64,000 nucleotides of DNA from Cystobasidiopsis lactophilus. Its lineage: Eukaryota > Basidiomycota > Agaricostilbomycetes > Agaricostilbales > Chionosphaeraceae. Below the pieces are notes generated by a model that made no database searches, was not told the origin of the DNA, and saw only the letters and a list, made by a program, of their open reading frames with translations. The position numbers were made by a program, and so were the translations under genes. The stretch lies in NCBI GenBank assembly GCA_001599975.1, contig BCIO01000003.1, forward strand, positions 3,349,727 through 3,413,726, in the 5' to 3' direction. Within the stretch, counting starts at the first letter, position 1; every line of letters begins with the position of its first letter. Positions 1-64,000 of the stretch are shown piece by piece.

Positions 1-572
1 CCTTGGGTGCAGGCCATTTACCAGCTTGCCTGGATTCGGGTCGCCGCTCGACATCGCTCTTTTCGACGGGAGACTCAGCGCTCGGCGCAGCAGGCACAAT
101 AATGCAGGTCTAGAATGAAAGCAGGCCAGGGTGCAGACAAGGGACGTGGCAGGTTGGAGTCAAGAGTTAATTTTGAGCTCGGAGACAAATTTGGGTCGCG
201 CGGTGGCGACATCATTTTATCTCGGCATAAGCAGGTGGACTCAGCGCTTGGCAGCAGCATGACCATGGACTTGAAATGGACATCTATTTCGAGCAAGGCG
301 CCCAAAGACGAACTCCAAAGCAGGCTCAGCCTGCTGAGGGTGGCGACTGAAGTCACGATGTCCCAGATGAGCACAAAGCCCGTCCGTCTTCACGTCTTTG
401 TCTGGCGCAATTGGCGGTCTCAGAGATCCGATAATGAACCTCAAGTCTTCGTCCGACCGCCACCCGGCCCTTCAACTTCAAATAAGTTAAACGCCCTCAG
501 CCGTCCGACATCTCTCACTTCTCGCCGACCAACTTGCCTTTCATCATTGCGCTCTCAAAGAGCGCCAAGAAG
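1..572. other. Upstream region, no gene recognised
   Basis: Short overlapping open frames exist on both strands, but none has recognisable protein features or a convincing spliced continuation. The last part is pyrimidine-rich and probably is the promoter and leader of the amine oxidase that follows. Confidence 0.4.
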
Positions 573-2170
573 ATGACTGACACGCTGGTCATCGGCGCTG
601 GCATCTCTGGCCTCTGGACAGCGTTTGCACTTTCGAGCGCCGGCCTCAAAGTCGGCCTGGTTGAAGCCCGAGGGCGCGTAGGCGGCCGCTTGCACACCCT
701 TCGGACGGATCACATCGATGGAATTGATCTAGGCGGTTCTTTTGTCCATGGCATCGAAGGCAACCCGCTCTACGCCATCACCCAAAAGCTCAATTTGCCG
801 CTTTGCTTCCCGATGGAGGCCAGGAGCCCGCCCGTGATCTACCAAAAGGGCTCCAGGATGGACTCTGAACTGGCAATGAAGCTCTATCAGAACCTATTTG
901 TGGCCTACTTTGACGCGGCGAGAGAATACGCGCAACGGGAAGTGACGCCCGCCGTGCAAGAGTCCTTGGAAGACTACCTTTACTCCTCCGCCTCGCCTCT
1001 GTTTGCTGGGCTCAAAGAAGAGGAGACTCATTTTGCTAGGAGAATGACCAAGTCGCTTTCCGGCTGGTCAGGAGCGGACAACGACCAGGTGTCGCTCAAG
1101 TACTGGGGCTTTGAGGAAGAGTATCGAGGGAAGGACGGCATTGTTACATTGGGGTATGATAACTTGACGAACTGGCTAAGGAATCGGTTGGAAGAGAAGG
1201 GGGTGTCGATTGCTTTGGGGGAAGAGGTGATCGCATTGGAGGACGACGAGGAAGGCGAGCAGATCAAGGTCACCACTAGAGCAGCTGGGACACAAACAGA
1301 GAAGACTCACTTGGCGAAAACGTGTGTGGCCACCTTTCCACTTGGAGTACTGAAACGCAACCCGCCGGCATTCACCCCGCCCTTGCCAAAGGTGCGGATT
1401 CAAGCCATCTTAGAATGCTAATACTAATGGATCCACAGAGACGAACCACGTCGATAGAGAAGCTTGGCTTTGGCCTACTCAACAAGATCGTTGTCAGCTA
1501 TCCATCGGCATGGTGGGCCGATCCGATTTCGTGGTCCTTTTTACTCCTCGATCCGGCCGACTGTGGCTCCATGCCTACCCTCGCATCAGCTGCACTATCA
1601 CTCCAATCTCTCAATGCCTATAACGGGTCGTCCAGCTTGGTCCTCTTCGGCGGCGCTTCCATTGGCATGGATTACGAATCTCGGACGGACGACGAGGTCG
1701 CTTCTTGGGTCCACCACGTCTTATCAAAGTACCTTCCAGCAAAACCCAATCTTGGAGAGGTGCCCAGACCGTCACAAGTCTGGCGGACCAGCTGGCGGCA
1801 AGACAAATTTGCCGGTGGCGCCTACGCTTTCATTCCCACATCGGCAGATGCAGCGACGGCGGCTTCCCCGTTGGACGTAAGCTCGCTGTGCTGGTTGTTT
1901 TGATCAACAGCTGACAACCTTGGACGCAGATGATTGAGCTGGCCAAGCCTCTATGGGACGACCGACTGGGATTCGCTGTGAGTTCGAATTTGAGTGAAGC
2001 TGTGACTAGACTAAAGGCTACATCAGGGAGAGGCCACGACACCAGATCACTACGCCACTGTTCATGGAGCACTGTTGACCGGGCAAAGGGAGGCAGAACG
2101 GGTGGCGGCAAAGCTATTTGGTGATGGCCGGACGGTCCCTTCCCTCCGTGAGCTTATAGAGACCATGTAG
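573..2170 (+). CDS. Flavin-containing polyamine/amine oxidase
   Basis: FAD-dependent oxidase of the polyamine oxidase/monoamine oxidase superfamily, expected to oxidise spermine-type polyamines or similar amines to an aldehyde and H2O2. The N-terminus carries the Rossmann dinucleotide fold (VIGAGISGLWTAFALSSAG), followed by the acidic and arginine signature EARGRVGGR and by GSFVHG, which contacts the flavin. The C-terminus has the FAD-closing block TPDHYATVHGAL. At least three introns are needed: 1392-1438 (with a TACTAAT-like branch site), about 1878-1929 and about 1979-2027. After splicing the frame runs to TAG at 2168-2170, giving about 480 residues, normal for the family. I chose the ATG at 573 because the Rossmann strand begins right after it; an upstream in-frame ATG at 534 would add 13 residues. 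Substrate and organelle (cytosol or peroxisome) are not decided; no clear SKL-type C-terminus is seen. Confidence 0.85.
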
Positions 2171-2950
2171 ATGCACCAGTCACTTGTGAACAATTGAACG
2201 TCACTTTGCTGAAAGATGCGCCAGACGCCAACCAAGGTTCACAGCCCCTGAGCATTCGCCGCCACCAAACCTTCCGCCCTCAATCTTGCTCTCGAACCAA
2301 CGTTAGGCCTTGTACATACTTCCTTGCGCAACGATGAGTATTTGCCGCCGTGTCTTGGTTGGGGGCCTAGATGCTCTGCATGCTTCGGGTTATGCTCCGG
2401 TGCCCACGGATTTCTGCCTCAAAAACATTGCAGCAGTCACCAGTCGCGCTGCTAACAACCGGAGGATCTCGGCAGTCCGTCAGGACCAGGTTACATATTG
2501 CGTTCTGCCCTGCGTATTGCAAATCGCTGCCAAGCTCTGCTGGACCGACGTGGCCCCAACTTGGAAACCACTGTTGTTCGCTCACTCATCAGACTATGGA
2601 TCTTTCTGCGCTAGGTCTGGTCGCATCTGCTATGCCGAACTTCATCGATTTCGAGATGCCAGAAGATTTTCGAGGAGCAATGCTGTTATCGATGGCATCA
2701 GCTTGCAACGTCGATTCGAAGAAGGTTTTGCCTCGGAGCAGGCTGCGGTCCGTTGAAGGCGCCTGTCGCTCAATGAACAGTGACAACCACATCACCGACA
2801 ACGACATCGAGTTACTCATTTGGACATATCGGACCTGATAGCCGAGAGCGTCTCCGTGACGGACAACTTCAGCAACAGTAAACTTACGTTTCCCCTTTCG
2901 CCGCTGGCTCGCTTTCTTTTGTTCCGTCGCCACCTCCATACGCTTGAAAA
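2171..2950. other. Intergenic region with an unassigned ORF
   Basis: An open frame on the plus strand (2371-2838, 155 codons) begins with an arginine-, serine- and leucine-rich stretch that resembles a mitochondrial presequence, but nothing downstream is recognisable. Another frame from 2334 overlaps it. The pyrimidine-rich stretch 2880-2945 is probably the leader of the kinase gene. I do not call a gene here. Confidence 0.3.
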
Positions 2951-4448
2951 ATGGCGACTGCAACACTACCAGCCCCAAAAATTCAAACCGAGGTCCCCTA
3001 CAAGCGGCATATCTTCACTTTGGCTGACTTGAAGCAAATCGGTCTCAGAGCTTGGAAGGAGGAGACCCAGTTCTCGCACGCTTGGCGAGATATCTGGACT
3101 CCGCTGGAGCCTTTCTTCTCTCAACATGGCCTCACACTGTGGAGCTTCCCGGACGACGACACTTGGCAGCACGTTGAACCTCCGACCAAAATCTTGCGTG
3201 CTCCCGATGGCTACACTTTTCTCCGAACGGGCGACATCGTGTCCTTCGAGCAGCAGCTGCAGTCCGGTTCCGTCACTTACGCAACAGACTCGCTGGGGCA
3301 CTGGGTGGCAATACGTCTGATTGTGAAAGGCAACGAGGGACGTGAAGAGCTGCAGGTCTTGAAGCGCATTGCTACAGGCGCATTGGCTATGAACCCTGCC
3401 AACCATTCTCTCCCTATGGTGCAAACGCTTCAGTTTGACGATATGACGTTTGGCGTGTTCCCCATGCTGGCTCCGATGTACCTGGCACCCAAGCGTGGGA
3501 GAGAAATTCTGATGTTCGCTCAGCAGATGCTGGAGGTAAAGGCTTTCACTCAATACAGCCTTCAGAGATCCCATGTGAAGCTAGCACATTACAGGGCGTT
3601 GCCTTCTTGCACGAGAACCGAGTGGCCCACTTTGTAAGCGAATCTCCCGGCCATGAAGACCGAAATGCCTCACGCAAGCTGGGTGTGCTCCAAGGACTTG
3701 GCTGGAGGCAACATCCTGGTTAATTATGCCACTACGATTCCGATTACCGGACCAAACTCGGAGCATTTTTACAGCAGCTTCCCTTGCAGGTGGGCCGCAG
3801 CAACCTCCTCGTCCATCGCAAAGCCAGAACTGAGACCCGCGGCGACAGATTCGCTTTCATCGATTTTGAATACGCTGTGTGCTTTGGCATGGATGTTCCC
3901 CCAGAGGAGTGCAGGGTGTCGGGATTGCCATTTCGCCGACACGACGATGACACGAAATTGGAAAACATCATGCGGCCTGTTGCGCCGGAGATGCTGACCG
4001 ATCTGCCTTATGATGCGTTTGCCGCCGAGGTCTATCAAGTGAGGTTTGACTTGGGCAGCTTGACATTTGAACTGACCAACAACGCACGTAGATTGGTGCC
4101 CAGCTCTACGCTTACATGGTAGGACTCATACTCGTCGTTGTTGGTACAAAACTGATATGCGTACCCAAGGCGCTTGCCGAAGATATACCACTTTTTGGCC
4201 AGCTAATCCGAGCCATGTTGCTCGACTCGCCGGCTCGCCGCCCTTCCGCTCGCGTGGCTTTACAGTACATCTCGCATATCTTTGCCCATCTTCCCACCCC
4301 CCTGGCCAGCAAAATCTACCTCGTCGGAGAAGAGCTTATCTCACACATTGGCAATGACCATCCGAACAAGGCCTTGACTGGCAGCTCAGAGCCCTTGGGC
4401 ATCAAGGAGTCACACAATTCGACCAGCCACACTGATCTGGAATCCTGA
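2951..4448 (+). CDS. Atypical fungal protein kinase-like protein
   Basis: Protein with a kinase-like C-terminal lobe. The catalytic loop is assembled over introns as VAHFDLAGGNIL, which keeps the H-x-D and N of HRD...N but has Phe for Arg. The metal-binding loop reads FAFIDFEYAV (DFE instead of DFG), and an APE-like motif RPVAPEM follows. This combination resembles the fungal FunK1-type and related basidiomycete kinases, from general knowledge of those families. The glycine-rich N-lobe is weak, with no clear GxGxxG. Introns: about 3536-3594, 3634-3694, 3719 to 3774 or 3789 (two possible acceptors), about 4039-4091 and 4119-4169. The last exon ends at TGA 4446-4448. Substrate is unknown; a pseudokinase cannot be excluded. 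Confidence 0.7.
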
Positions 4449-4768
4449 AAAACATCCCATACGAACGAAGAGCGGCTATCGACAAGCGGAGACGAAAAAG
4501 GAAGCCCGGTTCTTTGCGATACTGCAACGTGATATCAATCGGCGCCATAGTATGATGCCCACCATGTCTCTGCCTTCAAAAGACCCTTTATACCCTTTTG
4601 TGCTGTACGAAGATCTAGTTCGTGGGAGAGAAGAAAGCCCCTCCCCTTGAAGTGCCTTTGAAATATGCCTCGGGACATTCTTTGGGTGTAGGTGGCTCGG
4701 TGATTTCATCATCGCTGTACATAGAACTTTCTCGGGAAACGTCTTTGCGGACAAGGGCAGAACAAAAC
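4449..4768. other. Convergent intergenic region
   Basis: Lies between the 3' ends of the kinase gene (+) and the next gene (-). It probably holds both 3' untranslated regions and polyadenylation signals. No coding feature is seen. Confidence 0.5.
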
Positions 4769-5624
4769 CTACACAGGTTCTAGACGGGCCTTGGGGATCA
4801 AGAGGTACTTGTCGGGCCCACCACGTCGCTTGAAGCCAAGGTTCAAATACGGTTCGCCGAATTGGACGGTTGTGTTGCTATTGGGGAGCCGCATGCCGAT
4901 GCGAGTGGTATCTTTGACACGAAAGCGGTTACCAAAACTCGGCGACTCTCCCTCAGCCTGCAGTAATTTAAGTGACCAGAGGCACCCGACGTTGCGCGAA
5001 AAACTGACTCTTAAAAATGCACCACTCAGCAGACCCAAGCTTCTGTTGCCGTAAGATGTCGAGGATGGCGGCCTAAGGTCGAAAGTAAGCGTCGGGACCA
5101 AGAGGTCGTTCTGATCATCAGCTGGGGGAGCGAATGATGACGTTGTATACAGAGAAGAAGTGGAGAATGGTGCTGCAGCTAAATCTGGGGCGGAAGTTGC
5201 ACTGAGGTAGGGTGCGTTGCCCAAGGTTCCGGTGGCGGGTGGCAAATCGGTAGAAAACGGGTTGGGCAAACCGCTGAAGGAGGAGGTGGACGGTAGGCCG
5301 TATGTGCTGCTGGAGGGTCTGTATGTCGACTGGAAAGAGGTGAAGCTTGAGCCCAGTGGCTCAAAATCGCCCTGCCTGACCGTAAAGACGTTGGGCACAA
5401 GGTAGCGTTAATTGTAGCGCACCTCGTGAGTCTTGCGGCTGGTCGATGAGTATCTGTATGCCATCGATGAACTGTCGCTACGCCACTGGCGTATGGCCGC
5501 CTCTGGCCAGGTGAGCTTCAAAGGAGCAGCTTTGGGGTCCGCAAAGGAGGGCGAGGAGGCGCCGCAACGTACTCAGTACTTCTGCGTTTAATATTTCGCG
5601 TGGCAATTGGAACAGAACAATCAT
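4769..5624 (-). CDS. Unrecognised Ser/Pro-rich protein
   Basis: I do not recognise the family. Reading inward on the minus strand, ATG at 5624 starts MIVLFQLPREILNAEVL. A 43-base intron leads to a short basic exon with LTWPEAAIRQWR, and a 51-base intron (5372-5422) to the last exon. That exon begins GDFEPLGSS, is rich in Ser, Thr, Pro and Tyr over about 90 residues, then becomes ordered-looking. The end contains LNLGFKRRGGPDKYLLIPKA and the stop at 4769. The order-disorder-order layout suggests a scaffold or regulatory protein, but that is inference. The first intron is short and the start is therefore uncertain. A weak echo of the C-terminal motif appears near 9090 on the other strand. Confidence 0.55.
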
Positions 5625-6549
5625 TAGAGCGGAGAACGCTCTGCTCTCGGCGAAGCGCTTAAATGGATGGCACGTCTGAACTCATACCGACCTGCAGCCG
5701 TCGCCATTCACTGTCAAAAAGCGTGGAGGACTTTGTGGTTCCTCTGAAAGCTGTGTGAAGCGCGAAGCATATGCTGGCAGTCTATACATACTTTGAAAAT
5801 GCGATTTTACAGGCGGGCGCATTTATGAAGGCACGTCTCCAAGCAATAGGAAAGGATAATGGGCCTATTTCGGCGCACCGGTCAAATTAAACTGAATGTC
5901 GTTCGGCTCGTTGGCTCTGATGGTGAGCTCGGTGACAAACTGAACGAAGCTCGTGCTTTGTGTCTGTAATATTATTTGCGGGCATGCGAGTTGGCATGAC
6001 TCAAAGCAAGCATACCGCCCGATCAAAGGAGCGAATATCCTTGTCCATATAATGAGAAGCGGCGCCGACAACCAATGCGCGAGCGAGGGCAGGGAAGGCC
6101 GCTGCACAGGAAGCGGCATGCCCGCCAGTTTAAGTAACTCTTTTCCCTTGTTTGCGCGATTCTCCAGCCATTCAGAGTCAGACTTCTGAGAGAAAGTGGC
6201 AGAGCAGTTGAAGAGAGTGAAACAGAGACGACAAGATTTCAATCAGAGGAGCGAGTGGCGGCAAGATCATTCTGCTGAGCAACCTACGCGGGACGCCTCC
6301 AAACAGTGGCAGTAGGTCTGTGGGACGTAAAATGCTCGACTAGGCACTTGGATACGCTCTTTGAGAGTGCAGGCAGACACAGGGGGATTACAAAAGAGCG
6401 CCTCGGAGTGAGAGGCGAGCGAGCTTCATTGACCCTTGAGTCGTGGGTATCAAAGCGAATGGTACTACAATGGCATTAAAGACTTTCAAGAGCCATAGCA
6501 CTTCCTACAAGCAAAACCCTTTGCTGTCCGCCGATTGCCTGCAGCCATA
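5625..6549. other. Intergenic region, no gene recognised
   Basis: About 0.9 kb between two minus-strand genes. It has only short frames without recognisable features and is AT-richer than its neighbours. It probably contains the promoter of the gene ending at 4769 and the 3' region of the gene ending at 6550. Confidence 0.45.
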
Positions 6550-7980
6550 TTAGCGTTGCTTCTTCAATCCTTGCCAGTTCCATTTAGGGACGCGGGGCTT
6601 CTCCCTGTATGCACGAGGATATTCCTGTTCGCTTGGCGCAGTCGTCATAGGCAGATTTCTGGGCAAGTCTGGATCAGATAGATAGGCGCCGCCCGACAAA
6701 ATGGGGACTAACACTCGTTCCAATTCATCCTTTGGCACATAGAGGAAGACATGCTCTATTATCGAGTCAATGGATCGAAAAGCAACAAGGTAGCAGTCAT
6801 CGCCGTCCTGTGGATCCTCGGTCGTGATGTCGCGGCACAACGCAATCGGTCACGAGAAAGGAACCTACCTTGTTCCTCTTGGTGGCCATTTGTCCTCGAG
6901 TGGCTTTCTTTCCCACAAATGGTGTGCCGACAACACGCAGATGATCCATCGTATCGTATGCGTAGGTGAACGGGACGGCCGACAATGCCTAGCCATTTGA
7001 GTTGGGTTGAGCTGCTCCATTCGCGCGGTGAAGAGCTCGGAGCACGCACAACTCTATTGATCCTTGGACTTTGAGCAGGAATAACACCCATACTGTCGCT
7101 CAGGGGCGGAAGGTCGGTCCAATGGTCAAAACTTCCTCCGCTGCCCGAGGAAAAAGTGGCGGCAGGGCGGGACTGGATGCGACTGAAGTTCATATGGTCG
7201 TCAAAGGAAAATCCCTTAAGGTCTGAGAGAGGCGGCAGTGGGCCGGCTGCATTGCTCGAGCCGGTGAACCCTTGTGCGAAAGGATCGGAAGCCGGGTCGC
7301 CGGCGCGTAGGCTGCTTGCAACGGGGCTTTTGGGGGATCGTAGATGGTTGCCATAAGGTTGAGACCAGTTGGAAAGCTCGCTCGCACAGACGCCTTCCGT
7401 CGACAAGGGAGGGTGAGAGACCGAGAACTGCGAGGTTGTCCGAGACGATGAAAAGGTCGTCATCGCAGGATCGAAAGCAGGAGTATTTGGGCTCCTCCTA
7501 GTTGGAGACCCAACATTGCTCCACTGGGGCGAGAAGGTGGTGGAAGTGGCGGCCCCGCCAAGGAAGGGTTTGAGGTCGTTGCTGGACCCGTACGATGGAG
7601 TGGGTGTTGACAAAAACGAAGCCGGAGACATAGTGTTTGATGACATGACGGTGTCGAAAATAGACGACCGAGAAAAAGAGGTCGGATCCATGACGGGAGT
7701 TGTAGTTGTAGGAAGGCGATAGTCATAGGTCGCGGATCCAGCATTGGAAACGGGTTGGTTAGAGTACTGAGACTGACCGGCGGACCCATCAAGAGATGCG
7801 AAGGAACTGTCCGGAGCAGCTTGACGCGCCGCAAGGGGTGAGGTTGCCGCCGAAAAAGCGAAGCTGCTCGAGTTGGGCACTCGAGGAGCGTCAGGCGTTT
7901 GAAAGAGCGAGGGCGTGGTGAACCCAGGAGGCAGAGCAAACGAAGATTGGTGTGGCTCTTGCAATGAGCTCAGGAAGCCC
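6550..7980 (-). CDS. Unrecognised Ser/Thr-rich disordered protein, 5' end unresolved
   Basis: No family recognised. The main exon (about 7980 down to about 7050) encodes roughly 310 residues of low-complexity sequence rich in Ser, Pro, Thr, Phe and Gly, likely intrinsically disordered. An intron of about 61 bases ends near 6990, leading to the ordered-looking segment VPFTYAYDTMDHLRVVGTPF. A second intron follows MATKRNK, and the last exon begins DGDDCYLVAF and ends LKKQR before the stop at 6550. No in-frame ATG lies upstream of 7980 before a stop, but a good acceptor (CACAG) sits there. One or more 5' exons must therefore exist further upstream; I could not find them. The ordered C-terminal part of about 120 residues is the best search query. 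Confidence 0.6.
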
Positions 7981-7999
7981 TGTGCACCGCATTTTTCTC

Positions 8000-9688
8000 A
8001 ATGCACGCCTACAGACGCAACGAGGAAGTGAGGACGGACCGAGGGTGATGGAAAGCTGTTTCCCGTTTGATGATGGGAAGCAGCCCCGCTAAGTGAAGTA
8101 GATTGGCCCCGGCGGGGTTCGTCCCAGCCTTTAGTAGGAAGGTGGCGTTAGCAAGTCGTCCTCAGGCTACGGTCCAGCTTATACTCCTGTCGTCGGAAGT
8201 GGCGGTTCAGCGAAGGCACATCACCACGCTTTGGAGAGCACGCACACTCGCTAGATTGTCATACATTGTGGAAAATCGACGAAGGGCGAATCGGAACTCT
8301 CGTAGATTGGGACCAAACAAAGGGGTCCGGGAGCAAGCGTGGTCGGACCAGGAAGGAAAACTAAAGTATAGCTTTTCAAAGGTCGAGCTATGCAACGTCG
8401 AGCCGTTATGACTAGCACGCAGCTGAGCGGTGGCACAGGCATCCAAACAACGGCACCTCACGTACCGTGCCTTCGCCCGAATCGGAAAGAGATAAGCGAT
8501 GAATTCTATGAATCACAAGACTATTTTACGCCACGGAACGCCAGGAGGATAACAGAGTTGGGCACAGGAGCTTGAAGATGAGCTGGGCAAACTCAGGCGC
8601 ATACCAAGCATGCTTCAGATCAGTCCTCGGGTTCATCCCTGCTTGACTCCTAGAGTCCACCGCGAGACAACAGAATCTCACACCATCGTGCAAATCGGAT
8701 CGTAAAGTCGGGAAGGGTTGAAGAACGCGGCAATGTTCGAGACAAGTCAGCCCAAACAAGCCGACAAGCCGACAAACAGAACAGCAAAACAGAGCGACAG
8801 GTCAAATGATACATGACCAGAGTGCTCTGCACGAACAACAGGTCACTGTAGCATTCAATAAACTGTAGACCACCAGACACGGATTGAATATGGTTTGGGA
8901 CCACAGCTAGGCCGTGTGACGCGGTGCTCGCCTCGCCTGCTGCTAATCTCGCATGAATCCCGGAGAAGCACTGAGCTGGGTGAGCAGGGCTGCTGTCGGC
9001 CAAACGAACAGCCGACGTCAAGTCAACCTGGCCACCACTTTGCATGGGGCGGTCTCTAGGTCACCATTCATACGTGTCGGTGCCGGCAATTGATCTTAAA
9101 CTGAATCTAAGACGTCGAGGTGAACCAGAGAGGTATTTGAAGATCGATACAGCCGTATCGACGGAGAGCGAAACGCGATTTGGGTGGCAAGTCTCTCATC
9201 CTGGCTCAGAACGACATCGCTTGGCGTCCAGGCTTTGGAAAGATGCTATAGAAGCCCGCAGAGAGCAAGACAGCAGCCTGCAAGGGCTTTCAAAGACTGC
9301 AACTCTTGCACCCATCAAACCCGACGCAGCGAAAAGGGCTCGGGCACGGCAGCAAGGCGGCGTGGCGTCAGCGGAGCATGCTCGGGGCCTAGATGAGCAT
9401 GCAATGGACGTATACCCAGCAGTTGACAGAGAACAAGTGGCGGCTGCTGCTGCTAGAGTTAACGACTTCGCTGTTCGGTCCAATGAGGACCTGCGTTGTC
9501 GCCTGGCTCGGGCCAGGATTTTGTCGGTGGGGAGAAGGCGAAGCTGAGGTGTACCGTGGCAAAGACCGTTGCAGAAGCAAGGCGGCCGAGCGAGGGCAAG
9601 GGGGCTGAGCTCCTCTCCCAAAGTCGGCCAAAAGCACAAGCTTCGAGCGCCTAGCCTGGCACCCTGCATTCACCAGACCAGACAAGAC
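8000..9688. other. Long intergenic region, possibly holding 5' exons
   Basis: Between the serine-rich gene (-) and the SNARE gene (+). It contains a 167-codon open frame on the plus strand (9044-9547) that is Ala/Arg-rich and not recognised, and shorter frames on both strands. Missing 5' exons of the minus-strand gene may lie here. A motif near 9090 (LNLRRRGEPERYLKI) weakly resembles the C-terminus of the protein encoded at 4769-5624. Confidence 0.35.
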
Positions 9689-10694
9689 GATGTCACTGAT
9701 CCATGCCGTCGTCTCCCGCGGGCCCGTCGTGCTTGCCGAGTCCTCGTCCAATGCTGGCTATTCGTCTGCGATTCAAGCCATCCTCTCGCGCATTCCGCCC
9801 AACGCCTCGAAGCTCACATACTCAGCTGATGAGCATCTGTTCCACTGTTAGCTCCTTGTCGCTGCTCCCGCTGTCACTGCCTGGTCTGACGTCTGCACTT
9901 CTGTTCAGACATACGCAATGCCGACTCGCTGACCGTACTCGTCATGGCGGACGACTCGCTGGGTCGGCGGCTGCCCTTCGCCTTTCTCAATGTATGCCTT
10001 GCCTGTATGTGTTTTAGTCTATCAAGCTGACTACCAAGCGCAGAGTCTCCTGCACGAGTTCACGAGCAACTATTCAAGAGACCAGGTGCGTTGCCTACGT
10101 GCACCTCTGCAACGAAGCCTAACCAAGCTGCACTGTCCCAGATCGCTGATGCACCTCCGTTCGGGCTGAATGAGTTCTCAGCAAGGATCGCGCAATTGAT
10201 GGTGTGTTCTAAACCTCCCTTCCATGCCCGGTAGCAGGAGAGCTCACACGGCTCATTCGTGGCCACCGCAGACCAAGTTCGAAGACTCGCCGCCCAACGA
10301 TGCCCTCCGAGACGCTCAGCAGGAGGTGGCCAACGTCAAAGACATTATGGTCAAGAACGTCGAGCAGATCCTGTCCCGCGGCGAGAGGCTCGACCTGCTC
10401 ATTGATAAGACGGACGACCTCTCCACCCAGGCCAGGGCCTTCAAGAAGCGCAGTGCGGCCATTCGGCGCCGGCAATGGTGGAAGAACACCAAGATGACTG
10501 CGTTGATGGGCTTTGTCATAGTGGTGCGCAAAACGCTTTCAAAAGCAATGCACGCTCCTCAAGTCGATTTGTTCGCACAGCTCCTCATCTACCTCCTCAT
10601 TGCGGCCAACTGCGGCATGGGTGAGTTTGTTCCGCTTTCGGCATTTGAAGCTTCTCATCAGACGCTTGCCACAGCTCTTCACTGCGGTCGTTGA
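9689..10694 (+). CDS. VAMP7/Nyv1-type longin R-SNARE
   Basis: Vesicle-associated R-SNARE, expected to drive vacuolar or late endosomal membrane fusion together with three Q-SNARE helices. The start MSLIHAVVSRGPVVLAE is a classical longin domain, followed by NASKLTYSADEHLFHYIRN across the first intron. The SNARE coil in the fifth exon contains the zero-layer arginine in VEQILSRGERLDLLIDKTDD. A basic/tryptophan linker (RRRQWWKNTK) precedes one C-terminal membrane helix (FVIVLLIYLLIAANCG). At least six introns are needed: after YF-like HLFHY, after FAFLN, after YSRDQ, after AQLM, inside the membrane helix and after NCGM. The last exon gives the short tail ALHCGR and TGA at 10692-10694. Length is about 220 residues, normal for VAMP7. 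The luminal tail with two cysteines is typical of the family. Confidence 0.92.
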
Positions 10695-10819
10695 GGCCCG
10701 GCTACCTTCTTCATTCTCTTGCATGGTCTTCTTTTTTGGGCTCAGCGACTGTATTTCATTTGATTCGTTGTAATTTGGGGATTGCTGCAAAACGATGTAG
10801 AGCATACGAGACTTGGCAG

Positions 10820-13390
10820 CTAGTGCATGCCCTTGAGCCTAGCCTGGCAGGCGTGCTTGCCCACGTCAACCACTTCCACGCCCTCCTTCTTGCCCTTGAC
10901 CAGCTCCTGCATGAGAACCTTGCCTTCGTACGGTCGAATGTCTTTGGAAGCGGTGCCGATGGTGATGTGGCGAGTAGCAGCGTCGTGGTCGAGGCTGGAG
11001 TCCTCGGCGAGAGGTGAGCTGGCGTCCAGGTGGGATACCTCAATCACCAGCACCCGGTTGTTCCAAGCCAGCCGGGGACCCAAGGTCACCTTGAAGTCGG
11101 CCATCTGTTCAGCCAGCTGCTTGCACTCGTCCCACAGCGCCTTGGTCTTGGCGTAGTCGGGGCTCTCTTCGGTGAGGTTGTTTTGATGGACAATGGTGAT
11201 GTGAGGCTGGGCCTCGACGCGGCCTTCTTCGACCAGGCGTTTCCAAAGAGCAGGTGGATTGAGATTCGAGTCGCCTTCAAATAGCTTGGCGAGCAAGGCG
11301 GCCAAGTCGACCTCAACAGCCAGGCCGTAGTAGCGCCACTTGGGGGCGGCCGCGCTCTCCCGCTGTTCCTTGCGCAAGGTCGGCCTGTACCCTTGAGCCT
11401 CCGCCAAAGCCTCATCCATGGCGCTTGCATCCGGCGCTTCGAGTCCCAACAGCGGCACCAAGGCATCTACGATCGACTGAAGCATCTCGCGAGGCGGCAA
11501 GGCGGGGTCAATGTCCACCGACTCGTCCATCCTGCCGTCCGAATCGCCATTGACCGCGGGATCGAACGCTTGTCGCTCGACGAGAAAACGACGAAGAATC
11601 TGCTCGTGCAGCTTCGTCTCGGTGGGATCGCAGCGCAAAGACTGGTGGGCGTCGCCTCGGTTCACGATGCGATCGTTGCAGATGCGGTGGATCGAGTTCA
11701 TGGGGTGCGAGTCGACGTCCCAGTTGAGCACAATGACTCGCACGTTGTGGCTCTTAAGAGGACCAGCCTCGGTTGCTTTGAGCAAGTCCGAGCGGTGCTG
11801 AATCTGATGATTGTTTCTGCTCGTGTCGTTGAAACCGAGGGGATCGCACAGAAGAGAGGAATAGCAACCTACCTGTCGGCGATGACAACAGTTTCAGTCT
11901 TTAAGAGGTTGGTGACATTGGCCAGGAAGCCCTTTTTGGTGGACTTGGCGTTGACATCGTCCGACTGGGTGTGCGCGAACCCAAACAGCTGAGCCAGAGC
12001 AATGCTCATCATCGTTTTGCCTAGATGGAACTTCAGTCAAGTCAAGCAAAGCTGAAGGGAACGTCTTACCGCAGCCAGGCACAGCAACAGGTATGAGCAA
12101 GGTGCGGTCAAAGTCCTTGGGCTTGGGCGTGACCTCGACTTTGGAGAAATGCTTCTCCAGCTCTGGCAAGTTGTCCTTCCGCCAAGCCAAAAACTTCTCT
12201 CTCGTCGCCACGATGCCCCGGCTGTTGACCCACTCGTCAAATTGAGACTCATCGGTCAAAATGGCATCCGCCACCCAGTCCACGTATGCCTTAGTGTCGC
12301 GATGCTTGAGCTTGTCCGATCGCACCCCTAGTGTGGTGATGTCCTCGTGCTTTGGTGCGGTTGGGTTCTTGCGGCGGTAGGTCAACATGCGCCGGGTGAG
12401 CTCGCGCCATTCGCGCCACCGAAGGTAAGGCTGCTCGAACTTGACTTTGAACATGAAAGTGTCGCCCTGCAAGGTCTGAGGCGAGTCTGGGTCGAGATTG
12501 TGGCAGCGCACGACAAAGCCCTCGACATGCTTGCCGTTCCAGCGCCCATCGTCGTTCGAGCAGCCGTCCGTGAACGTCTTCACTTCTTCGACTGTGTCCA
12601 AAGTGATGAACTCGGTCCGAATGAAGCCCCACTCGTTGGCAAAAGCGGTGACTCGGTCGGGCTTGAGGGTCGACAGGAGAGGTAAGTTGACATTGATCCC
12701 GTGAAGATGGAGGCCCGTTTCCTCTGGCGCATATGCAAGAACGTGCTCTTCAAACGAGTCGTCACAAAGCTCTGCTACCGCTGTCCAGTGGTGCGTCCAC
12801 AGCTCGGCCGCCAGCTGCGCTCGAGTTTTGCCGACAGAAGCCAGGTTCCTGTCCAGCCATTCGTTGCCCTTGATTGCGTGAAGAAATCCATTCTCTTCGT
12901 CACCCAACGAATGTTTGGAAGTGACGATCAGCTGCGAAGGCGAAATGGCCGAAATGAAAATGATGCAGCCGTTCGACTTGACAGTGAGCAGAAAGGGGCC
13001 CTTGGCGTGCTGAGCGATGGCATCCCACTGGTAAGAAATCTTAGTACAGAGCCATTTTGAGGGCCCACGAACTGAAGGACCAACCTTGGTGTACGAGACC
13101 TCGCCCACATTGAAGAATTTGTCGTAGCCGCGGACGACGATCTGGCGGCCATCCTCCAGGGGCTCTTTCACAGTGAAAAGACCTCGAGCTCTAGTTGGGA
13201 AAGGCAGAGGCTCTGTCTTGTAGGCGTAGTCCTGCATCCGCCAACTGGTGACCGCAATGACTCGCCCGCCGACCTGCACATCATAGTCCTTGGCCTTGAC
13301 CAGCGCCTTCTGCTTGCCCTTGCCGTTGCCTGCAGCACTGGTGGATGCTTCCAGCTCTCGGACCAAGCTGGCTCCTGCTTTGTGGTCCAT
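10820..13390 (-). CDS. TRL1: Fungal tRNA ligase Trl1 (ligase-kinase-CPDase)
   Basis: Trifunctional RNA-repair enzyme that seals tRNA halves after intron removal and, in fungi, HAC1-type mRNA in the unfolded protein response. All three domains are visible. The N-terminal adenylyltransferase has motif I lysine in TVKSNG and HVEGFVVR downstream. The central polynucleotide kinase has the P-loop PGCGKT followed by HTQSDDV and VVIADRNNHQ. The C-terminal 2H phosphodiesterase has two HxT motifs, QPHITIVHQ and TRHITIG. Three introns fit: about 13027-13084, about 12017-12070 (inside the P-loop codons) and about 11810-11871. ATG at 13390 is the first methionine of the frame. Length is about 800 residues, as in yeast Trl1. 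It converges on the SNARE gene with only about 125 bases between stops. Confidence 0.95.
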
Positions 13391-13711
13391 GGTCGTGGTC
13401 AACCGCGCTCAAGCCCTGTCAGTGTCAGGACTCGACTCAGGAGGCCTGAATCTACGACTCGCTGCCGGTTGTGGCCGTTTGTGACTCAGTTTCTTCCTCT
13501 GTGGCCTTCTTTGTGATGTAATTGCCTGCTCCGTTGCTTTCGCCTTTGCTGCCTCGTGAAATGCCTGAGCTGGAGACGGCTTCATTGGATCTTCCGAAGG
13601 CCTCGATCTTTCCATCGTCTGTCGGGTAGCGGCAGGATGAATAATAATGACAAGCGACCGTGACCGTCGCTCCATGCTGACTTTGTTGCTTACTCTCCTA
13701 CAGTACGAATA
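13391..13711. promoter_or_regulatory. Divergent promoter region of tRNA ligase and OYE genes
   Basis: About 320 bases between two divergent start codons. The last 40 bases before 13712 are pyrimidine-rich, typical of a fungal leader. No specific operator is recognised. Confidence 0.4.
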
Positions 13712-15399
13712 ATGGCACAAATCGTCGCTGAACCTATTACCTTCTCTAATGGGGTCACCTCTCCCAATCGCTTCCTCAAGTCCGCGATGACGGAACGGCT
13801 GTGCACCTGGTCTAAGGACGACTTTCAGCAGCGAGGGCGGCCGACCCCCGAGTACATCAGACTGTACGAGGAATGGGGTAAAGGAGGGACTGGCATCATT
13901 ATCTTGGGCAATCTACCTTGCGATGTTCGGTGGGTCTGATGACTGCGCGTCAAACGCCAATCAGCTGAAGGCGCAATCAGATACCCAGAGGCGGCCAGGA
14001 ACGCCTGCTTAGATCCGACAAGCCAATGGGACGTGGTCGAAGCCTTCAAGCCGGTCATCAAGGGCTGCAAAGCTCATGGCAGCCTGGTCGTTGGCCAAGT
14101 CACCCACGCCGGACGCCAAACCAGCAACACAATCGTCGACACTCCCGTCTCTGCCTCTGACGTCCAATCTGGACCTCTTGGCGGCATGGAGTTTGGCAAG
14201 CCGCGCCCCTTGACGATCCCAGAGATTCAAGATATCGTGCAACGCTTTGCTTTTGCTGCGAAGGCATTGTACGATGCAGGGGCAGATGGCATTCAGTTGC
14301 ACTGCGCTGTAGGATGACTCACTTCAGCCGAAATCGTTGTCAATGGCTGATCGGGTGCGAACAGCACGGCTACTTGTTAAGCCAATTTCTGTCGCCGAAA
14401 GTCAACCTGAGGACCGATCAATATGTGAGCTTGCCACCGCACGAGTAGAGCGCTAGTCTCATGAAAATTTCCATAGGGCGGCTCTCTGGACAACCGGTCC
14501 CGCATCCACTTTGAGATTCTAGACGCCATCAAGAAGGCTGTCCCAGACCCGAAGTTCTTGCTCTGCATCAAGATCAACTCACATGACGTGAGTTCTCTGG
14601 TTGCCCTTTTCTTTGCACTGTTGACCTTCGAGGACGACAGTTCATCGATGGTGGCCTGGATGAGGAAGACAGCCGCGAGATGTGCAAGAGGCTCGAAGCT
14701 GCCGGAGTGAGTTAATGTTGGGTGGCTTGTATTAGCAACTCCTGACTTCCAAGTTGCAGATGCACCTGATTGAGCTGTCTGGAGGAACTTACGAATCAAG
14801 TAAGCCTTTCCTCCCTTTGAAGTCGGCACCCCCTTGCACACGTTAAGAGCGGCATTTGTTCCAGTGGCCTTTGCACACAAGAAAGAATCCACCAAGCGGC
14901 GCGAGGCGTACTTCCTTGAGTTCTCCGAGCGCATTCGACCCAACCTGACGACGGCCAAGCTGTAGGTTCAAGTCCGTGAGACGTGTGCTTGGCCTGACAC
15001 TAGCTTGCTCCCTCTCAGAGCTGTGACTGGCGGCTTCCGCTCGGTCGAAAAGATGGCAGAAGCCATCGAACACAAGGCTACCGATATCATTGGCCTGGCG
15101 CGTCCTTTGACGGCCGAGCTTGATCTTCCCAACTTGCTCATGTCCGGCAAATCCGTCAAGGCGAAAGACAACCTTACTTTTGAGGGCATTCAAACTGCGG
15201 CTTCATTTTACCAACTTGGCCAGGTGTGTTGATATTGCAGGGGTTTGTGTTGGCAAACTGACCCCTTCGGCAGGTTGGCAACGGCGAGGCGCCAGCCGAC
15301 TTCTCTGACCCCAATATCGCCAAAAAGGTGGACGAAGCCATCTTCCGCGACACGGCCGCCGCCTTCATCTTCCGCCCTGAAATTGAGCTGTCGGCCTGA
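13712..15399 (+). CDS. NADH:flavin oxidoreductase, old yellow enzyme family
   Basis: FMN-dependent ene-reductase with a TIM barrel, expected to reduce activated alkenes with NAD(P)H. The N-terminus has FSNGVTSPNRFLKSAMTE, the usual OYE substrate and FMN strand. VVGQVTHAGRQT carries the glutamine and histidine near the flavin. The block DAGADGIQLHCA-HGYLLSQFLSP is typical of the bacterial-like (YqjM/NADH oxidase) branch, and YGGSLDNRSR follows. The C-terminus has AVTGGFRS and IIGLARPLTAE, which bind the FMN phosphate. At least seven short introns separate the exons; the frame ends at TGA 15397-15399 after FRPEIELSA. About 420 residues. No iron-sulphur C-terminal extension is seen, so it is a single-domain enzyme. 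Substrate unknown. Confidence 0.9.
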
Positions 15400-15718
15400 G
15401 AGGGCGTAGCATGATCAGCCAGGCATTGAACCAGCTCGCTGCAAAGAGATCCGGGCATCTTCGCTTAGAAAGTTGGGGTTTAGACCAGTATACACTTCGT
15501 TGCAATCGTATAAGTTACAGCATCCAAAGAAAAAAATGAAGTGGCAAAACACAATCTTAGGCTCAGCCTAGCGTCGAACGCAAGCCTTTTCTTTCGTCTC
15601 ACGCCTCGGAGTCTTTTCGTTTGAAGGCTGGATGTTGGTCCTCTCCATGTTGCAACTCTGAGTCTTCCAATCTGGGCCCAACTGTTTCAGCGTTCTGATT
15701 CGCCAGGGTGCGGCGAGC
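15400..15718. other. Convergent intergenic region
   Basis: About 320 bases between the 3' ends of the oxidoreductase (+) and sugar permease (-) genes. It is AT-rich around 15480-15560 and likely contains both polyadenylation regions. Confidence 0.5.
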
Positions 15719-17984
15719 TCACTCGGTCAGAGCGGAGGGAGCTAGCCCCTTTTTTCCTCGTCGAGCCATGATCTTTTGAAGTGGCGACAGGTGGTTGCTG
15801 ATATCTCGTCCGGTGACCTTGATGATCTCGTGGGAAGCGACCGAGCCAAATAGCAGTTCCACCTCTTCCAAGTTGAGTCTGGAGCAACATTAGTACCGCG
15901 CCACGCTCACGCTACCGAGGACGTACCCCTTAGGCTCTGGATATGTGAACCACACAAGTGTTGCGCAGGCGAGCATGATGCAGCCGAAAAGCTGCAAATG
16001 GTGTGTGGTAAGTTTGGGCCTTGGCATCATTGATCACACAACCATACCACCCAGACGTAGCCATTCAAGCTGCGATACATACGAAGAGCACTGTATTGGG
16101 TGGCAAAGCCTAACGCTCTTGATGCTCAGCAAAGATGCTGCAATCAACATCATGCGGGTCGGCTCACCGACACTCATAGACACCACATTGGACAAAGCAA
16201 AGCCTCTTGAGCGCAAACCGTGAGGCCACAATTCCGCGGGCAAGAGGTTGACTGCCGAGGAGAAGAAGGTGACCCATAAAAACCTTTGGCGATATCCATC
16301 CTGAGTCTCACACGTCAAGTCTTGTTGGCAGATGCTCACCACTGGATCATATAAAGCGTGACCCAGACGGCTCCAGCCGCGTGAGACGGAGTCGTTGTGC
16401 CGTCGAAGTAGTGCACCGCCAGAGCACCTTGAATGAGCAAGCACACTCCCATTTGACCAATGCCGAAGATGTAGTTGAAACGGCGACCTAGAACATCTAA
16501 GCTGATGCCGCCAATAACGCCTCCAAAGATCCACGCAACTGGCTCAAAAGGTCAGCGAAGCAACTTTAGGAACCCAAAGCCAGACGGACCATTCAGCAAC
16601 GAAGATATTCCGAAAGCCAGGTGCGTATTAGTGATACCAGCGCTGCATGGAGTCTTCAGCACCGTTCTCGAAGATGGTAGAATAGACTCGCGTGGCAAAG
16701 ACTTGAGTGTCTGCGATGGCATCACAAACATCAGCGTTACGCTCCTTCGAATCCGCGCTCACACCCGAACCTACAGTAATAGGTAAGAACGCTTGACCCA
16801 TTCCAAGCCCAATAGAACTGGCTAGACAGGGACACAAAAAGGCGATACCGGGCGCTCGGCGTGTTCCAAAGCGCCTTCCACTTATCGTTGCCCTTCTTCT
16901 TGTCGTCATCGATGGCAGTAATCATGGCATCGTATTCGATTTGTGCGTCGTGGGATAGAACACCGGTCGTGTCGTGGCGGGTGCCGTTGGCGAACCCATG
17001 GAATTTTCCAAGCACCCTCTTCGCTTCCTCTGCTCGACCGTGCTCGTACAGCCAGCGCGGGGATTCCGGTGTGACGTGAAGAACGATGAATAGCGTCACG
17101 GATGGGATATAGCTGGACCAGAAATGAGGAATGACATCGAGTGGAGGTCAGACACGCACGAAATTCCTAGAGCAAGCCTCCAACCCCAATTACTAGCGAC
17201 GTACGTGATAGCGTAGATAACGACAGCCGCAATAGTACCGAAGAGGTTCCCTGTGACCAGAGAAAACGTGCTAACAAAGCCGCGATCTTTTCGGCTCGCC
17301 GTTTCGACCGCATAGATTTGATAACCAAGCAGAAGGAGGCCAATCGAGAAGCCTTGGATCACTCGCGCTAGTAAGACGACGGCGACGTTAGGTGAAGCGA
17401 TGAGCAAGCTGGTCGAAATGATGACCAGGCAAGACCCGCAGTACAGGACCAACTTTCGGCCGTACTTGTCGCAGATGAAAGCAGCCAGCAAGCCTCCAAA
17501 CAGCTGGCCCAGGGTATAAATCGGCCCTGCGCTCGAGCCTAAGCAGACTTCGAAGCCAGCTGGCCTGCCTTTACGAACCGATCCAAGCGTTCTGCCGAGC
17601 AAACGATGAGCTCGACCACGGCAAGCCCGATAACGGCAAGGCAAAACAACTCTTACAATATTGTCGGGGAGATACCCAGTGTAGCCTAGGTGATTAACGT
17701 AGGCCGGCAGTTGGATGACGGAGGATATCACACCCGCCTCGTAGGTCCTGTTGGTTTCAATGAAGATCGACAACAACCATTCGACATCCGAGGGGTTTTT
17801 ACCAGCCATCGCCCGCCAAGCTGACTGCAGCAAGGACGAGCCAGCGATATCGCGTAACCGGGTCTCGCCAGGTTGACTTCCTCCTTTCGTAGGAATCGCT
17901 CGTCAACCGGCTGGTAGTGGGCTTCAGCGACTTGTCCATCGCTAGCAACGGGATCTCTTCCGTCTCTGGATCGGAGGAGGCCAC
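15719..17984 (-). CDS. MFS sugar transporter
   Basis: Twelve-helix sugar:proton symporter of the major facilitator superfamily, plasma membrane expected. The start MASSDPETEEIPLLAMD is a cytosolic acidic leader. The family signatures are visible: LFGGLLAAFICDKYGRK (the G-x3-D-x-x-GRK loop), ARVIQGFSIGLL, and PESPRWLYEHGRAEEAKRVL after helix 6 with the central loop. The C-terminal tail begins LNLEEVELLFGS and ends LAPSALTE with the stop at 15719-15721. The layout is close to fungal lactose/hexose permeases of the LAC12 type, which is from general knowledge. At least eight introns are needed, including one after GDGW. Specificity cannot be read from the sequence. Confidence 0.88.
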
Positions 17985-18456
17985 AACACGACTCGTTCTT
18001 TTTCGAAGGCGTCAACACGGCAACAACTGCATAGCAAGGTCGCAAGTCGATCTCCTTCGTATGAGAGCCCAACGAAGATCGGACGCTGCAGTGTTGGAAG
18101 GAACCAAAAATGGGCAAGGTGGAGGCCTTGTCTTTCCAGCCCTCGATCCGCGATCCGTGAATAAATGACGAAAATGCGTCAAAATCTGCCAGATCGCCGT
18201 GTGCCCAGAATCGGTCCCACATGGGTCGGATCGCAAGTGAACATTTAAAGAAGATAGGCGTGGAAATCGGCACTGGCATGTGATTGGAAGAGATCGCCCG
18301 ATCCAACTTCAAAGCAGGAAAGCTCGCGTGAAATGAACAAGTGGTCAAGTAGAGGCAACGAATGTCCGATGAGTCTGCCCGTGCTGATGTGTTAGCACTT
18401 GATGTATGCAAGAGAGACAGAACATGCATACCATAGCGTAAAGTGGACCAAGGTTT
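17985..18456. other. Upstream region of the sugar permease
   Basis: About 470 bases. Short frames only, none supported. It probably contains the permease promoter and the 3' region of the small minus-strand gene next to it. Confidence 0.4.
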
Positions 18457-18986
18457 TCACGGCGCCTCGGCCATGACCATCTCCTCCTGCCTGGCGAGTC
18501 CACCCAACATGAGCTCAACAGTGTATGTGACAGCAGAAGCAAAGAAGGAAACGAACCGTGTAGGCTGTGCAATACCCATGCTCTTCCGCTTGGCCGCTTG
18601 CTGGTAAATCGTAGACTCTTCTTCAGTCAGACCGCACTTGCGGCAGGAGGCTGCGGTGAGGTAAGTCAGCTTAAAGCAATCACGAAGGGATTTCATGAAA
18701 CAGTGGGAAATGGGGAAGAAGCGCAAGAGGTGGGAACGAGGCACAGTAGGAGCGAGGCAGCAACAAGAGAGGAGGGTCAACCTACGAGCTTCGCCTTTAT
18801 GGGCTCTGTCACTGTTGCAGAGTTGCTCCATTGCTACTTGCATTCAGATTTTGAACAGGGTGCGGCAGAACAAGAAAACTCACCCGGGTTGGCGACAGCA
18901 GCGCCTTGTCAACAGCACGTTAGCTCGGCTTTCAAGAAGCCTTTAGACGGCTCCACACCTTCCGAGCCTGTACACAACCTCACCAT
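18457..18986 (-). CDS. Possible small hypothetical protein of about 65 residues
   Basis: I do not recognise it. A consistent spliced model exists on the minus strand. ATG at 18986 is followed directly by an intron, then MALLSPTR, a second intron, WSNSATVTEPIKAKLVA, a third intron, and SCRKCGLTEEESTIYQQA. A fourth intron leads to the C-terminus EEMVMAEAP and TGA at 18457-18459. All junctions are GT-AG, and the frames join without stops. The CxxC pair in SCRKC could bind a metal or form a disulphide. The model rests only on splice signals and frame; the first exon holding just the start codon is a weak point. Confidence 0.4.
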
Positions 18987-19519
18987 GAATCTAAAGAGTA
19001 GATAAGGCGAGAGGAAACGCGTACACATGAGGGAAAGAACGGCGTAGCAAGGGCAGCAAGCGACGCATAAAACTGCACCACGCCTGGCTTTTTGAGCGAT
19101 GTTCCCTCGTCCATTCGGAGAGGATTCGGCTTACGGTAGTCTCCAGCGTCTGCTGGGCGGGGAAAGTCGTGCGAGCCGCCCTCTGGGCAAGATTCCAAGC
19201 TCATTCTTGCGAAAAAGGTCAAGGCGTTTCGGGTTGGGAGAGAGCGGAAGGGATTGGACGGCAGGCGCGTGGGCTTCCTTTGGCCAGCCAAGAAGGAAGG
19301 TCGAAAGGGGTACAGAAAGTGGGAGTCAAGAGTCGGTGGAGATGGGAAGGATGCCGGAAGCTCTTTCCGAGGCTGTGGGCGGCGAGAGGCCTCAGGATGT
19401 TGGTTGGGTGGCAAATGAAACTCGTGGACGCAAAAGATCTAATGAAAAGCGTGTACAAAGAAGCAAAGCGAAAAGGCCAAAACACTGAACCCTGGGAAGC
19501 GCCTTCAGGGCCCACCACT
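18987..19519. other. Intergenic region, no gene recognised
   Basis: About 530 bases downstream of the amidohydrolase gene. Long open frames occur on both strands because the region is GC-rich, but none shows recognisable features. Purine-rich on the plus strand. Confidence 0.4.
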
Positions 19520-22071
19520 TCAGTGCCCACCACAGCCGCAACTCTTTTTCCCACCTGGAACGACCACCCCCCGTCCCATCGCAAAGCTGTCGTAGTATTC
19601 GAGCTGGTCGTGTACCGCTTGGGCGCCGGCTTGCATGAACAGCGACAGCGCCTCTGGGCAAACGTCGCGCTTGAGGTGGTCGCGCTTGTGCGGAGCCGAG
19701 ACCTCGAAGGCATTCTGCCATCCTTTGGCAGCGTACACGCCTTTGCCACCGACGACAGTCAATAGAGGCTGCCGAAAAAGGCTGATAAGAATCGATGTGG
19801 GTGCGAGGTGAGAAGTGAACCCACAGCATTCTGGCCGATCATCTCTTCAGGTTGCGTAAAGTAATTGTTCTGGAGGACGAGTAGGTCGGCAAACTTGCCC
19901 ACTTCGAGGGAGCCCACGTATTTGTCGACCCTGAGCCATTCGGCGCCGTGTCGAGTGATGGCTAGAAGAGCTTGGAGTCGAGTCAAGCCTGGCTGGTTGT
20001 TGATCCGCGACTGGTAAAGCTTGTTCGTCGATGCAGCTGCACCATGTTGTCAGAAGTAACCTAAGTGCCCCGGCAAAGCGGACGACTCACCAGAAATCGG
20101 GTTGAGCTTGTCGCCTGTCCGTGTTACACCAACTTTGAGCGCGAGGAAGGGTGAGTATGAATCAATCGGGACGTCGCTGCCGTACACCACTTCCACACCC
20201 CGCTGTGCAAAAACACCAGAAGGTTCTGCTCGCGATCAGCAAGGAATTGTAAACATAGAGCGTCGGCACGCACCAGCCCATTTCATGCGCTCAGGTCCCA
20301 GTGCCACTGAGGTATCGTAGTTTCCATTGTAAGAATTCCATTGAGGAGCATTTTGAGCCTGGATGAAGCTGTTTGGGTCACGTCGAAACATTGGACTTAG
20401 GAACAAACTCACCCATTGAAAGGACAAGATCAATCTCGCTTTGACTTTGGCCAGCCTGGGAATGTCTTTCGGGTTGGTGCTCTCGAGGTGGGCAATCCCA
20501 ATCCGGTTCTTGTCCGGGATGAGGTGCGAGGTAGCCTCGATGGCGGTCAAGATGTCGCTGGTGCTTTGATCGCCGCAGCTGTGGATGTGCACACCCATAT
20601 CGAGGACCATAGAGTTGGCGATGAGCTGTGTAACACGCGAGCAATCAGTATTGTGCCAATGAGTAGGGTGGTGCGGTGAACGCACTTGTTTGAGAATGGT
20701 CACATTGTAGTTGGGGTCCACCATCTGACCTGGGGTTCCGTCTGCATTGTAGACGGGATAACTCATGGCCGCAGTGTTGGAAGGTGCGACTGAGACGCCG
20801 TCGTTCCAAACTCTGTTGCGATTCTGCTCTCAGCTTCCTTCCTCCGAGACGAAGACAGGGGACAAACTTGAAATGGTCAAAGCGCAGACCTGGCTTGACG
20901 CTAAGCTGGCCTTTGTGGTCGGTGTTGCCAGCTGCAAACTGGGCCTTGACGGTCTGGAGGTATTTGAACATTCTGCTTTTCGACACCTTGACGCTCGCCA
21001 TGTCTAGGTAGATGCTGAAGAAGGCTCTTGCAGTCCTGTGCGACTCAAAGACTCAAGTCAGGCTTGGCCATAACTTTCAGGGTTCGAAGAACGACGCACA
21101 TAGTGTTCTTCTTGATGTGCGCGCCGAAAGCGAGCGGTTCTGGCCCAACAGCGGCGGCATCCATGAACGTCGTGGTGCCGTGCGAGGAGAAGACTTTGAG
21201 GGCGCCAGTGGCCCAGTCGGTGTAGTCCTCCAAGGTGAACTTGATGAAAGTCTTCTGGAACAAGTTGCCCGCCTCGTTCTCCAGGATGCCAGTCATGTGG
21301 CCGGCTTTGTCGTGCGCGATCGAGCCGCCGGCTGTACTCCAATCGTGTCAGGGACTCTCCAGGGCTTTGTTGACGAGGCACATAACGAACCTGGGCTTGG
21401 TGTTTGGTCGTTCCACCCCGAAACCGCCTGAGCCCTCCGATTGATCAAGCCCGAGTGGCCATCCGCAGAGCCGACATAGATGGGCCTGAGAGTATTAATC
21501 TTATCCAGGGTGGCGAAACTCCCGTCCACGCCGGCGACGGCTAAGTAGGCGGACCGGTCCCAGTTGACGACGAGCAAGAATTTGTCATTGTTGGTCGGGT
21601 CGACCTTACCAGACTGGATGTCCCGATCGGCGCAGGCTTGGATCTTGCTGATGAACTGGGCCTCAGTCAGCGCTTCGTATTCCAGGTTGCAGCTCATTAT
21701 TGATCGGCCCAGGTAGAGCGAATGGCAGTGGGAGTCGACAAAGCCGGGGATGACCGTCTTGCCTTTGGCGTTGACACTGGTGTGTCCAAAGTATGAGCTC
21801 ATATTGACAACGGAGGAGGGAGAGATGGGGAAACGAACTGGATTGCGCTGGCATTGGCCGCCACTTTGAAGGCGTCCTTGGACTGGCCAATCCATGTGAT
21901 GATGCCGTTCTTGACCGCCAAAGCGCCAGTCGGGTAGTGGGTGTTGCGCTTATCCATGGCGTAAATGTTGGCATTGTAGAAGACGGTGTCGGCCTGGACC
22001 TGCTTTTGGCTCGCCAGCGCTGCTTGGAGCGCCAGCAGCGAAAGCGCCAGGTTCAGCATCACACTTGGCAT
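19520..22071 (-). CDS. Secreted or lumenal amidohydrolase (amidohydrolase 3, YtcJ-like)
   Basis: Metal-dependent hydrolase of the amidohydrolase superfamily, group 3, often annotated as exoenzyme regulatory protein AepA or YtcJ. It starts with a hydrophobic signal peptide (MPSVMLNLALSLLALQAALA). The β-sandwich strand VFYNANIYAMDKRNTHYP follows. Metal ligands are visible in VIPGFVDSHCHS and later in VHIHSCGDQ and IGIAHLES. A conserved GSDVPIDSYSP lies before the C-terminal sandwich, which includes VGSLEVGKFADLLVL. At least seven introns interrupt it, for example 21785-21838 and about 21342-21404. The last exon ends KKSCGCGGH at 19520. About 560 residues, the usual size. An extracellular or vacuolar location follows from the signal peptide; the substrate (amide, carbamate or ester) is unknown. 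Confidence 0.88.
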
Positions 22072-22751
22072 CCTTGCTCAATCGTACAGTAACAAGAGAG
22101 CAAAAGAATGAAGCCATTTTGGAAGGCACATCGGCACGGCAGACCGGGTTTGTTGTTTTTCGCGAAATGAAGAGCTAAGATCTGCCTTGGACGCCTTGAC
22201 TGCGTCTCCGGCGCGCAAATGTAAAAATTCTTGGTAGTCTCTAGGGCAACACTAAGCACGCGCTTGTCCGAAGCAACCACTGAGAGGTGCGGTCGGGTCA
22301 ATTGTTCAAAATAAATCAGCAGCCGGCGCAACGAGTGAAATCCGAGGCGGCGGACATCATGAACAGTCGGGCTCGAAGCAATACGTGTACAAGAGGCCAG
22401 TAGGACGGCAGGACGGCAGAGGTCAGTTAGGCAGGGGCGGCAGACTGCGTCAATGCTTGGGGAGCGACGAGAGACCTGGGAGTCGCGCATTGCAGTCGGT
22501 GGCCGGCGTGTTGGGTAGCTCTCCAAGGTCAGCCGCAGTCACAATGCAAGATGCTAAACAGCCAGGGACGCTCAATGGTGGTGCAAGAGGGACAGCGAGG
22601 GCGGCTCATGCACATTCGGGCCGGTGGCCAATGGTGGGATTGTGCGTGGTGGGCATCTCTCTTTTCATTAGCGTCAAACGAAGTGTGTGTGTGTGCGGGC
22701 AACAAAACACTAAAACTGGGAAACTACTACGGCAAGGGTGGAGGAAAGGGT
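22072..22751. other. Intergenic region upstream of the amidohydrolase
   Basis: About 680 bases between the amidohydrolase start and the ARL1 stop, both on the minus strand. It contains a GT dinucleotide run near 22683 and no supported gene. Probably the amidohydrolase promoter plus the ARL1 3' region. Confidence 0.45.
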
Positions 22752-23690
<939 letters not shown>

Positions 23691-24022
23691 TTCGGATTGC
23701 TCAGCGCGGTCGGTCGCTCGCTTGAGTGGGCAGGTTGGAGAGGGCGGGTGCTGTGGGCCAGGGGTGTCACCGGGACATCCACAAAGCGGTTCAACTGGCG
23801 CCTCAAGAGCGAAGGCGAGAGTAGGCGGCTGCTGGCAAGAGAGAGGCGCTCTGCCAACTCAGGCAAAAGGACGACAGCCTTTTTGCCACCGAAGAGACTA
23901 GAGACTCTCTAGAGACTAGAGACTCAAGAGACACAGAGACAAGTTTGTTGGAACGAGGCAAGCGTTTTTACATTGAAATGATAGGAGTAAAGGAATCTAA
24001 TGCGATGGCAAGGCCCTACAGC

Positions 24023-25320
24023 CTAGCCGCGGCCGAACGTTACCGGCTTATCAAACACAAAGGCTTCAAGAGCATGCATCAAGGCCTCGTGGGCAACGGA
24101 ACCGTTCTTCACTTTCTGCATATGCTCCGCCAAGTCTTTCAGCTGAGCTAGTGGTCAGCGATGGTTCCCCACGGGAAGAAGTGGTACCAAGCACCTTGCT
24201 GATCACCAACAGACAAGCACAGGCGGCCTTGTGAGCAGGCTCGGAATTTTGTCTGCTCTTGACATCGGTCTGAGCAGAGTCATGCGACTGAACCGAGGCT
24301 CAGAGTCATTCAAGCGGCAAAAGATGAGCCTTTTACCGTCTGTAAAACCATCAGGATCTCGGAAGCCGTGGGTGCACCCTCTGTACGCTTCCAAAGCTTT
24401 GCTCGGCCAAGTTAGCATACTCCCTAAAATGCAGAAAACGGCCTACGGCATGCAATTGTGTGATGCAATCACCTGCCAGAAGGGTGATTCACAGGTGGCA
24501 AGATTTTTGAAAGCACCACTCACGCATGACAGAGCACTTCAAGGACTCAGAAAACTCGGCCGAGAAACCTGGGCATACTGCGCCCAAGGTAGAAGTCTTA
24601 ACCCCAGCCTGTGGCACTGCTTGAACTTCGGGCCGCGGATCCCATTCGCAATGAGGGCGGGACAAACTTTGTGTAGGTTGAGTCCAATTATCACAGGCTT
24701 GGCCTCGTAGTCAATGAGGGCCAGGTCCAGACACCGGAGAAAGTCACGGAAGAAGATGGGTATCGCCAGCAGTTCTTTGGCCAGATTCTCTTCGAGTGCC
24801 TCCCGCCAGCCCGCGATCAGTTTGTCCACCTTCGACTAGTGTCAGCAAGCAGAAACGACCACCGTGGATCAGGACGGGAAATTACGTTCTGCGCTACCTC
24901 ATCACCGCCTGCCTTCTCGATGAAATTGCGTATCTAGCAGTCGCAAGGGTAAGAGCATCCCAGAACGCTCGAACTCGCCGTACCTTGGTGGTACAGGAGA
25001 TGATGACTGCTTCCCAGTGGGCCTTTTGAACTTTCGAGTCCACGTCGGCGGGCAGCGTCACAGCCTGCCTCTAAGGTCAGATCTCGCACGCCCGGAATGT
25101 ACTTCCGCTCACAGAAAAGACTTCGTCTATCAACGAGCGCGCAGCTAATCTGTATGTCAGTCTCGTTGATTAAGGCACGTGGAGGAGATGACTCACCCTG
25201 ACTTTGGCTCTTCAACAGAGTGAAGACAGCCCATTCCTTGCTCTTAATTGACGTTTGGAGAGCCTCGATGATAAGCGCGCGAGGGACTGGGTGCTTTTGA
25301 GGAGATACACCCCCCAGCAT
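24023..25320 (-). CDS. Unrecognised helical protein, tandem paralogue 1
   Basis: Not recognised. ATG at 25320 starts MLGGVSPQKHPVPRALIIEA, leading to SKEWAVFTLLKSQSQ. After an intron come VTLPADVDSKVQKAHWEAVI and, later, VDKLIAGWREALEENLAKEL with LLAIPIFFRDFLRCLDLAL. The final exon reads LKDLAEHMQKVKNGSVAHEA and ends DKPVTFGRG with TAG at 24023-24025. It looks all-helical and soluble, without signal peptide or membrane helix. Every one of these blocks has a counterpart at the same order and about 2,400 bases further in the gene 26423-27717, so this is a tandem duplicate. At least six introns; not every exon in the middle (24200-24550) could be placed, so small errors or decay in this copy are possible. 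Confidence 0.6.
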
Positions 25321-26049
25321 ATTGTTCGTGGCTTGGGAAGAGGGTAGGCAGTCGGCCCCCAGGCCTTTTGAAACAGCGTCTCAACGTACATGCAGCGCCA
25401 CAATACGACACAGTGGGCGTCTCGCTCGCAACGCCATAGAAGTCACTATGGACAGGCCTGTCGAGCAATAGGCTACTGTCAGACTGCCTCAGTGAGACTC
25501 CTTGATTTTGAGTCGTGCCTAGGCGAGCAAAGACCCATAACCGTAGAACGAGAAGGCCAGCAGGGCATTTTTGGCTTTGAAAAGAGCTAGGGCTTGCATT
25601 CTGGCTGTCTCGGTACAGCTCTTGAAGCGGTGGTACTGCTGTGACTGCAGCTGAGAGGGCCATGGGCAAGTGGCTGTCGCGCCGACGGACGTCTATGGCT
25701 TCGCTGACTTGAGCATTGGGGTCATTGTCATGCAGATGGCATGACGTTTACACAATAAGACTGTAGATGACCGAGACGGGGCTAGAGCATGAGCCAGAGA
25801 TGCTCGCGGGCAGACCGGCTGACATTGTCCACTGGAGCCCTTTGTAGCAAAGGCCGCGCCGCGAAAGCGTGCGAAGTCTCAAAGTACACGCAAGACTCTT
25901 CTCACAGCCGTAGTCGACTTTGGTGGTTTGACCGGAGCGCTGAATGGATCCAAGCCAGCTGCCAGTTTTGGATTGACTTCTGGAGCAAAAAGGATTTGAA
26001 GGCGCTTCGCCCTATTGAGAATGTATCTGGTCGAAGAGATGGCCATTAA
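25321..26049. other. Upstream region of paralogue 1
   Basis: About 730 bases from the start of paralogue 1 to the duplicated ARL1 fragment. Open frames such as 25244-25669 on the minus strand overlap the start region and are probably leader sequence. It should contain the promoter of paralogue 1 and, at its right edge, the duplication junction. Confidence 0.4.
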
Positions 26050-26088
26050 GCCAGAAAGAAGGTCGAGGAGAACGCGATGCTCATTTGG
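26015..26088 (-). pseudogene. Truncated copy of ARL1 exon 1
   Basis: On the minus strand, ATG at about 26082 reads MSIAFSSTFFLA and then stops. ARL1 exon 1 at 23690 reads MGVAFSSIFSRLS. The flanking bases on the ATG side (26083-26105 versus 23691-23713) are nearly identical, while similarity is lost a few codons into the ORF. This marks the edge of the duplicated segment inside ARL1 exon 1. Glycine 2 has become serine, so even the leader peptide would not be myristoylated. Confidence 0.75.
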
Positions 26089-26422
26089 GATTGCTCAGCG
26101 CGGTTGGCGCTCCCTTCCAGTGAGGTCGGAGAGTGGGCATGTTGCAGAGGCTGGCAGTGGGGGAGGGCGGGTGCTGTGAGCAGGGGCGTCACCGGGACAT
26201 CCACAAAGCGGTTCAACTGGCGCCTCAAGAGCGAAGGCAAGAGTAGGCGGCTGAGCGCAAGAGAGAGGCGCTCCGCCAACTCAGGCAAAAGGACGACAGC
26301 CTTTTTGCCACCGAAGAGACTCTAGAGGCATAGAGACAAGTTTGTTGGAACGAGGCAAGCGTTTTTACATTGAAATGATAGGAATAAAGGAATCTAATGC
26401 GAGGATGGCAAGGCCCTACAGC
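26050..26422. repeat. Right copy of the duplicated flank
   Basis: Counterpart of 23660-24022. Long identical blocks are visible, including the region 26277-26310 and 26335-26390, interrupted by a few short insertions and deletions. It carries the former ARL1 promoter, now placed between the two paralogues, and the 3' flank of paralogue 2. Confidence 0.85.
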
Positions 26423-27717
26423 CTAGCAAAGCGTCACCGGCTCATTGAACACGAAGGCATGGAGAGCATGCATCAAGGCCTGGTGGGCAACGGAACCGTT
26501 CTTCACTTTCTGCATGTCTTTCGCCAAGTACTTCAGCTAAGGTGCTGATCAGCGATAATTGCTTACTAGAGGAGGAATTTCAGCGTACCTTGCCCGCTAC
26601 CAAGACAAAAGAGTGAGGGCGTCCAGGTTGTGATGGGTGGTGCTCGCGTGCAGTGTCATACAGCTGTATTGAATCTCAGAATTGAGCGAATAATGGCAAA
26701 AGGAAAGCATATCCCCACTTCCTCGAAGTGTCGCAATACATTTGATGCGGTAGCAGGTCCATTGAAGGTTGGCCAAGCCTTCGAGCTGCTGAGAATCCAG
26801 CTTCATATTGTGTGCAAAACAGACCTACTTTACGAATCACCTGTACGCCAGCATCTTCGAAAAGGATCAGAGATTCCATGTTGGCGTCTTTGACGCTAGA
26901 GTACATACTCATAGCGGGGTCATCCAAGAAAGCAAAGCGGTCGCGGTTGAGCTCAAAGCACGCTTCTTCTATAACACGGGGTTCAACACCGGCCTGCAGC
27001 ATTGTGTGAGCTTCCAAGCAGCAAAGCTGATTCGCAACAAGCACAAACCTTGTAGAACTGGATGTTGATTTCGCCCAATCTCTCGCGGTGCTCAATACCG
27101 ACGTCGGCCAGGCGGTGAAGAAAGTGGCGGAAGAAAATCGGTATCTCCAGCAGCTCCTGGGCCAGGTTCTTCTCAAGGGCTTCTTCCCAGCACCCAATCA
27201 GTTTGTCGAGCTGTAGCTATAGTAAATCAAATTGAAAATTTGACCGGCCAGACCGTATCTTACGTGCTCTTTCATATTTCGAAGGATGACGTTCTGGTTC
27301 GCGGCCTCCTTGGTAATGATCTTGGGAATCTGAACATCAGAAAGAAAATTAAGCGGTATTATTAACAGTGTCTAGACAAAATCTACCTCGTCACACGAGC
27401 TGATGACTTTCTTCCAATGAGCCTTCTGTACGCCCGGGTCTATCTCGTCGGGGAGCGTGATTCTCTGCAAATGAAGTCAAAACAAGTTGGGCTGACGGAG
27501 TCTGTCCTTACATCAAAGAGATTCTCGACCGCAGACTCCCAGACTATGCGGGACGCTTAGAGTTGTTGGTCGGACCAACAGGGAAACGCGCTTCACCTTG
27601 ACGACTGGCTTTGAAGAATGTAAAGAACGCCAACTCTCCTTGCATGATGCCCTTTTGATGAGCCCGAATGCGAGTCGCCAGGGTGGCTTCGGTCACAGGG
27701 GGAGATGGAGTATACAT
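26423..27717 (-). CDS. Unrecognised helical protein, tandem paralogue 2
   Basis: Not recognised. ATG at 27717 starts MYTPSPPVTEATLATRIRAH and leads to GELAFFTFFKASRQ. Spliced blocks follow in order: VWESAVENLFD, ITLPDEIDPGVQKAHWKKVI, SSCDEIPKIITKEA, NVILRNMKEH, LDKLIGCWEEALEKNLAQEL, LEIPIFFRHFLHRLADVGIE and INIQFYK. Further on are AGVEPRVIEEACFELNRDRF and a region around MSMYSSVKDANMESLILFED. A C-terminal exon with KYLAKDMQKVKNGSVAHQAL ends NEPVTLC at TAG 26423-26425. At least seven introns of about 50-60 bases. Predicted helical, charged, soluble, about 290-300 residues. The matching gene is 24023-25320. This copy reads more cleanly than copy 1. Function unknown. Confidence 0.65.
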
Positions 27718-28331
27718 CTTCTAGGGTAGACTGAGAGCAAAAGGCGAGCGAGCGTTGAAAGCGGTCGGACGTTGCAGCTAGCAGTCAGGAGCAAATACAA
27801 CTGATTCGAGAGGGATGGCACGAGCTGAAGCGGTCTCCGAAAAGATGCTGCTATGAGGCGAGGGGCGCTAGAGCAAGTTCGTGTACGAGGGGTAAACGGT
27901 TGAGGGAAACCAACTGAGCCAGGCAAAGAACTGGAACAGAACAGAAGACGTATTCTGGTGCAGCGTCGTCAAAGTCACTAGTCGACCTCGTTTCGCTGCA
28001 CAAAGGTCCAACTAGAAGCTTGGTCGGGCCTTTGCAAAATGCGACCCAGAGGCTGGCCCGGGCGCTCAGGAAGCTGCAAGCTAAGTAAAGGGCAAGAACT
28101 TGAAGGCATGCATCAGAGTCTAAGGCGGCCGGCCATTATGAGGCTGGTCAACGAGCCGCGCATCAAAACGGGGCACTCTCGGTGGCAGGTGTCCTTCGGG
28201 CGCTCCTAGCCAGTCACAATCCAGTCTCAGACCATAACCCGAGCCAACAAGACCAAGCAAAGCGAATTGTGGAGTCAGGGCAACCTGTTTCTTGGAGCTC
28301 GACCGCCACCTTCCCGCGCCAAGGCAAAGTG
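27718..28331. promoter_or_regulatory. Divergent promoter region of paralogue 2 and SUB1
   Basis: About 610 bases between two divergent start codons. No specific binding site is recognised. The open frame 28182-28559 on the plus strand overlaps the SUB1 leader in the same region and is extended upstream only because no stop intervenes. Confidence 0.4.
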
Positions 28332-29117
28332 ATGGGCAAGAAGCGCGAGGCCAAGTCTGAATCGGAGGAGGACGAGGGCGTGCCTTCGTCGTCGCGCGAC
28401 GCCTCGGAGGAGGCTCCCAAGCCGGCCAAGAAGGTCAAGAAGGACGACAAGCAGCCCGAGGTGCGCTCTCGAGTTGCTTTCAAGGTTCGCCAGCTGACGG
28501 CGCAGGAAAGCAGGCTACTACGTCCGCTGCTGCTGTGCACAAAGAAGCTACTTCGATGAAAACCAACGCCGAGGGTGAGCTGTCCTTCCTGTGAGCTCGG
28601 TTGGGAGCTCTCGTTCTGAGGTCATGCAGGCGAATCTTACGCTGAGGTGCGACCTCTTCTCCCTCATGCGTAACGTATAACAGCTTATAGTCGTCCGTCA
28701 CACAGCTGGGCAGCAAAAGGCGTGTCACCGTCCGCACCTTCAAGAAGAAAGTCCTGATTGATATGTCCGCTCTCCCCCTTCCCTCTGGCTTTGAAACCCT
28801 CGCATTGACTTTCTACGTGCAGCCGCGAATTCTGTACGTCCTCCATCACTTGCGCCGGCTCATGCTAATCCGCGGAAGCAGACGAGAAAGACGGCGAGAC
28901 GAAGCCGGGCAACAAGGGCATCGCTCTCTCGCCCGCCGATGTGAGCGCTCCCGATCGGCGACAGTTGAGCTTGATGCTGAACTTCCCCGTCTCCGCAATT
29001 CACAGTGGGAGACCTTGAAAGGCTTGATCCCTGCCGTTGGTCTTGCCCTCACTCAATGTCTCCTTTTGCTGATGGAGTCTTCAACAGGTCGACTCGGCCG
29101 TCCAAAAGCTCAGCTAG
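28332..29117 (+). CDS. SUB1: Transcriptional coactivator Sub1/PC4
   Basis: Single-stranded-DNA-binding transcription coactivator acting with RNA polymerase II. ATG at 28332 begins MGKKREAKSESEEDEG, an acidic-serine N-terminus typical of PC4, followed by a lysine-rich stretch. The PC4 fold is then assembled from very small exons: QLGSKRRVTVRTFKKKVLID, REFYEKDGETKPGNKGIALS, PADWETLKGLIPAVDSAVQK, then LS and TAG at 29115-29117. This matches the family pattern NKRRVTVRKFKGKVLVDIRE...GKKGISLTPAQWEAL. At least seven introns interrupt about 130 residues; one exon is only 11-12 bases long (about 28798-28834 region). The high intron density is unusual for so short a gene. Confidence 0.9.
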
Positions 29118-29610
29118 AGCACTGTCCCTTGTCTTACTGAAAAGTGTATACGATTCTTATGAACCCTGTGTCGAAGCGCCAAAGGTAGGCGGCCGGGTTG
29201 CAAAGCGTCGAGTTTTGCACTGAGACTCGCGATTTTGGTCTTCTGCAGCTGCAAGAGGAAGAGCTGTCTACTGTTCGTCGTCTGCCCGTTCTGTAGCTTG
29301 CTCATAGCTGAGAGAGCTGTGAGCGACGAGCAGACCGGGAAGCCGCGCGGAATCCTGCTCTGCCCAATATGGCACCCTCCGGAGACTTTTCCCTTGTGCA
29401 ACGGGCGAACCCCTTCCCCTCTGACCTGCCGTCTATTTGTCTTCTAGCGTCTCCACTTTGAGGCAGCCCGATTGTGGAGAGGCGAGAAGATTGCATCGCC
29501 TTACGTCTTTGCGCCGACTGACTTGGCTCGTGCGCACTCCTTGGCTTGTGCAAATTCCAAGGGCACCCTTCTTGACCAGTGACAGCCACTGCTTTTTGAC
29601 CTTCGAAAAC
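29118..29610. other. Upstream region of the first membrane-protein gene
   Basis: About 490 bases between SUB1 and the next plus-strand gene. Only short unsupported frames. Probably SUB1 3' region plus the promoter of the membrane protein gene. Confidence 0.4.
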
Positions 29611-30620
29611 ATGGCCAGAGGTGCGCAGCTCTCGCCGGCTGCAGAGGACCGCCCTCTGACGTGGGGGGAGTGTCCACAGAGACGCTTTTTGTTCCCCGAC
29701 TGCTGGCCTTGTTGTTGACAGCGGGCGCCGCCATTTGCCTCGTCGCCGCTTGTGGATGGTCTGTCATTTACTCGTAGCTCCTGGACATTGGCTGACAGGA
29801 CTTGTGGCGGACAGGGAGCTGCACGAGTGAGCGCGACGCCGGGTCTGACAGACCACTGTTGACAGCTCGCGTCCACAGCAAAACCAGCAAACAGGACAAG
29901 GCCAAGCGCGAGATCCCTGGCTCCACTTTGCACTTGGGTGATATCGTCGCCGTCACCGTGAGTTTCAAGTGGTGCTCCCTCTGCAGCCAACCCTGGTGCT
30001 GATGCCTCCCGTTCCCCTCAGGCTGTCAGCGTCACCTTTGCCGGTCTCGTCCTCATGTTCTTCCTCGCCTGCCTCGTCACCATCTGGACCGACTTCGTCT
30101 CCCTTTCGCTCAAGGTCAAAGCCGCTGTTTGGGCGTGCTCTCCGTCATGATGATCGCCATCAGCGTCGCCGACACGGTGCGCCTCGCTTTCCTTCTACAT
30201 CTCAGTGTGCATTCTGATGTAGGTAGTGTGTGCCGCACAGGTCATCGTCGCCAAGCGCTCGGCCAAGCTCACGTCCACCGTCATACCCTCCGCTGTTCTC
30301 GGCCGCCTCGTCGCTGCCTCTGGCGAATCCCTGGCTTACAAAGACAACAAGGCTCCCAAAGCCCTCGTGGGTGTCCCTTCGCTTGCCACTCCAAGTTGTG
30401 ATCACGTCTCATCCGTGCCATGGGCGACCCGCAGGCCATCACCGTCTGGCTGACCTGGCTCTTCGTCACCATCACCGCCATCTTATACTCCCTCGCTCAT
30501 CGCTCGGCCAAGCGCGACGCTCCCATCGCCACCACCTCGGGCGCCGCCATCCCTGACGGCGGCGTTGGAGCCAGTCCTCCCGCTGAGCGCAAGATGTCCA
30601 CCGACAAGACCGCCGTCTGA
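29611..30620 (+). CDS. Small four-helix membrane protein, family member 1
   Basis: Unrecognised family. ATG at 29611 gives MAR, then an intron of about 64 bases leads to ETLFVPRLLALLLTAGAAI (helix 1) ending CLVAACGW. Short exons follow: ELHD and KTSKQDKAKREIPGSTLHLG. Helix 2 is AVSVTFAGLVLMFFLACLVT, helix 3 LGVLSVMMIAISVADT. Then comes the conserved VIVAKRSAKLTST...ESLAYKDN loop, and helix 4 AITVWLTWLFVTITAILYSL with a basic, then low-complexity tail ending STDKTAV. Members 2 and 3 show the same exon order. Between helix 2 and helix 3 (about 30120-30130) the frame does not join: the sequence appears to lack one base, and no plausible intron repairs it. This is either an assembly error or a broken gene. 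Function unknown. Confidence 0.6.
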
Positions 30621-31092
30621 ACCTCCCCGCCCCCTTCCCAATACAATCATACGTATATACCCCGTCCAAGCCCCGGCAAGAGTTGGCTTTTGTGTGCGCA
30701 TCTTGCGCGCTTGTAGAGACCCTCTCCCCCCATTTCTTTTCACGATCTCTGACGAGCCCAAAGCCTTGTGTCTCCTTTTGAACTCTACTCTCCCTAATTG
30801 ACGGCGTTGTGGCCGATTGCATACCATTTTTGGAGCCCTGCGACTTTTGCCACCGCCGAGCTTTGCAGCTTTTGACCCTCAACCCTTCCTTTCAAATCTT
30901 GCCCCAACATCGTTTCACGCTCGTTTTATGGTCAAACACTGAATACACCGGCTATCAGTACACGCTCCAGCCGCGGGCCAGCCTCTGTCGAGCGTGCATG
31001 CAGCAGAGACCGATTCGAGGTTCGGGACGCTTTCGAGGGTTGAAGACCGCCGTATGTGCTTGACCCTCTAGACAGCTAGAGCGTCTAAGTAA
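30621..31092. other. Intergenic region between membrane-protein genes 1 and 2
   Basis: About 470 bases, pyrimidine-rich on the plus strand from 30620 to 30800. It probably contains the 3' region of member 1 and the promoter of member 2. No further gene seen. Confidence 0.45.
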
Positions 31093-32242
31093 ATGGCGTC
31101 GGCGTATACAGGCCCCAGACCTCCCTCGCTTTCGGTCCCAGATGAATCGCCCATCGACTGCCAGCTTCGCCGGCGTTGCTCCTGCGGGAAGCTGCCTCGG
31201 CTCCTTGTGCATGCTCTCCTGTATGTACCACCCCATTCGATGCTGCCTGAAAGCGGCGCTCAAGGACTAGGGACAGTCGAGTGCTGCTTTTGCTTCATGG
31301 GCGTGCTCGCCATGGTCTTGCCGGTCTTGGTCCCCATCTTCTCCCACGGCTTGGTGATGGCGCCCAGCATCGCTTTGATGGTCATCTGTGTCAAGTAGAC
31401 GTCCTTTGAGTGGTGCCAGGGAGAGACTTTGACCTTGATTGTCTGACAGGGCCTTGGACCTGTAAGCTACAAAGCAGACTCCTGCGTCTCCAGAGTTTGA
31501 CCTTCTGTTAATCAGCGAGGACCACTTGCAAGATCTCGCCAAGTTGGCCGGAGGACACGTCGAGCTGCCCGATATTCACTTGTTGATCGTGGGTTCAAAT
31601 TCCGCGAGATCGATCTGGGCGGCATTGTTGACGGGCTCAAAATGCCACACAGACACTCTCGTTCTTGCACGCCATCTTCATCTGCTTGCTGATTGTAGGC
31701 CCATTGACCCGTTCTCTGGGGACCGACGCAGCTCACGTTAACTTCTCTCGAAAGACTTTTGGCTTGGCGTGCTACTTCAAAGCATTCTTCACGCCACCGT
31801 TCGAGACGCCTCGCAATCCCGTGATGCAGCTGCGTCTCGCGTGGCCCGTTTCTTTGGTGCATCTCCTGGCCCTTTGCATCGCCAACACGGTGAGCGCTTG
31901 CCGCCTTGATGTACCTTGCGTGCCGTTGAAGGCGATCAAATGGCGATCCAGGTCGTCGTTTTCACCACCTCGATGAAGTTCACCGCCAACAGCGGTGTGT
32001 CGTCCGATCTGGACTTCCAAGGTCACTTTGATCAGCCGTCGCTGGCCTACCAAGACATTCGCCCTTTTAGGAACATGGTATGAAATTTGCCTCTTTCGGC
32101 TACCCTCTCGCCGAGCTTCACACTCGAACGACAACAGGTGATATGCTCGTGGGCCTTGGTCCTTCCCGTGGTTTACTATACCTATCTCAACCTGCGCCGC
32201 CTGGACAATAATGACGGGGACCTAGAAGGCCACGCTTTATGA
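31093..32242 (+). CDS. Small four-helix membrane protein, family member 2
   Basis: Paralogue of the genes at 29611 and 37345. ATG at 31093 gives MASAYTGPRPPSLSVPDESP, then helix 1 GVLAMVLPVLVPIFSHGLVM ending ALMVICVK. Across two introns come ALDLEDHLQDLAKLAGGHVE and PDIHLLI. Helix 2 is FLHAIFICLLIVGPLTRSL, helix 3 LRLAWPVSLVHLLALCIANT. After another intron the signature VVVFTTSMKFTANSG...PSLAYQDI appears, and the last exon gives VICSWALVLPVVYYTYLNLR, a basic patch and an acidic tail ending GHAL at TGA 32240-32242. About 250 residues, at least five introns. No known domain recognised; the topology suggests an endomembrane or plasma-membrane protein. Confidence 0.7.
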
Positions 32243-32808
32243 GCTGTTCTGCTCAGCAGTACTTTGGTCCACGCAGCTTTGGCATTTGATCGCATCGTAT
32301 ATGGATATTTGCGTCGCCCTCGCTTCAAGCCACACAACCTTCAGTCCCAGATCTCAACTTTCCTTTCCACCCACTCGCTTTCAGCATTCAAAGTTCCACC
32401 TCTGTCAAGACATTAATTCGCTCTTCATACTCGTCAAGGCCTAGTTTCGCCTTCTCATCCGTGCCGTGCCCGGCAGTCGTCGATCGTCTTGCCATCAGCC
32501 ATCCTTTCATGTCGGACTTTGGTCACTGACCGCTTTTGATTGAATTCAACTCTCGCTCATCTTTGCAATTTCTCGACTATCGCTTGTCGCCTATGTTCGT
32601 CTCCTGACGACCTGCAACACTGGCCTGACGACCTGGAACACTGGCCTTACAAGACCGCGACCTACCTGTTTCCACGAATGAAGCACTCCATATACGATCA
32701 AAAGCAGCGTCTGGCCTTTCGATCTCTCAAGAGTGGATTTGCAATGAACTATACACGCAGCTTGCATCCTGCTCTTCACCATCTAGATCTGAGTATGGCC
32801 CTTGGGAT
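32243..32808. other. Convergent intergenic region
   Basis: About 570 bases between member 2 (+) and the TPR gene (-). A plus-strand frame 32540-32944 runs into the TPR gene antisense and is not supported. A short direct duplication is visible at about 32613-32649 (CTGGCCTGACGACCTGG-like units). Confidence 0.45.
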
Positions 32809-34632
32809 TCAAGCTGAGACCGAGCCTGTCCGACAGAAGCACGACGCCTTGAGCGGGACATCAGCAACGGACTTGGCGATGATCAGGCCGCGCTTGACCA
32901 TGGCGGCCTCCCCTGCTCGCCCCATTTTCACCAAACACTCGTAATAGCCCACCAACGCCCAGACGTTGTCCGGATGCTGATAGGCCCGAGGAAGTGTGTC
33001 GTTGAACCCGAGATCCGCCGCATAGACCTCGGCCGCTCGTTCGACCTGCCCTTGCTCCAGCAATAAGGCGCCCAAAGCGTGGCGAGGCGGCATCATCCAA
33101 GGCCAAGGTTCGTCATAGTGGATATCGTCGCATCGTTTGACGGCTTCTTCCAGTTGTGTAAAAGCCTTTTCGAAGTCGCCTTTGCGGTAGCTGATCTCGC
33201 CTGCCAGCATTGACTCGCCGACCGCCAGAATGACTGAGCATTGGTTGGACGGAAACTTCATGCGCGTGCTGGGTACACTTTTGCAGGCTGCTCGAAACAA
33301 CTCTTGCTGCTCTTCGGCTTCCTCTATACGGCCCAGCGCAGCCAAAGCGACCCCCTTGGCGTAGTGCATGGTCGCTGTCGTGACGCAATAAAGCTTCTTA
33401 TCGTCAGGCAGCGGGGTATCCAAGATCTCTTGCCACTTTCCGAAGCGAACGAGGATGTGTGGGCGCACTGTGAGGTAGACTTCCAGGATGTCTGCGAGTG
33501 GGGGATTGGTCGAGCTGATGACGGGGTGACCGAGGGACTTTTCCATGCCGTCCACCGCTTGAATGGAGTCGTGATACCTCCCCGACAGCATGGCGGCGTA
33601 GATGAGCAGCTCGTAGTCGTGCAGCCTGTAGACCGTGTAATTTGTGATGTCGCCAAATTCAGCGCGGTAGCGCTCGTCGCCTCGAATGGCGTCCCAATTG
33701 GCGGAGATTGCTTCTCGGTACGCCCCAGTTAGGAGATAGATGTGGCTGGGCATGTGGTTCAAATGTCCCCCATCTGGCACGAGATTTCGCAACCTGTCTG
33801 CACACAGGAGGCCGGCCTCTGGAGTGGGTGACATTTCGATGAAGTGGATCCAGAGATGCAATAGACCGGGATGAGAGCTCCAGCCCGGTGTGGCCAAGCT
33901 GACACGCAGGATGTCGTCGACTTCTTGGGTCGGAGCGCCAGGCGTCGCCTTCCCGGTTTTGATGTCCCAAAGATCCCATGGCCGCAAATTCATGAGCGCA
34001 TCTGCCGTCAACGCAGCAATATCGGGGTCAAGCTGGCCATGAGTGGCATAGCTAAATCCGGCCGTCGGTCTTTAGGTCTTGGTCTGCGAGAAACTGGATC
34101 AAATGACTCACATGTCCTTCATGGCTTTTGCGTACTTCTCGTTCGCGATATCGAAGTCTTCTTGAGTTGGCTTGCCAGGTGGCAGCCGCAGGGCGATAGC
34201 CTTCATGAGTGCCGCGCCCAAAGAGGTCCCCTCGGACAGTCGAGCAAGTCCCTCCGCCACCGCCCATTCGCACTGCGCCAGGCTTTCTGCATACTCGCTT
34301 GGTCCAAAGCACTTCCAAGGCTGGTTGTAATGTGGCCCAGACCTGTTCAAAGCGTGCAGTGATTAGCCGCCGACGCCGACTGCGCAGCTTCGGATTTCGA
34401 CCACTCACGCCAAAGCCAGACCGAAATAAGCAGCCAGGCAAGATCGGTCATGGACAATGGCTTGAAGGAAGCAAAAGCAGGCAGCTTCAAGGTTGAACCC
34501 GTAGAACCAGAGCAGCCCTCGATCCGCCCATTTGGCGGCGTCTGGCGCGCAAGTTGCAGCCGTGAGATGGCTCTTGTGTGGACCGAGGTTGTAATAAGGA
34601 TTGGATGCAGGAATTGGGGCAGGCAATATCAT
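32809..34632 (-). CDS. TPR-repeat protein
   Basis: Soluble protein built from helical tetratricopeptide-like repeats, about 560 residues. ATG at 34632 starts MILPAPIPASNPYYNLGPHK. The first exon contains AAKWADRGLLWFYGFNLEAA and ends FGLALA. A second exon gives the repeat with SLAQCEWAVAEGLARLSEGT; the third and longest covers the rest. A diagnostic block is HLNHMPSHIYLLTGAYREAI, and later repeats include MHYAKGVALAALGRIEEAEE and ALGALLLEQGQVERAAEVYA. The same MPSHIY-type signature occurs in TPR proteins found mainly in bacteria and some fungi (established pattern, from memory). Two introns (34057-34112 and 34342-34408 approximately). Two in-frame shadows on other frames are not genes. Function unknown; TPR domains usually mediate protein contacts. 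Confidence 0.85.
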
Positions 34633-35412
34633 CTCACAGTTGGCTGTAACGGCGACAAACTCTTCAATCAAGGCAAAACAGCGGATGGCCCGAACCGACA
34701 GCCGCTCTGATCCGAGCCGATCCGAGAATTTTTTGGCTTGCATTTCTTTTGGTCCTCTTCCATTAGTGGGCTTGCCTTTGCTACTCTCGCGAGTGCACTG
34801 GTTAGCTAAAGAGTCGCATAAAAGTTCCGTTCTGCCGATCGTCAATATCAAGAGCGGCGTTCCAGCTACTCAGATTGAATTTTCCTGCTGGCGAGTTTGC
34901 AAGGCGTGCCTTCAGAGGGGCTGATTGGGTTCGACTTGCTGTCCTCGTCGGGAGCTGGAGAGTACCTCGAGGCTTCGGATTTGTTCTGGGGCTCAGGACA
35001 CGGTTGCTTTCCTCCCTGCGACGTGCTTGCTCGTGACCCTCACTTCCTACTCCAAACTCTGTTGGCTCGCAGCCTTCCTGCTCGCTTTCATACATTCGGT
35101 GTTTTGCAAGCTTTTCGTAATAATGATTTCGTGCATACTTGCGTTCAGCCATCCGGCGTTTGCTGCCAGGAGTCAAACGATGCCGCCATTCGAATCGGGC
35201 AAAACTCACACTCAAAGCTCGGTTCGGCCTGCGGCTCGTCAGCACCGACGTCGGTGGTCTTGTATTCTCCTTGAATCCAGGGCTTGCCCACGCTTCGGCG
35301 ACAACGGACTACCTTCTTCGGAAGCCACCCGAAGCTGTTTTGCGTCGCTGCCGAGACCAACTCCCTCCTTGCTCTCCTTTCTCAGTCTCTCCTACACAAA
35401 GGGCCCTACAAC
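34633..35412. promoter_or_regulatory. Divergent region between TPR and glycosyltransferase genes
   Basis: About 780 bases between two divergent start codons, with long unsupported frames on both strands (for example 35139-35660 overlapping the next gene). No binding site recognised. Confidence 0.4.
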
Positions 35413-36721
35413 ATGTCTTGGACACACGCCCTTCTGCCTTCCACCGACTTAGACCTAGCCAACGTAGGCACGGTCAAAACCCGGGCATCGAAATTCTATC
35501 TTGGTTGCATCAAGCTCGCCTTTGTGACCTGCTGGTTTTCCCTTGGATACTTTGCCGGTCTTCATCCTTCTGGCGCCAATTCCAAGCACCAGGGGCCTCC
35601 TGCAGTCGTCACCTTTCGCTCACCTGCTGCAATCCTCAGCGAGCGACTATCCCTCATTGAGCATCGTGAAGCACCTCCATTGTCAGAGAGACCCTGGCGC
35701 AAACAGGTCTGGTCGTCTTGGCGCGACCACAGCTCCGTGTCGTCAAGACAAACATTCAGTGATCTGTCGCCTGACTGGAGTTATACTCTTCTGAACGACG
35801 ATGAAGCAACAGCATGGGTCGAGAACACATTTTATCTTGACGCGCCCGAGATTGTGGGCCTCTGGAGCCAGGTCAGATTTCTCCCGTGCCCAAGTAAACC
35901 GGCGCTCATTTGAACCTGTGCTATAGCTCAAGCTTCCTGTCCTGCGAGCCGACTTTCTGCGATACTTGTTGATCTGGAGAGAAGGAGGAGTATGGGCGGA
36001 TGCCGATGTCGCGCTCGTTGCGCCCATCGACGACTGGATGCAGGCGGACTGGTGGAACGACTCGTCGATCCATACATTGACGGGCATAGAAATGTCGGCC
36101 GTCCCCTTTATTCAAATCGCTTTGGCTCACAACTTGGGCGCTGCAGGAACGAGCTAGACTGGGATGAGGAACGCGCCAGCTCCTGGGGATGGGTGGATAG
36201 CTTTGGTTTTGCCCAGTGGGCCTTTTTGTGAGACTCCTCCCTGAGACCCTATTCATAAGATCCTGAAAGTTATGTTTCAGAAGTAAGCCCTTCGCCCCTG
36301 CGGCCCGCCAAGCTGTCCTCTACCTGTACGAGAGCGTTTTGGCCTTTGCCGAGGAGCAGGGCGTCTCTGTAGGGAACATCAAGTGGGAGCGTCGGATGGT
36401 AATTGCCAAGACTGGACCACACGTCTGGACATGGTCCGTGTTGGAAACGATTTCGCCGCACGTCGGCCCAGAGGCGCTCTGGAGGGCCGCTATCCAACAC
36501 ATTCAGCAGCCCACCAGGCTCAATGGCGTTGTAGTCTATCCTATCAATGCGTAAGTGCCACCTAGCTTCAGCTCTATCCAATTTACGCTGAGTGTTCGCT
36601 ACGCAGTTTCGGGGTTGGCCAAGCCCACAGTGGCTCCGGCGGGTGCGACGCTCTTGGCATCCTGGCCGTCCACCACTTCTGGGGGACTTGGGCTCATTTT
36701 GACAACAAACGGTCGTGCTAG
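35413..36721 (+). CDS. DXD glycosyltransferase, OCH1/Gly_transf_sug type
   Basis: Type II membrane glycosyltransferase of the Golgi, expected to transfer mannose or another sugar from a nucleotide donor. ATG at 35413 gives a short cytosolic part, then a membrane anchor LGCIKLAFVTCWFSLGYFA. The lumenal domain starts around PWRKQVWSSWRDHS. The catalytic block reads LRADFLRYLLIWREGGVWAD followed by ADVALVAPIDDW; the DAD triad is the DXD metal-binding motif. Further on are GIEMNELDWDEERASSWGW, FAQWAFL, and the C-terminal HVWTWSVLETISPHVG and GVGQAHSGSGGCDALGILAV. Introns: 35872-35926, about 36094-36150, about 36228-36280 and about 36551-36606. Stop at 36719-36721, about 360 residues. The pattern fits fungal α-1,6-mannosyltransferase OCH1 relatives; acceptor unknown. 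Confidence 0.85.
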
Positions 36722-37344
36722 AGCTTCACCATAACTCAGATTTGGAAGCGTTTGCAGTGCAACTTGCAAGTCGGTTTAAGAAACTCCAGGGGATCAAGTG
36801 GCGGCTTAGCAATAAAAATTGAGCGCACAAGAATGAGCGGCCATGACAATGCACCATCAGAGGCTAAGTAAGAAGGCAAGGACACACGATATTGATGGCG
36901 AAGAGCGATTCGAGCGGCCAGTTCAACTCGCTTCCCTGGTCCCTATCCACACACCATATTCAACTCGCTCACTTGCGCCGATGGCAGCTAATCAAAGTCA
37001 TATGATGCAGTAGAAGGGCTCGCAGTAGGGCACGGCACCAAAGACAGCGCTGAAGTCAAAAACAAAACATCAATCCTTGCGCACCAACTTAAAGAGCCTA
37101 AAGCGACGGCTGCAAGCCGGCGACCAGGACAGGACATCTTTGGGCTTCAAAAAATCACGAGTACTGTGCACTGGGCAAATCACAAGTGGCGCGCCAAGGC
37201 AGCAGGTTGCTTCGGTGGTCTGGGAGTGAGGGGTTTGCTCCCGCCGGCGACAAGCTTCTCGTCTACTTCGCCTCGTGGTACACGGCTCCCTGCATTCAGG
37301 CCGTCTGCCGTTACTCGCCCAGGGCTAGAGATACAGGGATTTGC
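36722..37344. other. Intergenic region, no gene recognised
   Basis: About 620 bases between the glycosyltransferase and membrane-protein member 3. AT-rich at 36770-36850. Frames starting at 37166 run into the next gene's first exon in other frames and are not supported. Confidence 0.45.
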
Positions 37345-38746
37345 CATGGTGGCCGCCAATTATCCTCGCAGGCCCACAGAGCCGGCCGACCTCTTCCGCC
37401 GCGAAATCCATCCCACTCTCATTCTGGTCTGTGAGTGCCTGTCGAGGATCTCATTGCTAAGTGTCTTCGAGCTTCCGCACTCGAACAGATACGCTCTTTG
37501 CTCTTGAAAGGCTCTTCACCCAGCTCACCTGCCACCTCTTTGCTGGCGTAGCCACCCTCGGCCTGATCGCTACCTGCGGTTTGTGAGTCGCCCCTTCATT
37601 TGAAGCTATCATAGGGACTGAGCGGCTTGTTGGTACTTGGCAGGGCCATCAAGGAGTGAGCGTCCTCCCTGACGACTTTCGTTTCTGGCGAAGGAGTTTA
37701 CGTTTTTGCAGCCAAGTCGATCTGATTCACGCCGCCAAGGATGTTGGTGGACGCGCCATCTTGACGGATGTTGTGGCTTTGACCGTGAGAGGGCAGCAAT
37801 ACTGAACACCGCTGCCTTTGACCATCCTCCTTGACAGGCGATCAGCTTGGTGTACGCTTGTGGCCTTATATACTTCGCCGTGAGTGAACATAAAGTCTCG
37901 TACTATTGGGTAGACTGAGTGCCTGCGAGCAGTGCTACAGCGCAGTGCACTTGTGGCAAATCTTGGACTTGGACCCGCGCGAGTTCATTGGCGACAAGGA
38001 CGACCGCAAGAAGACTCGCAGGATCGCTCGCCTTTGGACTTGGACGCTCATATTTTTGCTGATACTTTGCAACTGTATCACGGTGAGCGAGCCCCCGTAT
38101 GATCGGCTTTTGCCCCTAGCTCATCGGCGAAACTGCAGGTGGTGGTCTTCTCTGGCTCGGCCAAGTTTCGCGGCCTTCGATTTGCCTCATCAGTCATCAG
38201 AATACACGGCGCGGCGGTCAGATACCACGATTTGTCCTATCCTGATCAGGCGTCTGTGGAATACGCTCGCATGTGGTCACTCAAAGGCTTGGTGCGTAGT
38301 CTTCTTTCGCCGGCCTGTTTCAACTTTGAGGATCACGCGTGCTGATGCAGGTCATATGTCACTGGGTGCTGTTCGCGCCCGTCTTTGCTCTGACTTGCTT
38401 CCACCGCTCCCTTTGGGCTGAGCGAAAATGGAAGGCTGAGCACTTTGCGATCCTCCAGCGTGTCGCCGTCGATATCAAGGAAGCGTACGACCAGACCGTT
38501 CGCGAAGCACGGGCTTGTGACGGCGCCGAGCGTTCTAGGGCGGCAGAAGCCACCTTCGAGACGGCCGTCAAGAAGCACAGACAGCAGCAGGCCGAACGCA
38601 GACAAGAGCTCGAGCAGCGTGATCCCTACAGTTACGTCCACGATGACCAGCACACCTATTCGGAATGGCTCGCTCTCAACTACGCATACCAAGGTCCTCC
38701 GTCAGGCGATGGCGTGGCTTTTCCCAGGGCTGTTCACCCCTCTTAG
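37345..38746 (+). CDS. Small four-helix membrane protein, family member 3
   Basis: Longest member of the family. ATG at 37345 gives MVAANYPRRPTEPADLFRRE, then across an intron YTLFALERLFTQLTCHLFAG (helix 1) and ATLGLIATCGL. Two introns surround a 12-base exon encoding AIKD, followed by QVDLIHAAKDVGGRAILTDV. Helix 2 is AISLVYACGLIYFACYSAVH. DLDPREFIGDKDDRKKTRR is a charged loop, and LWTWTLIFLLILCNCIT is helix 3. The signature loop VVVFSGSAKFRGLRF...HDLSYPDQ precedes helix 4 VICHWVLFAPVFALTCFHRS. Unlike members 1 and 2 it has a long C-terminal coiled-coil tail rich in Glu, Arg and Gln (for example VKKHRQQQAERRQELEQRD). Seven introns are needed, all GT-AG and 50-62 bases. Stop at 38744-38746. 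Function unknown. Confidence 0.72.
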
Positions 38747-39655
38747 ACCTCGCCTGGCACCGCCAACACTTCGTGGTTCGCTGTTTGGACTCAAGTATAT
38801 ACTCAGTCAGCACCTTGCCGCCGCGTGACCGCCCTTCGGTTTCGTTTTCGTCTATTTCACGCATTCGTCGTTCCCATGGATATTCAGCCTCGGACAATTA
38901 CAGTCCGTGGTAGCATACGCATTATATCCAGCACAGTCACCAACGTTCGTATCTGTACACCTTACCCGTCCTGGCCCTCGTCTGTTCACCACGCCTTCGT
39001 GCTTGTTTGTACGCCTCTTAGCTGTCGCTTGCGTTACACCTTCCCTTCTGCATCAACCCCAGCCTCAATTAGCGGTCGTCATCCCGCTATCCTATCTCAA
39101 TCAATACCCAGCGGACTCGCTCTCACCACTTCCACCTCGCTCTCGTCCTTGGCTGGGCACGCACATTATTCACTCCAGAGTGGAACATCCGACTACTACA
39201 TATGTACTCACCGTCGCATTCCTGCTGAAAAGGTCGCCATGTTGTCAAACGCCAGCGGCAGGAGGGTTCCATAGAGCTGCATTCGAGATGTCATCGCACT
39301 TGTGATCACTCTTCTTCACCTTCATTGTCAGTCAGTTGAGACAATTGGACTTCCTGAGTTCGAGAAGCAACCACGGGTCCGTGTCCGACGTGAAATGCGC
39401 CACCGGTTGCGCGGCGGCCGTTGCACTTGGTCCCGTCCCTGCGCAGGACCAGTGCCCAATTTTGAGCTCAAACAGCGCTGCAGTACCGCCTTCAAGCCTG
39501 TAGACGCCTGTCACTCGATAGGATACGGCCTCGGCAGGGCGGCGCTGCCAGCTGTCAAACTCTCTCGACACCTCCTCTCGACTTTACCGGCTTCCAGACC
39601 CACTCGCTGCGGAGACCTGCATCGAGGTGGTCCGCACCAAGTCAAGACTCCCGCC
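38747..39655. other. Long intergenic region upstream of the ATPase gene
   Basis: About 900 bases. Long frames on the plus strand (38825-39274 and 38907-39305) have no recognisable features and are low-complexity Ser/Thr/Pro. Pyrimidine-rich strands suggest untranslated leader or promoter sequence. Confidence 0.4.
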
Positions 39656-42600
39656 ATGGGCCTCCGCGATGAGATTTTGGCGTCCTCGTCGGGCCAAGAC
39701 CTGACCGTCGAAGTCAACCAGCGCGCCCTCATCGACAAGATTCTGGCGCGGTACAGCGTGAGCGCTGTGCTCTGTATCTTTCACTAACGCAAGCTGAGAC
39801 CATTCAAAGGGCGAGTTCACTGTATACAGAGAGCTCCTGCAAAATGCCAACGATGCCAAAGCAAAGACGGTGGAGATTCGCTTCGCCTCCAGCGCACCAA
39901 AGTCCCACCCTTTGGACTTGACCAAGACGCTTGTGCATTCAATAACGGTTCGAAACGATGGCGCCGTCTTCACTGAGAGTGATTGTGAGTGACGAGTGGT
40001 TTTCGAGGTCTGGAGCATCTTCTCAAGACGACCGCTAATAGGGGCCCGGTTGAGGAAGATTGCAGAGGGGAATCCGGACGAGGATAAAGTGGGCGCGTTC
40101 GGTGTCGGCTTCTACGCCTTGTTCTCGTTGTGCGAAGAGCCTATTGTGTCGTCTGGCGACCAGGTTATGCTCTTCCATTGGAAGGGAGGATCGGACCAGC
40201 TTTATGTGCGCGTGGCACCGCTCAAGTCAAAAGAGTCAACGGCGTGGACATCGTTTGACATTGCTCTACGGGAGCCAACTGCCATGCCGCAGCCCGAAGA
40301 GTTCTGTCGGTTTATGGCGTCCTCGCTGGCCTTCACTCTATTCCTCGAGCGCATCGACATCTTCTTTGACGACACTTGCATCTGTTCTCTCCTCAAGAAG
40401 AAGGCACCGGTGGCACCGATCCGGCCACACTCTGCCCTTCAGCTCAATTCTCAACCAAAGCGATTTTTTTCGCTGAAGAAGGTCGAGTTTGCCCCCATCC
40501 AGATTGACGCCAAAGTTATGAACTGCGTCTTGCCGGAGATTATCAAGTCGCACAAGATTGGGCCCATCAGCATGTCCAACGCGACTCGCTTGCTCACGTC
40601 AGCCTTCAGCTTCTCGTCCTCGTCGCCGTCGCCTAGCCCAACCCCCGAACCCAAACGAGATCCGTACGGCACATTCACCGCAACCCTGTTTCTGCGCGTG
40701 GTCACGGCTCAATTTGGCGCCTCCCTGGCTTCAAGAGACGCTTCAGAAATCGAACGGGCCACGAAGAAGGCGACGCCGAAGCAGACGACCGTTCAGATGC
40801 TCTACTCCACAATTGACGAGCACAAGGCCTCTACCAGCGCCAACGAACAGGCAACCTCGAATAGCCAGCGTATCTTTGCTGGCCTGGTGGACTCGCTTGA
40901 CCGCCAAGGCCGCATCGCGATTGGGTTTTTTACGCATCAACGGACCGGCTTTGCTGCCTCGATCGAAGCTCGTTTCATTCCTACAGTGGAGCGAGAAAGT
41001 TTGGACATGGTGAACGCGTATGTGGCGGATTGGAACAAGGAGCTGTTGGCCGGGTGTGGACTCATCGCCAGAACGATTTACGACGAAGAACTCCGACTGA
41101 TGGGCAGCGCTGGCAACTCCGAACTGACGCCAAGCTTCGTTCACCTCGCCAAGTTCTTTTCTTTCTCCGAATCAACGCCCTCGGCCCTAGTCAGCGCCCT
41201 CGTCCAAAATTCGTTCTTTGCCTCGTCTTCCAGTCGCGACATTCTGGTCCTCTCGACCAAGGGCATCCTTCCGGCCACCAAAGTCAGGATGCCTTCTTTC
41301 GAGTTGTCTTTTCTCAAAGGCATCCCGCTCCTGCCTGCCGAGGTAGTCGAATGCGGTGCCTTCACTCAGAGCCTGCGTGAGCGCGGCATGGTCAAAGAGA
41401 TTGAAATGGCCGACGTCATCCAAGACCTTTCCGCAAATGCCTTGGGCGAAGAGGACATGCGCAAGTGCTTGGGATGGTGGATCGGACTCGCCTCCAACAA
41501 GTCGTACAGCACCTTGGCCAAGGACCGGTTTTTGGGAGCAGCCATGTTCTCGCACCGCAAGGCATCGGCGTCGGGAGGACCTCAAGAGGAGTTGATTATG
41601 CCGTTGCACGCTGTGCGCTCCTTTGTGGGACAGCGAACGATCTTGGCCGACGTTCCTCTGCCGGCCGACGCCCTGCCATGGAGCTTGGTCAGAACCTTCA
41701 AGGCAGCAGACCTTCAACGCGTATTTGGCTGGTCTGAACTGTCCCCTCCGCAAGAGCTGCGCTACCTCCTTAGCCCTCCAATGACTGTCAACACATCGGC
41801 ACGACCCGAGACGAACCTGATACAGAACCCAGCCTTCTCTGAAAAGACGCTGACCAACCTAGGCCGCATCTGGGGCAACGTCTCGGCGGAAGGGCAGGCC
41901 GAAATCTGCCAGCTCTTGGCCACACACCCGGTGATACCCACTCGCCAAGGCCTCCGCCGTGCGCCCGATGCCTATTTCAGCATCGTAGACCTGCTACCAG
42001 ATCTCGCCATCGTCACTCTTCCCAGCGGCTTGCCTGTGAAAGGGCACGTGGAGCGGATCCTACAGCAAGCCGGCGTCAAACGCCATGTCGACCTTCAGGT
42101 CCTCTTCACCAGGCTTTTTGCGGCTGGCGAATGGTCGCACTCGGAAGTCATCAAGTATTTGGTGTCCGTCCAGAGTACGCTCAACGAGGACGAGATCACG
42201 CGGTTGTCACAGACCGCGTGGCTGCCTTCGAACGTCGCCTCGGACACGAAGCACAAGGCTTCTGATCTACTGGAGCCCTCTCCGCTCTTTGAGTCGCTTG
42301 GATTGCCATGTCTGGCTCCTACCAAAGGCTCTCGCTGGTCGCCACACTCCTCCGAAGCAAAGTTCCTCTACTCCATTGGCTTACAGCGCTACCCGTCGAC
42401 GGCGGCCATCATCAAGGCTGCGTCTAGCTCCAATGCAGACGCCGATTCTCGCAACGCCGCTCTGCAGTACTTTCTCACCAACTTTTCGGCTCGCTACACT
42501 GGGTGGTCTCTGAAAACTTTTGGGAATGTCGCCTTCGTGCCGGCGTTGGATGGCCTGAAGGAGGTGCTGGCGGAACCCCTGAAGTGCTTCAGCAACCCAT

Positions 42601-45470
42601 TGGCGGCCTTACTTGGGTTCCCTATAATCAGTCCGACCTATCGCGTTGAAGCGCAAAAGTTCAAGATTCTGGCGGATCCGCCCGCAGCCACACTCCTGCA
42701 CCTTTTGCGTACCTCCCCGCCCAAGAAGTCAGAAGAAGCTTCGGCCGTTTTCAGCTACTTGTCCAGCATTGTGACGGTCTGTCATTCAGCCTTTACTTGC
42801 AGTCTCTCTTGGCTCACATGCATTCTCGATCAGGCTTTCTCTTCCGGCGACTACGCTGAGCTTCGGAAAACGCCGTTCATTCCAGTTGCCCGCAAAGTGT
42901 CGTCCAGCTCGGTGGATGTTACCGTCCAAATGGTAGAGCCTTCGTCGTGTTACTTCAGCAACGAGTCCTCCAACAAGATCTTCGCCTCCATCTTTAACTA
43001 CATTGACTTTGGCAATGCCAGCAAAGCCTTCCTCTCTGCGTGAGCTTCCCCTCTGAAGCTTAGCTCTTACGCGCTTTTGAAAGATGGTTCGAAGGTGTGG
43101 CGTGCGGGCTGAACCCAGCACCTCCGAAATTGCGGCGACGGTGCTGTCAGACCCTGCCCGAATTCTTGATCTTGCTGGAGGTTTCGAACCTTACATGTAA
43201 GCTCGACGATTCCCTTCCCGTTGATGTCAGTCGTTGAAGAGGCTGGACTGCTAAAGGGATATCCTTCGCCCTATTGCTGCCTCGTACAAGACGTTTTCCA
43301 AGGACCTGCTGACCGAAATGCGCACCAAGCCGTTTTTGCCGGCTCTGATTCGAATCAAGTCCAAGTCTAAGTCCAAAGAGGCCGAAGACGAAGAAGAAGG
43401 TGTCGAAAGCTTTGGGTTGCGCCAAGCGGCCAGCGTGGTCTTGGTCGATAGCGTCATCTTGCACCGGCTCTTTGGTCACCTCGTGTATGCCATCCCTCAG
43501 GAGGATATATTCGAAGTGTTTGCAGAAGCCCTGGGAAGCAAGCGCCTGTCCAAGCTCTGCCACGAAGAGATCAAGATGTCGGCAACTGTGCCTTCGAGTA
43601 ACCAAGCGGACGAACTGAAAGCACTCATACTGGAGCGACTCGCTTTGTTCTTGCACGAAAGAGATGGCAGCCGCAAGGACATTGTGCGCTCCCCAGAGTG
43701 GCTGAAATCTCATCTCAAGGTGGTCGAAGTTCGCAAGCTGGAAAATGTGAGCAGAATCCAAACGCTGCTTGGTCGCATGAAGCACGAAGTGTGGAGTCTG
43801 ACCGATCCTTTGTCTTCAGCACATTACTTTGGTTTTCGGCCAAGGTCACACCACCGTCGTCGTGCCAGCAACAGCCAGCGCTTCGATGCTCCGGAACGAG
43901 CTGGTGCTCCACTTGACATTTGCCGAACTCGATTACTTCGAAGTCGCATCTGCTCTCTGCAAGCATGTTCTCTCCAAGCAGAGAGTTAACGACGCCCTGC
44001 TGCTCCTCACGCTGCTGACAACTCCTCTGAAGACGCTGCAGCGCCGAGGCTTTGACACCAGCCGCATTCTCAACGCACGCAAAGCAGAGCAGGTTCGAAT
44101 CGAACAAGAGAGGAGGGAGGATGAACTCAAGCAGCAGCAAGTGGCTGTCACTGCTGCGGCACAAGAAAAGCAGGTCCAAGAGTCGGTCAAAAAGATCCAA
44201 GAGGTGCTGCCAGACATTGATCCCGAATTCGTCCAATCACGTCTACAACAAGCGCCTTCTATGCCCCTGGACTCCTTTCTGCAAAATCTGCTCACGGCGG
44301 GGACCAATTACCCCAAGAAGCCGTCACCTTCATCTTCGCCACCCCGACTGCCGCGGCCCGAAAAAGATGCACGGACCAATGCAGTGGCGCCTGTGTCAAG
44401 TCCTATTGCCCCAACTGGGTCGGCAGGAGGGTTGCTGAGCAAGTGGAAGAATCGCTTTGGCTATCACCCAGTGCCTTCGTCTTCTTCTTCATCGTCCGCC
44501 ATCACACCTTCGCCGGCCACCCCGCCTCCAGTCTTACCTCCTCCTTACACCTCCATGCGCCCGGGCCAGGGCCAAATTGGGCAAGGAACAGACGCTACGC
44601 CAGTGGACGATATCAAGTCGAACGTGATCCGCGCCATACAGGCCTCCAAGCCTGACCAAGCCAACAATGTTTTGAGCCAAGGAGATGTTCGCCAGGTGAA
44701 GGAATCGGAGGCTACTTACTGCGACTCGACCGCGGTGGGTTGTCGTGTTTGAAGATCAGCCTTGACATATCTGAAGTTCATCTTCTCACAGGCGACCANC
44801 CNAGTCTACACCACTGATATTGACGGTCTACGCTTCTTCATTGCCAAAGATGTTCCAGATGCCGAAGCGGTTTTGACGTGGGTTCTTAAATCTCTGCTTT
44901 GCGCGCGGGGAGACTAAAGAGGTCAACAGACAACACCTGGACTCTTTGAAGCGGTTCGCTTCTCAAATCATCGTAAGTTTTTTGGTGCTAGCCTGGCTAG
45001 CTAAAGGCATTGCTGATCGCGCTTGCTACAGATTCCCTTGGGAGGTGTCTTCCGACTAGATCCTCGAGCCCTGCACCTTTTCTACGACCTCTCTGGCCCA
45101 TTGATTGCTTTCAACCGGAATGGGTCGCTCTTCATCAATCTGAGATTCTTCTTGGCGTGGCATGATGACCAAGTCTCTCGCGGCGACCTGGAAGGGGCAC
45201 TGATTTCCAACTTTTTCACGCTGGCCCATGAGATTGCCCACAACCTGGGTTCGCGTCCTCAGCTTGCCTTTGTTTGAGACTGAACTAATCAGATTGAGTG
45301 AACAGTATCGGAGCACGGCAGTCAGCACGAATTCTACTCGTCCAGCTTGGCCGAATTTCACTTCATGCGCTTGGTCAGGTGGGCGAAGGTTTTGCTCGGA
45401 GACTGGGACGACGCTGATTTGAGTCCACAGCTACCTGGAATCCATCAAGCCCGCCGGAGCTTCGCCTTGA
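39656..45470 (+). CDS. Large HSP90/histidine-kinase-like ATPase (DUF3684) with C-terminal HExxH
   Basis: A protein of about 1,700 residues with an N-terminal GHKL ATPase domain and the fungal DUF3684 region. The ATP-binding N box reads YRELLQNANDAKAK (Glu and Asn conserved), and the glycine loop is DKVGAFGVGFYALFS, split by introns after KILARYS and after FTESD. The central 1,000 residues lie in one exon (40043-42777). Then come ALLGFPIISPTYRVEA, FLSACGVRAEPSTSEIAATV, GLRQAASVVLVDSVILHRLF and QEDIFEVFAEALGSKRLSKL. A coiled, Gln-rich stretch and a Pro/Ser-rich linker end in SKWKNRFGYHPV. The C-terminal domain reads IPLGGVFRLDPRALHLFYDL, FINLRFFLAWHDDQV and HEIAHNLVSEHGQHEFYSSS, an HExxH motif with further His and Glu. 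At least ten introns. Two ambiguous bases (44798, 44801) fall in the exon that begins ATSLVYTTDIDG. Role unknown; by fold it could be a chaperone-like ATPase. Confidence 0.85.
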
Positions 45471-45711
45471 GGCCATTTCCACCTCTGAACGCTCGATAGA
45501 ACTCTTGTAATCATTACTTGCACGACCTCATTGAATGTAGACTAGCCTCTGTCGGTCATCCTATCTTGTGCCACGACTGAGACGCCACCGCATGGGCACC
45601 GGCCGTCAACATCAAACCTGCCTCCCCCTAAGCTTAAGTTAGAGTCGGACGTCCATCTTGCACTTGACAGACTTTGCTACCAGTTCCGGTGCTTCCTCTC
45701 CCCTACAGAAG
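45471..45711. promoter_or_regulatory. Short promoter region of the Rdx gene
   Basis: Only 241 bases lie between the ATPase stop codon and the start of the next gene, on the same strand. It ends with a pyrimidine-rich leader. Confidence 0.35.
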
Positions 45712-46497
45712 ATGTCTGAGAAGTGCGAAGATTGCCTGCCCACGCAAACTGAAGCGGCAGCTGGTCCTAAGGTCGCCTCGGCCTCGACCTCTCAAGGCGC
45801 TCAACCCAAAGCGGCTCCAGAGGTCAACTTGCTCAATGCCGCGACATTCACAGTGCCCAGTGCACCGACAGAGGGTGCTCGAATTGTGATTGAGTTCTGT
45901 GATCGCTGTCGATGTGAGTTCAGCTCGACGAGGAAACTCGACAAACTCTGAATGACACGACTTCGGGACGCAGGGCTTCGTGAGCTTTTCACTAGTGCTG
46001 TGTCCAACGCCTTGACCAGGATAGTACGAGAGCAGACCGAGCTACGTGGACGCAAACAGAGCTGGTCTGTAGAGCCCCCAGTCCTGACAGCCAAGCGCAT
46101 GAACTCAAGTTTCGCCATCGGGCTCGCAGTTCTTGACGTTTCCCAACACACCTGAGCAGAAAGGCTTGACTTCGATAACATTGATGCCGCGAAACGCACC
46201 AGAGACGGCCGGGAGATGGCGGGTCTGGCTATGGCTCGAAGGCTCGGAGGACGGCCGACTGGTTTGGGATCGCAAGATCGAAGAGGTCTGGCACCCTCTC
46301 TTGCATTGTATTGGAATTGCACTGAGCAGAAGACGATAGGGCTTCGGAGAGATGAAGGTACTCAAGCAAAGGTCCGCAATGCTTGCTTTGAGTTGTCTTG
46401 CCTTTGAGCTGATGTGATCCTCCGGTTGCCCACTCAAAGGATACGAGATGTGCTACTTCCGGAGAAAAGCCTAGGACACTCAGATCGTTCATTGTAG
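45712..46497 (+). CDS. Selenoprotein-W-like Rdx family protein (cysteine form)
   Basis: Thioredoxin-like redox protein of the Rdx/SelW/SelT/SelH family. ATG at 45712 gives MSEKCEDCLPTQTEAAAG, a low-complexity N-terminal extension, then the core VIEFCDRCRW, with the redox pair CxxC and Cys in place of selenocysteine. The core is only readable if a 6-base exon GGCTTC (45974-45979) is used: the joined sequence is CRWLHRATWTQTELFLTF. Introns are 45914-45973, 45980-46035, 46065-46129 and two later ones. The rest reads SGRWRVWLWLEGSEDGRLVW-like, DRKIEEGFGEMKVLKQRI and RDVLLPEKSLGHSDRSL, the last being the usual Rdx C-terminus. Stop at 46495-46497. About 180 residues. Probably a cytosolic oxidoreductase; physiological partner unknown. 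Confidence 0.88.
45974..45979 (+). other. Six-base micro-exon of the Rdx gene
   Basis: GGCTTC between intron 45914-45973 (ending GCAG) and intron 45980-46035 (starting GTGAGC). It supplies the last two bases of Trp, a Leu and the first base of His. Without it the reading frame and the conserved RW-RATWTQTEL block are lost. Confidence 0.8.
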
Positions 46498-46627
46498 TCT
46501 TCGTCTCGCGTCACTGTTCGAATGTCTAGTGGAACGGAGTAACTTTGCATCTATATCATTAGGGAGCCATCTACACGGACAAGCTCGCGCAAAAATGCCA
46601 TGTACAAGTCAATCGAGCGTACAAATG

Positions 46628-48083
46628 TCACCCTTGCTTGACCTCATACTGAGTGTAGTCTGGAAGCCGTGATTGCTCGCTGCTGCCTGCAAATCTGGAG
46701 GCAATTGGGCTGACCAAGGCCGAAAGCCAACCCCCAACCTTCTCCAAAAGCGTAGAAGTCGTCACGAGGCCGACCACTCGCAGGCCGAGCAGCACCAGCT
46801 CGACGCCAGGCCGAGATTGCCAAAACAGCCACTTCGGCACCCACACTGCTGGCCATTGACCGTCCTTGACGATGGGCCTCATCAACTGTTCGTAGCTAGC
46901 AAACGCTTGCACGTGGTTGCCATTGTGCTTGGCAAGCTCGCCGGCCAGAAGGTAGGCGCCAACAAGCGAGAAGCTGGTCCCTTGGCCGCTGAACGCCGTG
47001 CCACAGTATCCTGCGTCTCCCACCATCGTGAAGCGGCCCCGGCTCCAGAGAGGCATCCGAACTTGAGCTGATCGTTCGAGGTAAAAGTCGGTCTCTGGAT
47101 GACCGAGCTGGGCCAGCTGAAGCAACATTCACGTCAGCTTCACGATACCTTTGAGAGAACTCGTGATAGTTCTTACAACGTCAAGACCTTGGAAGCTGAG
47201 ACCCTTGAAGCGGTCTTGGATGAACGACTTTTGCACCTCCGCGCTCGACTTTTCGACGCCGGTGGACGGGGTCCGCAGGATGGCGAAGGCAAAGGTGCCG
47301 CCTTGGTTGTCCGGCCTTATGACCAAAGTGCGCTTGCCAGTGGCGAACATGACACGCGAGAACTTGGAGTCTGGGCGCAAGAGCGGGCATCGCCAGTAGG
47401 CCGTGTAGAAGCCGAGGTCGAGCCGCTTGATCTCATCCTTGGTAAAAACGAGGCGACGGGATGACGATCCGACACCTTCAGTTGAGACCACGAGATCGAA
47501 CTTGCGAGACGAGCCGGAGGCGAATTGAACTGTGATGCCGTCTGCCTGCTCCTGCAAAGACTGGATGTGGTCGCCGTAGATGTACTCCGTCTGGTTTAGG
47601 GCTTTGTCCACGAGGATTTGAGCCAGGTCGCCGCGCAAGATTTCGAGTTCATTGGTGAACGAGAATTCCTCCTTGAGGTCGGAAGGGACGCCAAAGGTGA
47701 CCCGCGGGCGATCTTGCTCGTCCACAATCACGGCGCCCACCTCCTTCGTTCCCTTGAGACGGACTGCATCGATACTGGAGCTCCCTCCGTCACTATCGAA
47801 AATCAATGTTGTGGAAGAGCAACTCACATGTCCATTTTCTTGCCCACCTCTCGGCCGAGGTCCTGCAGGTCGATGCCTTGGCCGCCTTTGCGTAAAGAAG
47901 GTGCGCGCTCAACAATAGTTGTGGAGTAGCCATAGCGATTCAACCAGTAAGCCAGTGCCGGTCCAGCGATTGACGCTCCAGAAATCAAGATCGACAGCTT
48001 GCCTTCTTGATCGACTCGTTCAATCGTGAAACTAAGACCTCATGTTGTGATCACACACCTTTAAGAGCAGGGGTGGAGGACAT
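46628..48083 (-). CDS. FAD-dependent monooxygenase (PHBH/TetX-like)
   Basis: Aromatic-ring or similar hydroxylase of the FAD/NAD(P)H group A family. ATG at 48083 starts MSSTPALK; after an intron come KLSILISGASIAGPALAYWL (GxGxxG-like Rossmann motif with Ser-Ala) and GQGIDLQDLGREVGKK. A second intron (35, 47 or 53 bases, all keeping frame) leads to IDAVRLKGTKEVGAV. The middle domain contains LEILRGDLAQILVD, LVVSTEGVGSSSR (the DG-like motif), and YWRCPLL. After the last intron FTMVGDAGYCGTAFSGQGTS is the GD motif that binds the ribityl chain. The C-terminal helices include ASYEQLMRPIVKD. Stop at 46628. About 440 residues, at least three introns. Substrate unknown. Its stop lies only about 130 bases from the Rdx stop. 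Confidence 0.88.
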
Positions 48084-48635
48084 CTCGTGCAGCGATTTGA
48101 GGGAACAAGCAAAGCGCAGTGACAAAATTTGGAGCGCGAGCAACAGAGCGGATTGGGATCAAGACAGCAAATCGCGGCTCGATGCACACCGCTGCGCCGA
48201 TTAAAGCAACACGTATAGCATGATAGAGTGCCGAACAGCAGCGCAAGTCCTGGCGTTCTAAATCGGGCGACACGCCTTGCCCTTTGCCGAGGTGATTCGT
48301 CGTCGCTGGCGGCTAAGCTTTGTGCGGCCGCTCATGTCTCGCTTTGTGGGCGCGTCAGTTCCCAGACATGTTAGAAGTGGCGCTAAGTTGGAGAAGGAAG
48401 CACGATCACGCTGCGCGCGAGCCTGACAATTTGCTGCCCACTCGGTGGCGAATGACCAGAGTCTCTGCATGGAACGCCCTTCCTTCCGCGTTCATTTGCT
48501 CAGATTGCGTTTGGATCTTGAACGACAAGGGCTCAGTACGGGTTCCAAAAGAGGAGGGCTCAGAGTGACAAAATCGGTCTAAGACGTATGAAACGGGAAT
48601 GAGAAGAAAATGAAATGAAGGAAAGTTGGCACTAG
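48084..48635. other. Intergenic region, no gene recognised
   Basis: About 550 bases between the start of the monooxygenase and the end of the first tandem gene. Promoter of the monooxygenase is expected here. No supported ORF. Confidence 0.4.
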
Positions 48636-49879
48636 CTATGAGCTACCATCTTTAGAAGCGTCAAGGCCGTGTCCCAAGCGCAAGTCTCTGAATCTCGCAT
48701 CCCGCGCGCGACGGGCCAAATTCCAGCCGGTCCGCAAGTAGTCGGCCACCCTTTCGCGATAGATGCCCTTCTCTGGAAGAGCCTTCTTTCGTTCAGAGAC
48801 CGCCATTTGGAGACGGTCCTTGAGACCTTGAATAGCTTCGGCTTTCTTCTGCGAGTCGCGAGAGATTTGCTGAACACGGTGCATGAGGAGAGTGTGCATG
48901 CGGGATTGGTCACTGTGTTTGTCGTCGCGGGGTTTGTTCAACTCAGCCGACTGTATAATCCAAATTTTCGCCAGACTGGTTTGGAGGCGGTCGTCAGAGA
49001 TGAAACACCCGGAACTGCATTTACTGTCGGGGCTGCCATGGTGCTTGTTGTAGAGAGAAGCGTAGTTGAAAGAAACCGTCATGTGGTAGAGAATGGTGAT
49101 GATCGCCATCCGCCGCTGAAATTTAGGGTAGCCAGCTGTGGGACAGGTCAGAACGAGTCAGCTTGCCGCCTCCCACAACAGGAGAAGAAGCGAACCCGGA
49201 TCTGTTATGATCCAATGGTAAGATTTCACTTTGGGGAAGCGCTGATCGAAACACTGGCAAAAGGCGACGAGAACCTCATCAAGCTTTGCCAGCGTCGAGC
49301 TGGCCCACGCTTTGTCCATGGCTTTGGCATGATTGAAAAGGACCGACAGCCCTTTCATCGTTTCTATGATTTTCGGGCCAATAGTAAGACGCGTTGTTTC
49401 GTCTACTATCTGGAGCAGAGCGGCCATGGGCACTGCGAAGGGGTGCTCGGCGTCGAGATGGCCAACGCGTATCTGTGGGCGACCGTTTCGATCACAAGGA
49501 GTGCCAGCAGTCTCCCTATATATCTTGTCGTTGAGGTCCAAACTGTCGATACCGAAGGCTCGCGCACTCACCTGTCTACAACAAGCTTGATGTCGGAGCT
49601 CGCCCAATAAATGGCCATTGCACGCTGCAGGACAGTGTCTGCCGCCCTTTCCCAGTTTGAGCGGATGAACGTCAGGCGCGAGATTTGGCGAGCCCGCTCG
49701 GCCACGAAAAAGGCGATGAGCTCTTTCCAGGCCAGTTTCTGGTCATCGTGCAGGCGCAACGCCCCGGCGATGGGGAGGTTCTCCTCCGCCTCAGCGGCAG
49801 GAGGCTCTTCTTGGATAAGGGGGGAAGCATCTACGAAGGGCTCCAGGGGACTAGTTTGTTCGATAAATTGGCCTGGCAT
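48636..49879 (-). CDS. Unrecognised protein, tandem triplet member 1
   Basis: I do not recognise this family. ATG at 49879 starts MPGQFIEQTSPLEPFVDASP, a disordered acidic leader. The first conserved block is KLAWKELIAFFVAER followed by SNWERAADTVLQRAMAIYWA. After an intron come AEHPFAVPMAALLQIVDETT, a helical segment LDEVLVAFCQCFDQRFPKVK and SYHWIITDP. The last exon contains MAIITILYHMTVSFNYAS, then the signature LQTSLAKIWIIQSAELNKPR, a basic coiled segment MHRVQQISRDSQKKAEAIQG, and the end KGIYRERVADYLRTGWNLAR. Stop at 48636-48638. About 370 residues, two clear introns (49507-49564 and 49144-49203 approximately). Members 2 and 3 show the same order of blocks. No signal peptide; helical and soluble. 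Confidence 0.65.
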
Positions 49880-51297
49880 CTTTTGCAATGGCGGCGCAAG
49901 GAGATTCAACACGTCTGCAAATAAGACTGCCGAGGTCTGCAGTTGGCCAGATGTAGGATGGAGGAAGGAGAACAACCGTGAGAGGACCCGAGAGGTGCAT
50001 TTTGGCAAGCTCGCCGGGGCAGCAAAAGGCCCCTCGAATGGCCAGCTGAGCCGACAAAGGGAACCGGGGCAGCCAAAACTTCCTACTCGACGACCAAGAC
50101 CGAGCTCATAGTCCACAAGGCTAGCCATTCCGAGAGGGTATTCCAAGGCTTCGCCGGGTCTGGCAGCCGAGCAGCAGTGGCGACTCGCTGAATTAAAGCA
50201 TTTGCTGCATGGCACGGGGCATCAGGGGGTCACATAAGCCACTCAAAAGGGCGCTCAGTGTAGCAAGCAAGGCAACTGGCGAGCAAGCAGTCATAAGAAA
50301 GCCAGAAGTTTGCGCCAACTCGGCCAAAGCGGAGCAAGAAGCGAGAGCCGGGCTTGGAGCTGCTCGTCGATGTGCTCATTCTTAGTTCAACCGCTGCCTT
50401 GTGACTGTTGGTCCTAGTAGCTCGACTGGCGAGGCGGCGGTCCTGCGCCGACCTTCATCTGCGTCCAACAATGCTTCCAGATCAAGACTTGGCCGCGATT
50501 CCGGGTGCAAGGCTTTGCGGCTCGCTGAGCGCCCACGAACACCGAGAACGGGTCAGGAACGACGTCAACTCAGCTTAAGGCGAGCGAGTGGATTCAAGGG
50601 CGTCGTCTCTAGATTGCAGCGGCTAGGCAAGAAGCTGGTCGGATGATGGGAGCCCTCAACTGCGGGCGACCCGGACTCTGGCTTCCATCAGCGCTTCCCT
50701 GGCGATACTCTGCGTCTCACCAGTGTTCGTCTTGAGGGGTAGCTGGAGCCCATGCGTGCCGGATGAGCGGGCGAGCGGGAACGGCTGTATGGGTTGGAGC
50801 GCAGCTGTGGCAAAAGGGCAGGCGGCACCGGGAAGCGCAACGGTGCAGGGTCTGGAGCATCCAGTGGTGGTCCAAGTGCGTCTGTATCCTCGTCCTCCTT
50901 CCGCCTCATCGACTCGACTCCATTCGCCTTTTCGGCGTCCGCATCATGCTCAAGGCCCGAACTTGAATATCCAGTTCCGTTCAGGCGACCTGCCTGCCAA
51001 CGACTTGGATGCTCCCTTCGACCCATCGCCCCTTGCCTGCAGCCAAAGGTCGACTTCTGGGCTTCGGTCGCGAAGTAGGCATTGTCCGACTGACCCATTC
51101 CTTGTCCTTCAGTCTTTGAGCGAGGGCTGTTGCTGTGCTCATAGCAAGAAAGTGGGAAATGTAATATGTACAATTCTACCAGATCGAAACTAAGATGAGG
51201 GCCGGAAGATGGCACTATGCTATAACGATTGAAAACAAGACCGATGTGAATGCCCATCAGAGTTCGAAACCGAGCCCGCAAGCTGTTGAGATGCGCT
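49880..51297. other. Upstream flank of triplet member 1, partly duplicated
   Basis: About 1.4 kb. The segment 50310-50380 resembles 53095-53155 upstream of member 2; on the plus strand both encode a lysine-rich motif followed by GLELLVD or GLELVVD. This may be a remnant of a divergent partner gene or a duplicated promoter. Other long frames (50688-51317) are not supported. Confidence 0.45.
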
Positions 51298-52531
51298 TCA
51301 AAGACCGCGAAGGACATTAGCTCCTCGCATGTTCCACTTGTGGCGAAGGGCGTCCCATTTCATCCACACGCGATCCTGGATCCGCTCACGGTAGACGCCC
51401 TTGTTGTCTGGAAGTTTCTTCAAGTCGCCAACAGCAATTTCCAAACGCTGGTTCCGATGCTCTTCGAGAACGCGAGCTTTGTGGGCTTCGGCAAGAATAG
51501 GCCAGACCCGCTGCATAAAGAGGACGCACGTGCGGTTGTTAAGAACAACATACGCCTCCTCATTACTTTTAGGCCTGTTTCGTTTGGTTTTGATTCGGAA
51601 ATCTTGAGGTTTGCCTGCTTGAGCCGATTGCAAGATCCAAAGTTTAGCCAGGCAGTCAAGAACAGGGTCGTCAAGGCGAGACGCAGAGCGAGAGCAGCAA
51701 CCGGAGACTTTCGAGCAGCTTCGGTGGTGATCGGCGTAAGCATTCGCATGCTCGACGTAAGCTTCCATGAGATGGAGCTGGGCGATGACCAACATTTTAG
51801 CCTGGCCACTTTTAAAGGCCTCTGTTGGTGGCACCCCAAACAAGAATATTGAGCCAGGACACGCAGGATGGGGTCAAAGAATGCTGACCGGGATCTCTTA
51901 CGACCCAGTGCCGCCGGGTGGTGCTTGGTTTTGGAAACTCTTTGTCAAAACGTTCGCAGAATATTCCGCAGAGTTGGCGCGCTTGACTTTGGATTCCGTC
52001 TTTGGCAGTTAGGCGATCACGGGCAGAACGTCCGACGAAATATTCTTTCAGGTGCTCGTACATTTCTTGCAGCTCCTCTTGGAGGACGTCGGATTTCTCT
52101 CGAAGGCACTTGATAGGTGCTGTGAAAGGATGCGTTTGATCTTGATGGGAAATGGGCGTCGAGAAGAAACCAAGGTGGTCGTAGAGGTTGGGATTGAATT
52201 TGCTGGAGCCACGGTGTGAAGATCAATGCGAATGGGCAGTCCGGGCGAGATCGTCTCACTTTTCAACCTCGGCCATAATGCCTTTATCCTCCCAGCGAGC
52301 GGAAGTTGCATGCTCCAAAGCAATGCCGACTGCCCTCCTCCAGTTGGGTCGGATGAATGCCCACTTGTGATCGCGCTTAGCTATATAGAACTTGACAAGC
52401 TCTGTCCAGGCAGCCTTTTGCTTTGGGGTCAAAGGACCTCTGTCCAGCGTCTCTATTGAAGAGGCGTCAACAGAGGACGCAAGAGAAGCGCTGTCGTCGC
52501 TTGCGGTTGGAGAAGGCTCAACCTTTGGCAT
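51298..52531 (-). CDS. Unrecognised protein, tandem triplet member 2
   Basis: Paralogue of the genes at 48636 and 53984. ATG at 52531 starts MPKVEPSPTASDDSASLASS, a Ser/Asp-rich leader. The conserved opening is AAWTELVKFYIAKR then RPNWRRAVGIALEHATSARW. After introns come an exon with MYEHLKEYFVGRSARDRLTA, then RQLCGIFCERFDKEFPKPS and HWVVRDP. The last exon contains AKMLVIAQLHLMEAYVEHAN, the signature LDCLAKLWILQSAQAGKPQD, a lysine-rich stretch, and GVYRERIQDRVWMKWDALRH. Stop at 51298-51300. About 350-370 residues. Block spacing matches member 1 closely, including the HW-I/V-x-D-P motif. Not recognised by any family I know. Confidence 0.65.
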
Positions 52532-53983
52532 GGTGAAGTTTCTGGGGGGAAGAAGATGGGCCGCTGGACACCAGAGCAAAGATAGGGGCTGGCGGTCGTC
52601 GCCGCTTGAAGGTTTAAGGTGGAAGATAGCGCTGGGGCTCGGAAGAGGGAAGCAGCGAAGGGCGCAGAGATATTTCTGAGTGCGAGGCTTCACGGGGGCA
52701 AGAGACAGATCTAGCAAAGGCACAGAGCTATCTGCGTCTGTCTGGATGCTAATGGAAGAAGGACAACCTGCGCATTTCCCTGGCACCCTCTCCCGAGAAG
52801 CAGCAGCAGCGTTTCAGAAATGGCGACTTCCTCGGACGCAAGAACAACCGGCGACAAAGGGAAGCAGCAGCAACATTACTAGCTCTAGTGCGACCAAGTC
52901 TCTCCAACAGAACCTGTGCGGTGGGAGAGCATTTAACTTCGGGCACGTCCAGATGAGGCTTGGGCACTGCGGCTCAGCCAATGGCAGTATCAGGCTCCGC
53001 TCTCGAAGCAGGCGGGCTAGCAAACACGACATGCTCCATCTTTCTAGAGGGCGCTCAAGAAACAAGGCAACCCAGCAACCAAGCAGATGCGCAGATGAAT
53101 CGAGGCAGCTCGCCAACGCGGACCAAGAAGCGCGGCTTGGAGCTGGTCGTCGATCCCGTCTTCCAATTTGTAGCCGGGGCGGTCCACGTCCAGCCCTCTG
53201 AAGTCATCAAGGACGCGTCTCACTGGCGCGCAACGCAAAGAGGCCGCTCGAAGAGGGTCACCACGGCTCAGCAGCCTCTGCCGTCTTCAGCTCTGGTCCT
53301 GCCTGCTTCCCGCCGCGCTTCGTAGCTCTCGGCTTCTGGACATTGGTCACAGCATCTCTCTGACCAGGGCGATGCGCTGAAGCCTAAGGTCCGCTCGCCG
53401 CTTGAGGGACTCGGATCTTGCGGCTGGGACTTGAAGCGCTTTGAGCCGGGGGTGGCGATTCGCTCTGAGGACATTGCGTGGAACAAGGCGGTGATGGCAT
53501 GATCAGTTGCGTTCCCTCTACGTGCTGTGCTTGCTTCACAATGCAGGCCATTCATCGAGCAGTCATCTCCGCTGCCCTCCCTATTCAATGCCCAGAGTCG
53601 ACCTCCTTCGCCTCTACTTCCTCTTTTCCTCCCTTCAGTCCACCTTTCGCAGCTTGGCTGAGGTCTATGTCGTCGTAATGAATGGCTGTGGAAGCCCCTT
53701 CTTGTCGTTCCAGGCCGCCGGTGGACAAGCGCACGAGCTTGATGTGGGTGGCCAACGCTCGTCGTTGCAAGATACTGTACTCAACTCACACTCAACAGGT
53801 TGCCATGCATTTGAGAGGTCTCGTTAAGGGTACAAGTAGCCGTAGATGTCTTTGTTGGCTACGGGGAATGTGAGATTGGGAACTGCACAAGTCTAATGAT
53901 AGCTGGGTACAAGAGATGAAAGCACGCGGTAAACGAGCGAGACTATCAGAGTATCAGTTCGAGTATAAAAAGGCGAACGACCT
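52532..53983. other. Upstream flank of triplet member 2, possible small ORF
   Basis: About 1.45 kb. A plus-strand open frame from ATG 53094 to about 53325 would encode about 76 residues beginning MNRGSSPTRTKKRGLELVVD. A similar motif exists upstream of member 1 (about 50325-50375). The ORF could be a divergent gene, an upstream exon or chance. The rest shows nothing recognisable. Confidence 0.4.
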
Positions 53984-55426
53984 CTATAAGTTGGGCTGCT
54001 CGCCGCGGAGGCCCAGAGCTCGAATGCGGTTCATAAGTGCCAACTTGTCGCCCACCTTGGCAGCAACGTGATCCAACATTCTCTGGCGCTGCTGAGGGAA
54101 ATAACCGCTCTCTTGACCTGTCTTAAGATTGAATTTGGGAGGGGCCTTCTCCATTCGTGCAACGCGCTTGTCGCGTGCCGTCCGCTCTCTTGCCGTCCGC
54201 TCCAGCATTTCACAGACACGGGTCATGACGAGACCTCGGAGGTGCGCTGAAACTTGTGTGCCGTCACCGTAGGCTTTGGGGCTTTCGTGCAAAGCGGAAC
54301 GTAGGATCCACATGTCGGCTAGGGATTGGATGAGACGATCTTTCAGACCAATCGGACGGAAGATCATGAAGAGTCCAGCTTTGGTGTAGTCTTCCTTGAA
54401 AAGAAACAAATCCGCTGCATCAAAGATGGCCCGCTGGCAAATGCGAACGCGAGCGTCCATAGCTGTAAACCGTCAGCGAACGAAAATCGCTAGGGCAGCG
54501 AGCGCCAAGTTTCAAGAACACACCTGCACTTGGAACAGTCCAATACATTGAATGGCTATCCTTGACTTCCATGCCGTTAAAATGATCATCAAATCGCTTC
54601 AAAGCCGCGACGATAGCTGGTTTGATTTGGTTGTCCACAAGGGCTATGCTCGACCGCTCCACTTTTGCTGTGGCGCTTTCCAATTCCTTATGGTAGACAG
54701 CTTCGTTACGCTACAGAGAAAGATCGAATAGCTAAGCCAGCATCTCAATCAAGTCGATGCAACGCACCTGTCGTTTCTCTTCTGCATATTGCTCGCATAG
54801 TTTGCCTACTTCGGCCAGTATTTCTTCAATGTCAGCAAACACATTGGAAGCTTGATTCATTTCTTCGGAGTCGAGGCCTCTAGCGAAAAGGTCATCTCGC
54901 ATAGGGTGATGCCAGACGGCCTGGGGTTTAATTCCAAGATGGCCTTTGGCAGCAGCGTGTTCTCTGATACGATGAAACATTATGACAATCAAATAGACAC
55001 AAGCGAGGCTACTCACTCGCGGGCGACTGTCATAGCTGCCGACTTCGTGCATAGAACTCGAGCGCGTTGGAATGCCACTCGAATCATTTTGTCCCAATTA
55101 GGAGGCGCCACTTTCGTGGGTTCACGTCGACGGCCAGCCCAAAGTAAGGCGTTCTTCATCTTGGCCTTGACTGCCTCATTCCACTTTGGGCGCATCGCCA
55201 AGTGGAATTCAATGAGAGCTATCCAGATAGCAGCATCTTCTGGTGCAAGTATGTGGCCATCGGCACCCTTGATGACGGCAGGTTGCTCAGAGGATCTTTC
55301 TATACCCTCTGAGAACTTGGAGCCGGGTCTAGCGATATTGACTATTTGGGGGGCAGCTGGCTCGTTTACGTTGACCATTTGAGCTATGTTCGCTCCTGTG
55401 GAAAGCGTAGCGCTCGTAACCATCAT
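53984..55426 (-). CDS. Unrecognised protein, tandem triplet member 3
   Basis: Most divergent member of the triplet. ATG at 55426 starts MMVTSATLSTGANIAQMVNV. The opening block reads AAIWIALIEFHLAMRPKWNE, then VAPPNWDKMIRVAFQRARVL. After introns come KPQAVWHHPMRDDLFARGLD, the helical SNVFADIEEILAEVGKLCEQ and NEAVYHKELESATAKVERSS. A further block is IKPAIVAALKRFDDHFNGME, followed by HSMYWTVPSA. The last exon has KEDYTKAGLFMIFRPIGL, the signature LIQSLADMWILRSALHESPK, LRGLVMTRVCEMLERTARER and a C-terminus ending RGEQPNL, stop at 53984. About 400 residues, at least four introns. The order of conserved blocks equals that of members 1 and 2, although identity is low. Confidence 0.62.
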
Positions 55427-56300
55427 CGAGAGTACAGAAAAACGTGAACAGGCGAGAAGAATAGTGAATGGCAGGGGTCGACCGCAGCCAGATGTGCACG
55501 ATGTATTGAACTGTTCGTTGTGGCGAGTGATGAACAACCTCTATTTATCGAGAGAGCGTCCCAGGTCGCTGTTCGAAGCGAAGGAACCGAGCCCGAAGAA
55601 GAGAGACAGAAAGGCAAGCTCGGCTCGAGTTGGACAGCTCGGCGGACAAAGGACCCCCTCGAGCGATTCAGGGAAACAGGAGACCAGTCTTCCATTCCAG
55701 GAGGCGGTCTCGCATCGAGGCCGAGGATGACCATCGGGGTCGACGAACAGGGACGGCTCGAGTGGGCAGCTCGGCGCACTCTCGAGCACTCTCGAGCCAA
55801 CGCCGCGTTGACCTGTGTGCCTTTCAAGTAGTCTAAGGAGTAGGGCAAGAAGCCATGACAGACTTAAGAGACTGGTGACAGGGCAAAGCAAGCAAAGTCA
55901 CGGTGTGGCAAATCAAACAATTCGCGACAGAAAGCCCAAATCTCACTTGAAAGGGTATCCAGGGCGTCAGGCACTCCATCAGACTAGCAGCAAACCAGCG
56001 CAAGAATACCGGACATGACCGACTCAGACCAACAGGCTGGCGCGCTGCTTGGAGCTGCTCGGCCAACTTATGGCTTCCATTCTTGCCTTCTTCTGTTAAC
56101 GTGTCTGGGCACTCTGGTCAACCACACTTGGTCCTAATCATCGTCTTTGCGCCGCGTCGAGTTCGCCGCAGGCGTTTTGCCGCCTGGTCCGTTGCTGGAA
56201 GCTTGTAAATTTTTGGGGCCATAATCTTTGCGGTAAGCGCTCGGCTTGACTTCTCATGTATCAGGTCTGACGGATTATAGGTGTGATCTGTCCTGCTCAG
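55427..56300. other. Divergent upstream region, no gene recognised
   Basis: About 870 bases between member 3 (-) and the F-box-like gene (+). Frames such as 55423-55848 on the minus strand extend in from the first exon and are likely leader. At 55775-55800 a short direct repeat (CTCGAGCACT-type) is seen. Confidence 0.4.
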
Positions 56301-57712
56301 ATGCACCTCGCCGGCTTGCCCGTCGAGCTGCTCCACCGCATTGCCGGCTATTTGAACGCCACACCCGGGATCGATATTGGCAGGCAACAACCAGAGCCTT
56401 GCCTCCAGTTCTATCACCGGTCCGATTTCAAAACGGCCTTCACCTGTCGAGCAGTCTACGCCGCCTTTGCTCCCGTCTTCCGGCGAAGTGTCTGTGTCAA
56501 GATCGATGGGCAAGACTTCCACCACACATCTGACATGCATGCTCTACTGTATCAAAGACAAGGTCTTCTTCGGCATGTCCGACTCATCGAGCTTTATGTT
56601 GGAGGCGCGTCGCCGCTGGCCTTCTTCGAAGAGTTCTTGTCTTGGCCGGTGTTCCAGATAACGCGTCCCGGCGTGGCACTCAGCCTGACGAGAGTTCCAC
56701 GGGCCCAGTTTGAAGCAGTTTTAGCAAGTGGAGTCTGGCGGCGGGATCAACTGGTCGACTTGGCGGTTCGCTTCAACAGTCATTCTGATTCGCTCCTCGA
56801 CTTGACCCCTTTTGTTCGCCTACATGCGGTCAAAATTGATCATGTGGCTATTGTTCTCCGCACCAGAGATCACGACCTGTGCCGGCTGGGTTTCCAAGAC
56901 ATTTCGAGCTGGTCGATCAAGGACGGGCAATTGTTGGTTGGGGACAAGTGCTGCAGCTGGCCTTGGACGACGATCACCCCTTGTGCAGCTTGGAAGATGC
57001 GGAACTGGAGCGCCATCTGCAAGTTATGTGGCGGGCGGACCCGCATCGCGAGAGCCGCTTGTATCTGTACGCGCAAGCAGCGGCAAATCCCACCTTCCAG
57101 CTGGACTGGGGCCGAAGCATGTCAGCACTTCCGACAAACACGACCTTTCTCTTTATCGAGCTCCCCTACGAACGCGGAGATCTGGGTTGCATGCGTTTCA
57201 GCAAGATGGCGACCTGGGCACATCTAGCCCACCTCACCGCCTTGACAAAATTGATCATCTGGTACCAGGCCGGCCCTCTGTCGCCTGATGTTCTCGACTC
57301 AGAAGACGACATGATGGAGCAGCAGGTCAATGCTGGGTGTTTCTCCCTTCACACGCTGGTGTTGCCGAACCTGGTGGATCTTGAAATACACTGCGACTGC
57401 GAGATGCCTTTTCAACACGAAGCTCTACTGGCCTCCTCCCTCAAGATTCTCACCGAGCAAGCGCATTCGCAACTACCGGCTCTCAGGCGCCTCGAACTGT
57501 GGCTGTCACGGGTGAAGCGGTGGCAGCGCTTGCTCAATTTCATGGGCGAGGTCGGCTTCGAGTTTGCGGTGGGATTCCGAGATCACGCAGACGACAAAGA
57601 GGAGGACTACCAGGATCCACAGGCAGACGCGGTGCCGCTAAGACGGATGGGATCTGAGGAGGAGTTCGAGGTGGTGGACGATTTCAAATCTCAAAGCTCG
57701 GAGGACGAATAG
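56301..57712 (+). CDS. F-box-like protein
   Basis: Starts MHLAGLPVELLHRIAGYLNA, which has the LPxELLxxI pattern of an F-box, the part that would bind Skp1 in an SCF ubiquitin ligase. The following text (DFKTAFTCRAVYAAFAPVFR) continues the F-box helices. The remaining residues show repeated Leu/hydrophobic patterns, LLDLTPFVRLHAVKID and LVLPNLVDLEIHCDCEMPF, as in degenerate leucine-rich repeats of fungal F-box proteins. One intron of about 60 bases (from about 56889 to 56948) joins LCRL to VLQLALDDDHPL. The C-terminus is acidic (EEEFEVVDDFKSQSSEDE) and ends at 57710-57712. About 450 residues. I chose ATG 56301 because the F-box follows immediately; an in-frame GTG-led extension exists upstream. 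Substrate unknown. Confidence 0.7.
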
Positions 57713-57920
57713 GTAGCTGTTCTTCCTGAATCTCGTTTGGATGCTCCTCTCACCCTTTGTGCAGTGACAAGCGCCGAACGCCGAGTTGTCTCGCACCAGG
57801 CGCGATGCCTTTGCACAGGTTCTTGGGCAGCAAAATCATACATTTTAAGGATACGAATATCGTGGCAACATGATTTGTTATATACACACACACAGGAGGC
57901 GAATAAGCGGTGCAAGGCGG
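57713..57920. other. Convergent 3' region
   Basis: About 200 bases between the F-box-like and GID4 genes; contains an ACACACAC run near 57885. Confidence 0.4.
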
Positions 57921-59155
57921 TCAAAGGATCGTGTAGTCGCCCCAGCACATAGGAGGCGCCAGGATTAAGCGCTGATAGGGTGTGGCGATAGAATACAGGC
58001 CGTGGATGGAGCCGTCTTTCCTTGAGAGACATAGATAGTAGAATCCCTGTGAGACATACCCCGAACTCATCAGATTGTGCACTGATGTGAGAAAGGCAAG
58101 GAGCGCCACCCACCGCTATTGTCAGCTGCGAGTCTTGGGGCTCCAAGTTGACGAAGCCGGTCTCTCGCCAGCGCATGAGGATGTAAGAAGGGTGGTGGCC
58201 TTGGTCCTTGATAGCCTCTGGGTCGATGCCGGCGAAAGCGTCCAGCTTGGACCAAAAACGGCGGTCCGAGGCGACCATGCGCTCCAGGTCGGCCGGCGTC
58301 GAGCCTGGGTCCCCCGTCCGAAACAAAGTGTGGTTGACTGTGCACAAAATTTCAGCGCAAGTTCTTGGGTAGAATTGAAGAAGAGCTCCAAACGCACTGC
58401 CATCAATGATCTCGCCCTCGAAGCTGGTGTGCACCCGCAGCGTCTCTGCCGAGCCGGGCACATTCTTAGCCTCTGTGATACGAACATATCCAGCTAGTCA
58501 GTCAGGGCATCGTGACTCAAGTGGGAAGGGCGGCTCACCCATGATGCCTCTGAGCAAGCCAAGGTCCCAGTCCACTTCCTGAATGAGCACCCTCACATCC
58601 CACCTGTCCTGCCTGTTTGTGGTGAAATGCGACATGAGGCTCTGTGATGTGGCTAGGGAGAAGCACGCAGACGAACCTTCTAGCGCCTGAAGGCTGACTG
58701 GCGACCCTGGCCTCGAGCCGGATCGCTTCCGCCGCTCCTCCCTGCTGCTGCCCGCCGCCTGTGCTGGACGGCAGCAGGACCCTGTATCCAGTTTGCGAGT
58801 ACTCGGACAGCGGGCAGAAGCTCTGGCAGCCCTCGAGGAGCGAGCCCTTCCTGAGCCAATCCGTCTGCACTGTTTCCCCCTTCCGGCTGCTGCCCCTCGC
58901 TCCTGCCGCCGCTGGCCCCGTTGCTGTGGATGTTGGAGGTTTGAGAAGGACGTCGGACCGCGGCGGCGTCAGTGGCCGGGTGTGTGGGTCGAGCAGCGAG
59001 GAGGGCGGCGCTTCGTCCAAATCGTCACTGGCGAGCGAAGTGGCCAGGCAGTCGGCCAGCGTGCTCCCGCTCGACGACGTGCCGGCCTCTGGAGCTGCTA
59101 CTGCTGCCAGTGGCTCGAGCGCCCGCCGGCTGCTGGGCGAGGCCGGCGTAGGCAT
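57921..59155 (-). CDS. GID4: GID4/Vid24-type N-degron receptor
   Basis: Substrate receptor of the GID/CTLH ubiquitin ligase, which recognises proline-starting N-degrons and promotes degradation of gluconeogenic enzymes in yeast. ATG at 59155 starts MPTPASPSSRRALEPLAAVA; the first 100 residues are Ser/Pro/Ala-rich and disordered. The β-barrel domain follows with SQTGYRVLLPSS, and across an intron WDVRVLIQEVDWDLGLLRGI. Next are HTSFEGEIIDGSAFGALLQF (family hallmark FFEGEII), WSKLDAF, SYILMRWRETGFV and FYYLCLSRKDGSIHGLYSI. The C-terminus LILAPPMCWGDYTIL ends at 57921. Introns at about 58601-58674, 58478-58542 and in the middle; the exact small exons between 58340 and 58100 are partly inferred. 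An insertion of low-complexity GGGQQQGG lies between the first two barrel strands. Confidence 0.85.
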
Positions 59156-59394
59156 TTGTTGTTTGTTGTCGCCTGAGAGAGGTCGAGTTGGTGCGGAGGC
59201 AAAGCTCAAAAAGCTTGAGCGGAAATTGCGTCAGGCTTTCGAACTATGAATTGATGGTAATGCAAAGGGGGTTTGTGTGATGCACAGAATATGGTGTGTA
59301 AATGATGCAGCCAGAGCTAGTCAGGACAGCGGCCCAGACTCCGCCGCTTCTCGTGGTGGCGAACCCTCAAGGGCCCCGTCTGTGCGGGGCGATT
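59156..59394. other. Upstream region of GID4
   Basis: About 240 bases between the GID4 start and the permease stop, both on the minus strand. Probably the GID4 promoter. Confidence 0.35.
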
Positions 59395-61458
59395 TCATAC
59401 AGCGGGCTTTGGTGGTGGTGGCAGAACGGGCACGTAGTGGCTGTGCTGCCTCAGGATTGGGCCATAGACCTGCAACGCCGAGAGACTTCAGCATTCGGGC
59501 CCACCGGGCAAAGGCACAGGCGTGCGCTGACCTTGAATAGGAAAGGTGCAAAGCCAAAGATGGTGAGAAGGATGCCAAGGATCGTGCAAGACCAGCCCTG
59601 TGCGTGAATCAAAGTCAGCTTCGTCGGTGGCAAACCCAAAGCATTGCATTCAAAGACCTACGGCCCCGAGATTGTTATACATCTGTTCAAAAGACGATTG
59701 GTATAAGCGAATGCTAATATGCTCGAGCGTGTGAACAGGAACGAACCTGAGTGGAGAAGAGCGGAAAGCAAGCAGCCATGCCGAAGCGCAAGAGGTTGAG
59801 GGCTTGGAAGGCGGCGCCCACTTGGAACTTGTACGTGTCGCTCAAGTAGATGAAGCAGCCCATGGTGAGGCCGATCTGGCTGAACGCAAAGATGCCGCCG
59901 GGGAAGACCGGCGCCGCCCAGTGTATTGACGGGTTCGCCGTCCAGCCGAGCCAAAAGAGCGAGATGGGCGCCAAGACGGCGCTGACCATGGCAAAGTAGA
60001 GCCGGATCTCTGGTGCTGGTGACTCGCCTCGCTCGATGGCTTTGCGGAAAGGCCGGTTGGCGATGGCGGCCGCGGGCTGCACGTCGATCACTTGAATAGA
60101 CGAACAAGCGAAAACCAAAATAGAAGCACGGCTCACTATTGATAAAAGCAAGCCGACGATGAGAGCGATGAAGGGCAGGCCAGAGTTGCCCACTGCAGAA
60201 AGGAAATGAGTTCGATCCAGCAACCAGCAACGGGGCGGGTAGGAAGCGTACGAGACCAGTGCCTTTGCTTTTGATAGATGTACGGATAGGCGCTGAAGAA
60301 GAGGTTGAGGATGGAGAAAAGGAAGGCGACGTAGAGGGAAAAGGCGAGGACGATGGGCTCGCGGACGAGGTAGGCCAAGGGCAGGACGAAGAAGCGCTTC
60401 ATTTGCTGGGCGACCACAAAGACCTTGCCCTTGTCGTGCACGGAAACGTGGGTCTGGCCAGTCGACTTGGTGAGGCGCGCGGCTCGCTGGCGGAGGACGG
60501 TGGGTTGGAACGCTTCGGAGACGGTGCAGCACATGATGGCCATCAGTCCAGCAAAGCCGGTAGAGACCCAATCGATGTTGCGCCAGGAGCCGCTGTACTG
60601 CACCACGTAGCCTCTACCCGGAAGAGTGCAGTCAGCATGTCCAATTTTTGACGGCCAGTCAAGGGCAAGAGGAAAACCCACCCAATGAGTGGTCCAAGCG
60701 AAGGGCCCATTAACTTTAGCGCTTCGCATTAGCCATTGATCTGGTGGCGAACGAAAGGCAAGAAGGATTGCGTACTGGTGCGACTGCACCCACGGTGAAA
60801 GGGATGGCCATCTCCTTAGGAACAAACAAGGTGCCGACTGTTGCTGGCCCAAGACTTTGGACGCAAGCGCTGAAGAAGCCGGCGAAGAAGCGGCACACAT
60901 TGGCCGCGGCGATGCCGTTGGCCCCAGCGACGCCTGCTGAGAATGCGGCAAAGACGGCCATCGTACTGTTGTTTCTTGGGCTATCAGACATGTCATGGGC
61001 GAGAAGCAATGAGAAGACGCACCTCGCTATCATCCACTTGCGAGAGAGAAGATCGGCTAAGGATGGCCACACCAACGAGCCTGCGGCCAAGCCCAACAGA
61101 AAGGTGAACTGGCCCAGCGCGAGGACTTCTTTGCTCGTGCCAAACTCTAGGGCCATTGGACCGAATCCAGACACGTAGGAGGAGACAGATATTGTGCCTA
61201 TTGTAAAGTTTGAAATGCATGAGCCCAACTCTTCAACAATGACTGATCACTCAGTGAATGCTGCCCACCTGCCATCATGGAGAAAGTGTACACCATCAGA
61301 GTATACCACTTCTTCCTCTTGGACCAGTTGAGCGCGTTGTGCGGATCGTCATCGGTAAAGGCGACAACAAATGGGTCTTCCGCCGTCCCCAGGCCCGGCA
61401 ATGGCGCCTTTTCTGGTGGCTGGACAACCATTGTAGACGAGGAATGTGTTGAGGACAT
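59395..61458 (-). CDS. DHA1-type MFS multidrug/polyamine permease
   Basis: Plasma-membrane drug:proton antiporter of the major facilitator superfamily, DHA1 (Tpo1/Flr1) group. ATG at 61458 starts MSSTHSSSTMVVQPPEKAPL, with the typical cytosolic leader ending DDDPHNALNWSKRKKW. Helices follow with SGFGPMALEFGTSKEVLALG, AAGSLVWPSLADLLSRKWM (motif A), CRFFAGFFSACVQSLGPATV and the antiporter motif LMGPSLGPLIGGYVVQ (motif C). The long loop contains LTKSTGQTHVSVHDKGKV. In the second half: LVREPIVLAFSLYVAFLFSI, FGMAACFPLFSTQ and SCTILGILLTIFGFAPFLFK. After the last intron comes VYGPILRQHSHYVPVLPPPK and the stop at 59395-59397. At least seven introns. Substrates unknown. Confidence 0.88.
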
Positions 61459-62307
61459 TTGAATGGAGACAGACGAAGGGTTGGGAGTCAACCTGTCAGG
61501 CAAGCTAAATATGACCAGCTGATTAAGCAGCTCCAGATTCCGGCGGGTCGATCGGCAGCACACAGTCATTCGGCAGAAATAATTGTCAGAGGAAGAGACA
61601 AATAGGATACTAATCGAGGAGAAGGGCGCCTGATGCACAGTAAGCCTGCAAAAGAGAAAATTCGGCGGGAGCCTTGCCACGAGCAGATGCCCAGTTCTGA
61701 CTGTTGCAAGGTGGCAAGCGGTGCCAGTCATTTCTATGGCAGCAATGAGATGACAGCAGCAGGGTCTGCGAGGTCGAGCCGCAGAGATTGGCTCAGCTCC
61801 TTGCTCGCCGCCACTTCCTCAGCAAGCAGGCAAGTTCCGCCGGTGAGGCCGCGGTTCACGCGCTTTGGGGACGAGGCCAAGAGCGTTTTCGCCATTGGAT
61901 AGAGCGAGTGACTGTAGACAGATAGATTGAGCTTGCACGCTTGCATGTTGAGAGAGGGACGGGGAAGAGAGAAGAGATCGGATGTGAGCCGGCCAAGACA
62001 TCCGCAGAGAAAGTGAAGGTGCAAACCCATCTAGTCCCGTGTATGCGACGTAGATACAACTCAGAATAACTGCCCAAAGCATCCCCGAGAACAATTTCAT
62101 TCCCAATCTCAATTCGCCACCAGAGCGCCTTCTGCCGACTTGAAGTTGCGCCACCCGTGCGCCGTCTACCAATCACCAGGTGAAGGCGAGACCAAGTTCA
62201 ACCGCCGGCGGAGGGGTTGGTCAAGAGAGAGAAATACGTGGTGGCGCTTTTGGCAGAGGTCGCGAGAGAACGGATGCAAACGAGTGACCAAAGTCCTTGC
62301 ACCGATG
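61459..62307. other. Upstream region of the permease, no gene recognised
   Basis: About 850 bases between the permease start and the 3' end of the next minus-strand gene. Long frames on the minus strand (61734-62176) have no recognisable features. Promoter of the permease expected. Confidence 0.4.
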
Positions 62308-63996
62308 CTAACAGTGGGCCATATGGAGGAAGCAGGGTCTATGTGCTAGCAATACTGTGAATCTGAACATGGTTAGAGATACGCTCGGCCCAGAAGCATG
62401 CTCTTGAACCTGCGCCACGCCTCGACGTGAGCCAGAAAACAGCCAGTGATAAAACCAAAACGCACCCATAGAGCCAAGGAAGGTGACCTCGCGCATAGTG
62501 TCCCACCCTTCTGGTGCCTTCATCCGCCTCTTCAGAGCGTCGCTGGGGATGACCTCGATGGGCTTGAGGCCCGACCCAACTTCAACCGCTTGAATCTCCG
62601 CCATGCCCAATCCCAACAGCACCGTCTTGCGCGCCGAGTCGGTGAGCATAATCTCCACGCGATTAAGTGATAATATAGTCTTGAGAGCGTCCGGCATATG
62701 GTCGAAAGACGTCTGGCCGTCTTCTCGCCACCCGACCGACTTTTTGATAACAGAGCGGCCGTCGCCGTCAACGATGCCAGTGGTGGCCTTGCCACGAGTG
62801 ACAAAGAACAGAGCTGGCGGCCCAGAGTTGCGTGCGGGGTGGTTGGCCAAAAGCGAAATGGGCGACAACAATGGCAAGGCGAACTGGTCCTCCGGGTCGG
62901 GCTCGGGAGGCGGTGGCTGAGGTGGCGCTGGGCTGAGCGAAACAACAGAAGTATAAAGTGGGGGGATTAAGTAGGCAGAGGCGAGGACGGAGGGCGGAAC
63001 CGGCGGGATGAAAGGTAGCTGCTGGAAGGTAGAGAACGGCGGCATGTCGCTGGGATTCAAACGCGTCGATACGTCAACAGGGTTCTGTGACGTGCCCACT
63101 GCCGAAACGGTCTCCGATCTTACTGGTTCTGACGTCGAAGGCGGCACTTCAGGAGGATTGGAGTCGTGGCGCTCCCTTGAGGTCGCGTGCTCGGCGTCGC
63201 TTTCCGCTGGAGCGTGCCCGTGTGCTTGAGCCAGCTGTCTTGCTCGCTCCCGCTCTCTTCGGGCCATTCGTCGCTCATTGCGCGTCACGCCAACTTCGCG
63301 CACTCGCACAGTCGATGGCTCCAGGGCAAAAATAGACTCGTCGTAGACCACTGCAATGGCTTCGAGTCAGAATCTGAGCAGAGGAGCTATGAAGTCATGG
63401 CAACGTACGGTAAATATCAACCAATTCGTCGCCTTGCAGCTGGAACTCGATGGTCCGCGGCGACTCTGGCAGCACAAAGGTCCGATTTAGTGAGAGCGAC
63501 ACATTGCGTGAGCCCTGGATCAGCAGTTTCAGCAACAGGCAGGAATATTTGACCAGGCCGTGAGACTCACAGTGAAGAGTTCAATGCGCTCGCCGGCGTC
63601 ACCGCAGAGGACAGCCAAGTAGGTGCGCTTCTTGGTCTCGACGGCCCGCATCATCCGGGTGCCTTTGGTTCGGGCCAGCTTGATGTACTCCAATGGCGCG
63701 TTGGCTGATGCTGGGTGGCGTTCTGCCGCTGGCGAGTTGGTATGCAGGGGATTAGAGACAGGCGCATCGGCAGACTCGTAGCGGCTGGCAAGTGGCGGCC
63801 TTCGAGGCTTCTCGTCCGACCTGGTGGGCACCGCTGGAGTGGCAGAGGATGACGCAGAAGGCTCAGGTGTGGGGCCTCCACGCCCAACCGAAGTTCTGGA
63901 GTTGTCGGATGATTCTGAATTCCTTGGTTCCGGCGAGTCGGTCCTGCCGAGGCCATTGACTGCAGGCTCCAAAACTGCCATGCTGGTGGTTTCCAT
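62308..63996 (-). CDS. Unrecognised fungal protein with ordered N-terminal domain and disordered middle
   Basis: I do not recognise the family. ATG at 63996 gives METTSMAVLEPAVNGLGRTD, a Ser/Pro-rich leader; a start at 63981 is also possible, and earlier exons outside the window cannot be excluded. An ordered block follows: RMMRAVETKKRTYLAVLCGD, RIELFTGSRNVSLSLNRTFV, RTIEFQLQGDELVDIYLVYD and ALEPSTVRVREVGVTRNERR, joined over two introns (about 63512-63568 and 63354-63411). A basic helix RMARRERERARQLAQ leads to a long Pro/Ser-rich region. The C-terminal region has FVTRGKATTGIVDGDGRSVI and LLGLGMAEIQAVEVGSGLKP, with a hydrophobic stretch LGSMGAFWFYHWLF near the end. Stop at 62308. The hydrophobic segment may be a membrane anchor. 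About 500 residues. Confidence 0.62.
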
Positions 63997-64000
63997 ATTG

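Follow-up and report, generated by a model that had tools for sequence, protein, structure and literature searches.

An apparently undescribed family of six genes in two tandem triplets in the fungus Cystobasidiopsis lactophilus

Introduction

Fungal genomes often contain gene families that have not been described. Three adjacent minus-strand genes (A, B and C) in a 64,000-nucleotide stretch of Cystobasidiopsis lactophilus DNA (C3:3349727–3413726, referred to as the window) raise the question of what such a family consists of and how its members came to stand side by side. A sequence-only reading of the window had described the trio as a tandem triplet of an unrecognised family, formed by old duplication and rapid divergence, and had suggested an effector-like or self/non-self recognition function. 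Here, gene models, searches of the 22.1 Mb genome (8 contigs) and of protein databases, and comparison of upstream DNA are combined to propose a history of this family.

Results

Gene models of the window trio

The coordinates and strand assigned to the three genes by the sequence-only reading are correct, and splicing yields a complete frame for all three (Table 1). The models, which are built from listed splice candidates, contain three exons in A, three in B and four in C. The ordered motifs that had been reported for the trio are present in all three proteins: an opening motif (WKELIAF in A, WTELVKF in B and WIALIEF in C), a second motif (SNW, PNW and PNW, respectively), a third motif (HWIITDP, HWVVRDP and YWTVPSA) and a signature motif (LAKIWIIQSA..KP, LAKLWILQSA..KP and LADMWILRSA..SP). 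The third motif of C deviates from the D/S-P ending. A 322-residue open frame runs antisense to most of gene A (48642–49610, plus strand) and is taken as a chance frame, because the family homology and the introns are both on the minus strand.

Table 1. Positions of the six genes and of the upstream block cores. Positions of A–C and of the block are those of the window; positions of D–F are those of locus L027 (C3:982001–992000).
Feature	Length (aa)	Position	Strand	Exons	Remarks
Gene A	375	48636–49879	-	49879–49572, 49515–49196, 49135–48636	complete frame, GT-AG introns
Gene B	369	51298–52531	-	52531–52260, 52202–51889, 51821–51298	complete frame; blastp matches to A and E
Gene C	423	53984–55426	-	55426–55017, 54963–54768, 54710–54524, 54462–53984	complete frame; blastp matches to D and E
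Gene D	428	806–2256 (L027)	+		complete frame
Gene E	364	3536–4826 (L027)	+		complete frame
Gene F	379 (final model)	6288–7618 (L027)	+		complete frame, GC-AG intron 1 assumed
Upstream block core of A		50323–50371	-		444–492 nt before ATG
Upstream block core of B		53112–53154	-		581–623 nt before ATG; from blastn, 20-base pattern and shuffles
Candidate decayed remnant of the block, upstream of C		56042–56061	-		616–635 nt before ATG; also 56041–56066, 73%

A large plus-strand gene at 39993–43986 matches DUF3684 (E 3.5e-238 over 1016 residues), and the match continues at 43255–43986 (E 1.6e-31). The neighbour of C (56271–57712, plus strand) begins with a sequence that by eye resembles an F-box (LPVELLHRIAGYL); a Pfam search with the first frame of this gene gave no match at 0.001. 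At 57694–58497 on the minus strand, a match to Vac_ImportDeg (PF09783) falls just under the cut-off (25.9 versus 27 bits, E 1e-5). Scans of positions 44000–60000 for Rfam families and tRNAs found none.

A second triplet on the same contig

When B and C are used as queries against the genome, matches appear at C3:982.9–988.6 kb in addition to the window; gene A touches the same region weakly (E 0.015). This region carries a second tandem triplet (D, E and F), about 2.4 Mb from the window on the same contig. The order along the direction of transcription is C-B-A in the window and D-E-F at the second locus. The triplet of the sequence-only reading is thus part of a larger set, which has at least six members. 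Searches of the 22.1 Mb genome with A–E as queries revealed no seventh member among the best-scoring candidates. Two stray matches, at C6:159702 (E 0.003) and C4:926928 (E 0.72), were rejected as extra copies by eye, their frames overlapping other open frames. The DNA examined around these stray matches also includes a minus-strand frame (L055 1609–2598) that shows by eye a GATA-type zinc finger (CSSCHTHNSPEWRKG).

Gene F required a choice. At the conserved register of its first intron (L027 6578–6638) no GT donor is present, and a GC-AG intron would fit; the intron is thus of a rare type, or else the gene shows decay. The first two introns of F line up with the family only when intron 1 is read as GC-AG, an assumption inside the final model, which was chosen by the intron phases of the family and is therefore partly circular with respect to them. 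The alignment with the first F model was the one used for the six-way protein search, the profile search of the PDB and the six-member Pfam check described below.

Homology of the six members

By sequence and gene structure, A–F form one gene family. A and B match each other in blastp with E 4e-41 to 2e-40 at 30% identity (z 62 against 300 shuffles). The direct links of C to these two are weak: the A–C match has E 7e-4 and a score of 64, which one or more of 300 shuffles surpassed (highest 76), and the B–C match, with E 1e-4, has a score of 69, above all 300 shuffles (maximum 56). It is the second cluster that places C with A and B, through the matches C–D (E 6e-44), C–E (E 3e-27) and B–E (E 2e-18). 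E and F match with E 2e-48. In the comparison of all six, the weakest direct pairs are A–C (E 0.004–0.006) and A–F (E 0.007–0.009). FastTree and IQ-TREE concur on the pairs (A,B), (C,D) and (E,F), which have IQ-TREE bootstrap values of 100, 91 and 86, respectively.

Seventeen of the 296 gap-free alignment columns are invariant (four W, three F, three A, two P and one each of M, N, H, L and V, the M being the start methionine). In 2000 row permutations the mean number of invariant columns is 0.0025 and the maximum is 1, a comparison in which the real alignment is match-optimised and the permuted ones are not. Intron positions are conserved as well. A phase-1 intron occupies alignment column 288 in all six members, five of the six (A–E) share a phase-2 intron at column 145/146, and a phase-0 intron is common to C, D and E and absent from A and B.

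Pairwise identity among the six is 17–33% over the aligned pairs, in line with the low identity that had been noticed for the trio, and third codon positions differ at 0.58–0.68 in the five pairs tested, which is near saturation. As to the old duplication and rapid divergence proposed for the trio, these distances support copies that are old or fast-evolving. The GC3 of all six genes (48636–55426 and L027 806–7618) is 0.53–0.63, below the 0.67–0.74 of four other genes in this genome. Weak expression or rapid evolution would be consistent with this difference.

Protein properties and database searches

The six proteins are 364–428 residues long and have a pI of 8.8–9.4, with a net charge of +7 to +12 over the final 100 residues. 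By hydropathy alone, none of the six has a hydrophobic, signal-like N-terminus (the best 12-residue mean near the N-terminus is at most 1.12). A membrane-like stretch is likewise missing from all six, the highest 19-residue Kyte-Doolittle mean being 1.37.

The trio had been called unrecognised, and Pfam bears this out: no match reaches the cut-off for A, B or C, or for D–F. The names found below threshold, HTH_NPRL3 (E 0.089) and Filament (E 0.034), each belong to one member. A PDB search with A alone returned six distinct sequences at E 0.038–0.93, none below 0.001, and a search with the six-member profile returned no chain at E up to 1. The AlphaFold models of A and C have pLDDTs of 39.0 and 40.3, and both are unusable for fold comparison. 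Such low values are expected, since the underlying alignments contained 5 and 3 rows, with B present only as exons. The secondary structure is helical in both of these low-confidence models.

A search of 5.8 billion proteins, which needs shared 5-residue words, found nothing with B alone or with the six-way profile. The sensitivity of this search can be judged from the family itself. The adjacent genes A and B have no 5-residue word in common, and B has none in common with any other member, so the empty result is nearly uninformative on whether the family is restricted to a lineage. As a control, the frame of the SOG2 gene described below found 86 proteins, including those of the Pucciniomycotina Phenoliferia, Phakopsora, Austropuccinia and Atractiella; the best-scoring named match is from Phenoliferia and is 40% identical. 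The database therefore covers Pucciniomycotina, the subphylum to which, on these SOG2 matches, the genome itself probably belongs. On the basis of the Pfam and protein searches, the family is apparently undescribed.

The SOG2 neighbourhood

Gene D adjoins, in divergent orientation, a gene with a SOG2 domain (E 4e-66). A 258-nt stretch between D and SOG2 recurs upstream of E with 77.5% identity (blastn). The repeat stops inside codon 6 of SOG2 if the SOG2 start is the methionine of MRGHQ, a start that is not proven; a comparison with the 86 SOG2-type proteins yields eight weak matches (E 0.012–0.81), and none fixes the start. The presence of the SOG2 start region in front of E suggests that D is probably the older copy. 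Furthermore, the gene orders C-B-A and D-E-F, together with the pairing of the first genes C and D in the tree, make it probable that a block was duplicated from one locus to the other and that each locus later gained tandem copies. In the history that we propose, the gene beside SOG2 would have duplicated in tandem, the copied unit beginning at the SOG2 start. A block would have been copied from one locus to the other, and further tandem copying and long divergence would have followed. From its sequences, the family is a product of ordinary gene duplication.

An upstream block shared by five genes

A block of 50–90 nt lies about 420–625 nt upstream of five of the genes (A, B, D, E and F) and is part of the 258-nt stretch shared by D and E. 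In blastn, the block of A is 79.6% identical to that of B over 49 nt and 72.1% identical to that of D over 86 nt. Compared with 60 dinucleotide shuffles each, nine of the 15 gene pairs score above the shuffle maximum and six do not. The block of A stands above the shuffles with B, D and E; the pairs A–F and C–D tie the maximum, and A–C, B–C, C–E and C–F lie below it. The region before C does not exceed these shuffles in any of its five pairs. Of the best alignments with C in these five pairs, four converge on one place before this gene, and C may retain a decayed remnant of the block at best.

With no more than one mismatch, a 20-base pattern occurs only before B, D, E and F, the four source copies, which it matches by construction. 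With exactly two mismatches it occurs at five other places. The reversed-pattern control has no hits. A DNA search with the upstream block of D found only D's own copy and that of E. A coding origin of the block was considered and rejected by eye, since the D and E copies lose their common reading frame within it.

Sequence conservation in this non-coding block exceeds that at the genes' silent sites, given how far the third codon positions have diverged. The simplest reading of its preservation is that the block is regulatory. It could instead be due to gene conversion, or the block could be younger.

Discussion

What, then, are the genes of the window? The reading that we favour, with a probability of about 45%, is a six-gene family in two tandem triplets that goes back to D and encodes soluble, basic, helical intracellular proteins, possibly co-regulated. 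The proteins would be mainly helical and would fold around a core of conserved W and F residues. Their basic C-terminal tail would bind a nucleic acid or an acidic protein, and this biochemical role is a guess. The six genes may be expressed together via the shared upstream block. A reading that claims more, in which the family is new and private to this fungal lineage and forms a six-gene regulon, its upstream element derived from the SOG2-side promoter and copied with every gene, appears unlikely to us.

The genes might instead belong to a known fungal family from which they have strongly diverged, for example one with a post-BTB helical region or another helical scaffold. We consider this doubtful, if the most plausible of the alternatives. 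With members this dissimilar, and with B devoid of shared 5-residue words, the protein search would overlook relatives beyond the six, and the profile was fed by only six sequences. The helix with the LA-x-x-W signature bears a vague likeness to the helices that follow the BTB domain of fungal BTB/POZ proteins (PF00651). Membership in the latter was rejected: no BTB match was found in any of the six proteins, and, up to E 20, the six-protein profile listed no open frame from any of the genome's eight BTB loci. The empty Pfam and PDB profile searches also speak against a known family.

Fast-diverging secreted effectors or genes of self/non-self recognition, the kind of role suggested for the trio, would share with A–F the arrangement in low-identity tandem copies, and the near-saturated third positions and the low GC3 agree with such a role. 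Effectors differ from A–F in the N-terminus, which here, by hydropathy alone, is not signal-like, and HET- or NLR-type allorecognition genes differ in their domains, no HET, NACHT or similar Pfam domain reaching the cut-off in any of the six. The length of the proteins, their basic charge and the family-wide conservation of core residues and introns also argue against this role, which we regard as improbable. The functional suggestion made for the trio is thus not borne out, divergence being the one feature left in its favour. Still more improbable are decaying or unexpressed copies with frames not kept by selection. The low GC3 and the missing GT donor of F intron 1 would be expected of such copies, but all six frames are complete with start and stop despite the near-saturated third positions, the intron phases match apart from the first two introns of F, and the invariant W, F, H and P residues are retained.

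A tandem orphan family of comparable organisation is known in Pucciniomycotina. As described in PMC4469406, the MVLG_04105 family of Microbotryum lychnidis-dioicae has 4 members, three of which are adjacent, and its proteins are predicted to be small, secreted and cysteine-rich. By that description, the two families are alike in being small multigene families with some adjacent members and no Pfam domains, and differ in that A–F are 364–428 residues long and basic and have no signal-like N-terminus.

Returning to the favoured reading of a six-gene family that began with D, its interest lies in how much of its past can still be read. The repeated start of SOG2, a conserved neighbour, allows an older copy to be proposed, and the first genes of the two clusters, C and D, are each other's counterparts. 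To our knowledge, few undescribed fungal families show their history so openly. The SOG2-start repeat, the pairing of the clusters and the preserved block together make this family a usable test case for the origin of orphan families and for the question of whether a promoter element can outlive the coding sequence that it once accompanied.
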